This document shows, one piece after another, positions 1 through 64,000 of a stretch of DNA of 64,000 nucleotides. Below the pieces are notes generated by a model. The model saw nothing but the letters and a program-made list of their open reading frames with translations, had not been told where the DNA came from and made no database searches. The translations under genes and the position numbers were made by a program. The stretch comes from CAVSKL01 sp963728475 [NCBI: Candidatus Eiseniibacteriota bacterium] (GTDB taxonomy: Bacteria > Eisenbacteria > RBG-16-71-46 > JABDJR01), in assembly GCA_963728475.1 (NCBI GenBank), contig CAVSKL010000001.1, forward strand, positions 1,426,001 through 1,490,000, given 5' to 3'. Within the stretch, counting starts at the first letter, position 1, and each line of letters begins with the position of its first letter.

Positions 1-823
1 GATGCCCGCCCACGGAGGGCCCGCGGTCCTGGTGAGCACCGGCAAGGGGCGCTGCACCTGTTCGTACTTCCTTCCCGGCGGGACCTCGATCCTCTACGCG
101 TCGACCCAGCTCGCCTCGCCCGACTGCCCCCCGCGGCCCGACTTCAGCCAGGGCTACGTGTGGGCGGTCTACCCGGGCTACGACATCTTCGTGAAGTCGG
201 CGGGGGATTCGGCGCTCCGGCGGCTGACCGGCACGCCCGGCTACGACGCCGAGGCCGTGGTGAGCCCCCGGGGAGACAAGATCGTCTTCACCTCCATGCG
301 GAACGGGGACCTGGACATCTACACCATGAACCTGGACGGGAGCGGGGTGAAGCAGCTCACCTCCACCCTGGGATACGACGGGGGTCCGTTCTTCTCCCCC
401 GACGGGAAGGAAATCGTCTACCGGGCGTATTATCCCCAGGACTTGCAGGAGGAGCGGGACTACCGGGAGCTCCTGGCCGGGAACCTGATCCGTCCGGGGC
501 GGTTGAACCTGTACGTGATGAACGCCGACGGGTCCGGCAAGCGGCTGGTGCTGGAGAACGGCGCCGCCAACTTCGCCCCGTACTTCTTCCCGGACGGGGA
601 ACGGATCATCTTCAGCTCGAACATGGACGACCCTTCGGGACGCAATTTCGACCTCTACATGATTCACAAGGACGGTTCGGGGCTGGAGAAGATCACCACC
701 AACCGGACCTTCGACGGTTTCCCCATGTTCTCGCCGGACGGCCGCTACCTGGTGTTCGCGTCCAACCGGAACGGCCGCCACCCCCACGAGACCAACGTCT
801 TCATCGCCGAATGGGCCGATTAG
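1..823 (+). CDS. TolB-like WD40/PD40 beta-propeller protein, 5' partial
   Basis: The reading frame is open from the first bases, so the true start probably lies upstream of the window; the ATG at 2 has no visible ribosome site. The protein shows repeated PD40 blades with the pattern S/F-P-D-G-x-x-I/L-V-F, for example SPDGKEIVY, FPDGERIIF and SPDGRYLVF. Such repeats are known from TolB and related periplasmic propellers that usually act as protein-interaction platforms. The stop at 821-823 is followed 19 bases later by a TPR lipoprotein on the same strand, so the two are probably co-transcribed. The exact partner or substrate cannot be read from the sequence. Confidence is high for the fold, low for the role. 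Confidence 0.8.
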   Translation, partial: MPAHGGPAVLVSTGKGRCTCSYFLPGGTSILYASTQLASPDCPPRPDFSQGYVWAVYPGYDIFVKSAGDSALRRLTGTPGYDAEAVVSPRGDKIVFTSMRNGDLDIYTMNLDGSGVKQLTSTLGYDGGPFFSPDGKEIVYRAYYPQDLQEERDYRELLAGNLIRPGRLNLYVMNADGSGKRLVLENGAANFAPYFFPDGERIIFSSNMDDPSGRNFDLYMIHKDGSGLEKITTNRTFDGFPMFSPDGRYLVFASNRNGRHPHETNVFIAEWAD

Positions 824-842
824 ACGGATGAAAGGATTCCTG

Positions 843-1541
843 ATGAAGCACTCGATCGCAGCCTCCGCGACGGTACTGATGCTGTCCGGCACCCTCGCCC
901 TCTCGGGGTGCGGGGGCGGGAAGCTCCCGGCCCAGGACCAGCAGCAGACCGCCCAGGCCGACCCCGGCCGGACCCAGGCGCTTCCCCCCGGGCACCCGGC
1001 GGTGGACGGCTCGCCGGGCGGGGCCGCCCCCACCCCCGGGTCCGCGCCCATGCTGGGCGATGCCGACGCCCCCACCGACGACGACCCCCTGCCCCTGAAG
1101 CTCACCGGGCTGAGCAGCGTGAAGGAGATGGAGGCAGGGAAGAAGGCGGCCACCGACAAGGAGGCGGCAAAGCTGTTCGAGCAGGGCTTTCGCAAGACCT
1201 TCACCGCCGACGGTTCCAGGCGGGACTATCCGGGGGCGGTCCAGGACCTGCAGCAGGCGATCCGGATCGACCCGAACTACGCCCAGGCCTACCGTGCCCT
1301 CGGATATGCCGAGTTCAACATCGGGTTCAACGTGGACGCCGCCATGCAGAACTACACCAAGGCGGTCCAGCTCGACCCCGACTACGGCGAGGCCCATTAC
1401 GCCCTGGCCTTCATGTACGCGATGAGCGACCTGGAGAGGGGGCGGGTGCACTACGAGAAGGCCATGCAGCTGGGGGTTCCGGACGAGCGGAACCTGGGCG
1501 AACGGTTCTACAACGCCGCCGGGGGCGGCGGGGGGAAGTAG
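843..1541 (+). CDS. TPR-repeat lipoprotein
   Basis: About 232 residues. An upstream in-frame ATG at 828 exists, but the ATG at 843 has AAAGGA six bases before it and gives a cleaner signal peptide, so I chose it. The N-terminus is a lipoprotein signal with the lipobox LSGC followed by a Gly-rich and Pro/Gln-rich linker of about 70 residues. The C-terminal half holds tandem tetratricopeptide helices, with the pattern DLQQAIRIDPNYAQAYRALGYAEF and its relatives. It is likely an outer-membrane-anchored periplasmic adaptor. It follows the TolB-like propeller, a combination seen in cell-envelope clusters, but no specific function can be assigned. Confidence 0.82.
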   Translation: MKHSIAASATVLMLSGTLALSGCGGGKLPAQDQQQTAQADPGRTQALPPGHPAVDGSPGGAAPTPGSAPMLGDADAPTDDDPLPLKLTGLSSVKEMEAGKKAATDKEAAKLFEQGFRKTFTADGSRRDYPGAVQDLQQAIRIDPNYAQAYRALGYAEFNIGFNVDAAMQNYTKAVQLDPDYGEAHYALAFMYAMSDLERGRVHYEKAMQLGVPDERNLGERFYNAAGGGGGK

Positions 1542-1584
1542 GCGGCCGGCCGGCATCCGCCCGCTCGGGCGCGGAAGACCTGAC

Positions 1585-1614
1585 GAGGGGGCCCCCCGGC
1601 CGGGGAGCCCCCTC
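1585..1614. terminator. Hairpin between convergent genes
   Basis: An 8-bp GC stem (GAGGGGGC at 1585-1592 pairs with GCCCCCTC at 1607-1614) with a 14-base loop lies between the convergent TPR lipoprotein and the multiheme cytochrome. There is no clear T-tract on either side, so it may act bidirectionally or only as a structural end. Position supports a terminator role; strength is uncertain. Confidence 0.5.
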
Positions 1615-1638
1615 GCGCGTATTCCCGCGGGCCCGGCG

Positions 1639-4287
1639 TCAGCGGATGCGCACCGCCCGCTGCACCAGGTCCCGGTCCGCAGTCCGTAGCCGGATGAAGT
1701 AGATGCCGGCGGCGCCGGTCGCGCCCCGGTCGTCGCGCCCGTCCCACACCGCGGCGTGGCGGCCCGCGGAGAGCTCGCCCTCCACCAGCGACCTCACCCG
1801 GCGCCCGCTCAGGTCGTAGACCTCCAGCCGGACCTCGCCGGCGCGGGCCAGTTCGAACTCGATCCGGGTGGAGCCGGCGAAGGGGTTGGGGGCGGCGGGT
1901 GAGAGCACGGCCACGCGAACGGTCCCGTTTGCGTCCGGGACCCCCGTCGTGGGCTGGATGCTCACCGGCACCGTCTCCGAGGCCATCGCCACCGGCGTGG
2001 ACCTACCGTGCGCGGTCCAGGCCGCGTAGAGGTCGTCCCCGGCGGAGTTGGTGTGGTTCTCGTCCCGCAGGAACTCCACGTACTCCTTGCTGGTGGATTG
2101 GTAGAAGAGGGTCACCCGCACGCTCTCCGCCTCGGCGGGGAGGAGGTACCGCGTGTCGTCCCAGTACTGGCCGTCGGCGTAAGCGCGGCCCACCGGGGGG
2201 GACTGGATCGTCTCGAACTGGGAGTTGGTGAAGCCCCGCGGGGGGATCCGGTCGTCCTCGTAGACGGTGTCGTTGAGCACGAAGTGGAACGAGGGGGCGG
2301 CCGGGAGCCCCAGAGCCGAGGCCAGGGACGGGCTCAGCCCGGGGTGGATCGCATAGACCTTGGCGTCGGCGTCCTCGGTGAGGACTCCGGTCGCGAAGTC
2401 GTAGGCGCCGGATTCGTACACGGTCTGCCCGGCCGCGTCCACCGCGGCCACCTGGAGCCAGAGCCGGCGCCCCTCGGGATAACCCGAGGGGAGCTTGTGG
2501 CCGGTCTCGTTGGTGACCCGCACCGTGATCCCGGCGGAGTCGGGGGTGACCTCCAGGGTCGCCGCCTTCTGAAGCATCGCGACGGCCCGCGCCTTGGCCG
2601 CGGCCAGGGCGGTGGCGTCGACCTCACCCGGATACATTCCGGCGAGAACGTCGGGAATGAAGGTGTTGCCGCCGGTGAAGTCGTGCACCCCGAGATCGGT
2701 TCGCGCCTGGATCCCGTTCACGTTGCAGCCCTTGGCGCTGGCGTCGGCCATGTGGCAGTCCTCGCAGGTCGAGACGATCCCGTCGGGTTTGGTCCCGGCG
2801 AACTGCGGCGCGTAGACCCCGCTCGTCGCGTACTCGCTCTGCCCCCATTCGCTGAACGTCCGCTCCACGGGGAACATGTTGCGCAGATCCATGTCCGGAT
2901 GCTCCTGGTCCAGCACCGCGGGGGCGTAGTCCACCGCCCCCGTCTTCACGAACACGGGGTTGGAGACGTCGTGACAGGTGCCGCAGAGATTGCTGCTGCG
3001 GTGGATGGGGGAGGCCGCGAACTCGTGGCTGGCCTGGGCGTCGGAGTAGGGGCCGCGTTTGAGGGGGGCGGGGTCGTTGACGAACTCTCCGTTGGCGTAC
3101 TGGAGCGGCGGCGAGGGGAGGGCGGCCAGGACCTGGTAGTCCTGGAGCGGGCTCACCCCCGCCTCGTAGACCGGGTCCACGATGCGGTGGCAGAAGTCGC
3201 ATTGCACCCCCTGGCGGTCGGTGGCGGTGAGGAGCCCGCCCCCGGTGTCCGCGGATCGGCCTTCCTGCCATCCTCCCGGGGTATGGCACCGGAGGCAGAG
3301 GTCGCCCACCGAGGGCGCGTCCTGCTCCGCCACCGCCATGCAGGCCAGGAAGAAGGGATCGCGGGCGGCCTGCCCCATCATGCTCCCGCGCCAGGTCTGC
3401 CACGGTTCGTGGGTCGGGTCGTAGTTGCCGTGGCAGGTCACGCAGGTGACCGAGGGATCGTCGAGCACCGCCCCCTGGAAGGGCTGGGTGCCGGGCAGGC
3501 GCATGTCCCGAAGCGTGGTGGGGACGCGGCCGTAGCCCACCGTCGACACGGTGAAGTCGGCGTCTCCGGCGTCGGATCCCGGGTTCCCCGCCATGTCCAC
3601 CGCAGTGACCCGGATGCGGGCGTGAGTGCCGGGCAGGTTCTGGACGAACCAGGACCAGCTGCCGGTCGGGGGCCGGCGGGCGGCCACCGGTTCCCAGGTG
3701 GCTCCGGAATCGTCCGAGAAGTCCACGTTCACGTAGTCCACCCCGCCCGCGTCGGCGGCGGTGTAGCTCACGGTGACGGTGGTGCCCGGGGTCACCATCC
3801 CCCCGCCGTTGGGCGAGACCACGGTGACCGACGGCGGCGTGGTGTCGCTGGCTCCGGAGGGGGTGAGGTACGGAATCACCTCGCTCTGGGTCACGTTCAG
3901 GACGCCCCCCACGTTTCCCGAGGAAAGCCCCGGGAAGGTGGGGGTGTTGCCGTACGCGGTGCTGGTGATCTCGGTGAGGTTGGTGGAGCCGTCGCCGTCG
4001 GAGTCGCCCCCCTCGATGGCGTGGAAGGCGTCCACGTTGGTGAAGCCGGCGGCCCGCTTTACCTCCACCGCAAGCCCGTAGGGATTGCGGGGTCCGCCGC
4101 CGTTGAAGTCGAAGTGGCACACCCCGCAGTGCCCGGGGTGGCTCGGCAAGTCGTCGAGCTGGGTCCCCACCGCGTTGGGATAGGTGGAGAAGAAGTCCTT
4201 CCGGATGAACGGCTTTCCCGCCGCCTCCGCCGGGATCAGAGCGAGAACGAAGGAAACCAGGAACAGTACGCGGGTCCAGCGCCTCAT
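1639..4287 (-). CDS. Secreted six-heme cytochrome c with FlgD-like C-terminal sorting domain
   Basis: About 882 residues. The ATG at 4287 is preceded by GAGGAGGGGGG and starts a classical signal peptide (MRRWTRVLFLVSFVLALIP), so the 17 residues further upstream are not needed. Six CxxCH heme sites are visible: CGVCH, CVTCH, CLRCH, CDFCH, CGTCH and CEDCH. Between the first and second lies an Ig/Bacterial-Ig-like segment (TPPSVTVVSPNGG...). The C-terminal 80 residues form a FlgD-type Ig tail (SPAAPNPFAGSTRIEF ... GRDDRG ... GIYFIRL), which in FCB bacteria targets proteins to a type IX-like secretion system. It resembles cytochrome c family proteins thought to act in extracellular or periplasmic electron transfer. 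The redox partner is unknown. Confidence 0.85.
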   Translation of the reverse strand: MRRWTRVLFLVSFVLALIPAEAAGKPFIRKDFFSTYPNAVGTQLDDLPSHPGHCGVCHFDFNGGGPRNPYGLAVEVKRAAGFTNVDAFHAIEGGDSDGDGSTNLTEITSTAYGNTPTFPGLSSGNVGGVLNVTQSEVIPYLTPSGASDTTPPSVTVVSPNGGGMVTPGTTVTVSYTAADAGGVDYVNVDFSDDSGATWEPVAARRPPTGSWSWFVQNLPGTHARIRVTAVDMAGNPGSDAGDADFTVSTVGYGRVPTTLRDMRLPGTQPFQGAVLDDPSVTCVTCHGNYDPTHEPWQTWRGSMMGQAARDPFFLACMAVAEQDAPSVGDLCLRCHTPGGWQEGRSADTGGGLLTATDRQGVQCDFCHRIVDPVYEAGVSPLQDYQVLAALPSPPLQYANGEFVNDPAPLKRGPYSDAQASHEFAASPIHRSSNLCGTCHDVSNPVFVKTGAVDYAPAVLDQEHPDMDLRNMFPVERTFSEWGQSEYATSGVYAPQFAGTKPDGIVSTCEDCHMADASAKGCNVNGIQARTDLGVHDFTGGNTFIPDVLAGMYPGEVDATALAAAKARAVAMLQKAATLEVTPDSAGITVRVTNETGHKLPSGYPEGRRLWLQVAAVDAAGQTVYESGAYDFATGVLTEDADAKVYAIHPGLSPSLASALGLPAAPSFHFVLNDTVYEDDRIPPRGFTNSQFETIQSPPVGRAYADGQYWDDTRYLLPAEAESVRVTLFYQSTSKEYVEFLRDENHTNSAGDDLYAAWTAHGRSTPVAMASETVPVSIQPTTGVPDANGTVRVAVLSPAAPNPFAGSTRIEFELARAGEVRLEVYDLSGRRVRSLVEGELSAGRHAAVWDGRDDRGATGAAGIYFIRLRTADRDLVQRAVRIR

Positions 4288-4582
4288 ATCGCACCCCCCT
4301 CCTCGGAGATCTATCCGAATGACCGCCCTCGTTTCCACCCTAGTCCTGCGTGATGGAGAAAATGGCGGGGAATATGGAATTCAAGAAATCCGAATATCCT
4401 GTCGGCCGTCTTTACAGGCGAGACGGCTTCTCACTGCCGCCGGCCCCGGCAACCCGCTGTGGCGCCGACACCTGTGTGGTAGGATCGGTCCGCGGGGGCG
4501 GGTCCCCGGGGGCGGGGCCTCGGGCAGGGGCCGGAGGCCCGGCGGGCCGGCGGAAGCGCCCTCCCCACCGGAAGGAGGCGTC

Positions 4583-4822
4583 GTGAAGCTCAAAGTCGTT
4601 TACTGTTCCGCCTGAGGCTACGAACCCAGGGCCGTCGGTCTGGCGGCCGAGGTATTGCCGTATTTCAAAATGGACCTCGAGGAATTGATCCTGGTCCCAT
4701 CCGATCGGGGCCGGTTCGAGGTCTCCCTGGACGAGGAACTGCTCCACTCCAAGCTGGAGACCGGGAGGTTTCCCGAGAACCGGGACATCGTGAAGGCGGT
4801 GGAGGCCAGGCTGCACGGGTAA
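4583..4822 (+). CDS. Selenoprotein W-like (Rdx family) protein with in-frame TGA for selenocysteine
   Basis: Reading from GTG 4583 gives ten residues (VKLKVVYCSA), a TGA at 4613-4615, then 68 more residues in the same frame to TAA 4820-4822. Read with Sec at position 11 the 79-residue product has the Rdx redox motif CSAU followed by GYEPRA, then the conserved G-x-FEV and SK-x-x-TGRFP blocks of the SelW/SelT/SelH thioredoxin-like family. GAAGGAGG precedes the GTG by five bases. Twenty-one bases after the TGA a hairpin with G at the loop start fits a bacterial SECIS element (separate entry). Gene finders would stop at the TGA and miss this gene. It lies 28 bases before the LpoB-like gene and may share its transcript. 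Conservation on both sides of the TGA argues against chance. Confidence 0.87.
4613..4648 (+). promoter_or_regulatory. Candidate bacterial SECIS element after UGA
   Basis: The stem GGCCGTC (4630-4636) pairs with GGCGGCC (4642-4648), seven pairs including one G-U, closing a five-base loop GGTCT (4637-4641). The loop begins with G and starts 21 bases after the TGA. Both features match the known consensus for bacterial SECIS, where loop distance is about 16-37 bases and a G sits in the first two loop positions. It would recruit SelB with Sec-tRNA. Confidence 0.72.
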
Positions 4823-4850
4823 CCGGGGGCCGATGAGAAGGAGGTTCGGG

Positions 4851-5456
4851 ATGCGAGGAATGGTGCGCCCCACGTTGGGTCTGCTGGCGGCGGGGATGGT
4901 CCTCCTGGGATGCGCGGGGAAGACGGTGACCCGGGTCGGAACCGATACCACCGTGGATCTTTCCGGCCGCTGGAACGACACCGACTCCCGGCTGGTCGCC
5001 GACGAGATGATCCAGAGCTCGCTGGCCGACCCCTGGCTCACCGACTACATGCAGGCCGAGGGGGACAAGCCCACCGTGATCGTCGGCACCATCCGCAACA
5101 AGACCGACGAGCACATCCAGACCGCCACCTTCGTGGGCGACATCGAGCGCGCGTACGTCAACTCCGGCAAGGTGCGGGTGGTGGCCACCGCCGCCGAACG
5201 CGAGGAGATCCGCGACGAGCGGATGGACCAGGGAAAGTACGCCTCGGACGAGACGATCAAGAAGTTCGGGCTGGAGCAGGGCGCCGACTTCATGCTGATC
5301 GGCACCGTCTCCTCGATCACCGACCAGGAGGGGGGGACCCAGGTCCGCTTCTACCAGGTGGATCTCACCCTGGTCGACATCCAGTCCAACGAGAAGATCT
5401 GGATCGGCCAGAAGAAGATCAAGAAGGTCATCGGGCGGGGCAAGTACCAGCCGTAG
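4851..5456 (+). CDS. LpoB-like lipoprotein (penicillin-binding protein activator family)
   Basis: About 201 residues. I chose the ATG at 4851 because AAGGAGG ends six bases before it; an ATG at 4833 is in frame but lies upstream of that site. A short signal ends in the lipobox LLGC. The mature part carries the LpoB/DUF-type pattern: DLSGRWNDTDSRLVADEMI, PTVIVGTIRNKTDEHI, ERAYVNSGKVRVV and GADFMLIGTVSSI. In Gammaproteobacteria LpoB stimulates PBP1b from the outer membrane; in other phyla the family role is less certain. It is directly followed by a COG3014-like lipoprotein, seven bases downstream, so the two form an operon. Confidence 0.82.
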   Translation: MRGMVRPTLGLLAAGMVLLGCAGKTVTRVGTDTTVDLSGRWNDTDSRLVADEMIQSSLADPWLTDYMQAEGDKPTVIVGTIRNKTDEHIQTATFVGDIERAYVNSGKVRVVATAAEREEIRDERMDQGKYASDETIKKFGLEQGADFMLIGTVSSITDQEGGTQVRFYQVDLTLVDIQSNEKIWIGQKKIKKVIGRGKYQP

Positions 5457-5463
5457 GGGCCGG

Positions 5464-6840
5464 GTGCCCGCCGTGAACGCGCGTCTCGCCTCCGCGCTCG
5501 CCGTCCTGCTCCTGGCCGCCGGGTGCGCGGGAGCGCGGCTCGACACCGCCGGCTTCCAGTCCGACGTGGCCCAGGGGCGTTACGCCTCCGCCCTGGCCGG
5601 ACTCCGCCGGGCCGGGGACTCCACCGACGTCTCGGTGCTCCTGGACCGCGGCCTGTTGTTGCAGGCGCTCGGCCGCTTTCCGGAATCCAATCTCGCTTTC
5701 GCCGAGGCCGAGGACCGGATCGAGGACCTCTACACCCGGAGCCTCGGCAAGGAGGCGCTGGCGCTTCTCACCAGCGACCGGGCCCTGGACTACCGCGCCT
5801 CCGGCTATGAATACGCCTACGTGGCCTATTACCGGGCGTGGAACTACCTGGCCCTGGGGCGCGCCGAAGACGTGCTGGTGGAAGCCCGCCGGATCGGGGA
5901 GCGGCTCACCTTCCGCGCCGACACCTGCCCCTCCGAGGACGGCGCCTGCGGACACGACGTGTTTCTCCGCTGGTTCAGCGGGCTCCTGTTCGAATGGGGG
6001 GGTGAGGACAACGACGCCTACGTGTCGTTCAAGCAGGCGGATCTCGCCCGCCGGACCGCGGAATCCCGGTACGGGATCGCCCCTCCCGCGGGCCTGGGGG
6101 AGCGGCTGATCCGCCTGGCCCGCGAGCTGGGATTCGAGGACGAGGCGCGGGAGTACGCGCGGACCTACGGCCTGGACCCCGACTCGGTGCTGGCCGGGCC
6201 CGCCTCGTCGGTGGTGGTGATCCTGGAGAACGGGACCATCGGCCGGCGGGTGGAGACGTCGCTCACCGTGCCCATCCTGAAAGGCGAGACCGAGGAGATC
6301 GAGCGCGATCGCGAGGGCTGGTCGCGGAAGCTGGCCGGACGCGCCCACCGGCACCACGAGAACGTGAAGCTCGACTATCTCCTCCGGGTGGCGCTCCCCG
6401 AGTACGTGGCGCGTCCGCCGGCGGGGGTGGACGCGGTGTTCCGCTTCGGCCCGGCGGGGGGGGAGACGCGGCCGGCGGCGCCGCTTTCCGCCATGGCCGA
6501 GGCCTCGCTGGGGGACGCCATGAGCGGGATCCTGGTGCGGTCGGTGAGCCGGGCCCTGGTCAAGTACCTGGCCAAGCGGACCGCGGACGAGAAGATCGGG
6601 GAAGGGGCGGGCCTTCTGGTGAACCTGTTGGAGGCGGCCACCGAGAGCGCGGACACCCGGTCCTGGCGCTCCCTTCCCTATGAGATCCAGGTCGCCTCGT
6701 TTCCCGCCGCCGCCGGCCGGTACGCGGGAACCCTCACCGTGCAGGGCCCCGACGGCTCGGTCCTCACCTGGGAGTCCTTCCCCGACATCCGGGTGCCCCG
6801 CGACGGGGTGGCGTTCGTGCGCTACCGCTCCGGGCTCTAG
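5464..6840 (+). CDS. COG3014-like lipoprotein
   Basis: About 458 residues from GTG 5464; a second GTG at 5473 is an equally possible start. The N-terminus is a lipoprotein signal with lipobox LAAGC. The N-terminal half is helical and TPR-like (YASALAGLRRAGDSTDVSVLLDRGLLLQALGRF). The C-terminal half is a mixed domain with VVVILENGTIGRRVET and YEIQVASFPAAAGRYAGTLTVQGPDGS, similar to the COG3014 lipoproteins that neighbour LpoB-like genes in other bacteria. The spacing of seven bases from the LpoB-like gene supports co-function at the cell envelope. The molecular activity is unknown. Confidence 0.75.
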   Translation: MPAVNARLASALAVLLLAAGCAGARLDTAGFQSDVAQGRYASALAGLRRAGDSTDVSVLLDRGLLLQALGRFPESNLAFAEAEDRIEDLYTRSLGKEALALLTSDRALDYRASGYEYAYVAYYRAWNYLALGRAEDVLVEARRIGERLTFRADTCPSEDGACGHDVFLRWFSGLLFEWGGEDNDAYVSFKQADLARRTAESRYGIAPPAGLGERLIRLARELGFEDEAREYARTYGLDPDSVLAGPASSVVVILENGTIGRRVETSLTVPILKGETEEIERDREGWSRKLAGRAHRHHENVKLDYLLRVALPEYVARPPAGVDAVFRFGPAGGETRPAAPLSAMAEASLGDAMSGILVRSVSRALVKYLAKRTADEKIGEGAGLLVNLLEAATESADTRSWRSLPYEIQVASFPAAAGRYAGTLTVQGPDGSVLTWESFPDIRVPRDGVAFVRYRSGL

Positions 6841-6986
6841 CGGCCCGTCGACATCCTGGATCCGGCCGCGTTGGAAGCGCCGCCGTGCGGGCGCTCCGGA
6901 GCAGGGCCCCGCCGGCGCGGGTCCCGGCTACGGAAAGGGCCGGAGCGTTTCCGCCCCGGCCCGGCCGGTTCGCTCGCGGACCGGGA

Positions 6987-7922
6987 TCAGGCGTCCCAGC
7001 CGTTTCCTCCAAAACCGTTTCCGCCACGCGGGGGCGAGGGTTCCTCGGCGGCGGGAAGCTCCGCCAGCACCCGCGCCCAGGCGTCGGTCTCTCCGTCGTT
7101 CTCGCCGGTGTCCTCGGAGTCGTCCGCTTCCTGCGCCCGGAGGCCGGCCCGTTCGCGCGAATGCCGGGAGAGGATCTCCTCGGCCAGGGATTGGAAAGCG
7201 CGGCCGGCCCGGCTCCGGGTGTCGCCGACCACGGTGGGCCGGCCCCGCACGCTCTCCTCCGCCACCCGGATGCTGCGCGGGATCACCGTCTGCAGGAGGT
7301 CGCGGGGATAGTCGGCGGAGAGCTGCTGGATCACGTCGTTGGCGTGCCGGGTCCGGGTGTCGGCCATGGTCACCACCAGGCCGTCCAGTTCCAGCTCCGG
7401 GTTGTGGGAAGCGCGCACGTCCTCGGCCAGAAGCCGCAGGCGCCCCAGGGTGGTGATGTTCATCGCCTCGGCCTGGACCGGGACCAGATAGCGGTCCGCC
7501 GCCACCAGCGCGGCCAGGGTCATGGGTCCGAGGGCGGGCGGGCAATCCAGGAGCACGTAGTCGTAGTCGTCCTTCAGATCGCGAATCACCTCGCGGAGGA
7601 CGGTGGGATCCTGCTTCATGCTCTCCAGGTAACGGGTCTCTTCGTCGTGGGACCAGACGTTGGCGGGCAGGAGGTCCAGATTCTCGGTCACCCCGACCTC
7701 GATCGCGTCGCGGGGAGTCAGGTTCCCGGTGAGGCAACCGAAGAGACCGTGATGCAGGTCGAACCGATCCAGCCCGAAGCAACGGATGAGGCTTCCTTGC
7801 GGATCGACCTCGACGAGTAGCGTCTTGAAGGAAAGCTCGGTGAAGGCCGCGGCGAGGTTCGCGGCCAGCGTGGTCTTACCCACGCCCCCCTTCTGGGACG
7901 CGATGGCGATGCTCATCCCCAT
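6987..7922 (-). CDS. ParA/MinD-family ATPase
   Basis: 311 residues starting MGMSIAIASQKGGVGKTT. The deviant Walker A (KGGVGKTT, residues 10-17) with the signature lysine, Walker A' (LLVEVDPQGS) and Walker B (YVLLDCPPAL) identify a ParA/Soj-type ATPase that dimerises on ATP and binds DNA nonspecifically. The last 60 residues are acidic and Gly-rich, unlike typical ParA ends. No ParB or parS-like gene follows, so this looks like an orphan ParA, which might position something other than the chromosome. Two ATGs, at 7922 and 7916, are possible starts; AGGAGGGAG lies 12 bases before the first. Confidence 0.88.
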   Translation of the reverse strand: MGMSIAIASQKGGVGKTTLAANLAAAFTELSFKTLLVEVDPQGSLIRCFGLDRFDLHHGLFGCLTGNLTPRDAIEVGVTENLDLLPANVWSHDEETRYLESMKQDPTVLREVIRDLKDDYDYVLLDCPPALGPMTLAALVAADRYLVPVQAEAMNITTLGRLRLLAEDVRASHNPELELDGLVVTMADTRTRHANDVIQQLSADYPRDLLQTVIPRSIRVAEESVRGRPTVVGDTRSRAGRAFQSLAEEILSRHSRERAGLRAQEADDSEDTGENDGETDAWARVLAELPAAEEPSPPRGGNGFGGNGWDA

Positions 7923-8436
7923 GGTGAACGGATTCTCCCTCCTGGGAGCGGGCGGGAGTCCCTCCGTGGATAACCCGGCCCCTCTCCCCGTCGAATTGTG
8001 GACAACTCCCGAACGTCAACGGCGGCTTGCGGTAGGACGTTGGGCGCGGCCGTCGAGCGGTCTATTACAACGGACCACGCGGGGGTTTGAACAGGGAAAA
8101 AACGCGAACGGGGCCCGATCGGGACGATTGATCCGGCGCGGCGCGGACAAGGCGGTGAGCGCACGGTGGAAAAGGCGGTGGAGAACCCTGCAAAACTCCC
8201 GGCCCGGGGGAGAACTCGCGATGCCGCGGTGGACGCTCGGTGGAAAGCCGGTGGAAACCCGGAGAGCGGCCGGGTCCCGGAAGCCGCCGCCGCCCCGGCG
8301 TGGCGCGACCCGATCGTGCGCGGTCTTCGCCGGTGACGGAAGCCGGTCCAGGACTTTACATTTGCCGGAAATCGTTGGAGTATAGGCCAGCGCAGAAGCC
8401 AGCCCGGTAGTCTGTCGCGGAAGGGGGCAACGTGTG
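7923..8436. other. Non-coding spacer between parA-like and spoVG with DnaA-box-like words
   Basis: This 514-base stretch has no convincing gene. It contains CGTGGATAA (7965-7973) and TGTGGACAA (7997-8005), each one mismatch from the complement of the DnaA box TTATCCACA, 32 bases apart. Further along are several GGTGGAAA/GGTGGAGA words around 8163-8255 and the locally AT-richer segment ACTTTACATTTGCC near 8350, just upstream of spoVG, which may hold its promoter. An origin or ParA-related site is possible but the box count is low. Confidence 0.3.
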
Positions 8437-8811
8437 ATGGAAATCACCGAGGTCAAGGTGCGGCTTTGGAGAGACCAGCGTTTGCGCGCCCTGGTTACCG
8501 TGGTCTTCGAGGACTGCTTCGTGGTTCGCAACATCAAGGTGATCGAGGGTCGGGACGGGAAGCTCTTCGTGGCCATGCCGAGCCGGCGCATGCCGGACGG
8601 ACGCTACGGTGACATCGCGCATCCGATCACCCGCGAGTTCCGCCGCCAGATGGAGTCCACCATCCTCGGGGCCTACCTGGACGAGTGCGAGCTGGCGCGC
8701 CACGACCCGGCCTACACCTCCTCCGGCGCCGAGGACGAGTTCGAGGAATACGACGCCGATGACGAGCCTCCGCCGAGCTCCACCTCCGACGGCCGGATGT
8801 CGGGCCGCTAG
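8437..8811 (+). CDS. spoVG: SpoVG-family DNA/RNA-binding regulator
   Basis: 124 residues from ATG 8437 (a GTG directly before it is less likely); GGAAGGGGG lies nine bases upstream. The first 85 residues follow the SpoVG family closely: MEITEVKVRLW, LRALVTVVFEDCFVVRNIKVIEGRDGKLFVAMPSRRMPDGRYGDIAHPIT and FR-x2-ME. The C-terminal 35 residues are acidic and low-complexity (EDEFEEYDADDEPPP). SpoVG proteins bind nucleic acid and influence septation or gene expression in several phyla. It stands alone, downstream of a long non-coding spacer. Confidence 0.92.
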   Translation: MEITEVKVRLWRDQRLRALVTVVFEDCFVVRNIKVIEGRDGKLFVAMPSRRMPDGRYGDIAHPITREFRRQMESTILGAYLDECELARHDPAYTSSGAEDEFEEYDADDEPPPSSTSDGRMSGR

Positions 8812-8859
8812 CGGCGCCGGCTCTCCCCCGGCCGGCCGCCGTCATCCCCGGGTCCATCC

Positions 8860-9750
8860 CTAGAGCGGACTCGGTCCTCCTCCTCCTCCACGACCTCCCT
8901 CATCGAACCCTCCCCCTTCGCGCTCCGACTGCCCCAACCAGAGCTGCACCGCGCACGGCGCCGCTCCCCGGTCCAGGAGGTGGGCGGCGAAGCTTCGCCG
9001 AAGCAGGCTCGGGGTCACGCGCCGCCCCAGCCCGGCCCGGGTGCCCGCGCGCTCCAGCGCATTCTGGGCCGCCCGGGAGCTCAAGGGCCGGCCCAGGCCG
9101 CTCTGGAGCAGGCGTGCCCACAGGGAGCGGCCGGCGATCAGCCGGGCCAGATGAGGGTCGAGGCGCGGCGAGAGCGGAACCCATCGCCGGGGCCTCGGAC
9201 GGGCCGCGGCCCGGATCCGGAGACCGGCACGGTCCACGTCCCCCACCGCCACCGCCAGGGCTTCGCCCAGACGAAGACCCGAGCCGTAGAGGAGCCCCAC
9301 CAGCACCCGGTCGCGGTCGGTGGGGGCGGCGCGCCAGAGCCGGAGCGCCTCGTCGCGGCTGAGGACCGGCGGTCCCAGGGGAACGATTCGCGGCCGGGCG
9401 CGGAGCGCGACCATGACCTCGGGCCGGGGAACGGTCTCCCGGTACAGGAATCGGAGCGCGGTCAGGGTCTGGAGCACGCTCCCCCGGCCCCGGCCGGGAT
9501 CGGCGGCCAGCTCGTCCACGTAGGCGCGCACCTCCCGGGGCGCCAGCGCCCGGGGGGGGCGGCCGAATTCGGTCAGGAACCGACGGATCCTGGACAGGTA
9601 GAGCCGCCGGGTCTGGGGCGCCAGCGCGCGCCGGCGCATACAGGCCTCCGCCAGGATCAGGGTCTGCGCAATTTCCGGCGGGGGCGCGAGTTCAACCGGA
9701 GTTCCGGCGGAGCGTCGAGGGGGGATCGCTGCCGTGGACACCGTGGACAT
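8860..9750 (-). CDS. Tyrosine recombinase-like protein without catalytic tyrosine (degenerate XerC/D type)
   Basis: The frame from ATG 9750 (or GTG 9741, which is better spaced from AAAGGAGG) gives about 296 residues. A SAM-like N-terminal core-binding domain (APQTRRLYLSRIRRFLTEF) is followed by the phage-integrase catalytic domain: the first arginine in LYGSGLRLGEAL and a late block TPSLLRRSFAAHLLDRGA. In active XerC/D proteins that block reads HxLRHxFATHLL; here the histidine is serine. After LGQSE the sequence turns into a Gly-rich tail (EGGGFDEGGRGGGGG) and ends, with no Tyr in the usual T-x-x-Y-T-H position and none in the other frames. The protein may be inactive or DNA-binding only. 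Confidence 0.75.
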   Translation of the reverse strand: MSTVSTAAIPPRRSAGTPVELAPPPEIAQTLILAEACMRRRALAPQTRRLYLSRIRRFLTEFGRPPRALAPREVRAYVDELAADPGRGRGSVLQTLTALRFLYRETVPRPEVMVALRARPRIVPLGPPVLSRDEALRLWRAAPTDRDRVLVGLLYGSGLRLGEALAVAVGDVDRAGLRIRAAARPRPRRWVPLSPRLDPHLARLIAGRSLWARLLQSGLGRPLSSRAAQNALERAGTRAGLGRRVTPSLLRRSFAAHLLDRGAAPCAVQLWLGQSEREGGGFDEGGRGGGGGPSPL

Positions 9751-9998
9751 CCTCCTTTCCCGGACGGGCGTCTTGGGGGACGCGGTCTGGGAAAAGCAGG
9801 ATCCGGGCCAGCGCTTCCGCCCGGCGCCTCCACCCGAGGCCCCGGGAGGCGGAGGGGCGCGTCGGGGAGCGTCCGGCCCGGTCCCGGGCCGCCGGCGCTT
9901 GGAGGTTCCGGCATGAGCGAAGCCGCGCGGAGCGCCCTCGACGACCGGAACCGCCGTGACCGGGCCGGGGTCGTCGCCGCCCGCGCCCCCGGGGACGC

Positions 9999-10568
9999 CT
10001 ACTCCGATCCCCCGGCCCCTGGACTCGCCGGAGCCGGACCGGCTTCGGGGGCGGCCTCGCCGGGCGGGGGGACGTGCTCCGGAACCGCCGCCTCTCCGAA
10101 CCGGGCGCCCAGCGAGCGCAGGTAGCCGTCCAGCGCGGAGTGGTAGCCGAACAGGAACCGCGCGGTGAACCGGTAGAGGGCGTTCCGGATCCGGGCGCGC
10201 TCGACCAGGGTGACCGAGGTTCCGCCCCCGGCCGGCCGGAGGAGATAGGTGCGGGTTTCGTCGAAGGGGAGGCCTGTCTCCGCCATCCGCGTCACCAGGC
10301 GGCGCGGCGCGTCCTCGGAAACCAGCTCGTAGGGCAGCTCGCCGGTCGCGGCCACCTCCACCCACCTCGACCGGCCGTCGCGGGGGGGGAGGGCGTTCAC
10401 CGCTTTCAGCTCCGGCCGCCACGCCGCCATGTGGACGAAGTCGCGGACCACGCTCCACACCGAATCGGGGGGGGCGTCGAGCACGGCGCGGCTGGCCGCC
10501 ACGTGTTCGGAGGGGAGGAAGCTCCCGACCGCGAGCATGACCGCGATCAGGGCCACCGGGATCCCCAT
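9999..10568 (-). CDS. Membrane-anchored SRPBCC (polyketide cyclase/START-like) protein
   Basis: About 189 residues from ATG 10568. The frame is open further upstream to inside cydB, and a CTG at 10604 would add a basic stretch (TRRRLRWIFGF), so the start is uncertain. One N-terminal membrane segment (GIPVALIAVMLAVGSFL) is followed by a SRPBCC fold: SRAVLDAPPDSVWSVVRDFVHMAAWRPELKAV, then RWVEV, RRLVTRM and VTLVERARI. Such domains bind hydrophobic ligands. It sits 50 bases after cydB on the same strand, so it may be co-expressed with the oxidase. No function in respiration is established. Confidence 0.7.
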   Translation of the reverse strand: MGIPVALIAVMLAVGSFLPSEHVAASRAVLDAPPDSVWSVVRDFVHMAAWRPELKAVNALPPRDGRSRWVEVAATGELPYELVSEDAPRRLVTRMAETGLPFDETRTYLLRPAGGGTSVTLVERARIRNALYRFTARFLFGYHSALDGYLRSLGARFGEAAVPEHVPPPGEAAPEAGPAPASPGAGGSE

Positions 10569-10617
10569 GAACCCGAAGATCCAGCGCAGGCGGCGCCGGG
10601 TCAGGAATCCGCCGGGC

Positions 10618-11634
10618 TCAGTACCCGAGCTTCCCAATGTCGACCTTCCCCCGGAACACCCAGTAGATGACCGCGGTGTAGGAGAGCACGAACGGCATCC
10701 CGATGAAGGCAATGTTCCGCATCACCCCCAGGGTCTTGGCCGAGGACGCCGCGTTGTAGATGGTGAGGCTGTGGGAGGGGTCGCCGCTCGAGACGATCAG
10801 GTTCGGAAAGAGGGCGGCCCCGAACAGGAAGGTGAGGGCGGCGATGGTTGCCGACGAGGAGATGAAGGCGTAGAACGGCCGCCCCTGGAAGATCGCGCGG
10901 GGGATGTTGGCGATGGCCAGCACGTTCAGCACCACCACCGCCCACATCCACGGATGGGTCTCGAAGTTCCGGTGGGTGGCGGGAAGCGCGACCAGGGTGG
11001 CGATGGTGGTGAAGAGGTAGACCACCAGGAAGAACCCGAAGGTCCTCCACATCCACCCGTGTACGCGCTTCTGGAGGTCGCCCTCGGTCTTCAGGTAGAG
11101 GTAGATGGAGCCGTGCATGAGGAAGGTCGCCACCGCCAGCGCGCCGACCAGGAGCGAGTAGGGCCCCACCAGGGAGAGAAGGTTGCCGTGGAACTCCATG
11201 TCCGCCCCGATCGGAAGCCCGTGCATGGAGTCGCCGACCGCCACCCCGAACAGCAGGGTGGCGAGCCCGCTGGCCCCGAAGAAGCACCAGTCCCAGAACC
11301 TCCTCCAGGCACCGTGGGCCTGCTTGCTGCGGAACTCCATGGACACCGCCCGGAAGATGAGGGCGAACAGCAGCACCATGAACGGCAGGTAGAACGCGGA
11401 AAAGGCGGTGGCGTAGGCGTTGGGGAAGGCGGCGAAGAGCGCTCCACCGAAGGTCACCAGCCAGACCTCGTTGCCGTCCCAGAGCGGGCCGATGGAGTTC
11501 ATGAAGATCCGCCGTTCCTGGTCGGTCCGGGCCAGAGGGTGGAGCATGCCCACTCCCAGGTCGAACCCGTCGAGGACGGCGTATCCGGTGAGGAGGACCC
11601 CCAGGAGTCCGAACCAGAGCGTGTTGAGATCCAT
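10618..11634 (-). CDS. cydB: Cytochrome bd ubiquinol oxidase subunit II
   Basis: 338 residues from ATG 11634, with GAGGAGGAGG six bases upstream. The N-terminus MDLNTLWFGLLGVLLTGYAVLDGFDLGVGML and the following PLWDGNEVWLVTFGGALFAAFP are hallmark CydB motifs, and about eight membrane helices follow. It partners CydA in a terminal oxidase that takes electrons from quinol and reduces oxygen at high affinity without pumping protons. The start is 14 bases after the cydA stop. Ends in LGY with no CydX-like peptide visible directly after. Confidence 0.95.
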   Translation of the reverse strand: MDLNTLWFGLLGVLLTGYAVLDGFDLGVGMLHPLARTDQERRIFMNSIGPLWDGNEVWLVTFGGALFAAFPNAYATAFSAFYLPFMVLLFALIFRAVSMEFRSKQAHGAWRRFWDWCFFGASGLATLLFGVAVGDSMHGLPIGADMEFHGNLLSLVGPYSLLVGALAVATFLMHGSIYLYLKTEGDLQKRVHGWMWRTFGFFLVVYLFTTIATLVALPATHRNFETHPWMWAVVVLNVLAIANIPRAIFQGRPFYAFISSSATIAALTFLFGAALFPNLIVSSGDPSHSLTIYNAASSAKTLGVMRNIAFIGMPFVLSYTAVIYWVFRGKVDIGKLGY

Positions 11635-11648
11635 GATCGTCCTCCTCC

Positions 11649-13097
11649 TCAGCGGTCCCGGCCGGATTCGCGGTGGGCCTCGGTCATGGACGGCCCTTCC
11701 GCGCTCGCGAGCGCGGTGGCGGCGTCGAGCCAGCTCCAGTGTTTGCGGCTCCGGTCCAGATCCGCGTACTCCTCCTCGGGTCCGGCCTGGATCTTGTGGT
11801 TGAGGACGAAGATCCACACCGCGAAGAGCAGCACGTAGATGATCCCGAACAGGATGATCGAGGCCAGCACCTGCTCCGCCGCCACCGACTTGGAGACGCC
11901 GTCGTGGGTCCGCAGCAGCCCGTACACCACCCAGGGCTGGCGGCCCACCTCGGCGGCGACCCAACCCACCTGGTTGGCGACGAAGGGGCCCAGGACCGAG
12001 ATCGTGAACACCCACATGAGCCAGCGCTTGCGGAAGATCGTGCGTCGCCACACGAAGAACCACCCCACCGCGCAGAGGAGAACGAAGTACATCCCCAGCG
12101 CGATCATGAGGTGGTAGGCGTAGAAGGGGACCGCCACCGGCGGCCAGTCCTCGCGGGGAAACGCGTCCAGGCCCTTCACCGGCTTCGAGGCATCCTGGTA
12201 GACGAGCCAGCTCAGGAGCCCCGGCACCGAGAACCCGTCCTTCACCGTGAGGTTCTCCTCGTCCACGATCCCCCAAAGGTGCATGGCGGTGCCGCCGGTC
12301 CCGGTGTGGAAGTGCCCCTCGAACGCGGCCAGCTTGGCCGGCTGGTACTCGCTCACCTCCGCCGCCTGGAAGTGTCCGGATAGCGGGGCCAGGACCGAGA
12401 ACACGCTGGCGATGACGAGGCTCAGCACGAAGGTCTTGTGGGCGAACTCCAGGTGCCGCCGACGGAGCACGTACCAGGCGGAGATGCTCATGCCGAAGAA
12501 GGGGCCCAGGATGTAGGCGCCGATCAGGACGTGCGCCAGCCGCTGGACCGAGGAGGGGTTGAGCACCATGGCCCAGAAGCTGGTGATCTCGGCCCGCCGC
12601 GCCAGCCCCTCGCCGACCAGGTGGAACCCGGCCGGGGTCTGTTGCCACGAATTGGCGACCACGATCCAGACCGCCGAGAACACCGCGCCCATGGCCACCA
12701 TCCAGGTGGCCAGGTAATGCATCCGGTCCGAGACCCGGTCCCAGCCGAACACCAGCACCGCCAGGAAGCCCGACTCCAGGAAGAAGGCGAAGATCCCCTC
12801 GGCGGCCAGCGCCGACCCGAACACGTCGCCCACGAAGCGGGAATAGGTGGCCCAGTTGGTGCCGAACTGGAACTCCATCACGATCCCGGTCGCCACCCCC
12901 ATGGCGAAGTTGACCGCGAAGATCTTGGTCCAGAACTTGCCCATCGCCCGGTATTCCGGGTCCTTGGTCTTCATGTACATCGATTCGATGAAGACCAGAA
13001 GCGCTCCCAGCCCGATGGTGAGAGGCGGGAAGATGTAGTGAAACATGATCGTGATCGTGAACTGGATTCGCGAGAGGAGAACCGTGTTCAGATCCAT
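11649..13097 (-). CDS. cydA: Cytochrome bd ubiquinol oxidase subunit I
   Basis: 482 residues. N-terminus [38 protein letters not shown] carries the heme b595 histidine region, and [18 protein letters not shown] is the conserved quinol-oxidase segment. The length, shorter than the 522 of E. coli CydA, suggests a short Q-loop like the CIO-type subfamily. Subunit I binds heme b558, b595 and d in the cytoplasmic membrane. It is first in a cydA-cydB-SRPBCC transcription unit. The 291 bases upstream (13098-13388) hold no gene and probably the promoter, but I could not pick a convincing one. Confidence 0.95.
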
Positions 13098-13388
13098 GGC
13101 CGATCTTCCCTTCTCGGGGGCCGGGTGGAGGGGGCGGGGGCCGGGCGCGAGGGAAACCCTACCGGTTCGGTCGGGTTTGCGGGGTGGTGAAGACCGTTAT
13201 CGAAAAGAGCGAAGCCGGTAAGGGGGCGGCTCATGCCGCCGGATCATGCACGAACGACGGTCTCCTCGCGGTCCCGGGGCGCCGCGGCCGGGCCGGATGC
13301 GGAAAGCATGCAGCCGGACACCGCGCAAGAGTAGGAGCCCGGCCCGGTTCTGGCAAGCCGGGGCGGACCGGGCCGCCCCGGTCGTGCC

Positions 13389-13790
13389 TCAAGCGCAGCA
13401 GGCCCGGTCCGAGGCCCCTTTGGACGGAGCCTCGGCGTGCCGCACCCAGAACTCCCAGGGCCGGCCGTCGGGATCCGTCACCCAGAACTTCTCGGCCGTC
13501 GCGTAGCAGCAGGTGGTCTCGTGTTCCTCGCGAACCGGCCGGCCCGCGCCGGCCAGCCGCTCCTTCCAGGCCGCCAGTTCGGCGTCGTCGAACAGTTCCA
13601 CTCCGTAGTGCCCCCGATCGGAGCCGGGATCGCCGGGGCTGAGCGCCAGGTGGAGGGCGGGGACGTCCAGGCGGAAGCTGGCATAATCGGGATGGGCCTT
13701 GGTGGGCTCGACTTGGAACAAGGTCCGGTAGAAGGCGGTCGAGGCCTCGAGGTCCCGGACCGGGAAGTGGAGATGCACACGGGTCTTCAT
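13389..13790 (-). CDS. arsI: ArsI-type C-As lyase / CadI-family VOC protein
   Basis: 133 residues from ATG 13790 (GGAGG five bases upstream). A single vicinal-oxygen-chelate domain begins KTRVHLHFPVRDLEASTAFY. Metal ligands are visible as a His near residue 6, His61 and Glu113. The adjacent Cys94-Cys95 in ETTCCYA match the cysteine pair that ArsI uses to bind trivalent organoarsenicals, and the block KFWVTDPDGRPWEFWV is typical of the family. ArsI cleaves the C-As bond of methylarsenite; related CadI proteins respond to cadmium. A second CC pair sits at the very C-terminus. It lies downstream of an ArsR gene and behind a copy of the same operator. Confidence 0.85.
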   Translation of the reverse strand: MKTRVHLHFPVRDLEASTAFYRTLFQVEPTKAHPDYASFRLDVPALHLALSPGDPGSDRGHYGVELFDDAELAAWKERLAGAGRPVREEHETTCCYATAEKFWVTDPDGRPWEFWVRHAEAPSKGASDRACCA

Positions 13791-13811
13791 GGATGCCTCC
13801 GGATCGTAGGT

Positions 13812-13829
13812 GATCGTTAATTTGCGATA
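13812..13829. promoter_or_regulatory. ArsR-type operator copy between arsR and arsI
   Basis: The minus-strand word TATCGCAAATTAACGATC is an 18-bp match, with two differences, to the site upstream of arsR (14165-14182). Its arms TATCG and CGAT(A/C) form an imperfect inverted repeat, as expected for a winged-helix ArsR dimer. It lies between the arsR stop and the arsI start, so arsI may have its own regulated promoter. Confidence 0.65.
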
Positions 13830-13834
13830 GGAAT

Positions 13835-14140
13835 TCAAATCGTCCCCACCAGCGCCCGCAGCCGGGCCAGCGCCTTTCGGTTGACGCAGTAGCAGCGACG
13901 GGGGCCCTCCACCTCTCCCTCCACCAACCCCGCCTCTTTCAACACCTTGAGGTGCTGGGAGACGGTGGATTGGGCCAGGGGGAGCGCCTCCACCAGGTCG
14001 CCGCACGCGCACGCCTCCCGTGCGCTCAGGACGCGCAGCATGTGGACCCGCGCCGGGTGGCCCAGCGCTTTGGCGAGTGCGGCCAACTCCTGCTCGGCCT
14101 CGGCTTCGGATTCGATCTTGGGTGTCCACTGGATCGACAT
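13835..14140 (-). CDS. arsR: ArsR-family metalloregulatory repressor
   Basis: 101 residues from ATG 14140, with GGAGGG three bases upstream. The winged-helix core [32 protein letters not shown]...[19 protein letters not shown] is typical of ArsR. Cys44 and Cys46 in the ACACGDL block match the alpha-3 metal site (ELCVCDL in classical ArsR), and a further CYC lies near the C-terminus. It would release DNA on binding arsenite or a related soft metal. Two copies of an inverted-repeat operator flank the gene, consistent with autoregulation and control of arsI. Confidence 0.9.
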
Positions 14141-14164
14141 GCCGCCCTCCGTGGGTTGATCGTA

Positions 14165-14182
14165 TATCGCAAATAAACGATA
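14165..14182. promoter_or_regulatory. ArsR-type operator upstream of arsR
   Basis: TATCGCAAATAAACGATA is an inverted repeat (TATCG...CGATA) 25 bases before the arsR start, in an AT-rich island within GC-rich DNA. A near-identical copy lies downstream of arsR. The duplication makes repressor binding the simplest explanation. Confidence 0.7.
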
Positions 14183-14212
14183 GCCACGAGCCTCCCCCTT
14201 GGTCAAGTCCCA

Positions 14213-14268
14213 TTTTGGCTTTCCGGCTCTCCAGCTTCCCGGCTTTCCGGCTCTCCAGCTTCCCGGCG
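14213..14268. repeat. Short direct repeat of CCGG-CTTCCC type
   Basis: Two tandem copies of a roughly 28-base unit built from TTCCGGCTCTCCAGC and TTCCCGG lie between the arsR operator and the next gene. On the minus strand it reads as GGGAAG-type words, the same family as the minisatellite at 57485-57585. No coding role is seen. Confidence 0.6.
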
Positions 14269-14371
14269 CCGGGCCGGACCGCTGGCCCCGGGGGGGGGGC
14301 TTTCACCATTCCCACGACCGGGTATGATGGGCGGCCGGAATCCACGCGCCCCGTTCCGGAAAGGCGGTCCC

Positions 14372-14767
14372 GTGCACTACGTCCTCCTGGCCCACAGTCT
14401 CGTCCGCTGGTTCGTGCTCCTGGTCGGCCTCGCCGGCTCGGTGAGCGCGATCGTGCTCCTCGCTCGGGGACCTCGGGAAAACGGCAAGCTCCCGCGCACC
14501 CTGGCCTCGGTTTACCTGGCACTTCTGGATCTGCAGGTGCTGCTCGGGCTGGCGCTGATGGTCGGGGCGCCTCCGGTGCGCAAGGTCGCCTCCGGCCACG
14601 CCGTGGTGATGCTGGCGGCGGTCCTCCTCGCCCACGTCCTCCGCGTGCGCGCCCGGAAGGCGCCCGAGGCCTCGACGGCGCGGCTCCTGACCGTGTTCTA
14701 CCTGCTCCCGCTCGCCCTGATCATTCTCGGGATCGCGATGGCGCCGCACATTCCCCTGGGCCGGTAG
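14372..14767 (+). CDS. Small four-helix membrane protein, unknown function
   Basis: 131 residues from GTG 14372 (VHYVLLAHSLVRWFVLLVGL), with AAAGGCGG five bases upstream. Four hydrophobic segments are visible: residues about 5-27, 45-65, 75-92 and 105-127. The layout (LAHSLVRW, LLDLQVLLGLALM, GHAVVMLAAVLLAHVLRV) resembles small uncharacterised membrane proteins of Bacteroidota-type genomes, some with conserved His that could bind heme, but I do not recognise a named family. It is followed by a 187-base spacer rich in CGCGGGACCGCGGC-type palindromes. Confidence 0.7.
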   Translation: MHYVLLAHSLVRWFVLLVGLAGSVSAIVLLARGPRENGKLPRTLASVYLALLDLQVLLGLALMVGAPPVRKVASGHAVVMLAAVLLAHVLRVRARKAPEASTARLLTVFYLLPLALIILGIAMAPHIPLGR

Positions 14768-14954
14768 CCGGACCGCGGCCGCTCCTCACGCATTCCCCGG
14801 GGCGGTCGCGGGACCGCGGCCGCTCCGGCCGGTCGCGGGACCGCGGCTCCGGATACCCCGGCCGCCGGAGCCCGGCGACCCGGTCCGCGTGGTACGCTTG
14901 TTCGTCGTTCGGAGCCGGGCGCATCCGCCCGGCCCCTCATCAGCGAGGTGCCCC

Positions 14955-15458
14955 ATGAGCCGAATCGCCTTCGATCAGCTTCCCGACCCGGCCCGGCTCT
15001 GGGTCTTCGCCGCCGACCGCCCGCTCACCACCGGGGAACGGGACGCGCTCGCCGGCGCGGTCGAGGCCGGGCTGGCGGCCTGGAACGCGCACGGCAGTCC
15101 CGTCCGCTGGGGATGGCGGATCGCCCACGAGCAGTTCCTCCTGATCGGCGTGGACGAGACCGAGACCGCGCTCAGCGGCTGCTCCATCGATAGCGCGGTG
15201 CATGCCATCCGGGCCCTGGAGTCCCGGCTCGGCGTGTCGTTCCTCGACAACGCCCGGATCTTCTACCGGGGGGAGGCGGGGGTCGCCCGGGCCACCCGGC
15301 CCGAGTTCAGGGAGCTGGCGCGCTCGGGCGCAGTGGACGCCGAAACCGTGGTCTTCAACAACGTGCTCGAGACGGTGGGCGAGTTCCGCCGCGGGCTCTG
15401 GGAAGTACCGCTCCGGGAGTCCTGGCACGCGCAGGCGTTCCCGGTGGAAGCCAAGTGA
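14955..15458 (+). CDS. Conserved hypothetical protein
   Basis: 167 residues from ATG 14955 (GAGGT a few bases upstream). No signal or membrane segment. Blocks such as LWVFAADRPLTTGERDAL, GWRIAHEQFLLIGVDETETALSGCSIDSAVHAIRALE and FNNVLETVGEFRRGLWEVPLRESWHAQAF resemble a soluble family in Bacteroidota-like genomes that is often mislabelled ABC transporter ATPase although it lacks Walker motifs. It overlaps the next gene by four bases, so it heads a translationally coupled operon with the methyltransferase. Function is unknown. Confidence 0.75.
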   Translation: MSRIAFDQLPDPARLWVFAADRPLTTGERDALAGAVEAGLAAWNAHGSPVRWGWRIAHEQFLLIGVDETETALSGCSIDSAVHAIRALESRLGVSFLDNARIFYRGEAGVARATRPEFRELARSGAVDAETVVFNNVLETVGEFRRGLWEVPLRESWHAQAFPVEAK

Positions 15459-16129
15459 CCGGACCGGAACTTCCTTTCTGGGAGCGCCCGGAGATGGTGG
15501 CGCGGTTCGCCGGCCGGGAGCCCGACGTGAGGCTGACCCGTCTCGCCGCCGAATACGCCGACCCGCCGGCGGTGCGAGTGCTCGACCTGGGGTGCGCCGG
15601 GGGACGCAACGCGGTCTTCCTGGCCCGGCTCGGATTCGATCTCCTCGCGCTCGACTCCTCCCAGGCCATGGTGGCGGAGACCCGGCGGCGCCTCGGCGCG
15701 ATCCTGGGCGAGGCCGAGGCGGCACGGCGCGCCCGGCTCGCCGCCATGGACCGCCTGGAGGGGATCGCCGACGGTTCGGTGGACCTGGTGGTGGCGCTCG
15801 GCGTCCTCCACCAGGCGGGGAGCGAGGAGGAATGGAACCGTGCGTTGGCCGAGGCAGCACGGGTGACCGCCCACGGAGGGCGGATGCTGGTGGCCAACTT
15901 CACCGACGAGTTCGATCCCGACGGCACCGGACTCGATCCGGTCCCCGGCCAGCCGCACCTCCGCGACGGCCGGGAGTCGGGGCGGGCTCACCTGGTCGAC
16001 GCCGCCACCCTCGACCGGGAGATGGCCGAGCACGGGTTCCGGCCGCTCGTCCCTACCGAGACCGTTCGCCATCCCACCGAGTCGGGCGGCCGGCGGGTGA
16101 CCGCCAACGCGCTTTACGTGAAGCCTTGA
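15455..16129 (+). CDS. Class I SAM-dependent methyltransferase
   Basis: 224 residues from GTG 15455, overlapping the previous stop as GTGA. Motif [29 protein letters not shown] binds S-adenosylmethionine; the second acidic strand end LLALDSS and motif [15 protein letters not shown] are also clear. The substrate is not predictable; the short length and the post-motif [13 protein letters not shown] fit small-molecule methyltransferases such as those of the tellurite-resistance TehB-like group. The stop overlaps the TTG start of the following hydrolase. Confidence 0.87.
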
Positions 16130-17043
16130 GCCGGGCCGCCCTGCTCCTCGTCCTCGGGCTGGTGGCGGCCGCGCGCCCCGCCGCCGCCGGCGCCCTCACC
16201 GGCGGGCTCCAGGCGGTGGTGGATTCGCTGGAGCAGGCCGGGAACGGGGTGGAGCTGGGGCTGGAGGTGGTGGACGCGGGAACCGGGGTGCTCCTCAGCC
16301 ACGATCCCGAGGTGCCCCGGCCCACCGCGAGCGCGATCAAGTCCGCGATCCTGGTCGACCTCCTCACCCAGCGCGCGGAGACCCTGGCCGAGGTTCCGGC
16401 CGGGGTGGACGGGCTCCTCGCCCCCGGGGGCCATCCCGCCTTCGCCGGCTTTTCCGGGGACGAGCTGGACCGGGCGCGGCGGGAACTCGGCGGCAAGTCC
16501 TACCTGGAGCTGGCCCGGGTCATGATGGGGCGGACCGACGCCTCGAACCCGGTCTACAACGCGGCCTGCAACCTGATCATGATCAAGCTGGGCGGCCCCG
16601 GCGCCATCACCCGCCGGCTCCACGACGCCGATCCCGCGTTCGCCGGTTTCGACGTGAACCGTTACATGCTCCAGTGGAACGGGGACGGCGACAACACCGC
16701 CACCCCCCGGGCTCTGGTCTCGCTCTACCGCATGGCCGCCCTGGGCCGGGTTCCGGGGCTCGACGCGAACGGGGTGACGCTCTTCCGGGAACTGACCCTG
16801 GACCAAGGGGACGGGGGCCCGGGCTCGGTGTTCGAGAAGGCGGGGACGCTCTATCCCAAGCCGCTGGTCCGGGTGCACGCGGGCTACGTGGTGAGGCCGG
16901 GAGGGGCGCTCATCTACGCGGTGATGGGAGAGGTGCCCGACCCCGGCGACCGCAATCCCTCCGACCTCTTCGTGGAGCTGATGGGGGCGGTGGACCGGGT
17001 GGCCGACGCCGCCCGCCGCCTCGCCCCTCCCGTCCGAAACTGA
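16126..17043 (+). CDS. Secreted class A beta-lactamase-like serine hydrolase
   Basis: 305 residues from TTG 16126, which overlaps the preceding stop (TTGA). A signal peptide ([21 protein letters not shown]) is followed by a serine beta-lactamase/transpeptidase fold. The SxxK motif is SAIK in [16 protein letters not shown]; the SDN position reads ACN in [14 protein letters not shown]; the KTG position reads KAG in FEKAGTLYP. The conserved E-x-x-LN omega loop is not clear. The changed KTG and SDN suggest either a peptidoglycan-related hydrolase or a divergent beta-lactamase, not a proven resistance enzyme. It precedes aroC by 14 bases. Confidence 0.8.
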
Positions 17044-17057
17044 TATCCTGCCCGGCC

Positions 17058-18155
17058 ATGGGCAACACCTTCGGGCGCGTCTTTCGCGTCACCACCTTCG
17101 GCGAGTCCCACGGCGGGGGCGTGGGGTGCGTGGTCGACGGCTGCCCTCCCCTCCTCGCGCTGGCCCCCGGCGACGTGCAGGCCGATCTCGATCGCCGCCG
17201 CCCCGGGCAGAGCCGGCTCACCAGCGCCCGGCGGGAGACCGACCGGGTGGAGATCCTCTCCGGCGTGTTCGAGGGGAAGACCCTGGGAAGCCCCATCGCC
17301 ATGCTGGTGCGCAATTCCGACGCCCGCCCCCGGGATTACGCGGATCTGCGGGATCTCTTCCGCCCCTCGCACGCGGATTACACCACCGAGGCGAAGTACG
17401 GGATCCGGGCCTGGCAGGGGGGCGGCCGGTCCAGCGCCCGGGAGACGGTGGGCCGGGTGGCGGCGGGCGCGGTGGCGCGGAAGCTCTTGGCCGAAGCGTG
17501 CGGGGTGGAGATCACGGCCTACGTGACCCGGATCCACCGGATCGTGGCGGCGCCGGAGCCGGCCTCGGTCACCCGCGAGGCGGTGGAGGCGAGCCTGGTG
17601 CGCTGCCCCGACCCCGCGGCGTCGAGCCTCATGGTGCAGGCGGTGGACGCCGCGCGCACCGCCGGTGATTCGGTGGGAGGGGTGGTGGAGTGCGTGGCCC
17701 GGGGGGTCCCCGCGGGCTGGGGAGAGCCGGTGTTCGGAAAGCTCGAGGCGGAGCTGGCCGCGGCCATGCTCTCGCTTCCCGCGGCCAAGGGTTTCGAGAG
17801 CGGTGACGGCTTCGCCGGGGTGGATCTCACCGGAAGCGAGCACAACGACCCGTTCGTGGTGCGCGACGGCCGCATCCGCACCGAGACCAACCGCTCCGGC
17901 GGCATCCAGGGAGGGATCACCAACGGCGAGGACGTGGTGATCCGGGTGGCGTTCAAGCCCACCTCCACCATCCGCAAGGAGCAGCGCACCGTCACCCGGG
18001 ACCTGCGCCCGGCGACCCTGTCGGCGCGCGGGCGCCACGACCCCTGCGTGGTGCCCCGGGCGGTGCCGATCGTGGAGGCGATGACCGCCCTGGTCCTGGC
18101 CGACCAGTTCCTGCGCCACCGCGCGCAAACCGGTCGCGAGGGCTCCGCGCTCTAG
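17058..18155 (+). CDS. aroC: Chorismate synthase
   Basis: 365 residues from ATG 17058. The N-terminus [30 protein letters not shown], the block [36 protein letters not shown], and [29 protein letters not shown] are all signature regions of AroC. It converts 5-enolpyruvylshikimate-3-phosphate to chorismate using reduced FMN, the last step of the shikimate pathway. Length is normal for the family. Downstream the DNA turns at once into a palindrome array. Confidence 0.97.
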
Positions 18156-18182
18156 CCCGGGGTTCAGGACGGACGGGGGAGG

Positions 18183-19746
18183 TAGGGACCCGGGTCCGCA
18201 CCGGTGGTCGTGACTGCGGGAGGCCGGCGCCGGTGACCCGAACAAGCGGGACCCGGGTCCGCACCGACCGGATCCGGTGGCCGCCGGCGCCGCGCGCGCG
18301 GCACAACCAAAATCGCTTGTGTTCGCGAACCCGGGTATCATTTTGTGCAACATTTAGTTAGCTGATGTTTGCCGCAGAACGGCCCCCCGGTTGTCGGCGA
18401 CGTCCTGATAGGGACCCGGGTCCGCACCGGTGGTCGTAACTGCGGGAGGCGGGGCCCGATGACAAACGGGACCCGGGTCCGCACCGGTGGCCGCGAGTGC
18501 GAGAGGCCGGCGCCCGATCACAAACGGGACCCGGGTCCGCACCGACCGGACCCGGTGGCCGCCGGTGCCGCGCGCACGGCACAACCAAAATCGCTTGTGT
18601 TCGCGAACCCGGGTATCATATTGTGCAACATTTAGTTAACCGATGTTTGCTGCAGAACGGCCCCCCCGGTTGTCGGCGACGTCCGGATAGGGACCCGGGT
18701 CCACACCGGTGGTCGTAACTGCGGGAGGCGGGGCCCGATGACAAACGGGACCCGGGTCCGCACCGGTGGCCGCGACTGCGAGAGGCCGGCGCCGTGATCA
18801 CAAACGGGACCCGGGTCCGCATCGACCGGACCCGGTGGCCGCCGGTGCCGCACACACGGTACAACCAAATTGGCTTGTGCTCGCGAACCCGGGTATCATA
18901 TTGTGCAACATTTAGTTAGCTGATGTTTGCTGCAGAACGGCCCCCCCGGTTGTCGGCGACGTCCGGATAGGGACCCGGGTCCACACCGGTGGTCGTAACT
19001 GCGAGAGGCCGGCGCCGGTGACCCGAGCAAGCGGGACCCGGGTCCGCACCGGTGGCCGCGACTGCGAGAGGCCGGAGCCCGATCACAAACGGGACCCGGG
19101 TCCGCACCGACCGGACCCGGTGGCCGCCGGTGCCGCGCGCACGGTAAGACCAAAATCGCTTGTGTTCGCGAACCCGGGTATCATATTGTGCAACATTTAG
19201 TTAACCGATGTTTGCTGCAGAACGGCCCCCCGGTTGTCGGCGACGTCCTGATAGGGACCCGGGTCCGCACCGGTGGTCGTAACTGCGGGAGGCGGGGCCC
19301 GATGACAAACGGGACCCGGGTCCGCACCGGTGGCCGCGAGTGCGAGAGGCCGGCGCCCGATCACAAACGGGACCCGGGTCCGCACCGACCGGACCCGGTG
19401 GCCGCCGGTGCCGCGCGCACGGCACAACCAAAATCGCTTGTGCTCGCGAACCCGGGTATCATATTGTGCAACATTTAGTTAACCGATGTTTGCTGCAGAA
19501 CGGCCCCCCCGGTTGTCGGCGACGTCCGGATAGGGACCCGGGTCCACACCGGTGGTCGTGACTGCGAAAGGCGGGGCCCGATGACAAACGGGACCCGGGT
19601 CCGCACCGGTGGCCGTGACTGCTAGAGGCCGGCGCCGGTGACCCGAGCAAGCGGGACCCGGGTCCACATCGACCGGACCCGGTGGCCGCCGGTGCCGCGC
19701 GCACGGTACAACCAAAATCGCTTGTGTTCGCGAACCCGGGTATCAT
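18183..19746. repeat. Tandem array of about 280-bp units with 17 copies of the palindrome GGACCCGGGTCC
   Basis: Six units, spaced about 279-285 bp, fill the gap between aroC and a small membrane gene. The perfect 12-bp palindrome GGACCCGGGTCC begins at 18186, 18249, 18412, 18469, 18527, 18691, 18748, 18807, 18971, 19034, 19092, 19255, 19312, 19370, 19534, 19591 and 19654, in groups of three (two in the first) spaced 57-63 bp. Each unit ends in AATCGCTTGTG followed by G(T/C)TCGCGAAC and CCGGGTATCAT. Five AT-rich linkers of about 70 bp (TTGTGCAACATTTAGTTA... to ACGTCC) separate the units, and each linker contains the imperfect inverted repeat GCAACAT/ATGTTTGC. Spacers vary as mosaics. Short ORFs inside repeat with the DNA and look fortuitous. 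Confidence 0.93.
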
Positions 19747-19812
19747 TCGGTTCCGCGGTCTTGCGCGAGATAGCGCCGAGCCACGCCGAGGGACTTCGGT
19801 CGAGGCGTCCGT

Positions 19813-20076
19813 TCAATAGCTGGTCCCGGTCGCGCCGGCCCGCCACCGGTAGAGGAGCCCCCCCACGAGCTGGCCAGCGAAGAACGCCCCCAGCATCACC
19901 GGGAAGGTGGCGAGGTGGAAGCCCAGACCCGAGGCCAGCCGGAGGGCGATCACGAACGGGACCGGGAGATGCACCGCCAGGAACCACCCCCGGGAGAACT
20001 TCACCGCGCGCGCCCGGTACCAGCCGAACGGCACGTTGAGAAGAAAGACCAGGAGCGCCACCGTCCACAGGTTCAC
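19813..20076 (-). CDS. Small integral membrane protein, unknown
   Basis: 87 residues from 20076 (MNLWTVALLVFLLNVPFGWYRARAVKFSRGWFLAVHLPVPFVIALRL). Three hydrophobic segments are visible, separated by basic loops, and the C-terminus is GATGTSY. The pattern NVPFGWYRA..FS..WFLAVHLPVPFV is found in uncharacterised membrane proteins of about this size. It lies 12 bases downstream of the GNAT gene on the same strand and is probably co-transcribed with it. No function can be assigned. Confidence 0.75.
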   Translation of the reverse strand: MNLWTVALLVFLLNVPFGWYRARAVKFSRGWFLAVHLPVPFVIALRLASGLGFHLATFPVMLGAFFAGQLVGGLLYRWRAGATGTSY

Positions 20077-20088
20077 CGCGGCCTCCGC

Positions 20089-20958
20089 TCAGTAGGCGAG
20101 CATGAGACGGAGCATGGAGTGGGGCCGGAAACCCACCCGTTCGTAGGCCCGGACGGCGGGGGTGTTGTCCGCGTTCACGTGGAGGGCCAGGAAGCGCAGC
20201 CCCTGCTCGTTGATCAGGCGGCGGGCCCAGGCGGCGATCCCGCGAGTGGCGTAGCCCCGGCCGCGGAACGCCGGATCGGTGTAGACCCCGCCCACCAGCA
20301 CCCCGTCCCCGGAGCGGGCCACTTCCTCGGTCTTGAACACCAGGCGCCCCCCCTTCATCACCACCCACACCTTCCCCGCCTCGATCCGCCCGCGGGAGAG
20401 CTCGCGCATGCGGGCCATGTCGAGGTGCGCCCGGGGGATGGCCAGGTCCTCCTCGGTCATGGCGGCGTGGGCCACGGTGATCTCGCGGAGCTCGTCGGCG
20501 ACCGCGGGGCGGATGCCGTCGTCCTCGGCCCGGAGGAGGTTCTCGGGCTCCAGGACCAGGTATGCCTGGGCGCGGTCCAGGTAGGGAACGACGGCGGCTC
20601 GGGAGAAGACCCGCCGGATGAGTCCGGCGTGGGCCGCCGGTCCCACGAAGAGCCGCGGGCTTCCCCCCGAGGTGAGCATGCGGTCGAGGGCGGCTTCCAC
20701 CGCGGCCACGGAGCCGTGGGTGGTGATGTTGCGCGAGTTCCCCAAGAACGCCACCCCGTCCAGGACCCCGGCCCGCCCGGCGCCGAAGAAACGCCCGTGC
20801 CCCTGGCGGTCGGTGGGGGAGAGTCCGAACTCGTGCACCAGGCTCCGCAGGTAAAGGGTGCCCTGGCGCTCGCCGTCGAGCAGCTCGGCCAGCGCGGGCC
20901 GGTCCTCGTCCACGAGGAGGCTGACATGGAGACCGTCGGTGCGGGACACTGAGCTCAT
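20089..20958 (-). CDS. GNAT-family N-acetyltransferase
   Basis: 289 residues from ATG 20958, with GGAGGAG four bases upstream. The C-terminal half is a clear GNAT domain: GGRLVFKTEEVARSGDGVLVGGVYTDPAFRGRGYATRGIAAWARRLINEQG with the acetyl-CoA loop R-G-R-G-Y-A, then LHVNADNTPAVRAYERVGFRP. The N-terminal half (LDGERQGTLYLRSLVHEFGLS ... FLGNSRNITTHGS) is a divergent second GNAT-like half as in DUF4081-type proteins. The acceptor substrate is unknown. Its start codon overlaps the most upstream possible start of the divergent neighbour. Confidence 0.88.
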   Translation of the reverse strand: MSSVSRTDGLHVSLLVDEDRPALAELLDGERQGTLYLRSLVHEFGLSPTDRQGHGRFFGAGRAGVLDGVAFLGNSRNITTHGSVAAVEAALDRMLTSGGSPRLFVGPAAHAGLIRRVFSRAAVVPYLDRAQAYLVLEPENLLRAEDDGIRPAVADELREITVAHAAMTEEDLAIPRAHLDMARMRELSRGRIEAGKVWVVMKGGRLVFKTEEVARSGDGVLVGGVYTDPAFRGRGYATRGIAAWARRLINEQGLRFLALHVNADNTPAVRAYERVGFRPHSMLRLMLAY

Positions 20959-22267
20959 GGGACTCCTCCAGGAAGGCCCCGAGAATAGCAGGCGATCCGG
21001 TCCGCTGGAACCGGCGGGGCCGGTGGCCACCCTCCCCACCCCCGCGCTCCTGGTGGACGAGGCCCGTCTCGCTCGCGCGCTGGCCGGCATGCGGCAGCTG
21101 GCCGCGGGGGCGGGGGTGCGGCTCCGCCCCCATGCCAAGAGCCACAAGTGCCCGGAACTGGGCCGGCGGCAGGAGGCCCTGGGAGCCGTGGGGCTCTGCA
21201 CCGCCAAGGTCTCCGAGGCCTCGGTCTTTGCCGCGGCGGGATTCGAGGATCTCACCGTCGTCTACCCCCTGGTGGGGCCCAAGGCAGATGCGCTGGCCGG
21301 GCTGGCGGCCCGGTTTCCCCGGGCGCGGTTCGGGGCGGCGGCCGACTCGGAGGCGGGGGTGGAGGCGCTGGCCGGGGCGGCCCGGAAGCGCGGGGTGAGC
21401 CTCGACCTCTGGCTGAAGATCGACAGCGGGCTCCACCGGGCGGGGCTGGAACCGGGGGACCCGCGGCTGGAGGCGCTGGCGCGGCGGGCGCGGGGCGCGC
21501 CGGGGCTGCGGCTGCGCGGGCTGGTCACCCACGGCGGACATGCCTACGCGGCGCCTCCGGAAGCGATGCCGGCGATCGGGCGCGGCGCGGCCGAGGCCAT
21601 GCTCCGGGCCCGGGACGCGCTGGCCGGCGCCGGGATCCTCGGGCTCGAGATCGCGCTCGGCGCGACCCCCACCATCCGCTACTCGGCCCGGGTCGCCGGG
21701 GTTGACGAGATCCATCCCGGGGTCTACGTCTTCGGCGACCGGCAGCAGGCGGCCCTCGGCGCGATGACCGTGGACGAGGCGTCCCTCACCGTGCTCGCCA
21801 CCGTGGTGAGCCGCCCCGCTCCCGGCCGGTGGGTGGTGGACGCCGGGTCCAAGACCCTCTCCAGCGATCGCGGCGCCCACGGGAGCGAGGCGGTGCGCGG
21901 CTTCGGCGCGGCGCGCCCGCCCGGCCGGCACCGGGCGCCCGGGGACGGCGACCCGCTCCCGTTCGCCGGCGGCCCGGTTCCCCGGGAAGCCGGCGGCCCG
22001 GATCCCCGGGAAGGCGGCGGTCCGGATCCCCGGGAAGCCGGCGGGTGGGCGGGCGCGGCGCTCCTCACCCGGCTCTCCGAGGAGCACGGCGTGATCGAGA
22101 GTGATCGCGACCCGGGCTGGGAACCGGGCGACCGGGTGGAGATCCTCCCCAACCACGCGTGTGCGGCGGTGAACCTGGCCCGCACGCTCCACCTCACCGC
22201 GGGGGAGGGGGAGGATCGCCGGGTGGTCGCGGCGTGGCCGGTGGCGGCGGCCGCCCACACCGCCTAG
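20957..22267 (+). CDS. D-threonine aldolase / D-serine dehydratase-like PLP enzyme
   Basis: Up to 436 residues from ATG 20957; that ATG overlaps the divergent GNAT start and lacks a ribosome site, so GTG 21023 (VATLPTPALLVD) may be the real start. The fold-type III PLP barrel begins LPTPALLVDEARLARAL with the PLP lysine in RLRPHAKSHKCPELG, and WLKIDSGLHRAGLEP and THGGHAYA follow. PNHACAAVNLA near the end carries the His-x-Cys metal site of D-serine dehydratases, whereas D-threonine aldolases have His-x-Asp. It may therefore remove ammonia from D-serine-type substrates. A 24-bp minisatellite adds an 8-residue GGPDPREA repeat in the C-terminal domain. Confidence 0.82.
   Translation: MGLLQEGPENSRRSGPLEPAGPVATLPTPALLVDEARLARALAGMRQLAAGAGVRLRPHAKSHKCPELGRRQEALGAVGLCTAKVSEASVFAAAGFEDLTVVYPLVGPKADALAGLAARFPRARFGAAADSEAGVEALAGAARKRGVSLDLWLKIDSGLHRAGLEPGDPRLEALARRARGAPGLRLRGLVTHGGHAYAAPPEAMPAIGRGAAEAMLRARDALAGAGILGLEIALGATPTIRYSARVAGVDEIHPGVYVFGDRQQAALGAMTVDEASLTVLATVVSRPAPGRWVVDAGSKTLSSDRGAHGSEAVRGFGAARPPGRHRAPGDGDPLPFAGGPVPREAGGPDPREGGGPDPREAGGWAGAALLTRLSEEHGVIESDRDPGWEPGDRVEILPNHACAAVNLARTLHLTAGEGEDRRVVAAWPVAAAAHTA
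21968..22039. repeat. Three 24-bp tandem repeats inside a PLP enzyme gene
   Basis: Three consecutive 24-bp units encode GGPVPREA, GGPDPREG and GGPDPREA. The length is a multiple of three, so copy-number change would keep the frame. The insert lies between the barrel and the metal-binding C-terminal block of the enzyme. Confidence 0.85.
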
Positions 22268-22276
22268 CGTCCGGGG

Positions 22277-23206
22277 TCAGGGGGTGTCGGGGGCCGGCGG
22301 TTCCGGGGCCTCGGTGGGGGCCGCCCGAGGCCGCGGGGATCGCGCGAGGGGGGCGGAACCCAGCGTCTCGATCTCCTCCCGGTCCGCGTCCACCAGGTAG
22401 TGGGCGATGGCCTCCCGGTCCCGGATCTCCAGGTAGCCCAGGTTTCCGCCGTAGTCCTCGGCGATCCCGATGTCGATGTTGATGCGCCGGCCGTCGGAGG
22501 TGCGGCGGAAACGCGCCCCTTCGTAGCCCTCGGGAGTGTGGCCGAATACCTGGTGGACGCGGGGAGCGCGGCGGGGGGCCTCCAGCTCGTCGTCGTAGTC
22601 GGCCCAGAAGATGCCGCCGGTGGCCTCGTCCCCGCCGCGGGAGTGTCCCACCGCGAAGATCGGGTCGGAGTAGTCCCCCGATTCCACCGCGGCCAAGAAC
22701 CGCGCGTTCAGGTGCGCGGCCAGGCGGCGCGGGGTGAACCGCCGCCGCCCGTCGGCGGCGCCGGTCATCTCCAGCCGGATGCGGGTGAGCAGGTTGTAGT
22801 GGAGTCCGGCGTGGGTAAAGAGCCAGCCGCCGTGGGCGAAGGCCGCCTGCACCCGGCCGTCCAATACGTCGCGACGGATGGCTTCGGCGAACTTCTCCGG
22901 CTCCGGGAAGTCGGCCAGCTCGAAGTAGCCTTCGAGCAGCGCCACCTCGTGATTGCCCAGGAGCCGGACCACCCGCCCCTTCCCCTTCCGCGCGCGCACC
23001 TGGAGGCTTGCCAGGAACTCGTAGGTGGCGATGGAGTCGGGGCCCCGATCGACCACGTCCCCGAGCTGGACGAGAATCGCGCGGCCGCCGCGCCAGGAAT
23101 CCTCGGCGATGAGGCCGGCCCGCCCGAGAATGGCGCGAAACGCCTCCAGGCTTCCGTGCAGGTCGCCCAGGACCACGGTGCGGAGGGGGATTCGACGGGG
23201 TGCCAC
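22277..23206 (-). CDS. Metallophosphoesterase (PPP-type phosphatase)
   Basis: About 309 residues from GTG 23206; a TTG at 23242 would add 12 residues. The order of motifs is that of calcineurin-like phosphatases: GDLHG (TVVLGDLHGSLEAF), GDVVDRGPDS, GNHEV (LLGNHEVALLE), THAGLHY and FGHTPEG. These residues coordinate two metals. The family includes Shewanella-like protein phosphatases; a protein or small-molecule phosphomonoester could be the target. The C-terminal 30 residues are proline-rich and disordered. It converges with the PLP-enzyme gene, nine bases apart. Confidence 0.87.
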   Translation of the reverse strand: MAPRRIPLRTVVLGDLHGSLEAFRAILGRAGLIAEDSWRGGRAILVQLGDVVDRGPDSIATYEFLASLQVRARKGKGRVVRLLGNHEVALLEGYFELADFPEPEKFAEAIRRDVLDGRVQAAFAHGGWLFTHAGLHYNLLTRIRLEMTGAADGRRRFTPRRLAAHLNARFLAAVESGDYSDPIFAVGHSRGGDEATGGIFWADYDDELEAPRRAPRVHQVFGHTPEGYEGARFRRTSDGRRINIDIGIAEDYGGNLGYLEIRDREAIAHYLVDADREEIETLGSAPLARSPRPRAAPTEAPEPPAPDTP

Positions 23207-23244
23207 GCGGCTAGGATGCTCCCCCCGGGGCCGGACCGGCAACC

Positions 23245-23296
23245 CGAAACCGATCGCGTCCCCGGCTCATCGAAACCGATCGCGTCCCCGGCTCAT
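23245..23296. repeat. Two exact 26-bp tandem copies in a divergent intergenic region
   Basis: CGAAACCGATCGCG... is repeated twice head to tail, followed by a third partial copy (CGAGACCGG). It lies between the metallophosphoesterase start and the zincin gene on the other strand, where it could affect either promoter. No other role is visible. Confidence 0.75.
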
Positions 23297-23388
23297 CGAG
23301 ACCGGCGCGCGGGCGCCTGCTACAATCCGGGCGGCCGGGCCCGCCCGTTCAACGGGTTCTTTGGCCGTGAACGGGAGGAGGGGGGAAC

Positions 23389-23745
23389 ATGAAGGACCGG
23401 AACTTCGAACGATTCGTGCGCGAGGCGGTGGAGACCCTTCCCGATGAGTTCAAGGACGCCCTCGACAACATCGACATCGTGATCGAGGACTTTCCCGATC
23501 CGCGCCTCTACGACGAGTACGGCATCGAGCCTCCCTTACTCGGTCTCTACGAGGGCACGCCGCTGCCGGAGCGGGAGCTGGGAGGCTCGGTCATGCCCGA
23601 CAAGATCAGCATCTATCGCGGGGAACTCCTCCGGATGGGGCTGCACGGCCGGGAGCTGGTGGAGGAGATCCGGATCACCGTGATCCACGAGATCGGACAC
23701 TATTTCGGCCTGAGCGACGAGGAAATGGAAGGGATGGGTTATTGA
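23389..23745 (+). CDS. Metallopeptidase-like zincin (PF06262-type)
   Basis: 118 residues from ATG 23389, with GGAGGAGGGGGG six bases upstream. The zincin motif HEIGHYFGLSD (His100, Glu101, His104, Asp110) and the preceding block RGELLRMG...EEIRITVIHEIGHYFG match the small acidic metallopeptidase family common in Actinobacteria and Deltaproteobacteria. No signal peptide. It is 34 bases ahead of a nitrilase-superfamily gene on the same strand. Its substrate has not been established for the family. Confidence 0.9.
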   Translation: MKDRNFERFVREAVETLPDEFKDALDNIDIVIEDFPDPRLYDEYGIEPPLLGLYEGTPLPERELGGSVMPDKISIYRGELLRMGLHGRELVEEIRITVIHEIGHYFGLSDEEMEGMGY

Positions 23746-23779
23746 TGCCGGGTCGCGCCGCGGGAAGCGGGGACGTGCG

Positions 23780-24685
23780 ATGAGCGCGGCCGGGTTCACG
23801 TTCGTGGAGACGCGGGACCTGCCCGAGGCCCCCGGCCGGGGCACGGTACGCCTGGCCGCGGTGCAGATGGAGCCCCGGATCGGCGAGGCGCCGGCCAACG
23901 CCGGACGGGCGATCGAGGCGGTGGCGGCGGCGCGCGGCCGGAGGGCGGACCTCATCGCCTTCCCCGAGTGCGCGCTGACCGGCTACTGCTTCGACGACCG
24001 CGAGGAGGCGCTTGAATCGGCGGTGGAGGAGGGTTCGGCCCCGCTCACCCGGCTGGCCGAAGCGGCCTCGGACCTGGGGGCGACGATCGCGGTCGGCTAC
24101 CTGGAGCGGGCGGCCGGCCGGCTCCACAACACGGTGGCCCTGATCGGCCCCCACGGACCCGTCGCCCGCTACCGCAAGACGCACCTGCCCCACCTCGGGG
24201 TGGACCGGTTCGTGGACGCGGGCGACGAGCCGTTCGCGGTGTTCGAGGCGGCGGGCCTCCGGGTGGGCATGCTCATCTGCTACGACGCCTCCTTCCCCGA
24301 GACGGCGCGGCTCTTGGCCCTGGCCGGCGCCGACCTCGTCCTCCTTCCCACCAACTGGCCCCAGGAAGCCGACGTGAAGGCGGGCTGGCTCCCCAACGCC
24401 CGCGCCTACGAGAACGTCGTCTACTTCGCCTCGATCAACCGCACCGGGATCGAGCGCGGCTTCGTCTTTCACGGCCGGAGCCGCATCTGCGCCCCCACCG
24501 GCGACACCCTGACCGAGGGCCCGGTCGACGCCGAGGCCATCCTCCTCGCCGACCTGGACCCGGCCCGCGCCCGCGCCAAGCGGATCGAGCGGCGGGAGGG
24601 GACGTACTGGGTGGACCGCATCGGAGGACGCCGGCACGATCTCTACCGCCTTCTTCCCGCGGATCCCGGCCAGGACCCCCGCTGA
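23780..24685 (+). CDS. Carbon-nitrogen hydrolase (nitrilase superfamily)
   Basis: 301 residues from ATG 23780. The Glu-Lys-Cys triad is in place: Glu63 in LIAFPECALTGYCF, Lys133 in RYRKTHLPHLGVD, and Cys167 in GMLICYDASFPE. These enzymes hydrolyse amides or nitriles, with omega-amidase, carbamoyl hydrolase and N-carbamoyl types among them; the subtype cannot be decided here. Gly-rich loops and length fit a normal single-domain member. The stop shares its last base with the start of the DMT transporter, so the two are coupled. Confidence 0.88.
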   Translation: MSAAGFTFVETRDLPEAPGRGTVRLAAVQMEPRIGEAPANAGRAIEAVAAARGRRADLIAFPECALTGYCFDDREEALESAVEEGSAPLTRLAEAASDLGATIAVGYLERAAGRLHNTVALIGPHGPVARYRKTHLPHLGVDRFVDAGDEPFAVFEAAGLRVGMLICYDASFPETARLLALAGADLVLLPTNWPQEADVKAGWLPNARAYENVVYFASINRTGIERGFVFHGRSRICAPTGDTLTEGPVDAEAILLADLDPARARAKRIERREGTYWVDRIGGRRHDLYRLLPADPGQDPR

Positions 24686-25668
24686 TGCTGACCGCCGGAC
24701 AACGGCGCCCGCTCTTCGGCCCGGAGTCCCCGCCCGAGGGCGCCCGCCCCGCCCTGGGCTACGGGCTCGCGCTTCTGAGCGCGATGGTGACCGCGGTGGC
24801 CTTCATCTCGGCCAAGCCCGTCCTCGACTACCTGGATCCGCTCAGCTTCAGCATCAGCCAGCTCGGGCTGGCCGCGGTGTTCTCGTTCCTGTGGCTGGTG
24901 TTCGGACGACAGGTGGGGACGCTCAAGCGCATCGGAATGCGGGGATGGACCTTCCTGGTGGTGGTGTCGCTCCTTTTCCTGAGCGCGATCTACACTATGT
25001 GGATCGGCCTCTCCATGATCCCCGCGACCTCGGCCAGCCTGCTCAACCGCCTGGAAATCCTGGCCACGGTGTTCCTGGGGATGGCGATGCTCGGCGACCG
25101 CTTCACCCGGCGCGAGGGGTGGGGCGCCCTGGTGATGTTCCTGGGGGTGGTGGTCATCCGGTACCAGGCCCCGCCGTCCTTTTCCGCCGGTTTCTGGATG
25201 ATGGTGCTCTCCAGCACGCTTTTCGGCTTCACCGAGGTCCTGGTCAAGACCCGGGTCCACGCCATCCCCCCCGACGTGTTCGCCTTCGCCCGGAACTTCC
25301 TGGTGTTCTTGTTCTTCCTGGTCGCCGGCTGCTGGCGGATGTTCATGCGGGAGGGGCCGTGGTGGCACGGGCTCGCCGACTGGCCGGGGATCTGGCGGGG
25401 GCTGCCGCTCATCGCCACCACCGCGATCGCCGGGCCGTTCTTGGCCCGCACCATCTACATGCACAGCCTCAAGCACCTCGAGGTCTCGCGGGTGGCGCTC
25501 ATCAACCAGCTCCAGCCGCTCTTCGTGGCGCTCTACTCGGCCATCCTCCTCCGCACCCTCCCCAGCCGGCGGGAGTGGACGGGCGGCCTGCTCATCCTCG
25601 GCGGCGCCCTCCTCTTGGTGCACTGGCGGCGCGGGTTCAGCTGGTGGCGGACCTGGAGGGCGTCCTGA
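24685..25668 (+). CDS. EamA/DMT-superfamily transporter
   Basis: 327 residues with ten hydrophobic helices in two EamA halves. The first begins ALGYGLALLSAMVTAVAFISAKPVLDYLDPLSFSI and the second includes FSAGFWMMVLSSTLFGFTEVLVKTRV and ARTIYMHSLKHLEVSRVALINQLQPLFVALYSAILLRTLPSRREWTGGLLILGGALLLV, the typical repeat end. Family members export amino acids, nucleosides or other metabolites. It is coupled to the nitrilase gene upstream and overlaps the DUF4126 gene downstream. Substrate unknown. Confidence 0.88.
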   Translation: MLTAGQRRPLFGPESPPEGARPALGYGLALLSAMVTAVAFISAKPVLDYLDPLSFSISQLGLAAVFSFLWLVFGRQVGTLKRIGMRGWTFLVVVSLLFLSAIYTMWIGLSMIPATSASLLNRLEILATVFLGMAMLGDRFTRREGWGALVMFLGVVVIRYQAPPSFSAGFWMMVLSSTLFGFTEVLVKTRVHAIPPDVFAFARNFLVFLFFLVAGCWRMFMREGPWWHGLADWPGIWRGLPLIATTAIAGPFLARTIYMHSLKHLEVSRVALINQLQPLFVALYSAILLRTLPSRREWTGGLLILGGALLLVHWRRGFSWWRTWRAS

Positions 25669-26252
25669 ATCCGGGGACGTTCGGATCCGTGCTGGTGGCG
25701 GTTCTGGCCGGGGTGGCGGTGGCCGCCGCCGCCGGGCTTCGCGCCTTCCTTCCGCTCCTGGTGGTGGGGTCGGCGTCGCGGCTCGGTCTCTTCCACCTGG
25801 ATCCGTCGTTCGCGTTCCTGGAAAACGGGGTGGTGCTGGGAGCGCTGGCGGTGGCGGCGGCGGTGGAGATCGCCGCCGACAAGATCCCGGTGCTGGATCA
25901 CGGGCTGGACGTGGCCGCCACCTTCGTTCGCCCCGCCGCGGGCTTCGTGGCCGCGATGGCGGTGATGGGCGAGCTTCCCCGGCCGGCGGCGGCGGGACTG
26001 GCCCTGGTGATGGCGGTGCTGACCCTGGGGGCGCACGTCGTCCACGCCAAGACCCGCGTGGTGTCGACGCTCACCACCGCCGGGATCGGGAACCCCTTCC
26101 TCTCCGGGTTCGAGGACGTGGCCTCGGGCGCCTTCTCCGTGCTCGCGGTGCTGGCGCCGGTGGTCGGCGCCCTGATGGTGCTGAGCCTCGCAATCCTGGT
26201 CTGGCGCCTGACCGGCCTCCTTAGGCGCGGCCGGCGCAAACCCGCATCCTGA
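25644..26252 (+). CDS. DUF4126 membrane protein
   Basis: 202 residues from GTG 25644, which overlaps the transporter end by 25 bases; a GTG at 25690 is a possible shorter start. The sequence AAAAGLRAFLPLLVVGSASRLGLFHLDPSFAFLEN, VEIAADKIPVLDHGLD and AKTRVVSTLTTAGIGNPFLSGFEDVASG is characteristic of the DUF4126 family, with four to five membrane helices. Its function is not known. The 275 bases that follow contain no gene. Confidence 0.85.
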   Translation: MADLEGVLNPGTFGSVLVAVLAGVAVAAAAGLRAFLPLLVVGSASRLGLFHLDPSFAFLENGVVLGALAVAAAVEIAADKIPVLDHGLDVAATFVRPAAGFVAAMAVMGELPRPAAAGLALVMAVLTLGAHVVHAKTRVVSTLTTAGIGNPFLSGFEDVASGAFSVLAVLAPVVGALMVLSLAILVWRLTGLLRRGRRKPAS

Positions 26253-26527
26253 TCCCCGGCCGCCCGCCGGGGGACGGGGGTCCGGGCGCGGGTTCGGGCT
26301 CGATATGGGCCCGGCATTCCCGCGGGAAGCGCCCGGGTATTCGTTTATACCACAACAGGTTGCAATTGCGGCTACCGCCGCCCCCCCGGAACGGCGCGCC
26401 GCCCCGGGCGGGGGAGAGGATCGACCGCCACCCTCGTCGCCCGGCGCCCCGCCTCGTATAGTTGAGACGGGGAGGGGGAGGCGCTTCGACCTCCATCCAC
26501 ACTTGCACCAGGAAGGATTCAGCCCTC

Positions 26528-27100
26528 ATGAAAGGATTCATTCTCGGCGTCGTGGTCGCGGTTCTCCTGGGGGCGGGCATTCCCTACCTCGTGATCGTGA
26601 GCGGCCACATCGACGTCACCGCTGACGGCGGCCCCAACCTCATCGAGAAGACCTTCGCTCACAAGGCCATGGACCGGGCGGTGGAGGTGCACGCGGGAGA
26701 CGCCAAGAACCCGCTGGCCGGGAATCCGGAAGCGGTTCGCGAGGGCTTCGAGCACTTCAAGGAAACCTGCGTGACCTGCCACGGCGCGCCGGGGGTGAAG
26801 CGGTCGGAGTTTGCGCAGGGCCTGGAGCCGCGGCCTCCGGAACTCTCGCATTCGCTCGACGACATGTCGCCGGCCGCGCTCTTCTGGGTGACCAAGCACG
26901 GCATCAAGATGACGGCGATGCCGGCCTTCGGCGAGACCCACAACGATCAACAGATCTGGCAGATGGTCACCTTCATCCAGCACCTGCCGCATCTCACCCC
27001 GGAGGAGAAGGCGGAGCTTCAGGCCGCCACCGCCGAGCACCATGAGCACGGCGGGGAAGAAGGCGATGAGGCGCCGGCCGATACCACCGGCATGAACTGA
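26528..27100 (+). CDS. Membrane-anchored cytochrome c
   Basis: 190 residues from ATG 26528. An N-terminal anchor (MKGFILGVVVAVLLGAGIPYLVIVSGH) precedes one class I cytochrome c domain with the heme site CVTCH in HFKETCVTCHGAPGVKRSEF and the distal methionine in KMTAMPAFG. DQQIWQMVTFIQHLPHLTPEE is the usual closing helix. A His/Glu-rich tail (EHHEHGGEEGDE) might bind metal. It converges on the heavy-metal-binding gene and opens the metal island; electron partner unknown. Confidence 0.87.
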   Translation: MKGFILGVVVAVLLGAGIPYLVIVSGHIDVTADGGPNLIEKTFAHKAMDRAVEVHAGDAKNPLAGNPEAVREGFEHFKETCVTCHGAPGVKRSEFAQGLEPRPPELSHSLDDMSPAALFWVTKHGIKMTAMPAFGETHNDQQIWQMVTFIQHLPHLTPEEKAELQAATAEHHEHGGEEGDEAPADTTGMN

Positions 27101-27142
27101 CGGGGGGCGGGGTGGCCCCGGAGTGTGAATCCGGGAACACGA

Positions 27143-27170
27143 GAAGGGGGTGGCGCTCGCCACCCCCTTC
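27143..27170. terminator. Strong hairpin between convergent genes
   Basis: A 13-base arm GAAGGGGGTGGCG pairs perfectly with CGCCACCCCCTTC around a two-base centre. It sits between the convergent cytochrome c gene (ends 27100) and the heavy-metal-binding gene (ends 27219), so it probably terminates both. No T-tract follows. Confidence 0.75.
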
Positions 27171-27218
27171 CGGCGACGCGCCGGGCGGAGGGCCGCCGCC
27201 TGAAGCCGTGAGGCCGCG

Positions 27219-27842
27219 CTAGTCCATGCCCATCCCCGGCATCCCGTGCGCCTCCCCTTCCGGCACCAGGTTCATGCCGCAAAGCGGGCACTTGCCGGGA
27301 TCCTCGGCACGGTAGTCCGGGTGCATGGAGCAGGTGTAGAGGGCCTCCGGCATCACGGTCACCGGAGCCGGGAACGTGACCGGCGACTTGTCCATGCCCT
27401 CGACCAGGAACTCGGCCGGCTTGGCGCCGGGCCCGAGGTTGCCGAAGTCGAAGGAGCCGGCGAAGCAGGCCTGGCTCCGCCCCGCGGCCGAGTCGGGGCC
27501 CAGGTAGCTCATGGGCACGGTCACCCGCTTGCCGTCCGTGCCGGTGAGAGTCACCGACGCCCGCATGGAGTTCGTCATGGGGACGGGGTTCCCGTCGGGA
27601 TCGTAGGCATAGAGCCGTATCCCCTTGGGCATGAACAGGGCCTCGAAGTGATGGCCCGAAGCCATGACCGCCTCCCCTCCGTGGAGCATGGGCAGGGCGT
27701 GGGCGGCGGAACCGGGTGGGTTCCCGCCCATCCGCATGCCGCCGTTCATGGCGTGGCCGCCTCCGGCCTGAACGGGCGCGGTTCCCAGGGCCAGCGCGGC
27801 GGCCAGGCCGCCGGCGATCGCCAGGATCTTGAAGCTCTTCAT
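27219..27842 (-). CDS. Periplasmic heavy-metal-binding domain protein
   Basis: 207 residues from ATG 27842 (GAGGAGGAAGG upstream). Signal peptide MKSFKILAIAGGLAAALALGTAPVQA. The middle (HFEALFMPKGIRLYAYD...VPMTNSMRASVTL) is a beta domain; the C-terminus has the heavy-metal-binding pattern YTCSMHPDYRAEDPGKCPLCGMNLVP with Cys, His, Met and CPxCGM, then a Met/His-rich end (HGMPGMGMD). The same pattern is in the CopA and CusB proteins of this island. It probably buffers or delivers copper or silver in the periplasm. A sigma-54 promoter lies about 120 bases upstream on the minus strand. Confidence 0.87.
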   Translation of the reverse strand: MKSFKILAIAGGLAAALALGTAPVQAGGGHAMNGGMRMGGNPPGSAAHALPMLHGGEAVMASGHHFEALFMPKGIRLYAYDPDGNPVPMTNSMRASVTLTGTDGKRVTVPMSYLGPDSAAGRSQACFAGSFDFGNLGPGAKPAEFLVEGMDKSPVTFPAPVTVMPEALYTCSMHPDYRAEDPGKCPLCGMNLVPEGEAHGMPGMGMD

Positions 27843-27958
27843 CGGTCCTTCCTCCTCGGGCCCGGCGCACCGGCGCGGGGCTGCAATCGAATGGGTCTTC
27901 CTCGGGCGGCGGGGGCCGGTCCGGTCCCGGCCGCCGCGCGCGGCCACAGCTTCGTCAA

Positions 27959-27975
27959 AGCAAGGCCCCTGCCAA
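27959..27975 (-). promoter_or_regulatory. Sigma-54 promoter for the heavy-metal-binding gene
   Basis: The minus-strand word TTGGCAGGGGCCTTGCT has GG and GC separated by exactly ten bases and matches the -24/-12 consensus TTGGCAC-N5-TTGC in almost every position. The -12 GC lies 118 bases upstream of the gene at 27842. The 447-base divergent spacer 27843-28289 holds this site and a second sigma-54 promoter facing copA, plus a GTGGGCG/CGCCAC inverted repeat at 28087-28101 that might bind an activator. Confidence 0.8.
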
Positions 27976-28206
27976 TGGGGCCGCGCATCTCGTTGGTCGC
28001 CGCTAACGCTTGGGACGCGGCAAGATCGGAAGATCCTCGCGGTGCCCGCCGGGGCGGGCCCCCACCCGGGAGGACGCCAGAGGCTGGTGGGCGCACGCCA
28101 CTTCCTGGCGCGGGAGCGGGGAGGAGCGCCGGCCCCCGGGCTCCCGTCGCCGGGGAGGTGCTTGGCGGACAAGGGCTTCCCACGCCCGCCGGCGTCCCCT
28201 GAAGCG

Positions 28207-28222
28207 TGGCACGCTCCCTGCT
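28207..28222 (+). promoter_or_regulatory. Sigma-54 promoter for copA
   Basis: TGGCACGCTCCCTGCT carries the GG-N10-GC spacing and the full TGGCACG -24 element. It lies 68 bases before the copA start and shares TGGCA...TGCT(C/T)T with the promoters at 27959-27975 and 33907-33922. Confidence 0.82.
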
Positions 28223-28289
28223 CTCAAGGACGGTGAAGCGTCCCAGGCCCCCGCGGGAGTTCGCGGGGACGGACCCAAGGAGGTTATTC

Positions 28290-30482
28290 ATGAGCCGGCA
28301 CGCGCACGCCGTGGCGACCGATCCCACCGTCATTCCCCGGGAAAGCGCGGGGCCGGCCGGGGAGTACGTCTGCCCCATGCACCCGGAGATCGTTCGCGAC
28401 GCTCCCGGCAGCTGTCCGCTCTGCGGCATGGCCCTCGAGCGCCGCCTCGTGCCTGGGACCGCGGCCGGCGAGGAGGAGAGCCCCGAGCTCCGCGACATGA
28501 CCCGGCGGTTCCGGGTGGCGCTCGCCTTCACCGTGCCGCTGTTCGCCCTCGTCATGGGGAACATGCTTCCGGGGCATCCCCTGGCCGGCCTGCTCAGCTT
28601 CCGCCTGCGTGGACTTCTGGAGCTGGCCCTGGCCTCGCCGGTTTGCGTGTGGGCCGGCTGGCCGTTCTACCTGCGGGCGGTGGCCTCGGTGCGAAACCGA
28701 AGCCTCAACATGTTCACCCTGATCGGCCTGGGAGTGGGGGTGTCGTACGCCTACAGCCTGATGGCCGTCCTCCTTCCCGGCGGCTTCCCCGCCGCCTTCC
28801 GGGGGCCGGAAGGCGAGGTGGGGCTCTACTTCGAGGCCGCGGCCGCCATCGTCACCCTGATCCTGCTCGGGCAGGTGCTTGAACTTCGCGCCCGCCACCG
28901 CACCGGAGCCGCCGTCCGCAAGCTCCTCGGCCTGACCGCCACCTCCGCGCGGCTCATTGGACCCGACGGCGCCGAGGCGGACGTTCCCCTGGGGGCGGTG
29001 GTTCCCGGAGACCGGCTCCGGGTGCGGCCCGGGGAGAAGGTGCCGGTGGACGGGGTGGTGATCGAGGGCCGCAGCGCGGTGAACGAGTCCATGGTGACCG
29101 GAGAGCCCATCCCCGCGGCCAAGGAGCCCGGAGACGAGGTGATCGGATCCACCGTCAACGGCACCGGCTCGCTGATCGTGGAAGCCCGGCGGGTCGGTTC
29201 CGAGACCCTGCTCGCCCGCATCGTGAACCTGGTGGCGGAGGCTCAGCGAAGCCGCGCCCCCATTCAGGGCCTGGCCGACCGGGTGGCGGCGGTGTTCGTG
29301 CCGGCGGTGATCGGGGCCTCGGTGGTGGCGTTCGGAGCGTGGGCGTGGCTGGGGCCGCCTCCACAACTGGCTCACGCGCTGCTCGCGGCGGTGGCGGTAC
29401 TCATCATCGCCTGCCCCTGCGCGCTCGGCCTGGCCACCCCGATGTCGATCATGGTGGCCACGGGCCGCGGCGCCGGGCTCGGCGTCCTCTTCCGCAACGC
29501 CGAGGCGGTGGAGGTTCTTCGCAAGGTGGATACCCTGGTGGTGGACAAGACCGGCACCCTCACCGAGGGAAGACCCCGGCTGCTGGAGATCGTCCCGGCC
29601 GGGGGATGGGACGCGGACGAGGTGCTGCGCCTGGCCGCCGGCCTGGAACGGGGAAGCGAGCATCCGCTGGCGGCGGCGATCGTGGCCGGGGCGGTGGAGC
29701 GCGGGGTGGGGGTGGCCCCCGCCTCCGAGTTCGAGTCGGCGACCGGGAAGGGGGTCCGGGGACGGGTCGACGGCCGCAGCGTGATGCTCGGAAGCAGCAC
29801 GTACCTGGCCGGGGCCGGCGTCGCGCTGGGCGCGCTGGCCGGGCGGGCCGAGGAGGAGCGCGCGGAGGGCCGGACCGCCCTGTTTGCGGCCATCGATGGG
29901 CGCGAGGCCGGCCTGGCGGTGCTGGAGGATCCGCTCAAGGAGAGCGCGGCCGAGGCGATCCGGGCCCTGCACGCCGAGGGCCTGCGGATCGTCATGCTCA
30001 CCGGCGACGGCCGGACCACCGCGGAAGCGGTGGCGCGCCGGCTGGGTATCGACGAGGTGCGGGCGGAGGTGCTGCCGGAGGAGAAGGCGGAGGTGGTGAG
30101 GCGGCTCCAGGGCGAGGGCCGGATCGTGGCCATGGCCGGAGACGGGGTCAACGACGCTCCCGCCCTGGCCCGGGCCGACGTGGGGATCGCCATGGGCACC
30201 GGAACCGACGTGGCGATGGAGAGCGCGGGGGTGACGCTGGTGCGGGGCGACCTCACGCGGATCGTCCAGGCCCGGCGGCTCAGCCGGCGGACCATGGCCA
30301 ACATCCGGCAGAACCTTTTCTTCGCGTTCGTCTACAATGCAGCCGGGGTTCCCTTGGCCGCCGGGGCGCTCTACCCGGTCTTCGGTCTTCTGCTGAGCCC
30401 GGTGATCGCGGCCGTCGCCATGAGCCTGAGCTCGGTTTCGGTGGTGGGGAACGCGCTGCGGCTTCGTAACGCCGCCCTCTGA
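28290..30482 (+). CDS. copA: CopA/SilP-type heavy-metal translocating P1B ATPase
   Basis: 730 residues from ATG 28290, AAGGAGGT five bases upstream. The N-terminus bears a heavy-metal-binding domain ([25 protein letters not shown]) in place of a ferredoxin-like HMA domain. Eight membrane helices follow with the CPC ion site ([13 protein letters not shown]), the TGE loop (MVTGEPIP), the phosphorylation site DKTGTLTEG, the SEHPLA motif and [11 protein letters not shown], plus YN and MSLSSVSVV in the last helices. These match the Cu+/Ag+ exporting P1B-1 group. It would move metal from cytoplasm to periplasm, upstream of the CusCBA pump. Confidence 0.95.
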
Positions 30483-30614
30483 GACCCGGTCGCGACCGCG
30501 GGGGCGGCCGCCGGGGGTCCCGGGGACGGCCCGAAGCCTCCGTCTTAAACTGGGCCGGTTGAAGGCTCCCGATCAGCGGGCCGGCCTTCCTTCTTCCACC
30601 GTTCTGAAGGATTC

Positions 30615-32417
30615 ATGTCGAACCCACTGCCCAGCACAACCACCGGCCGGGGCGCCGGCCTCGGCGCCAGCATCCGGGCCTGGATGCTGGTGGTGGGCCT
30701 CCTTCCCCTGGCCGCGCTCTTTATCTTCGGCTATCTCTCCTCGCGCGCCGCCCTGGTGGAGGCCAGCGACAACCACCTGGTGAGCGTGGTGGAGGCGCGC
30801 CGGGCGCGGATCGAGTCCTGGCTGCGGGAGCGGATGACCGATCTCGAGGTGATCAGCGGTAGCCAGGACTGCATCGCGCTGGTGGAGCAGGAGCTTTCCC
30901 ACGAGAAGCACGCCGACGCCTGCCGGTACCTCGGGTCGTTCCAGACCGGGGCCCGGGACTACCGGACGCTGGCGATCTACGACCTCGACTGGAATTGGGT
31001 CGCCTCCAGCAGCGGCTTCCACATCCCGCTCGCCGATTCGCTCAAGACCTGGGTGCGGACGAACCTGGAGACGCGCGGCGGACCGGTGATGGGCGGCGCG
31101 CGGTCCGGTCCGGACGGGCCGAGCCTCTCCATCGCCAACTATCTGCGGTCGCCGGACCGGGGGAAGGTGGGGTACGTGGTGGCCACCCTCGACCTCGGCG
31201 CGTCCTTCGCGCCGGTCCTCCGCGACCGGGCGGGACTCAAGCGCACCGGGCGGATCTACCTCGCCGACTCCACCGGCGCGGTCATCCTGGCCGGCGGCCC
31301 CCCCCCGGGGGCCCTGGACTCGACCCTCGCCCCCATGCCGGGGCCGGCGCCCGGACGCCGGGCGGCCGGCTACGTCCACTTCCGGGCGGAGCCGTCGCGG
31401 AGCATGTTCGCCGGCTTCACCCGGGTGGCCGGCCCTGACTGGCTGGTGGTGGCGGAGATGGACGAATCCGAGGCGCTTTCGCTCCTTCACGCCCTTCGCC
31501 GCGCGTTCGTGATCGCCGGGGCGCTCACCGTGCTCGCGGTGATCGTCCTCTCCTCGCGGATCTCCAAGCGGCTCTCCACCCCGCTCGCCGAGCTCGCCGC
31601 CTCCGCCCGCCGGATCAAGGGCGGCCGCCCCCACGAGCGGATCCCGGAGACCGCCGGGCGTGAGGTGGGCGACGTGGGGCGCGCGTTCAACGAGATGCTC
31701 GACGCCCTGGAGGAGACTCAGCGCCAGCGAATCCAGGCCAGCACCCTGGCCGCGGTGGGGGAGCTCAGCTCGAGCGTGGTCCACGAGATCCGGAACCGGC
31801 TGTCCTCGGTCAAGATGAACGTGCAGGCGCTGGAGCGGCGCGTGGGCTCCGACGAGACCTATTCCGAGCTCGCCCGGATCGCGGTGGACCAGGTGCGGCG
31901 GGTGGAGGAGATGCTCTCCGAGCTTCTCAACTACGCGCGGCCGGTCTCGCCATCCTTCGCGCCGGTCAAGGCGGCGGACCTCATGGCCTCCATGGCCGCC
32001 GAGTTCGGCGCCGAGGCCTCGGAGCGGGAGGTCACGATCGAGGTCGAGGACCGGACCGGGGGCGCCAGCATCACCGCGGACCGGAAGCTCCTGGAGCAGG
32101 CGCTTTCGAACCTGGTACGGAACGCGGTGGAGGCGTCGCCGCCGGGGGGGACGGTCACCCTCCGGGTGGCGCCGGGGCCCGCGCGGGAGCGGCGAGTCGC
32201 GCTGGAGGTCCAGGACCGGGGAGCCGGCTTCGACGGCATCCCTCCCGAGGACCTCTTCCGGCCGTTCTTCACCACCAAGGAAACCGGGACCGGGCTGGGG
32301 CTCGCCCACGCGCGGAAGATCGCCGAACTCCACGGCGGACGGATCCACGCCGAGCGGCCGGCCGCGGGGGGGGCGCTCTTCCGGCTGGAGCTCCCCGAAC
32401 CCAGGGAGGCACGATGA
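30615..32417 (+). CDS. Membrane sensor histidine kinase (NtrB-type partner)
   Basis: 600 residues from ATG 30615 (AAGGATTC upstream). One helix (residues about 21-43) precedes a large dCache-like periplasmic sensor (about 45-288); a second helix (about 297-314) leads to a HAMP domain. The phosphoacceptor is His390 in SSSVVHEIRNRLSSVKMN, and the ATP-binding part has NLVRNAVEASPPGG, DRGAGFDG and GTGLGLAHARKIAELHGG. The stop overlaps the regulator start by four bases, so kinase and regulator are translated together. The sensor carries no clear metal-Cys motif; the trigger is inferred from context. Confidence 0.92.
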   Translation: MSNPLPSTTTGRGAGLGASIRAWMLVVGLLPLAALFIFGYLSSRAALVEASDNHLVSVVEARRARIESWLRERMTDLEVISGSQDCIALVEQELSHEKHADACRYLGSFQTGARDYRTLAIYDLDWNWVASSSGFHIPLADSLKTWVRTNLETRGGPVMGGARSGPDGPSLSIANYLRSPDRGKVGYVVATLDLGASFAPVLRDRAGLKRTGRIYLADSTGAVILAGGPPPGALDSTLAPMPGPAPGRRAAGYVHFRAEPSRSMFAGFTRVAGPDWLVVAEMDESEALSLLHALRRAFVIAGALTVLAVIVLSSRISKRLSTPLAELAASARRIKGGRPHERIPETAGREVGDVGRAFNEMLDALEETQRQRIQASTLAAVGELSSSVVHEIRNRLSSVKMNVQALERRVGSDETYSELARIAVDQVRRVEEMLSELLNYARPVSPSFAPVKAADLMASMAAEFGAEASEREVTIEVEDRTGGASITADRKLLEQALSNLVRNAVEASPPGGTVTLRVAPGPARERRVALEVQDRGAGFDGIPPEDLFRPFFTTKETGTGLGLAHARKIAELHGGRIHAERPAAGGALFRLELPEPREAR

Positions 32418-33814
32418 GCCGCATCCTCATCATCGACGACGACAAGGCGCTCGCCCGGTCGCTCGAGATTCACCTCTCGGGCGAGGGGCACGCGACCCGG
32501 CGCGCCCATACCCTGGCCGGGGGATGGAAGCTCTTCGTCGAGGACCCCGACGACATCGTGTTCCTGGACCTGAAGCTCCCCGACGGCGACAGCCGGGAGC
32601 TCCTCGGACGCATCCGCAAGGAGAACCCGTCCACCGCGGTGATCATGATCACCGGGCACCAGGATATGCAGGCCACCATCGACGCCATCCGCGCGGGCGC
32701 TTTCGACTACATCCGCAAGCCCCTGGACCTGGACCAGATCCTGAGCGCGGTGGCCAAGGTCGAGGCGCGCCGGCGCGCCGAGCCCGAGGGGGCGGCCCAG
32801 CCGGAGCTCCCCGAGGAGATGACGCGGCCCCGGGAGATCGTGGGGCGAAGCCCCGGCATCACCGAGATCCTCAAGCAGATCGCCATTCTCTCCCAGACGC
32901 GGGTCACGGTGCTGATCCAGGGCGAAACCGGAACCGGGAAGGAGCTGGTGGCGCGGGCGCTCCACGAGGCCTCGTCGGTGAAGGGGCCGTTCGTGGCGGT
33001 CAACTGCGGCGCCATCGTCCCCACCCTCCTGGAATCCGAGCTTTTCGGCCACGAGCGGGGCGCTTTCACCGGCGCCGAGTCGCGGAAGTTCGGAAAGCTG
33101 GAGCTGGCGGGGGAAGGAACGATCTTCTTCGACGAGATCGGGGATCTTACCCTGGATCTCCAGGCCAAGCTCCTTCGTACGCTTCAGGAGGCGGAGTTTG
33201 AACGGGTGGGCGGCATCGAGACGATTCCGCTTCGCGCCCGGGTGATGGCCGCCACCCACCGCGACCTCGACCGGCGGGTGGAGGAGGGGTCGTTCCGCCA
33301 GGACCTCTTCTACCGGCTGGCGGTGGCCCGGATCCGGGTCCCGCCGCTGCGTGAGCGCCCCGAGGACATTCCGCTCATCGCCGAGTTCCTGCTCCGGCGG
33401 ATCACCGGCGAGCTGGGACATGCCCCGGTCCGCCTCTCCCCGCCGGCTCTGGAGCGTCTGCAACGGCACCTCTGGCCGGGAAACATCCGTGAACTCGAGA
33501 ACGCGCTCACCCGCACGGTGGCCCTTCTCCGCGCCGACGTGATCGAAGCCGGCGATCTGGCTCTGGACGGCGCGGGGCCGTCGGCCGGCGCCGCGGCTTC
33601 GGGAGGCGGCGCTCCGGTCCCGGAGGAAGGCGGCATCCTCCCGCTTCGCGAAGCCGAACGGCGCCACGTGGCCGAGGCCCTGGAGCGCTTCGACTGGAAC
33701 ATCACCCGCACCGCGGAGGCGCTCCAGATCAGCCCCACCACCCTCCGAAAGAAGATCGCCGACTACGGGCTCCGCGGGGAGGGCTCCGAGGACCCGCCAG
33801 CCTTTGATCGATGA
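32414..33814 (+). CDS. NtrC-family sigma-54-dependent response regulator
   Basis: 466 residues from ATG 32414. The receiver has DDD near the start and the phosphoacceptor Asp52 in VFLDLKLPDGD. The AAA+ centre shows Walker A GETGTGKE, the sigma-54 contact loop GAFTGAE, Walker B LAGEGTIFFDEIG, and RVMAATHRDL. A Fis-type HTH ends the protein (ITRTAEALQISPTTLRKKIADYGL). It activates RNA polymerase carrying sigma-54. Three -24/-12 promoters in this island match that requirement, making it the likely activator of the heavy-metal-binding gene, copA and the CusCBA-like operon. Confidence 0.95.
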   Translation: MSRILIIDDDKALARSLEIHLSGEGHATRRAHTLAGGWKLFVEDPDDIVFLDLKLPDGDSRELLGRIRKENPSTAVIMITGHQDMQATIDAIRAGAFDYIRKPLDLDQILSAVAKVEARRRAEPEGAAQPELPEEMTRPREIVGRSPGITEILKQIAILSQTRVTVLIQGETGTGKELVARALHEASSVKGPFVAVNCGAIVPTLLESELFGHERGAFTGAESRKFGKLELAGEGTIFFDEIGDLTLDLQAKLLRTLQEAEFERVGGIETIPLRARVMAATHRDLDRRVEEGSFRQDLFYRLAVARIRVPPLRERPEDIPLIAEFLLRRITGELGHAPVRLSPPALERLQRHLWPGNIRELENALTRTVALLRADVIEAGDLALDGAGPSAGAAASGGGAPVPEEGGILPLREAERRHVAEALERFDWNITRTAEALQISPTTLRKKIADYGLRGEGSEDPPAFDR

Positions 33815-33906
33815 CCCTCCCCAGGATCTGACCGCCCCCGGCTCCCGCCGGACTGGGCGCCTCCATAACCTACTGTCGCACTGCGTATTACGATTTTGGT
33901 CGGCGC

Positions 33907-33922
33907 TGGCATGGGTCCTGCT
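33907..33922 (+). promoter_or_regulatory. Sigma-54 promoter for the CusCBA-like operon
   Basis: TGGCATGGGTCCTGCT has the GG-N10-GC spacing and the same flanks as the other two sigma-54 sites of this island. It sits 69 bases before the TolC-like gene and 93 bases after the NtrC-type gene, in a short AT-richer intergenic segment (for example GTATTACGATTTTGG) that may hold an activator site. Confidence 0.75.
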
Positions 33923-33990
33923 CTGCTCAAACTACGTTGCCCGATGCGGGCGGTGACGACCAGCTTGCGACCGGAGGATTGCCAGGACCC

Positions 33991-35364
33991 ATGCGACTCC
34001 AGGACTTGAAGAAGACGGCGGCCGTGCTCGCCGCGCTCGCGGCCGCGGGGGTGGCCGGCGGCTGTGCCGGTCCCGCCGAGCACGCGGCCCGGGATCTCTG
34101 GCAGGCCGATCCCTACCGGGCGGCTCCGGCGGCCGCGGCTCCCGCCCCCGACTCCGTCGCGCTCACCCCGGCCTCCGGCCTCGGCGACTACCTGGAGATC
34201 GCGCTTGAGCGGAACGCTTCGGTGCGCGCGGCCCGGGAAGAGTGGAAGGCGGCGCTGGAGCGCGCCCCGCAGGCCCGGGCGCTCCCGGACCCGATGCTCA
34301 CCTACGGCTACTTCCTGCAATCGGTGGAGACGCGGGTGGGCCCGCAAAAGCAGCGCCTGGGGGTGAGCCAGTCCTTCCCGTGGTTCGGAACGCTCGGGCT
34401 CAAGGCGGACGTGGCGCTCCAGGCCGCCGAGGCCGCCCGCCAGCGCTACCGCGCCGCGCTCCAGATGACCGCGGTGGGGGTGGCCCGGGCCTACGGCGAT
34501 CTCTACTACGTGGGCGCCTCGGTCCGGAGCGTCGGCGACAACCTCGCCGTCCTCCGGCAGTGGGAGGACGCGCTTCAATCCCGCTATACCGCGGGGAGGG
34601 CCAATTTCAGCGACGTCATCCGGGTCCAGGTGGAGCTGGGGAAGCTCCAGGACCGGCTGACCACCGTCGAGCGCCGTCAGGCGCCGGTGACCGCGCGCCT
34701 CGACGCCCTCCTGGACTACCCGTCCGCGGCCCGCCTGCCGCTTCCCGATGCTCTTCCCCCCGTTCCCGTCCCCGCCGGCCGGGACTCGCTCGGGCGGAGC
34801 CTGGAACGGGAGAACCCCGAGCTGGCCTCGCTCAAGGCCTCGGTGGCGAAGGAGTCGAAGTCGGTGGATCTGGCGCGGAAGGCGGGCCTTCCCAGCTTCA
34901 CCCTGGGCCTGGACTGGATCCAGACCGATCCGCGGGACATGCCGGACCTCGCCGACAACGGCAAGGACCCGGTGATGGCCGTGGTGGGAGTCAAGCTCCC
35001 GATCTGGCGGGGGAGCGTCTCCGCCGGCGAGCGGGAGGCCCGGGCGCGGCGCGCCTCGGCCGAGGCCCGCCTCACCGGCCGGGCCGATGCTCTCCAGAGC
35101 GATCTCGACGACGCGCTCTTCCGCTACGACGACGCCGATCGGAAGATCGCGCTCTACCGCGACTCCCTGATCCCCAAGGTGAACCAGTCCCTGGACGCCT
35201 CCTACAGCGCGTTCGAGGCGGGGAAGGGGACGTTCCTCGACGTGCTCGACGCCGAGCGGACGCTGCTCGAGTTCAAGCTTTCATTGGAACGCGCCCGGGC
35301 CGACCTCCTGGAAGCGGGGGTCTCGATCCAGGCCCTTACCGGAAGCGCGGTCCCCGCCCGTTAG
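33991..35364 (+). CDS. cusC: TolC-family outer-membrane efflux lipoprotein (CusC-like)
   Basis: 457 residues from ATG 33991. The signal ends in the lipobox AGGC (VAGGCAGPAEHAARDLW), as in CusC. The outer-membrane factor repeat is clear: LGDYLEIALERNASVRAAREEWKAALERAPQARALPDPMLTYGYF, GVSQSFPWFGTLGLKADVALQAAEAARQRY and the second half YTAGRANFSDVIRVQVELGKLQDRLTTVE, ending with YSAFEAGKGTFLDVLDAERTLLEFKL. It forms the outer-membrane channel for the tripartite pump. First in the operon, 72 bases before the MFP. Confidence 0.9.
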   Translation: MRLQDLKKTAAVLAALAAAGVAGGCAGPAEHAARDLWQADPYRAAPAAAAPAPDSVALTPASGLGDYLEIALERNASVRAAREEWKAALERAPQARALPDPMLTYGYFLQSVETRVGPQKQRLGVSQSFPWFGTLGLKADVALQAAEAARQRYRAALQMTAVGVARAYGDLYYVGASVRSVGDNLAVLRQWEDALQSRYTAGRANFSDVIRVQVELGKLQDRLTTVERRQAPVTARLDALLDYPSAARLPLPDALPPVPVPAGRDSLGRSLERENPELASLKASVAKESKSVDLARKAGLPSFTLGLDWIQTDPRDMPDLADNGKDPVMAVVGVKLPIWRGSVSAGEREARARRASAEARLTGRADALQSDLDDALFRYDDADRKIALYRDSLIPKVNQSLDASYSAFEAGKGTFLDVLDAERTLLEFKLSLERARADLLEAGVSIQALTGSAVPAR

Positions 35365-35436
35365 CGGGGCCGCCGGCGCCCGGCCGGAACGACGGAACGA
35401 TGCGCCCCCCCGGGCGCGAAGCATGGAGTGAGAGTC

Positions 35437-37347
35437 ATGAACGACCACGAACGCCCCGACCGTCCCGAATCCGATCATCCGGCCCCGGGGGGGCGGACGC
35501 CGCCCCCCGGCCCCCGGGTCGGGCGGCTGTTGGGGTTCGCGGCGGTGGCGGCCGCGATCCTGGGGATCGGCGTCCTGGCCGGCCCCCGGCTCCGTGCCGC
35601 GGGGAAGGCCGCGGTCCACGAGGTGGCTCCCAAGGAATCGGCCGCAGCCACGGCCCCGGACAAGGACGCCAAGGTCCAATTCTATACCTGCGGCATGCAC
35701 CCCTGGGTCATCCTGCCCAAGCCCGGCAACTGCCCGATCTGCGGGATGAAACTGGTGCCCCTCGACTCCGCCAAGTTCACCGGCGAGGTCACCATCGACC
35801 CGGTGGTGGTGCAGAACATCGGGGTGCGGGTGTCGCCGGTGGTGACCGGCCCGCTGGTGAGCGCGATCCGTACGGTGGGGACCGTGACCTACGACGAGCG
35901 CCTGGTCCGGGACATCAACACCAAGGTCTCGGGCTGGATCGAGAAGATCCACGTGGATTACTTGGGGGCCCTCGTCCACAAGGGAGACGACCTCTTCGAC
36001 CTCTACTCCCCCGATCTGTACTCGGCGGAGGAGGAGTACCTGGTGGCGCTGCGGGGAGCGAAGGCGGACTCGATCGCGGGCGGTCCCAGCCTGGCCCGGG
36101 CCGCTCGCACCCGGCTCCTCTACTACGACATCGTCCCCGACCAGATCTCGGAGCTGGAACGGACCGGCAAGCCGGCCAAGACGATGGCGATCCGGAGCCC
36201 CTACACCGGCATCGTCACCGAGAAGTACGGGAACGAGGGGATGAAGCTCGATCCGGGGATGCTGGTCTACCGGGTGGCCGACCTCTCCAAAGTCTGGGTG
36301 ATGGCGACCCTCTATGAGTACCAGCTTCCCTACGTGGAGGCCGGGCAGCACGTGGTGATGTCGCTCTCCTACGTTCCCGGCCAGAAGTTCGACGGGAAGA
36401 TCGTCTACATCTACCCCTACCTCAGCGACAAGAGCCGCGAGGTCAAGGTGCGGATCGAGTTCGACAATTCCGACGGCCTGCTCAAGCCCGGCATGTTCGC
36501 CAACGTGGACATCAAGAGCGAGCTGGCCGCGCACCGGGTGCTGGCGCCGCGCTCCGCCATCATCGACACCGGGGAGCGGCAGGTGGCGTTCGTGAGCCTG
36601 GGGGCCGGCAAGTTCGAACCCAGGAACGTGGTCATGGGCGCCCAAACCGAGGACGGGATGGTGGAAGTGATGGACGGCCTCAAGCCGGGAGAAATGGTGG
36701 TGACGAGCGGCGAGTTCCTGCTCGACAGCGAATCGAAGATGCGCGAGGCGCTGGCCAAGATGATCCGGGGCGACATGGCCTCGGACCAGAAGTCGGCGGT
36801 GGCCGTGCTGGCGCCGGCCGCCGTCGACTCGCTTCCCGAGGCGATCCAGAAGTCCCTGGGGGACGCGCTCAACGGTTACATGGCGATCGGAGAGCGCCTG
36901 GCCGCCGACGACGTGAGCGGGGTCGCCGCCGGGGCGCGGCGGGTCGCCGGCGCAATGGACGCGGCGGTGGCGGTCGCGGTGCCCGGCCGCCCCGGGTTCT
37001 GGAACGACCACCCCGAGGCCGCGGTCGCCCGGGGGAAGGCGCTGGAGCTGGCCGGGACCGGGGACCTCAAGACGGCCCGCGAGGAGTTCGCCGATCTCAG
37101 CACCGCCATGGCCAAGCTCCTGACCGGGACCGGCGTTCCCGGAAGCTACGGCAAACGGGTGGACCAGCTCCATTGCCCCATGTTCCGCCAGGGCCAGGGC
37201 GGCTCGGTGTGGCTCCAGGGGGACGGGGCGGTGCGCAACCCCTACTTCGGCCAGGTCATGCTGGGGTGCTTCGACCAGCGGCATACGGTTCCGATGGCGG
37301 GCGCGGAGAAGCCCGCCTCCGGGGGAAGCGGCGACGGGGGGGAGTGA
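35437..37347 (+). CDS. cusB: CusB-type periplasmic adaptor (membrane fusion protein)
   Basis: 636 residues from ATG 35437, GGAG eight bases upstream; a GTG at 35428 is less likely. One N-terminal helix is followed by a heavy-metal-binding domain (FYTCGMHPWVILPKPGNCPICGMKLVPL), the HlyD-type barrel-sandwich (TVTYDERLVRDINTKVSGWIEKIHVDYLGALVHKGDDL...SPYTGIVTEKYGNEGMKLDPGMLVYRVADLSKVWVMATL) and a beta-barrel. The C-terminal 180 residues include a DUF3347-like domain with HCPMFRQGQGGSVWLQ and RNPYFGQVMLGC, usual in CusB of the FCB group. It links the CusA pump to the outer channel. The stop precedes the cusA GTG by three bases. Confidence 0.92.
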   Translation: MNDHERPDRPESDHPAPGGRTPPPGPRVGRLLGFAAVAAAILGIGVLAGPRLRAAGKAAVHEVAPKESAAATAPDKDAKVQFYTCGMHPWVILPKPGNCPICGMKLVPLDSAKFTGEVTIDPVVVQNIGVRVSPVVTGPLVSAIRTVGTVTYDERLVRDINTKVSGWIEKIHVDYLGALVHKGDDLFDLYSPDLYSAEEEYLVALRGAKADSIAGGPSLARAARTRLLYYDIVPDQISELERTGKPAKTMAIRSPYTGIVTEKYGNEGMKLDPGMLVYRVADLSKVWVMATLYEYQLPYVEAGQHVVMSLSYVPGQKFDGKIVYIYPYLSDKSREVKVRIEFDNSDGLLKPGMFANVDIKSELAAHRVLAPRSAIIDTGERQVAFVSLGAGKFEPRNVVMGAQTEDGMVEVMDGLKPGEMVVTSGEFLLDSESKMREALAKMIRGDMASDQKSAVAVLAPAAVDSLPEAIQKSLGDALNGYMAIGERLAADDVSGVAAGARRVAGAMDAAVAVAVPGRPGFWNDHPEAAVARGKALELAGTGDLKTAREEFADLSTAMAKLLTGTGVPGSYGKRVDQLHCPMFRQGQGGSVWLQGDGAVRNPYFGQVMLGCFDQRHTVPMAGAEKPASGGSGDGGE

Positions 37348-37350
37348 GCC

Positions 37351-40300
37351 GTGATCGCCAAGCTGATCGGTCTCTGCGTCCGGAACCGGGCGATGGTGGT
37401 GCTCCTCACCGTGTTCGTGATCGCGGCCGGGATCTGGTCGGTCTACCACATCACCGTGGACGCGATCCCGGACCTCTCCGACGTCCAGGTGGTGATCCGG
37501 ACCGAGTATCCCGGCCAGGCTCCGCAGATCGTGGAGGACCAGGTCACCTATCCGCTCACCACCGCCATGCTGGCGGTCCCCTTCGCCAAGGTGGTGCGCG
37601 GGTACAGCATGTTCGGGACCAGTTTCGTCTACATCATCTTCAAGGACGGGACGGATCTCTACTGGGCCCGGAGCCGGGTGCTGGAGCAGCTGAGCGCGAT
37701 CTCCGGGAAGCTCCCCGGCGGCATCTCGCCGCAGCTGGGCCCGGACGCGACCGGGGTGGGCTGGATCTACGAGTACGTGCTCACCACCGGCAAGTACTGC
37801 CCGGACCATCCCGACGGCGCCTGGCACGATCCGGTCACCGACAGGTGGTATGCGAGCCCGGACCGGGCCCCCGACGTGCCCGCGGTCCGCGAGCGGCTGA
37901 TCCACCACCGGGTGTTCCAGGACACCAAGCTCGCCTACGTGGACCCGGTCGACAGCCGCCGCTACGGCTCCCCGGAGGCCGCCCCCGCCGCCGACCGCGA
38001 CCGGCTCACCAGGGTGGTGCTGGTCCGGGGGCGGGATACCTGCCCTCTCGACGGCAAGCCCCTGGTCCGACCCGACCTCGACCTCTCCGAGCTGCGGAGC
38101 CTCCAGGACTGGTACCTGCGCTACGAGCTGAGCGCGGTGGAGGGGGTGAGCGAAATCGCCTCCCATCGGCGGGTTCGTCAAGCAGTATCAGGTGGTGGTG
38201 GATCCGGTGAAGCTCCTCGCCTACAACATCTCTCTCTCCAAGGTGAAGCAGGCGATCCAGCGCTCCAACATCGACGTGGGGGGGCGGCTGATCGAGCAGA
38301 GCGAGACCGAGTACATGGTGCGGGGGATCGGCTATCTGGGCACCCTCACCGACGAGGAGATCGCCCGGGCCAAGGCGTCGGGGGAGTCGGTGAACCGGCT
38401 TCGCACCGAAAAGGCCCTGGATGAGCTCCGCAAGGTCTCGCTCGGCGCCTCCGAGGACGGATCCCCGATCTACCTCTCCAGATGTGGCCGGCGTGCGGGT
38501 CGGCCCCGAGATCCGCCGCGGGGTCGCGGACTGGAACGGGGAAGGCGAGACGGTGGGCGGAATCGTGGTGATGCGATTCGGCGAGAACGCGCGGGTCACC
38601 ATCGACCGGGTGAAGGCGAAGCTGGCCACGCTGGAGCAGGGGCTGCCGCCGGGGGTGGGTCATGGAGGTGGCCTACGACCGGAGCGACCTGATCGATCGC
38701 GCGGTCCACACCCTCGACCACACGCTTGATCGAGGAGATCCTGATCGTCTCGCTCATCTGCATCCTGTTCCTCCTCCACGCCCGCTCCGCGCTGGTGGCG
38801 GCGTTCGTGCTTCCCACCGGGGTGCTGGCCAGCCCTCGCCATCATGAACGCGCTGGGGATCAACGCGAACATCATGAGCCTCGGGGGGCATCGCGATCTC
38901 GATCGGGGTGATGGTGGACAGCTCCATCATCATGGTGGAGAACGCCCACAAGCACCTGGAGTACGAGAAGCACCGGGTGGAGGGGGGCGGCGCTCCCCGG
39001 AGCCGCGCCGTGGTGATAACCGAGGCCGCGCGCGGAGGTGGGGCCGAGCCTCTTCTTCGCCCTTCTCATCATCGTGGTGAGCTTCCTGCCGATCTTCGTG
39101 CTCGGGCGAGCAGTCGGGGCGGATGTTCAGGCCGCTGGCCTTCACCAAGACCTTCGCCATGGCCTCCGGGGCGGTGCTGGCGGTGACCATCATTCCGGTG
39201 CTGATGGTGTTCTTCATCTCCGAGCGGGTGGTTCCGGCGGCCTGGAGCCGGCGGCGGCGGCTGGGGACCTACCTCGCCGTAATCGGGCTCCCCGCCCTGG
39301 TCCTGGCCGTCGTCCCCCTGGGGCGGCTGGGCGCCCACCGCTGGCCGGTGGTGGCGGTCTGGGTGCTCCTCTCCGGGCTCATGATCCTCCCCCAGCGGAT
39401 CCCCACGGAGCGCCGCAACCCGCTCAGCCGGGTGCTGGAGTCGGCCTACAATCCGTTCTTCATTCTCGCCATGCGCTTCCGATGGCTGGTGATCGTGGGA
39501 GCGGCGGTCCTGGTGGGGGTGACGGTGGTGCCGCTCCGGCACCTCGGGCAGCGAGTTCATGCCGCCCCTGGAGGAGGGGGACCTCCTTTACATGCCCACC
39601 ACCGATCCCGGGCATCAGCATGACCAAGGCGCGGGAGCTCCTCCAGCAGACCGACGACCTCATCAAGCAGTTTCCCGAGGTGAAGACGGTCTTCGGCAAG
39701 GCGGGCCGCGCGGAGACCGCTACCGACCCCGCTCCGCCGAGCATGTTCGAGACCACCATCACCCTCCGCCGGGACAAGGACCGGTGGCGGACGGTTCCGG
39801 TGCACCGGTTCTTCAGCTCGTGGCCGGGGGTGCTGCGGAAACCCCTGGGTGCCGTCTTTCCGTTGGCGCGGCCGATCACCATCGACGAGATGGTCTACGG
39901 CTACAACTGGCCGGACGGGACCCACGTTCCGGGACTCAACGAGGTGATGAACATCCCCGGCCTCACCAATTCCTGGACCATGCCGATCAAGACGCGCATC
40001 GACATGCTCTCGACCGGGATCAAGACCCCGGTGGGGATCAAGGTGATGGGGCCGGATCTCGAGACGCTGTCGGAGCTCTCCAACCGGATCGCCCAGGTGG
40101 TGAAGACTTCGGAGGGAACCAGCCAGTACACGGTGAGCGCCTTCCCCGAGAAGAGCGTGGGCGGGAACTACTTCGACATCGAGGTGAACCGGGACGAGAT
40201 CGCCCGCTACGGCCTCACCGTGGGGGACGTCCAGGACGTGATCATGTCGGCGATGGGCGGCATGAACATCGGCGGCACGGTGGAAGGGCTCCAGCGCTAC

Positions 40301-41142
40301 CCGATCAACCTCCGCTACCCCCAGGAGCTTCGGGACAACCTCCAGGCGCTGAAGCAGACCCTGATCGCCACCCCCGGCGGCGCCCAGGTCCCGCTCGACC
40401 AGGCTGGCGACCTTCCGGATCCACAAGGGCCCGCCCATGATCAAGAGCGAGAACGCCCGGCTCACGAGCTGGGTGTTCGTGGACATCGCGGGGATCGACG
40501 TCGGGACCTACGTGGCCAACGCCCGGAAGGCGGTGAGCGGGAAGGTCCAGCTCCCGTCCGGCTACAGCCTGGTGTGGTCGGGGCAGTACGAGTACATGGA
40601 AGCGGCGCGGAAGCGGCTCATGATCGCGGTCCCGCTGGCCTTCGTGGCCATCGTCCTGCTGCTCTACCTCTCGACCCGGAGTTGGCTGCGGGTGGGGATC
40701 GTCCTTCTGGCGGTGCCGTTCAGCCTCGTCGGCGCGATCTGGCTGCTCTGGTTCATGGGGTACCACCTCTCGCTGGCGGTGATGGTGGGGATGATCGCCC
40801 TGGCCGGACTGGACGCCGAGACCGGTGCTGGTGATGCTCCTCTACCTGGACACCAGCTACGAGCGGTTCAGGTCCGAGGGGCGTATGCGGGACGCCAACG
40901 ACCTCTGGCACGCCGTTCACGACGGGGCGGTGAAGCGGATCCGGCCCAAGACGATGACGGTGGTGGCGATCTTCATGGGCCTGGTTCCGCTTCTCTGGGC
41001 CCACGGAGCGGGCGCGGACACCATGCGACGGCTGGCGGTTCCCATGATCGGGGGGGTCGGCACGAGCTTCGTGCTCGAGCTCCTGGTATTCCCCGCCATC
41101 TTCTTCACGGTGAAGACCCTGACCCTTCGCCGGAAGGCGTGA
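37351..41142 (+). pseudogene. cusA: CusA/CzcA-type RND heavy-metal pump, split by twelve +1 frame shifts
   Basis: GTG 37351 starts [47 protein letters not shown], a standard CusA N-terminus, and the frame is intact to 38163. Then the coding frame shifts by +1 near 38164, 38480, 38660, 38725, 38834, 38888, 39034, 39107, 39549, 39613, 40403 and 40824; each is one extra base, mostly lengthening a short G or C run. Joined, the segments give about 1259 residues with conserved CusA blocks ([53 protein letters not shown]). A 90-residue insert with CPDHP and CPLDGK lies in the first porter region. As written it cannot make a full pump; a sequence error is as likely as decay. Confidence 0.88.
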
Positions 41143-41146
41143 AAAA

Positions 41147-41176
41147 GGGCCCCCCGGGGATCGACCCGGGGGGCCC
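41147..41176 (-). terminator. Rho-independent terminator for the subtilase gene
   Basis: A perfect 12-bp stem (GGGCCCCCCGGG / CCCGGGGGGCCC) with a six-base loop follows the minus-strand subtilase stop, and on the minus strand it is followed directly by TTTTT. It lies just after the cusA stop as well, so it may serve both strands. Confidence 0.82.
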
Positions 41177-41220
41177 GAGGTGCCACCGGCCCGGCGGGGG
41201 CCGGCGGTGTCGCCCGGCGG

Positions 41221-44200
41221 TCAGTTCATGATGAACATCCGCTTGACCGCGGTGAAGTCGCCGGCCTGGATGCGGTAGAAGTAGATCCCGCTCGCCACCG
41301 GCTTACCCGCGGTGTCCCGCCCGTCCCAGGTGATCTTGAAGTTCCCCGCCGGGAGTTCGCCCGGGGTGAACGACCGGACCGCCCGGCCGGAGACGTCGAA
41401 GATCGTGAGTTCGACCCGCGACGGCGCCGGCAGATCGAACCCGATCCGGGTGGCGCCCCGGAACGGGTTCGGCGAGTTCTGGTAGAGGGCGTGGACCTTG
41501 GGGGTGATTCCCCCGGTTCCGGCGGCGGCCTGGGTGATGTGGAAGGCGGCGTCGGAGCCGTCGTACCCCATCACCCCGTGGTTATCGAACAGGTAGACCC
41601 GCATCCGCGCGGTGTCGGTGATCTCCTCCGGCACCAGCCAGTTGTAGGTTTCCCCCTGCACGCCGTCGGCGACCAGATTCCAGCTCACGCCGTCGTCCAC
41701 CGAGTAGTAGAGGGCGGCGTGGTCCACCGGCCATCCCTGAGGATCGGTCCAGGCGAGGTCCACCCGCATCCCCTGCGCGAAGTACTCGCCGCCGTTGGGC
41801 ACGGTCAGGTGGGGCCGGATCACCCGGATGACGGCGGTGCCCACGAAGCAGGCCACGTCGTCGATCTCGCCGCTGATCGTGACCGCCACCGAGTCGCCCG
41901 CGTCCAGCGCCGCCTCCACGTCCGCGCGCAGGAACTTGAACGACCAGTCGGGAACTCCGTTGTTGTTGAAGTCGCCGATCGAGGACTTGTTCGCGTCCGC
42001 GACCACGGCCCCGTTCAGGGTCACCGTGGACGGGTCGACCAGGCTCGGGTCGTACTCCGGCGGCAGCTCCACGGAGCCGGTCACGTACTTTCCGTTGCTG
42101 CCCATGTTGAGGGTGTTGGGATCCATGCTGACCGCGGTGGCGTACACGGTGAGGACGTGGAACATCACCTCCATCGACTCGTTGGGGTTGGCCGGATCGT
42201 TGGAAGTCATGGTCACGGCCCCGGTGTAGTCGCCTTCGTCGAGCGCCGACGCGTCCATGGTCACCGTCATCTCCAGGCACTGGCCCGGGGCCACCGTCCC
42301 GCTTTCGGGCGAGACCGAGAGCCAGGCCGGCCGGGTCGAGAACAGGACGGCCATGCCGGTGTGCAGGTACTCCGCGTTGTAGACCACGGTCAGGCCGTCG
42401 TTCTGGGCGCCGTTCTGGATGCCGACGGTGGAGCTGTTCACCGTTCCCGCCAGGTCCTTGTACTGGTACAGGACGTTCCCGTTGGGATACAAGATCACCT
42501 GGTAGGAGAAGTAGGGACTGGTGAACTCGCCCAGCCGGCGGACGTGGTCGAACTGGAACGTGGCCTTGGTGCCGTCGTAGTAGTAGTACGCGTCGGCGCC
42601 GTAACTCTCGTCGAAGACCATGTCGTCCCAGAACACCGCCAGCAGGTTCTCCGGCGCCCCGCTGTTGGGCAGCGGTTGGTTGCTGTACGCGGTGGACGAG
42701 CTGGTGAAGCTCATCCAGCCGTTGGTGCAGGCGCGCACCTGGGTGAAGTTCTGCCCGTAGAACGGGAACGAGAATCCGATGGGGAGCGGTCCGGAGTTGG
42801 CATCGTCGCGGTAGCCCCCGCCGAAGTCGAAGGCGGTGCCCACCGCGCTGATGTCGGTCCAGTCGTAGGCCGGGCCGCCGGGTTCGTCGCTGTCCGTCCA
42901 CCTGTAGCCGAAGGTGTCGGGTCCGCCGGTGCCCTGGATCCCGGGACGCGGGTCCTTGGCCTCGGCTCCGCCCTCGACGTCGGAACCCTTCGGGGTCTGG
43001 ACGAAGCCATAGACCACGACCGAGGCGCCGGCGTGCTCGGCGGCGGCGGCGGTGAAGGTCAGGTCGCTCCCGCCGGTATTGCACACCGTCATGATCTTGG
43101 TCTTGGTCTCACCGGGACAGGCCGCTCCGATCATGGTGTCGGGAGCCACCGTCATCACCGGCGCGACCACCCCGTTACCGAGCAGGGTCACGGTGCCGGG
43201 GGAGTCCGGGTCATTGCTGTTCACGGTGAGAACCGCGTTGCGCGGACCGGGCGCCAGGGGCGAGAAGGCCACGGTGACCTGGGCGCTCTGGAGCGGGTCC
43301 AGCTCCGCGGTGGCCGGACTCACCGCGTAGTCTCCCGACCCCGGCGACATCGAGGTCACCGAGAGATGGTCGGTTCCCACGTTGGTCAGGGTGAAGGAGA
43401 GAGTATCGGGATATCCGATGAACACGTTCCCGAAGTCGAGGCTGTCGGGGTCGAATCCCGCGCGGGGCACTCCGGTCACGTCCAGCCGCGCCCCCACCCT
43501 CAGGAGCCCGTGGGCGGGATCATTGGTCAGGATGCGGACCTCCCCGTCGTAACGCCCCCCGAAAAGGGTCCCGGCATTGAACCGGACGTTTACCGGCAGG
43601 CTCCCGCCGGCAGGGACCGTCCCCGTGGCCGGGGTCGCGCTCAACCAATCGGGGCTGCTCCCGATCCGGATGGCCAGGTCGTCGTGGGCGTAGGCCGTGT
43701 TGTAGACCACGTTGAGGGCCACGTCCCGGGTGTCGTTCTGGATCCCGATGGTGGCGCTGTTCACGGTGGCGCCCAGCGTCAGGTACTGGTAGACGATGGT
43801 CCCGTTCGGGTAGAGCAGGATCTGGAAGGTGTAGTAAGGCGGGGAATTGCTTCCGTACTTCTTGACCCCGTCGTACTGGATGACGAGCTTGGTCCCGTCA
43901 TATTCGTAGTACACCTGCCCGCCCACGCTCAGGTCCACCACCATGTCGTCCCAGAACACGGCCAGGAGGTTCTCGGGACCGCCCGGACTCGGCAACGGAT
44001 CGTTGCTCAAGTCGGAGGTGGTGTTGGTGAAGCTCACCCACCCGTTGCTGGAAACCCGGAAGTCGGTGAAGGTGTTTCCGTAGAAGGGGAAGGTGAACCC
44101 GACCGGGAACGGACCCGCGTTCACGTCGTCCGAGGTGGACGAGAAGACCGCGGTTCCGGTGGAGCTGATGTCCTGCCAGGAGAAGATCGGGCCGCCGGGC

Positions 44201-47200
44201 TCGTCGCTGTCGATCCACTGGTACCCGAACGAGTCGGGCCCGCCGGATCCCAGGATCCCCGTGCGCGGATCCTCCTCACCCTTGGCCAGCTCGTGGTCCA
44301 GGGGCGCCACCGGCGGGTTCTTGTCCGCCAGCGTGGTGAGGGTGTGGACCTCGAAGTTCAGATCGCTGGCCCCGGTATTGGTCAGGGTCACGGTCTGGTT
44401 TTCGATCTCGCCGGTCAACAGGTTTGCGTACACGCTGTCCGGGGTCACCGCGCCGGCCGGAGGTGGTACCCCTTCTCCGCTCAGCGCCACCGCCACCGTA
44501 GGCTCGTCGGCGTCGTTGCTGACCACCGACAGGACGGCCGAGGCCGGCCCCGGCACGGTCGGGGAGAATCGCACCGTGACCAGCGCCGCCTGGAGCGGGT
44601 TCAGGTGGAGGGGCAGGGTGATGCCGGTGAAGTCCACCCCGAAGGCCGGGTCGCTGGAGTTGAGCGCGGACACGGTGAGGAGATCGGTCCCCATGTTGCG
44701 GATGGTAAAGGTATGGAGATCCGGGTATCCCACGAACACCTGGCCGAAATCGACGGCGAGAGGACTCACGTCGATGTCGGGGGCGCCGGTGACGTTGAGG
44801 ACGGTAGGCACCGTCACCTGCGGGGCCACCGGGTCGTTGGTGTTGAGGATGACCCCGCCCTCGTAACGCCCGCCGAACAGGCCGGAGGCGTCAAGGAGCA
44901 CGTCCACGTGCAGGCTGTCGCCGGGCGGAACCGTCCCCGAGAGCGGGCTGGCGTTCAACCACGGCGGGGTGGCCGAGAAGCGCACCGCCAGGCCGGCATG
45001 GACGTAGTCGTCGTTGTAGACCACGGTGAGCCCGTCGTCACGGGCGGCGTTCTGGATGCCCACGGTGGCGCTGTTCAGGGTCGGCCCCATGGAGTCGTAC
45101 TGGTACACGACGGTCCCGTTCGGATACAGGATCAACTCGAAGTTGTTGTACGGCCCGGAGCTCTGACCCAGCTTGCGCACGTCCTGGAACTGGACGATGA
45201 GCCGGCTGCCGTCGTTGTAGTAGAACACCTGCCCGCCCACCGAGAGGTCCACGTTGAGGTCGTCCCAGAACGCGGCCAGCAGATTCTCGGGAATGTCCGA
45301 GGCGGAGGCGCTGGGAAGCGCGGTGTTGGTGTACCGGTGGCTGGTGCTGGTGAAGCTCAGGAACCCGTTCGAGCACACGTTGAACTCGGTGAACGAACTT
45401 CCGTAGAACGAGAACGCGAAGCCGATGGGGAAGGGCCCCAGGGTCACGTCGTCGTTGCTGCTGCCGGTGTAGACCGGGGTGCCCACCGCGCTGATGTCCA
45501 CCCAGTCGTAGGTGGGGCCACCGGCCTCGTCGCTGTCGATCCACTGGTAGCCGTAGTTGTCGGGGCCGCCCGTGCCCAGGACTCCCGGGCCCGGTTCCGC
45601 CGCGCCCTTGGCCAGCTCCGCCCCGGCATCGTACTGCTGGACCTGGGTTCCCAGATCGAGGGTGATGTCGAAGTCGAGGTCGGCTCCGCCGGTGTTCTGG
45701 ACGGTGAGCGTCTTGTGCACGCTCTGCCCGGTGAGGAGATCCGCGCTGAGCGAGGACGGGGTCACCGAGAAGTCCGGCGGCGGGACCGCCTCCCCGCTCA
45801 GGGCCACCGGGAGCGTGCCCTGGTCGGGGTCGTCGCTGGTGATGGTCATGACGGCGGGGTAGGTCCCCACCGAAGGCGGATCGAAGGTCACGGTCAGCCC
45901 GACCGCTCCGTGGGGCGGCACGTCGAATGCGGACTGGTCCGCGGTGTAAGCCCCGTCGTCGAATCCCACCGACGCCACGTGCAGGGTGTCGGTTCCCGGG
46001 TTCCGCACCGCGAAGTCCGCGGTGGGGGTGGACCCGAAGAACACCTGGCCGAAGTCGTAGGACGTGGGATCCACCGCGATGTCGGGCGCTCCGATCACGG
46101 TCAGGGTCACCGGGACCACGAACGGGTTCTCGTCGGGGTCGTTGCTGAAGACCCGGATGTTCCCCTCATAGGTTCCGCCCAGCAATCCGCCCGCGTCGAA
46201 GTTCACGGAGAGGGTGGTGTTGCCCGGTCCCAGCAGGGTTCCCGAGCCCGGAGCCACCGTCATCCACTGCGGCACCGCCTCGATCCGCAGCGCCAGATTG
46301 TCGTGGATGTAGTTCACGTTGAACGCCACCGTGAGCCCGTCGGACCGGGAGGCGTTCTGGATGCCCACGGTGGCGCTGTTTCCCGGCGACCCCATGGACA
46401 GGTACTGGTAGGTGATGCTCCCGTCCTGGTCCAGGATGGCCTGGAAGGTGTAGGGACCGCCGCCGTTGTAGTGTCCGACCGCGTCCCACTGGACGATGAG
46501 CTGGGTTCCGGTGTTCTCGAAGTACACGGTTCCGCCCGCCACGTCCAGGTCGTCCCAGAACGGCGCCACCAGCGCCGGCGGCGCGCCGCCGTTGGGGAGC
46601 GGCTGGTTGGAGTAGGCGGTGGAGTTGCTGGTGAAGCTCAGGAAACCGTTCGAGCACACCTGGAACTGCGAGTAGTTGACTCCGTAGAACGGGAAGTCGA
46701 ACCCGATCGGGAAGGGCCCCGAGCTCGCGTCGTCCCCGGTGGACATGGCCACGGTGCCGGAGGCCGAGATGTCGATCCAGGCGAACGCCGGGCCGACCGC
46801 CTCGTCGCTGTCCACCCAGCGGTAGCCGAATCCGTCGGGCCCGCCGCTGCCCAGCGTCACCGGATCGCCGGTCCGCGAATCCACGCCGCCCTTGGGCACG
46901 TCCAGGTACGCATAGACCGAGCTCGGGTTGGTGAGGAGTTCGGGGAGCGGAATCTGGAAGTCCAGGGTGGTGTTGGCGTTGACGTTGCTGAGGGTGAGGT
47001 TCTGGGTCGAGGTGGCTCCGGTGAGGAGCGTCTCGGTGAGGGAGGTCGGGGTCACGTCCACGTCCGGCGGCCCCAGCGTGGTGGCCGAGGCCACGTTGGA
47101 GACCGGGCCGGCGTTTCCGAACTCGTCCAGGGCCTTCACCGCGAAGTAGTACGGGGTGCTGAAGTCGAGCCCGTCCACGTGCATCGACTCCGGGGTCCCG

Positions 47201-48696
47201 GCAACGCCCGGATCGGGAGCGCCGGAAGCCTTGGCCGCGGCGCCGAAGTTGGCGGGGGTGATCGGGGAGGTCGAGTACCGCAGGTCGTAGCGGCTCGCCG
47301 TCCCGGTGTTCCCGTCGTCGCCGACCGCGGTCCAGGCCAGGTCCACCCAGTTCGACCCCACGCCCCCGGCGGCGAGGTCGTCGATCTGGGCGGGCGGGAG
47401 GCTGTCCGGTTCCGCGATGGGGAGGAACGCGTTCAGGCGCCCTCCGGACAGCACGATCCCGCTCAGGTTGGGAAGCGGATCGACGTTGTTGAGCAGCAGG
47501 TTCTTGGCGTCGAGGGCGTCGATGTTCGGGAAGCGCCCGAAGATGAGCCCCAGCGCGCCCGAGACGTGCGGGGTGGCCATCGAGGTGCCGCTGATCGACC
47601 CATAGCTGTTGCCGGGGAAGGTGCTGAGAATGTCGACTCCCGGGGCGGCCAGGTCCACCGACACCACGCCGTAGTTGGAGAAGCTGGCCAGCTGGTCGTT
47701 GTCGTCGGTGGCCGCGACGCAGACGATGTTGGGGAGGTCGTAGGCACCGGGGTATTCCGGGTTCAGGTCGCTGTTGGCGCCCGAGTTCCCGGCGGCGGCC
47801 ACGAACAGCATGTTGTGGGCGCCGGCGTCGGCGATGGCGTCGTAGAGCGTCTGCGAGAAGCCGCCGCCGCCCCAGCTGTTGCTGGTGAGGTTGACCCCCA
47901 TGGTGGTCGCGTACTCGATGGCGCTCACGGCGTCGTCGGTGGAACCGGATCCGCTGGCGCTCAGAAACTTCAGCGCCATGATCTTGACGTGCCAGTTGAC
48001 CCCGGCCACGCCGATCCCGTTGTCCCCGACCGCGCCGATGGTCCCGGACACGTGGCTCCCGTGTCCATGGTCGTCCATGGGGTCGTTGTCGTGGTTGATG
48101 AAGTCCCAGCCGTGGATATCGTCGATGTAGCCGTTGCCGTCGTCGTCGATCCCGTTCCCCGGGATCTCGCCGGGGTTGGTCCAGATGTTGGCGGCGAGAT
48201 CGGGGTGGGTGTAGTCGACGCCGGTGTCGATCACCCCGATGAGGACCGAGTCGGAACCGGTGAACACGTCCCACGCGCTGGTGGCGTGGATGTCGGCGCC
48301 GGCGGTGCCGCCGGTCTGGCCGGTGTTCTGCATCCCCCAGAGCTGGTTGAACATCGGGTCGTTGGGGACCTCATTGATCGAGACGATGTAGTTGGGCTCC
48401 GCGTACTCCACGTGCGGGTTGCCCTGGAGGCGGCTCATCGCCTCTTCCACCGTCATGTCGTCAAGGTGGTTGATCTCGGCGCGGATCCTGCCCCAGGCCT
48501 TCATCTGGTGGCCGTGGAGCTCTGAACGGAGCTGATCCTTGTCGTGCTCGGTGGTCCCGGGCTTGTACTTGATGATGATCTCGCCGGGCACGTGCGGCGC
48601 TCCGCCCTGGTCGGCGGGGGCCGGTGTCACCGGAATCATCAGCGCGATCATGAGAAGGGCAGCAAGGAGGGAATAGAGCACTCCCCGTGCGGTCAT
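41221..48696 (-). CDS. Giant secreted subtilisin-like protease with four repeat modules and FlgD-type tail
   Basis: 2491 residues from ATG 48696, GGAGGT six bases upstream. A signal peptide leads to an inhibitor-type propeptide (EIIIKYKPGTTEHDKDQL...) and an S8 domain with Asp157 (GVIDTGVDYTHPDL), His212 (HGHGSHVSGTIGAVG) and Ser372 (SGTSMATPHVSGALG). A fibronectin III domain follows, then four tandem modules of about 400-440 residues. Each pairs a GPDxFGYxWxDSDE...PFPIGFxFPFYG...VCSNGFLSFTS...LLAVFWDDL...VGIQN domain with choice-of-anchor D Ig-like repeats (VDFGQVFVGYPD...SNDPD). A FlgD-type C-terminal domain (QNSPNPFRGATRIGF...GIYFYRIQAG) suggests type IX-like secretion. Likely a surface or extracellular protease of unknown target. 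Confidence 0.9.
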   Translation of the reverse strand: MTARGVLYSLLAALLMIALMIPVTPAPADQGGAPHVPGEIIIKYKPGTTEHDKDQLRSELHGHQMKAWGRIRAEINHLDDMTVEEAMSRLQGNPHVEYAEPNYIVSINEVPNDPMFNQLWGMQNTGQTGGTAGADIHATSAWDVFTGSDSVLIGVIDTGVDYTHPDLAANIWTNPGEIPGNGIDDDGNGYIDDIHGWDFINHDNDPMDDHGHGSHVSGTIGAVGDNGIGVAGVNWHVKIMALKFLSASGSGSTDDAVSAIEYATTMGVNLTSNSWGGGGFSQTLYDAIADAGAHNMLFVAAAGNSGANSDLNPEYPGAYDLPNIVCVAATDDNDQLASFSNYGVVSVDLAAPGVDILSTFPGNSYGSISGTSMATPHVSGALGLIFGRFPNIDALDAKNLLLNNVDPLPNLSGIVLSGGRLNAFLPIAEPDSLPPAQIDDLAAGGVGSNWVDLAWTAVGDDGNTGTASRYDLRYSTSPITPANFGAAAKASGAPDPGVAGTPESMHVDGLDFSTPYYFAVKALDEFGNAGPVSNVASATTLGPPDVDVTPTSLTETLLTGATSTQNLTLSNVNANTTLDFQIPLPELLTNPSSVYAYLDVPKGGVDSRTGDPVTLGSGGPDGFGYRWVDSDEAVGPAFAWIDISASGTVAMSTGDDASSGPFPIGFDFPFYGVNYSQFQVCSNGFLSFTSNSTAYSNQPLPNGGAPPALVAPFWDDLDVAGGTVYFENTGTQLIVQWDAVGHYNGGGPYTFQAILDQDGSITYQYLSMGSPGNSATVGIQNASRSDGLTVAFNVNYIHDNLALRIEAVPQWMTVAPGSGTLLGPGNTTLSVNFDAGGLLGGTYEGNIRVFSNDPDENPFVVPVTLTVIGAPDIAVDPTSYDFGQVFFGSTPTADFAVRNPGTDTLHVASVGFDDGAYTADQSAFDVPPHGAVGLTVTFDPPSVGTYPAVMTITSDDPDQGTLPVALSGEAVPPPDFSVTPSSLSADLLTGQSVHKTLTVQNTGGADLDFDITLDLGTQVQQYDAGAELAKGAAEPGPGVLGTGGPDNYGYQWIDSDEAGGPTYDWVDISAVGTPVYTGSSNDDVTLGPFPIGFAFSFYGSSFTEFNVCSNGFLSFTSTSHRYTNTALPSASASDIPENLLAAFWDDLNVDLSVGGQVFYYNDGSRLIVQFQDVRKLGQSSGPYNNFELILYPNGTVVYQYDSMGPTLNSATVGIQNAARDDGLTVVYNDDYVHAGLAVRFSATPPWLNASPLSGTVPPGDSLHVDVLLDASGLFGGRYEGGVILNTNDPVAPQVTVPTVLNVTGAPDIDVSPLAVDFGQVFVGYPDLHTFTIRNMGTDLLTVSALNSSDPAFGVDFTGITLPLHLNPLQAALVTVRFSPTVPGPASAVLSVVSNDADEPTVAVALSGEGVPPPAGAVTPDSVYANLLTGEIENQTVTLTNTGASDLNFEVHTLTTLADKNPPVAPLDHELAKGEEDPRTGILGSGGPDSFGYQWIDSDEPGGPIFSWQDISSTGTAVFSSTSDDVNAGPFPVGFTFPFYGNTFTDFRVSSNGWVSFTNTTSDLSNDPLPSPGGPENLLAVFWDDMVVDLSVGGQVYYEYDGTKLVIQYDGVKKYGSNSPPYYTFQILLYPNGTIVYQYLTLGATVNSATIGIQNDTRDVALNVVYNTAYAHDDLAIRIGSSPDWLSATPATGTVPAGGSLPVNVRFNAGTLFGGRYDGEVRILTNDPAHGLLRVGARLDVTGVPRAGFDPDSLDFGNVFIGYPDTLSFTLTNVGTDHLSVTSMSPGSGDYAVSPATAELDPLQSAQVTVAFSPLAPGPRNAVLTVNSNDPDSPGTVTLLGNGVVAPVMTVAPDTMIGAACPGETKTKIMTVCNTGGSDLTFTAAAAEHAGASVVVYGFVQTPKGSDVEGGAEAKDPRPGIQGTGGPDTFGYRWTDSDEPGGPAYDWTDISAVGTAFDFGGGYRDDANSGPLPIGFSFPFYGQNFTQVRACTNGWMSFTSSSTAYSNQPLPNSGAPENLLAVFWDDMVFDESYGADAYYYYDGTKATFQFDHVRRLGEFTSPYFSYQVILYPNGNVLYQYKDLAGTVNSSTVGIQNGAQNDGLTVVYNAEYLHTGMAVLFSTRPAWLSVSPESGTVAPGQCLEMTVTMDASALDEGDYTGAVTMTSNDPANPNESMEVMFHVLTVYATAVSMDPNTLNMGSNGKYVTGSVELPPEYDPSLVDPSTVTLNGAVVADANKSSIGDFNNNGVPDWSFKFLRADVEAALDAGDSVAVTISGEIDDVACFVGTAVIRVIRPHLTVPNGGEYFAQGMRVDLAWTDPQGWPVDHAALYYSVDDGVSWNLVADGVQGETYNWLVPEEITDTARMRVYLFDNHGVMGYDGSDAAFHITQAAAGTGGITPKVHALYQNSPNPFRGATRIGFDLPAPSRVELTIFDVSGRAVRSFTPGELPAGNFKITWDGRDTAGKPVASGIYFYRIQAGDFTAVKRMFIMN

Positions 48697-48947
48697 GGCG
48701 CTACCTCCAGGTGTGATGAGGGGGGAGTGCGCATACGCCGGGGCAGCGGCGGATCGCCGAAGCCCCGGCCGCATGAAGACGGTCCCCCCGGTAATCGGCT
48801 TCGAAAAGGAGGGAGCGGGCCGAACTTCCTGGAGCGAGGGTGCGCAGGTTCCGCCGGGGCGGGCGCCCCGGCGGTCGCCTCTGCAATTCCGAAAATACCC
48901 GGCTTCAGGAGCGGAGTGTCTGGCCGAGCTCCCCAGCGTCACGTTTG

Positions 48948-48976
48948 TTTTTACACGGGCGCCGGTGGATTATCAA
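48948..48976 (-). promoter_or_regulatory. Possible sigma-70 promoter of the subtilase gene
   Basis: On the minus strand TTGATA and TAAAAA are separated by 17 bases, in the only AT-rich part of the 442-base spacer 48697-49138 between the radical SAM gene and the subtilase. The leader would be about 245 bases. The -10 element is weak and the spacer shows nothing else that I recognise. Confidence 0.4.
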
Positions 48977-49138
48977 GAATGTTTCCAGTCTCGCTTGAAA
49001 TTCGCCCCCCAGGGCTCCAAACCGGACCGCGCCCCTGCAGTTTCATGCCGCGCACCGGCCGGCGGCGTGCGGCATGTCGCCGTAATCGGCCGCTATACGA
49101 GTAGTCATTCCACCGACACCCGTTCCCCGGGGGAGCGG

Positions 49139-50269
49139 TCAGAAGAGATCGAGCTGCGCCCCGGGTCCCGGCCGGAACGCCGCCGTCGAGAGCCTCGGCC
49201 GGTCGCCGCGGATCCCGGCCCGGCGGCAAGCCAGCTCGAACAAGGCGCGGATCTCGGCGGCGTACACGCCGTCCCCGCGCATGCGCGAGCCGAAGCGGGG
49301 GTCGTTGAGCTTCCCGCCCCGGAGCGCCCGAACCCGGTTCAACACCTTGTCCTTGCGTGCCGGAAACCGGTTCTCCAGCCACTCGGTGAAGAGTTCCTTC
49401 ACCCCGTGCGGCAGCCGCATCACGATGTAGCCCGCTCCGGTGGCGCCGGCCTCCGCGGCGGCGGCCACGATGGCGGGGATCTCGTGCTCGGTTAGCCCCG
49501 GCACCACCGGGGCCACCATCACCGACACCGGGATTCCCGCCTTCGACAAAGCCTCGACGGCGGCCAGGCGGCGGGTGGGGGAAGCGGTGCGCGGCTCCAT
49601 CACCCGGCGGAGGGAATCGTCGAGGGTGGTGATCGAGATCGAGACCATGGCGGCGTGGTCCCGGGCCAGGTCGGCGAGAATGTCCAGGTCCCGCACCACC
49701 AGGTGGTTCTTGGTGATGACCCCGACCGGGTTCCGGAACTCGGCCAGCACCTCCAGGCAGCGGCGGGTGAGGCCGAGCTTCTTCTCGATCGGCTGGTAGG
49801 GGTCGGTGACCCCGCTCATCGCCAGCACCTTGGGTTCCCAGCGGGGGGAGGAGAGTTCCCGGCGCAGGAGTTCCGGGGCGTCCTCCTTCACCATGATCCG
49901 GGTCTCGAAGTCGAGGCCGGCGGAGAAGCCGTAGTACTCGTGGGTGGGGCGGGCGTAGCAGTAGATGCAACCGTGCTCGCAGCCCCGGTAGGGATTGATG
50001 CTGGCGTCGAAGGGGACGTCGGGGCTCCGGTTGGTGGCGATCACCGTCCGCCCCCGGTCGCGGTAGTAGCGGGTTTGGGGGGGTGGGGGACCGCCCTCCT
50101 CACCGGGATCCTCCCCCGGCTCGGGGATGTAGCCCAGGTCGTCGAATCGGTTGGCGGGGTTGGACGCGGCTCCCCGGCCGCGGACCGGTCCGGCCGGGGC
50201 CTCGGGCGGGGACGCCGGTCCGTCGGGGTCGGGGACGAGGTCCTCCCGTCCGTAGGGATGCTCGTTCAT
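49139..50269 (-). CDS. Radical SAM protein of the PA0069/Rv2578c type
   Basis: 376 residues from ATG 50269. The FeS motif is CEHGCIYC (Cys-x3-Cys-x2-Cys) in NPYRGCEHGCIYCYARPTHEYYGFSAGLDFETRI, and the block PRWEPKVLAMSGVTDPYQPIEKKLGLTRRCLEVLAEFRNPVGVITKN is highly typical of the PA0069/Rv2578c radical SAM family related to spore photoproduct lyase. An N-terminal 60-residue stretch is Pro/Gly-rich and disordered. The reaction is not established for this group. The gene is divergent from the ABC transporter genes across a 248-base spacer. Confidence 0.9.
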   Translation of the reverse strand: MNEHPYGREDLVPDPDGPASPPEAPAGPVRGRGAASNPANRFDDLGYIPEPGEDPGEEGGPPPPQTRYYRDRGRTVIATNRSPDVPFDASINPYRGCEHGCIYCYARPTHEYYGFSAGLDFETRIMVKEDAPELLRRELSSPRWEPKVLAMSGVTDPYQPIEKKLGLTRRCLEVLAEFRNPVGVITKNHLVVRDLDILADLARDHAAMVSISITTLDDSLRRVMEPRTASPTRRLAAVEALSKAGIPVSVMVAPVVPGLTEHEIPAIVAAAAEAGATGAGYIVMRLPHGVKELFTEWLENRFPARKDKVLNRVRALRGGKLNDPRFGSRMRGDGVYAAEIRALFELACRRAGIRGDRPRLSTAAFRPGPGAQLDLF

Positions 50270-50517
50270 GGTTCCTGGTGGGGGAAGAACCGGGTGAGGC
50301 GAGGCGGCACCGGGGCCACCGGAGTAGAATACCGGACGCGTCAAGTTTGCGGACCGGTCGGGCCGGGATCGCGGCCCGCCGAACGGGCCGGGCGACCCCG
50401 GCAACCTTCGGGGCGCCCGGCGCGTACGCGTTTGCGGAGGCCGGCCCCCGTTCGCGTCGGGGGAACGGCCCTCCCGCGCCTTGCGGGCCGCGCCGGCCCG
50501 CCCTTCCAGGAGGCTCC

Positions 50518-51432
50518 ATGCTCGAGATCCAGGATCTGGTCAAGGTCTACCCCGGCCCGGTGGCCGCGCTCCAGGACGTCAACCTCTCGATTCCGCGCGG
50601 CATGTTCGGGCTCCTGGGGCCGAACGGCGCGGGCAAGACCACCCTCATGCGGATCCTGGCCGGGCTCCTGGAGCCGACCTCGGGCCGGGTCACCCTGGAC
50701 GGGGAGGACCTCCTCGCCGACCCGCGCCGGACCTGGAAGCAGCTCGGATACCTGCCCCAGGAGTTCGGCTTCTACCCGCACCTGACCGGCGAGCGGATGC
50801 TCGACTTCCTGCTCGAGCTGAAGGGAGTGGAGGCGCCGGGCGGGAACAAGAAGCTCCGGGCCGAGCTTCTGGACCGGGTGAACCTCGCCTTCGCCGCGGG
50901 GCGGAAGGTCAAGTCGTACTCCGGCGGCATGCGCCAGCGGCTGGGGATCGCCCAGGCGGTGGCCGGCGACCCCCGGCTCATCATCGTGGACGAGCCCACC
51001 GCGGGGCTGGACCCCGAGGAACGCATCCGGTTCTACCGGATCCTGGCCGAGCTGGCCGAGGACCGGACGGTGATCCTCTCCACCCACATCGTCGAGGACG
51101 TGGCGGTGCTCTGCCCCCGGTTCGCGGTCATCCGCCGGGGCCATGTGATCGCCCGCACCACCCCCACCGCGGCCCGCCGGGCCATCGAGAACACCATCTT
51201 CGAGGGGCGGGTCGACCCGAGCGAGCTGGAACGCCTGGCCGCCGGGCACACCGTGACCCAGGCGGTCCTGGTCGAGGGGAAGGACCGGGTCCGGATCTAC
51301 GAGCCCGGCGGGCGGGCGCCGGCGGGGTTCGAACCGGCGGCCCCGACCCTGGAGGACGCCTACCTCGTGCTCATGCGGACCGGGGGGGACGGGGTCCGGC
51401 GGTCCATGGAAACGGCGGGAGCGGCGCAGTGA
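50518..51432 (+). CDS. ABC transporter ATP-binding protein
   Basis: 304 residues from ATG 50518, CCAGGAGG four bases upstream. Walker A GPNGAGKTT, Q-loop LPQEFGFYPHLTG, signature SYSGGMRQRLGIAQA, Walker B LIIVDEPTAGLDPEE and H-loop STHIVED are all intact. The protein belongs to the ABC-2/CcmA-like exporter ATPases, with a C-terminal accessory part (EGRVDPSELERLAAGHTVTQAVLVEG...LEDAYLVLM). It overlaps the permease-peptidase gene by four bases (GTGA), so the two form one transporter unit. Confidence 0.93.
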   Translation: MLEIQDLVKVYPGPVAALQDVNLSIPRGMFGLLGPNGAGKTTLMRILAGLLEPTSGRVTLDGEDLLADPRRTWKQLGYLPQEFGFYPHLTGERMLDFLLELKGVEAPGGNKKLRAELLDRVNLAFAAGRKVKSYSGGMRQRLGIAQAVAGDPRLIIVDEPTAGLDPEERIRFYRILAELAEDRTVILSTHIVEDVAVLCPRFAVIRRGHVIARTTPTAARRAIENTIFEGRVDPSELERLAAGHTVTQAVLVEGKDRVRIYEPGGRAPAGFEPAAPTLEDAYLVLMRTGGDGVRRSMETAGAAQ

Positions 51433-54400
51433 GCGGGCGGCGGTTCCGTCTCCTGTTCGGGCTGGAGTTCTCCCACGACGTGGCCCGGCCGCTCTTCTGG
51501 GTGCTCCTGGTGGTGCTGGGGCTCACCTCGTGGGGGCTGGCCGCCGGGCACGTCACCATCAACTCCGGCGACTCCAGCGTGGGGGGGACCAAGGCCTGGA
51601 TCACCTCGATGTACGCGGTGAGCCAGATGCTTTCCATGCTCGTCCTCATCTTCTACGCGTTCTTCGTGGCGGTGGGGGCGGGGATGCCGGTGATCCGGGA
51701 CGAGGAACTCCGGGTGGGCGAGCTCCTCCACGCCACCCCCCTCACCCCGGCGGAGTACGTGTGGGGGAGGTTCTGGGGCGTCTTCAGCGCCTTCCTGCTG
51801 ATCCTCGTCCTTCACGTCGGGTTCATGATGGTCTTCGCCCATCTCCTCCCCCACTCGGGAAAAGAGGAGATCCTGGGGCCTTTCCATCCCTTGAACTACA
51901 TCGTCCCCATGCTGGTGTTCGCGACCCCCACGCTTTTCTTCCTGGCCGCGGTCTCGTTCTCGATCGGCGTGTTCACCCGGAAGCCGATCCTGGTGTTCAT
52001 GTTCCCGCTCGCGGTCCTGCTGGTGGTCGGCTTCTTCATGTGGAACTGGTCCCCGACCTGGCTCGACCCGAGATGGAACAAGCTCCTCATGGTGCTCGAC
52101 CCCGCCGGCTTCCGCTGGATCAACGAGACCTGGCTCAAGGTGGACCGGGGGGTGGACTTCTACAACCACGCCCCGGTGGCGTTCGACCGCGTCTTTCTGC
52201 TCAATCGCCTTCTGGTGGTAGGCGCCGGCCTGCTGGCGCTGTTCGGCGCCCAGCGCGCGTTCGCCCGATCGCTCCGGGGCGCTTCCGCCCTCCCCTCCTG
52301 GTGGCCGCGCCGCCGTGCGCGGTCCGCGGCCCGCCGCCTTCCGCCCGAGGCCTCGGAGAGCGGCGGTTCCGCCGAGCCCGCCGCGATCCCCGCCGCCCGA
52401 AAACCCCTCTCCGCCCTGCAAATGAGCGTGAAGGCGCCGGGGCTCTTCCGGGGGACCTGGATCGTGCTGCGCGCCGAACTCCGCGAGCTCCGGAGCCAGC
52501 CGGGACTCTATCTCTTCGTCCCCATCATCCTGATCCAGGTGATCGGAACCGCGCTGGTGGCGGTGGGGGCGTTCGAGACGCCGCTCCTCCAGACTCCCGG
52601 GGGCCTCGCCGCCCGGGCCCTGAACACCTTGACCCTGCTCACCGTGCTCCTCCTCCTCTTCTACACGGTTGAATCGCTGGAACGGGAGCGGAACACCGGC
52701 TTCGGCTCGATCTTCTTCGCCACCCCCCTGCGGAGCGCCTCCATGCTCCTGGGCAAAGCCCTGGCCAACAGCGCGGTGGGAATCGTGGTCGCCCTGGCTT
52801 GCCTGGCCGCGGACCTGGTGGTGCTCCTGGTGCAGGGAAAGGTGGCGTTCGATCTCCGCCCGTTCCTGGTGGTGTGGGGACTGCTCCTGGTTCCCACCCT
52901 CGTCCTCTGGACCGCCTTCGTCTCGACGCTCTGGACCCTGTTCCGGAACCGCTACACCGCCTACGCGGTGGGCCTGGCCGCGCTCATGGCTTCCGGCTAC
53001 TTCCAGATGACCGGCAAGATGAACTGGGTGGGGAACTGGGACCTCTGGTCGGCGATCCGGTGGAGCGACATGAGCTGGCTGGAGCTGGACCGCCGCGCCC
53101 TCGTCCTCAACCGCCTCTTCGTGCTCCTCCTCGCCGCCGCGTTCACCGCGATCACGGTCGGACTGTTCACCCGGCGGGACCGGGACGCGGTGGGCATGGC
53201 CGACCGGCTCCGCCCGGCGAACCTCCTGCGGGGGGCGAAGCCCGCCTTCCCGTTCCTGGCCGCGGCGCTGGTGGCGGGCATCGTCCTCGGGCACGACGTC
53301 AACGCCGGGTTCCAGGGAGGCGCGGCCAAGAAGCTGGCCAAGGATTACTGGCGGAAGAACATCCAGACCTACAAGGACTACCCGCTCCCCTCCGTTTCCC
53401 ACGTGGATCTGGCGGTGAACCTCGAACCCGCCCGGCGGAGCCTGGCGGTCAAAGGCGCCTACCGCCTGGTGAACCGGCTCGACCACCCCCTGGACAAGAT
53501 CCCCTTGACCGGGGGGCTCCACTGGAAGGATCTGGTGTGGACGGTGGACGGAGACACCACCAAGCCCGAGGACCGCTCGCACCTCTACGTGTTCTCGCCG
53601 AAGCCGCCTCTGGCCCCCGGGGATAGCGTGACCGTCGGCTTTCGCTTTCACGGCCGCTATCCCGACGGGATCACCAAGAACGGCGGCGGAAACGAGGAGT
53701 TCATCCTCCCCTCGGGGGTCGTGCTCACCGCCTTCCAGCCCACCATGGCGCCCATGCTCGGTTTCCAGGAGGAGTTCGGCGTGGACAAGGACAACAAGTC
53801 CGACTCCAAGGATTACGCCGGGGACTGGTACCTGGGGACCACCCCGAGCGCGTTCGGGGTGGATCGCCCGTTCACCACCCACATCGTGCTCACCGGCCCC
53901 GCCGGCTACACCATGAATTCGGTGGGGGCGCTGACCGCGGACTCGACCTCCGGCGGGCGCCGGACCGAGGTCTGGGACAGCGACCGCGGGGTGACCTTCT
54001 TCAACGTGGTGGCCTCGAACAAGTGGAAGGAGTGGAAGGGGAACGGGACCGAGATCTACTACTATCCGGGCCACGCCATGAACCTGGCCGAGATGGGGGA
54101 GGCGCTCGACGCCGCCCGCAAGTACTACTCGGAGTGGTTCCTTCCCTTCCCCTGGAAAACGCTCAAGCTGAGCGAGTTCCCGGCCATGGCCTTCTATGCC
54201 CAGGGATTCCCCACCGACATCAGCTTCAGCGAGGGGATCGGGTTCCTGACCAAGAGCAGTCCCCGGACCGACCTCGCGTTCATGGTCACCGCCCACGAAT
54301 CGGCGCACCAGTGGTGGGGAAACATCCTGAACCCGGGCAAGGGACCGGGCGGCGACGTCCTGTCCGAGGGAATGGCGCATTACTCCACCATCCTCCTCAT

Positions 54401-55085
54401 GCAGCAGGTGAAGGGCGAGGCCACCCGCATGGAATTCTGCAAGCGGATCGAGGAACGTTACGGCGACCGCCGGCAGGAGGACTCCGAGCGGCCCCTGGTC
54501 TGGGACGACGACACCCGGGCCGGCGACGAGACCGTGACCTACGACAAGGGCGGCTGGGTATTCTGGATGCTCCTGAACGAGATGGGACGGGCGAACGACC
54601 TGGCCGGGGTCCACGCCTTCATCACCAGGTATGCGGACAATCCCGACCACCCGGTGCTGCAGGACTTCGTGGCCACCATGCGGGAGTACGCGCCCGACAT
54701 CGCCGCCTACGACACCTTCGTGCAGCAGTGGTTCTTCGAGAAGGTCGTGCCCGAGTACACGGTCACCGGCGCCAAGCGCACCGAGCTGAACGCGGTGGCC
54801 TCGGCCGATTCCACCGCCGGGGAGTCGTGGCAGGTGACGGCGACCGTCACCAACAAGGGGACGGGAACCATGCCGGTCACGGTGGCGGCGGTGGCCGGGA
54901 AGCGCTTCGACGCCGACGGAAAGCCCGACTCCACCTACGCCGACGCCCGCACCACCGTGACCCTGGGGGCGGGGGAGTCGAAGCCGGTCACCATCCGTTC
55001 CGCCTTCAAGCCGGACCGGGTGGTGGTGGACCCCGACGTGCTGGTGCTCCAGCTCGAGAGGAAGAAGGCGGTGGCAAAGCTGTAA
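51429..55085 (+). CDS. ABC-2 permease fused to M1-family metallopeptidase
   Basis: 1218 residues from GTG 51429. The first half has two six-helix ABC-2-type permease regions (FGLEFSHDVARPLFWVLLVVLGL... and LRSQPGLYLFVPIILIQVIGTALVAVG...ESLERERNTGFGSIFFATPLR), so it may make both membrane halves. From about residue 615 an extracytoplasmic M1 peptidase follows: FPAMAFYAQGFPTDISFSEGIGFL, the zinc motif HESAHQWWG (His956, Glu957, His960) and Glu980 in LSEGMAHY, one residue further than the usual spacing. The C-terminus is an Ig-like DUF (VTATVTNKGTGTMPVTVAAV). The fusion suggests peptide export coupled to processing, or a surface protease tethered to the pump. Cargo unknown. Confidence 0.9.
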   Translation: MSGRRFRLLFGLEFSHDVARPLFWVLLVVLGLTSWGLAAGHVTINSGDSSVGGTKAWITSMYAVSQMLSMLVLIFYAFFVAVGAGMPVIRDEELRVGELLHATPLTPAEYVWGRFWGVFSAFLLILVLHVGFMMVFAHLLPHSGKEEILGPFHPLNYIVPMLVFATPTLFFLAAVSFSIGVFTRKPILVFMFPLAVLLVVGFFMWNWSPTWLDPRWNKLLMVLDPAGFRWINETWLKVDRGVDFYNHAPVAFDRVFLLNRLLVVGAGLLALFGAQRAFARSLRGASALPSWWPRRRARSAARRLPPEASESGGSAEPAAIPAARKPLSALQMSVKAPGLFRGTWIVLRAELRELRSQPGLYLFVPIILIQVIGTALVAVGAFETPLLQTPGGLAARALNTLTLLTVLLLLFYTVESLERERNTGFGSIFFATPLRSASMLLGKALANSAVGIVVALACLAADLVVLLVQGKVAFDLRPFLVVWGLLLVPTLVLWTAFVSTLWTLFRNRYTAYAVGLAALMASGYFQMTGKMNWVGNWDLWSAIRWSDMSWLELDRRALVLNRLFVLLLAAAFTAITVGLFTRRDRDAVGMADRLRPANLLRGAKPAFPFLAAALVAGIVLGHDVNAGFQGGAAKKLAKDYWRKNIQTYKDYPLPSVSHVDLAVNLEPARRSLAVKGAYRLVNRLDHPLDKIPLTGGLHWKDLVWTVDGDTTKPEDRSHLYVFSPKPPLAPGDSVTVGFRFHGRYPDGITKNGGGNEEFILPSGVVLTAFQPTMAPMLGFQEEFGVDKDNKSDSKDYAGDWYLGTTPSAFGVDRPFTTHIVLTGPAGYTMNSVGALTADSTSGGRRTEVWDSDRGVTFFNVVASNKWKEWKGNGTEIYYYPGHAMNLAEMGEALDAARKYYSEWFLPFPWKTLKLSEFPAMAFYAQGFPTDISFSEGIGFLTKSSPRTDLAFMVTAHESAHQWWGNILNPGKGPGGDVLSEGMAHYSTILLMQQVKGEATRMEFCKRIEERYGDRRQEDSERPLVWDDDTRAGDETVTYDKGGWVFWMLLNEMGRANDLAGVHAFITRYADNPDHPVLQDFVATMREYAPDIAAYDTFVQQWFFEKVVPEYTVTGAKRTELNAVASADSTAGESWQVTATVTNKGTGTMPVTVAAVAGKRFDADGKPDSTYADARTTVTLGAGESKPVTIRSAFKPDRVVVDPDVLVLQLERKKAVAKL

Positions 55086-55258
55086 CTGCGACCGCTTTCG
55101 GGCGGGGCACGGTCGTCGCGATTGCTCGGAGGATGGAGGGACCGCCGGCGCCGTCCTCGCAAGGACCCGTCGCTCATTCCGGGCGGAGGCGGGTGCTGCG
55201 GGTTTCCGCCGGCCGCCCCTTCATCCTCCGGGCTTGGCCGGCGCCGCGCGCACGGATC

Positions 55259-57328
55259 CTACCGCACCCGCACCACCCGCACCCCCGGCGCCTCCGCTCC
55301 GCGCACCTTCAGGAAGTACACCCCCGCGGGGGCCTCGGTCCCGCGCGCGGTACGCCCGTCCCAGCGCGCCGTCCACCCGCCGCCCATCGGCACCGCCCGC
55401 CGGTCCGCGACCAGCCTTCCGGCCGGGTCGAAGACCTGGAGCAGCGGGGCCTCGGAGCCGGCGGCACCGCGGTCGAAGCGGAGCACGACCGTGCTCCGGA
55501 AGGGATTCGGGTACGCGGTCGGCGCCGCCGCCACCGGCAACCCGCCGTCGGGCACCGCGGTGGCGGTTCCGCCGGAAGAGAAATACCCCGCGAGCACGAT
55601 CAACGACGCCTGGATGTTGATCGCGGTCTCGTTCAGGGTGTAGTTGCCCTTGTAGTAATACGCGGGGTCGGCGATGTCCTGGTAGCAGCGGCCGGGGTAC
55701 GGCGAGAGCGATCCGTTGTCGGCGGCGTTGGGTCCGCCCACCAGCTGGTACGGGATCGGGTGGCAGAGCGAGTCCTCGACCGCGGTGTAGCCCGCGGCCA
55801 GGTTCCAGGCGCCGTGGGAGTGGAGCACCGGGTTCGATCCGAAGCCGGTGGCGTAGACCTTGCCGAGGGGGTTCCGGCCCAATATGTAATGGAGCTGCTC
55901 CCGGGCGGCTTCCTCGTAGGCCGGGTTCCCCGAGTAACGGTAGGCCTGGAGCATCGTCCACGCGTACCGGAGCAGCACCCCGGTGAACCCCCAGTAGTAG
56001 TCCCCGGTCGAGGCCACGCAGCCGTAGCCGTCGGCGGCCTGGCGCGACGCCCAGCCGGCCGCGGAGGAGAGCGCGCTCTGTTCCACGCTCCACCATCCCC
56101 CGGTGGTGACCGAGGCGGTGGCGCCGGGGGTGTCGCGGTAGGTGAAGGCGCCGAGGTTCGCGGGCGAGCCCCAGTCGTCGGGGTACCAGACGCCGTTGAA
56201 GGTCTTGCCGTCCCCCCAGTGGGCGTCCACGTACGCTTGGGCCGAGGCGTCGCCGGTGAGCCGGAAGATCTCCGCCGCGGCCCAGAGCCGGTGGCCGAGG
56301 TCGTCGCTCCCCACGTAGGTGGCGCCGGTGTGGCCGTAGAGGTTCTGGAAGCCGCCGGTGGGGACCCGGTCCGGGTGGGCGCCGAGCCACCACCATGCTT
56401 GAACCGCCGCGGTGCTGCAGGCGCCGGCGAACGACGGATCGAAGGGGGCGTAGACCCGCGCGGCCAGGGCCAGGGCCGCGCACTGCATGGCGGTGGCGTC
56501 GCTCGAGACCGAGGTGTAGTACCGGGTCACCGCATCGTCCTCGGGGCGGTAGTCGCCGGCGTAGTTCGCGATCGACTCGCGGTGCCGGACCCCCCCGTCG
56601 GGGTCTTCCATGGAGAGCATCCAGGCGAGCGACCACCGCGCCTCGTCGAGCAGATCCGGCACCCCGTTCCCGCTCTCGGGGATGTTGCAGTCGTCGAAGG
56701 CGTAGCGGGCGGGGAAGAGTTCATACGCCTGGAGGAGAATCCCCACCGCGTAGGCGTTGTCGGTGGAGTACTTGCCGTAGTCGCCGGCGTCGTGCCAGCC
56801 GCCCACGGTGTTCCGGTACCCCCCCGGCGTGCCGCCGGCGGTGGCCCAGTCGTAGGAGGCGACCCCGGCCCCGTGGTCGTGACAGGGCCCATGAGTCCAG
56901 GCTCCGCCCACCGCGGCGTCGACGGCAGTCCCGCAGCGCTGGTAGTCCAGGCCCTTCAGCGCCTCGCGAAAGATCCGGTCGTAGATCGCGTCCTGGACCA
57001 GGATCGGCGGCGAGTCGCCCACCCCGGGGACGTGCACGCGGTACTCGCCCGGCGCGGTGAGCGAGGTGAAGTCCCCCTCGTAGACGTCGTCGCCGCTCGC
57101 GGGGTCGGCGGACCGGCGAAGGTTCAACGTGCCGGAGAGCACCACGGCCCCGTCGGAGCTGCGCACCACCTGGAAGCCCGCGGCCGGGGCCGCGACCGCG
57201 ACCCATTTGGTCTCGGGCGGCGAGTATCCCTCCTGGTCCACGCGCACCGGCGCCGAGGCCTCGGCGCGGGCCGCGAGGACGAGAAGGATGGCCAGGGCCG
57301 CCGTCACCGTCCGGAGCATGGGCCTCAT
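55259..57328 (-). CDS. Glycoside hydrolase family 9 endoglucanase with FlgD-type tail
   Basis: 689 residues from ATG 57328; no clear ribosome site, and 57319 is an alternative. A signal peptide leads to a CelD-type N-terminal Ig domain (VRVDQEGYSPPETKWVAV...GEYRVHVPGVG) and the GH9 catalytic barrel: the catalytic aspartates 180 and 183 in GGWHDAGDYGKYSTD, HSHGAWNL, the signature YILGRNPLGKVYATGFGSNPVLHSHG, and the general acid glutamate in YTLNETAINIQASLIVLAGYF. The tail is a FlgD-type Ig (YPNPFRSTVVLRF...GVYFLKVRG). Cellulose or other beta-1,4-glucans are the likely substrates. It points to a polysaccharide-degrading lifestyle. Confidence 0.92.
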   Translation of the reverse strand: MRPMLRTVTAALAILLVLAARAEASAPVRVDQEGYSPPETKWVAVAAPAAGFQVVRSSDGAVVLSGTLNLRRSADPASGDDVYEGDFTSLTAPGEYRVHVPGVGDSPPILVQDAIYDRIFREALKGLDYQRCGTAVDAAVGGAWTHGPCHDHGAGVASYDWATAGGTPGGYRNTVGGWHDAGDYGKYSTDNAYAVGILLQAYELFPARYAFDDCNIPESGNGVPDLLDEARWSLAWMLSMEDPDGGVRHRESIANYAGDYRPEDDAVTRYYTSVSSDATAMQCAALALAARVYAPFDPSFAGACSTAAVQAWWWLGAHPDRVPTGGFQNLYGHTGATYVGSDDLGHRLWAAAEIFRLTGDASAQAYVDAHWGDGKTFNGVWYPDDWGSPANLGAFTYRDTPGATASVTTGGWWSVEQSALSSAAGWASRQAADGYGCVASTGDYYWGFTGVLLRYAWTMLQAYRYSGNPAYEEAAREQLHYILGRNPLGKVYATGFGSNPVLHSHGAWNLAAGYTAVEDSLCHPIPYQLVGGPNAADNGSLSPYPGRCYQDIADPAYYYKGNYTLNETAINIQASLIVLAGYFSSGGTATAVPDGGLPVAAAPTAYPNPFRSTVVLRFDRGAAGSEAPLLQVFDPAGRLVADRRAVPMGGGWTARWDGRTARGTEAPAGVYFLKVRGAEAPGVRVVRVR

Positions 57329-57484
57329 TCTAGCAGGGCCGCGGAGTCCTCCCCTTCGCCCCGGATCGCTTGCCGCCCGGCCGGTCCCGCCCGGCCGGGG
57401 GAGACCCGGCCCGGGGAGGCCCGCGCCCGGCGGAGCGGGATCGGATAGAATGGTCTCCATCGGTTCCGGGCTCTTCGGGGAGGG

Positions 57485-57585
57485 CCGCGCCGGGAAGCCG
57501 GGAAGCCGGGAAGCCGGGAAGATGGGAAGTCGGGAAGACGGGAAGACGGGAAGACGGGAAGACTGGAAGTCGGGAAGACGGGAGG
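57485..57585. repeat. G-rich minisatellite of GGGAAG words
   Basis: About ten consecutive 8- to 9-base units of the type GGGAAGnCG (GGGAAGCCG three times, then GGGAAGACG and related) run up to the ribosome site of the VOC gene. The sense strand could form a G-quadruplex. Related words occur at 14213-14268 on the opposite strand. It lies between two divergent genes and could affect either. Confidence 0.8.
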
Positions 57586-57593
57586 ACGCGGGC

Positions 57594-58844
57594 GTGAAGC
57601 GGACGGTGTTGCTCGGGGTGATCTTCCTCGCGCTCTCAGGGATTCCCGCGACCGGTGCTCCCGGGGTGCGGGTGCTCATCCAGGCCCGCAATCCCGCCTC
57701 CCTCGCCGCCTTCTACCGGGACGGCCTCGGGTTTGCCGAGATCGCCCGCGACTCCTCCACCGGATCCTTCGTGTTCGACGCGGGGAACGTCGAGCTGGTG
57801 CTGGTCCCCCTGGCCCGGACCGGGAACCCGGGAGGGGTCCGGCTGCTCCTTCCCACCGGCGACCTCGACCAGGCCCGTGCCCGCCTCCTGGCGCTCGGGG
57901 TCAGCGCCCGGGAGGTGACGGGCGCCGGCGGCCGGCCGGTGGCGCTCTACTTCCACGACCCCGAGGGACACCCGCTCGGGTACGTGCCGGCCGGCGAGCC
58001 CCCGGCGTCCTGGCTCCCGCCTCTGGCGGCCGGGCGGGAGGCGGGGACCACGGACCGCTCGGGCCGGGTGGGGCTGATGGTGTTCGGCGGGATCTACGGC
58101 ACCTGGCTCGGGGTGGCGGTTCCGGTGGGAGCGGGGGCGGACGACGCCACCCCGATCGGGCTGGGGGTGATCATGGGAGGGCCGCTCGGAGTGCTCGCCG
58201 CCGACCGGTTCGCGGCCGGGCACGAGGTCGGCCGGGGCCGGGCGGGGGCGGTGAGCCTGGGGGGGACCTTCGCCACCTGGCAAGGCCTGGGGTGGTCCGG
58301 GGTCGCCGACCTGCGGGGCCGCGACGCGGTTCTGGTGGGAGCGGGGTCCGGACTGGCCGGGATCGCCGCCGCCGTGGCGGTAACCGCCCACGCGGAAGTG
58401 GGCGAGGGCCAGGCCGGGCTCCTCCACTCCGCCGCGGATTGGGGAGCCTGGTTCGGGCTGGCCGGAGCGCGGATCGGCCGTGCCTCGGGCGACGGCACCC
58501 TCGCTTCCATGCTCCTGGCGAGCGGCGCCGGACTTGCTGCCGGCACGGTTTGGTCGCTGGGCCACGACATCGAGCCGGCGCGTGTGCTGCTGATCTCGCT
58601 GGCCGGGGTGCTGGGGACGGCGGCGGGTATCGGTTTGGACCTGGTGGTGCGGACCGACAACGAGGCCGAGGGGTTCGCGATTCCCGCGGCCACCGGCGCG
58701 CTGGGGCTCGCCGTGGGTGCCTACCGCACCTCCGGGCGGCCCCGGCCGGGTCCCGCCGACTCCGGTGCTCTCCTTCCGGGTTCCGGCATGACCCCCGCGC
58801 CCGGCGGCGGGTGGCGGGTGGAACTCTTGCGCGCGCGGTTCTGA
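57594..58844 (+). CDS. Exported VOC/glyoxalase-domain protein with glycine-rich C-terminal region
   Basis: 416 residues from GTG 57594 (GGAGG eight bases upstream). A signal peptide (VKRTVLLGVIFLALSGIPATGAP) precedes a single glyoxalase-like domain: VRVLIQARNPASLAAFYRDGLGFAEI, VELVLVPLA, ALYFHDPEGHPLGYVPAG. About 250 residues of Gly/Ala-rich segments follow (FGGIYGTWLGVAVPVGAGADDATPIGLGVIMGGPLGVLAADR...), which look like several short membrane or beta-barrel-like hydrophobic stretches. I do not recognise the second half. A VOC domain in an exported protein is unusual; metal or thiol ligand binding is possible but unproven. Confidence 0.72.
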   Translation: MKRTVLLGVIFLALSGIPATGAPGVRVLIQARNPASLAAFYRDGLGFAEIARDSSTGSFVFDAGNVELVLVPLARTGNPGGVRLLLPTGDLDQARARLLALGVSAREVTGAGGRPVALYFHDPEGHPLGYVPAGEPPASWLPPLAAGREAGTTDRSGRVGLMVFGGIYGTWLGVAVPVGAGADDATPIGLGVIMGGPLGVLAADRFAAGHEVGRGRAGAVSLGGTFATWQGLGWSGVADLRGRDAVLVGAGSGLAGIAAAVAVTAHAEVGEGQAGLLHSAADWGAWFGLAGARIGRASGDGTLASMLLASGAGLAAGTVWSLGHDIEPARVLLISLAGVLGTAAGIGLDLVVRTDNEAEGFAIPAATGALGLAVGAYRTSGRPRPGPADSGALLPGSGMTPAPGGGWRVELLRARF

Positions 58845-59027
58845 CCGGCCGCACCCTTTTGACGCTCCGCCCGCCCCCTGCTAGGTTGAAGGGATCGCAA
58901 TTGGTTTATCCGGTCCGGAAACCCGCCCGGGCGGCGGCGCATTCATCGTGTGCTTGGAGCCTGCCCCGCCCGTCTCCCGAGCCCCTCGGCACCTCCTTCC
59001 GGGCCAGGACGATTGGAGCGTGAACCT

Positions 59028-61022
<1,995 letters not shown>

Positions 61023-61040
61023 CGGATCAAGGAGTCACGG

Positions 61041-64000
<2,960 letters not shown>

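What the first reader, a model, noticed from the sequence alone, without database searches (positions are those of the whole stretch)
4583..4822. Selenoprotein W-like gene hidden by an in-frame TGA, with a SECIS hairpin
The frame continues for 68 codons beyond TGA 4613-4615 and keeps the SelW/Rdx family motifs on both sides (YCSAU-GYEPRA, then FEV and SK..TGRFP). The redox motif becomes CxxU. A 7-bp hairpin with a G-starting loop lies 21 bases after the TGA, in the bacterial SECIS window. Standard gene calling would give a 10-residue fragment and lose the gene. Sec use in this lineage would follow.
Basis: partly seen in the sequence, partly recalled or inferred. Interest (0 to 1): 0.8.

Follow-up and report, generated by a model that had tools for sequence, protein, structure and literature searches.

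The report
Selenocysteine-containing SelW-like redox protein gene
A small bacterial gene is, on strong comparative evidence, read through a stop codon to insert selenocysteine, but it belongs to a selenoprotein family already known in many bacteria, so it is ordinary though easily overlooked.

Summary
Window 4583-4822 encodes a 79-residue Rdx/SelW-like protein if TGA 4613-4615 is read as selenocysteine; it matches Pfam Rdx on both sides of the TGA (E 1.7e-20). 83 of the 86 rows placed, the window's included, have TGA at this codon; orthologues from other genomes have Cys there. The hairpin (7 bp, loop GGUCU) meets four published bacterial SECIS criteria. Compensatory changes support it (6 of 7 pairs in 31 sequences, 0 of 500 shuffles as high). 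A stem of 5 bp or more is in 71 of 97 TGA rows and 0 of 28 Cys rows. A covariance model built without the window finds the site at E 1.2e-9. Total folding energy does not separate the two groups. Sec use by this organism is inferred: no genome is held and no tRNA or sel gene was found in this window. SelW-like CxxU selenoproteins are a long-known bacterial family, so this is a new member of a known kind, of low interest. The lineage was not determined.

The parts
4583..4822 (+). selW-like gene, 79 codons plus stop, GTG start, TGA at codon 11 read as Sec (CSAU motif = CxxU)
   Evidence: Pfam Rdx PF10262 E 1.7e-20; NCBIfam TIGR02174 60.7 bits over cut-off 34.2
4613..4615 (+). in-frame TGA, the predicted Sec codon
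   Evidence: TGA at this codon in 83 of 86 rows placed, window included; in the wider chosen set 97 TGA and 28 Cys (TGC/TGT) of 125 distinct rows
4630..4648 (+). predicted bacterial SECIS hairpin: 7 bp, loop GGUCU at 4637-4641, loop starting 21 nt after the TGA
4572..4578 (+). Shine-Dalgarno-like AAGGAGG, 4 nt before the GTG start
   Evidence: read directly from the sequence
4833..5456 (+). LpoB-family lipoprotein gene, next gene on the same strand, 10 nt downstream; context only
   Evidence: PF13036 E 1.4e-41; TIGR02722 106.5 bits, just under its cut-off 110.55

Best explanation
The locus is a bacterial SelW-like (Rdx family) selenoprotein gene. The ribosome starts at GTG 4583. At UGA codon 11, SelB bound to the hairpin 4630-4648 delivers Sec-tRNA(Sec), and translation continues to give a 79-residue thioredoxin-like protein with a Cys-x-x-Sec redox motif (CSAU). 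Shown here: family membership, conservation of the TGA, Cys counterparts, and a covarying hairpin that goes with TGA. Inferred: actual Sec insertion, presence of SelA/SelB/SelD/tRNA-Sec in this organism, the thioredoxin-like fold (from the family) and the redox role, whose substrate is unknown.
For: Read-through product matches Rdx on both sides of the TGA. All 4 relatives returned by the contig scan have TGA at that codon. In a sample of 297 genomes of the first hit's phylum, 85 have a homologue and 79 of these carry an in-frame TGA; 74 of those 79 also have a SelB match at E 1e-80 or better (hand count over). tRNA-Sec above the Rfam cut-off in 3 of the 4 genomes of the first relatives. Cys orthologues align residue for residue, e.g. 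CAACGYEPQAL against the window's CSAUGYEPRAV. Hairpin: contiguous stem mean 5.12 bp in 77 distinct TGA rows against 1.81 for synonymous recodings, highest of 2000 being 2.58; stem of 5 or more in 71 of 97 TGA rows and 0 of 28 Cys rows; 6 of 7 pairs with changes on both sides, 0 of 500 shuffles as high on any of five measures. The model built without the window scores it 50.2 bits, next place in the window 11.4. On 43 further loci the 14 TGA loci score 26.5-50.5 bits and no place in the 29 Cys loci exceeds 19.3.
Against: No Sec machinery was seen in the 64-kb window and the genome is not held. Total folding energy does not separate TGA from Cys rows (mean z -0.81 against -0.72, p 0.37). 16 of 77 TGA rows keep 3 or fewer contiguous pairs at the fixed position: 13 keep 2, one keeps 3, two keep none. 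The two outer pairs are unpaired in 19 and 15 of 31 sequences. 5 of 79 TGA genomes lack a SelB match at that level, perhaps from incompleteness, and SelB is also common in genomes without the gene (193 of 297 over the cut-off; 5 of the 6 genomes with only the stop-free form have it), so co-occurrence is supportive, not decisive. One of the 4 first genomes has no tRNA-Sec over the cut-off. No expression or protein data.
Confidence: 0.96

Rival explanations
1. The organism has lost Sec decoding and the gene is a recent relic (pseudogene) of a selenoprotein gene.
For: No Sec machinery seen in the window; no genome held to check. An efflux-pump gene near 37.3-41 kb in the same window is spread over several frames.
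Against: Apart from the TGA the frame is intact, with coding composition after the TGA (GC3 0.84, GC2 0.35). The hairpin is full length with the commonest loop (GGTCT, 29 of 77), and the model score of 50.2 bits lies at the top of the range of the 14 TGA loci tested (26.5-50.5).
Confidence: 0.03
2. TGA is reassigned (e.g. to Trp or Cys) or read through without Sec.
For: The frame is open past the TGA.
Against: The 28 rows without TGA all have Cys, none Trp. The composition scan for other in-frame TGAs gave 5 candidates: two are junctions between adjacent genes and three lie in frames with shadow-like composition. The hairpin goes with TGA and not with Cys.
Confidence: 0.005
3. The TGA is a sequencing or assembly error for TGC or TGT in a Cys-form gene.
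For: Cys-form orthologues exist, 28 of 125 distinct rows; the efflux-pump gene in the window shows frame breaks that could be errors.
Against: None of the 28 Cys rows has a stem of 5 bp or more at the SECIS position, while the window has all 7 bp with loop GGUCU.
Confidence: 0.005

Closest known systems
Bacterial SelW-like (SELENOW-like) selenoprotein, Pfam PF10262 / NCBIfam TIGR02174
   Same: Rdx domain over nearly the whole length, CxxU motif, in-frame TGA, SECIS-like hairpin just downstream. The family is listed under 'predicted with high confidence', with CxxU and PF10262, in PMC13188914 (passages seen); also PMC1794560 and PMC1088965 (passages seen).
   Different: Nothing of substance found; the closest relatives found are 52-55% identical.
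Cys-form SelW-like proteins of the Chloroflexi and Nitriliruptorales (Actinomycetota) phyla
   Same: Same family and flanking residues (e.g. CxxCGYEPQ)
   Different: Cys codon in place of TGA and no stem of 5 bp or more at the SECIS position (0 of 28 Cys rows, which include 6 from the first phylum).
Solved Rdx structures 3dex (SAV_2001), 2fa8 (Atu0228), 2npb (Selenoprotein W)
   Same: Sequence match over most of the protein (E 2.5e-9, 1.7e-8, 0.0022)
   Different: Remote sequence relatives; no structure was predicted here.

Membership tests
Rdx / SelT-SelW-SelH family | Match to the family profile above its curated cut-off | tested here: met
   PF10262 73.4 bits against 22.6; TIGR02174 60.7 against 34.2
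Campylobacter-type SelTWH equivalog NF041051 | Score above the curated cut-off | tested here: not met
   75.1 bits against 88
SelW-like selenoprotein | CxxU motif with in-frame TGA and Cys homologues at the same position | tested here: met
Bacterial SECIS (model as quoted in PMC13188914, passage) | 3-9 nt loop and 4-16 bp upper stem | tested here: met
   5-nt loop, 7-bp stem
Bacterial SECIS (model as quoted in PMC13188914, passage) | G in the first two loop positions | tested here: met
   GGUCU; 77 of 77 distinct TGA rows have it
Bacterial SECIS (model as quoted in PMC13188914, passage) | 16-37 nt between UGA and the loop | tested here: met
   21 nt (coordinates)
Bacterial SECIS (model as quoted in PMC13188914, passage) | MFE at or below -7.5 kcal/mol | tested here: met
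   -13.8 kcal/mol for the 24-nt stretch 4628-4651
Functional Sec-decoding trait in this organism | selA, selB, selD and tRNA-Sec in the genome | not testable with these tools
   no genome held; none seen in the window
Selenoprotein | Sec shown in the protein | not testable with these tools
   needs 75Se labelling or mass spectrometry

The most novel reading that the evidence does not exclude
The window comes from an uncultured phylum in which Sec use has not been described, so that this gene would extend the known range of the Sec trait. The two large proteins with FlgD_ig tails remind me of Eisenbacteria-like bacteria (recalled, not tested).
Probability: 0.15. Interest if true: 0.3.

Novelty: new member of a known kind. 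Interest (0 to 1): 0.17.

Why it matters
Gene callers that stop at TGA lose such genes, so annotation of this contig would miss a redox selenoprotein and a hint of selenium use by the organism. The family, the motif and the mechanism are otherwise well known. The one useful by-product is a Sec/Cys contrast: in the rows read here a stem of 5 bp or more stands in 71 of 97 TGA genes and in 0 of 28 Cys genes.

Tried and rejected
Search for the window's own genome: none held. Placement by a neighbour protein without a family match (5464-6840): 1 weak partial hit in 149 genomes of the first hit's phylum, which speaks weakly against that phylum. Cytochrome bd subunit I: up to 62-63% identity there, uninformative. 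Other phyla were not tried for placement. Viral contigs: 69 stretches matched a pattern, none encodes a relative. Scan of the window for further TGA read-through genes with coding composition on both sides: 5 candidates listed, of which two (20091 -, 37345 +) are junctions of adjacent genes and three (2570 +, 26949 -, 31720 -) have shadow-like composition; the target itself was not listed, because its upstream part fails the filter, so the scan is not sensitive to genes of this shape. The SECIS model found no second credible site in the window, next best 11.4 bits, E 0.66. Total folding energy as a discriminator failed. No structure prediction was run; the sequence match gives the family. Literature: 0 papers hold both 'selenocysteine' and 'Eisenbacteria'; the other searches are (listings).

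Rows dropped: of 89 loci given, 4 were not placed (L028, whose match starts after residue 11, and L043-L045); L043-L045 are of the Cys type and were placed. Identical rows were collapsed (86 to 80 distinct, then 125 distinct). Of the matches in the other two phyla only part was taken: L102-L105 and 40 chosen stretches, 20 stop-free and 20 with TGA, from the higher-scoring rows. The counts are therefore not a random sample, and rows within a phylum are related. One search was given 43 of the 145 loci then held. Of the 37 gene-like ORFs, 31 were scanned against families, plus 20089-21255; 10 only or also against NCBIfam, 24 against Pfam.

Full report
Observation. The coordinates and the frame are right. 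GTG 4583 is preceded by AAGGAGG at 4572-4578. Ten codons are followed by TGA 4613-4615, and the same frame runs 68 codons further to a TAA ending at 4822. With TGA read as Sec the product is 79 residues long, with the motif C-S-A-U. Composition after the TGA is coding-like (GC by codon position 0.68, 0.35, 0.84).

Family. The read-through protein matches Pfam Rdx over residues 3-74 at E 1.7e-20 and NCBIfam TIGR02174 (SelT/SelW/SelH) above its cut-off. The Campylobacter-type equivalog NF041051 is missed (75.1 against 88 bits). Solved relatives include SAV_2001, Atu0228 and Selenoprotein W.

TGA conservation. The four relatives returned by the contig scan (two Acidobacteria, one Chloroflexi, one Nitriliruptorales by record title) all have TGA at the same codon. 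In a sample of 297 genomes of the phylum of the first hit, 85 have a homologue; 79 of the 85 carry an in-frame TGA and 6 no stop. The six without a stop are of a CTQCRW Cys type. In the other two phyla 96 of 201 and 36 of 198 genomes have a homologue, with both TGA and stop-free forms. The stop-free forms fetched from there have Cys at that codon, giving Sec/Cys counterparts such as CAACGYEPQAL (Cys) against CSAUGYEPRAV (window).

Hairpin. The window forms a 7-bp stem (4630-4636 with 4642-4648) with loop GGUCU starting 21 nt after the TGA, -13.8 kcal/mol for the 24-nt stretch. This meets the four criteria of the bacterial SECIS model as quoted in PMC13188914 (passage). Across 77 distinct TGA rows the contiguous stem averages 5.12 bp, against 1.81 for synonymous recodings with codons from the family (highest of 2000: 2.58), and 77 of 77 have G in the first two loop positions. 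On 31 chosen sequences, window excluded, 6 of 7 pairs show changes on both sides and 0 of 500 shuffles reach the observed value on any of the five measures; slid structures reach at most 54.4% of cells paired against 81.6, and a covariation score of 0.101 against 0.320. Related sequences can exceed shuffles without structure, so the slid control and the Cys contrast matter more. The core is 5 bp; the two outer pairs fail in 19 and 15 of 31. A stem of 5 bp or more at this position is in 71 of 97 TGA rows and 0 of 28 Cys rows; the rows were chosen, not random. A covariance model from the 31 rows finds the window site at 50.2 bits, E 1.2e-9, next place 11.4 bits. On 43 further loci the 14 TGA loci score 26.5-50.5 and no place in the 29 Cys loci exceeds 19.3; some test loci nearly duplicate training rows, and the model also rewards the shared coding sequence.

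Results against. Total folding energy does not separate TGA from Cys rows (p 0.37). The 48-nt fold of the window has z only -1.17. 1519 of 20000 synonymous recodings of the window keep the full stem. In one search, 16 of 77 TGA rows keep 3 or fewer contiguous pairs: 13 keep 2, one keeps 3 and two keep none. The 13 all fail at the third pair from the loop, 10 of them with U opposite C.

Machinery. tRNA-Sec above the Rfam cut-off is present in 3 of 4 genomes of the first relatives; the same search is over the cut-off in 5 of 14 control genomes, and weaker matches occur in all, so only those over the cut-off count. SelB is over its cut-off in 193 of 297 genomes of the first phylum and in 2 of 14 controls. 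By hand count over, 74 of the 79 TGA genomes have a SelB match at E 1e-80 or better; the five without are G043, G073, G130, G290 and G293. Of the six genomes with only the stop-free form five have SelB and G065 has none. So SelB goes with the gene but is common without it. For the window's own organism nothing can be said: no genome is held, the window has no tRNA gene and no Rfam match at the gathering threshold, and none of 32 gene-like ORFs scanned matched a Sec-machinery family.

Mechanism. By established knowledge of bacterial Sec decoding (review PMC9312934, passages), SelB binds the hairpin and delivers Sec-tRNA to the UGA. The product is expected to be a thioredoxin-like redox protein. 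PMC1088965 (passages) calls the function unclear, with the CXXU motif suggesting a redox function. The 10-nt gap to an LpoB-family gene suggests, but does not show, co-transcription.

Known or new. SelW-like was the most abundant selenoprotein family in the Sargasso Sea data, with 48 genes, already under previously known families in 2005 (PMC1088965, passages). PMC1794560 (passages) lists it in Deltaproteobacteria, Clostridia and Symbiobacterium, and says that it has very few or no Cys homologues in Sec-containing organisms; here both forms are found in the same phyla. PMC13188914 (passages) lists it with CxxU and PF10262. PMC5029168 (passages and one section) found SelD in almost all bacterial lineages. 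The finding is real and ordinary: a new member of a known kind.

Noticed in passing
window 37351-41142: A CusA-type efflux pump gene (ACR_tran match at its N-terminal part) is spread over several reading frames, suggesting assembly errors or a decayed gene; the neighbouring CusB- and OEP-like genes each lie in one open frame.
   Followed up: partly
window 1639-4338 (-) and 41221-48942 (-): Two large proteins end in a FlgD_ig domain (the first also matches the T9SS sorting-tail model); the second is 2573 residues, a subtilase with HYDIN/ASH-type Ig-like repeats.
   Followed up: no
window 4833-5456 (+): An LpoB-family lipoprotein gene starts 10 nt after the selenoprotein gene, on the same strand; a possible operon, not tested in relatives.
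   Followed up: no
L103-L125: Cys-form homologues from the Chloroflexi and Nitriliruptorales phyla; most keep the flanking residues, and none has a stem of 5 bp or more at the SECIS position: a natural Sec/Cys contrast set.
   Followed up: yes
L035, L056, L075, L086, L089 and others: 10 of 77 TGA rows have U opposite C at the third pair from the loop (GCCUCCAGUCUGGCGGC in the loci named), perhaps an element with a special U as in E. coli fdhF (recalled).
   Followed up: no
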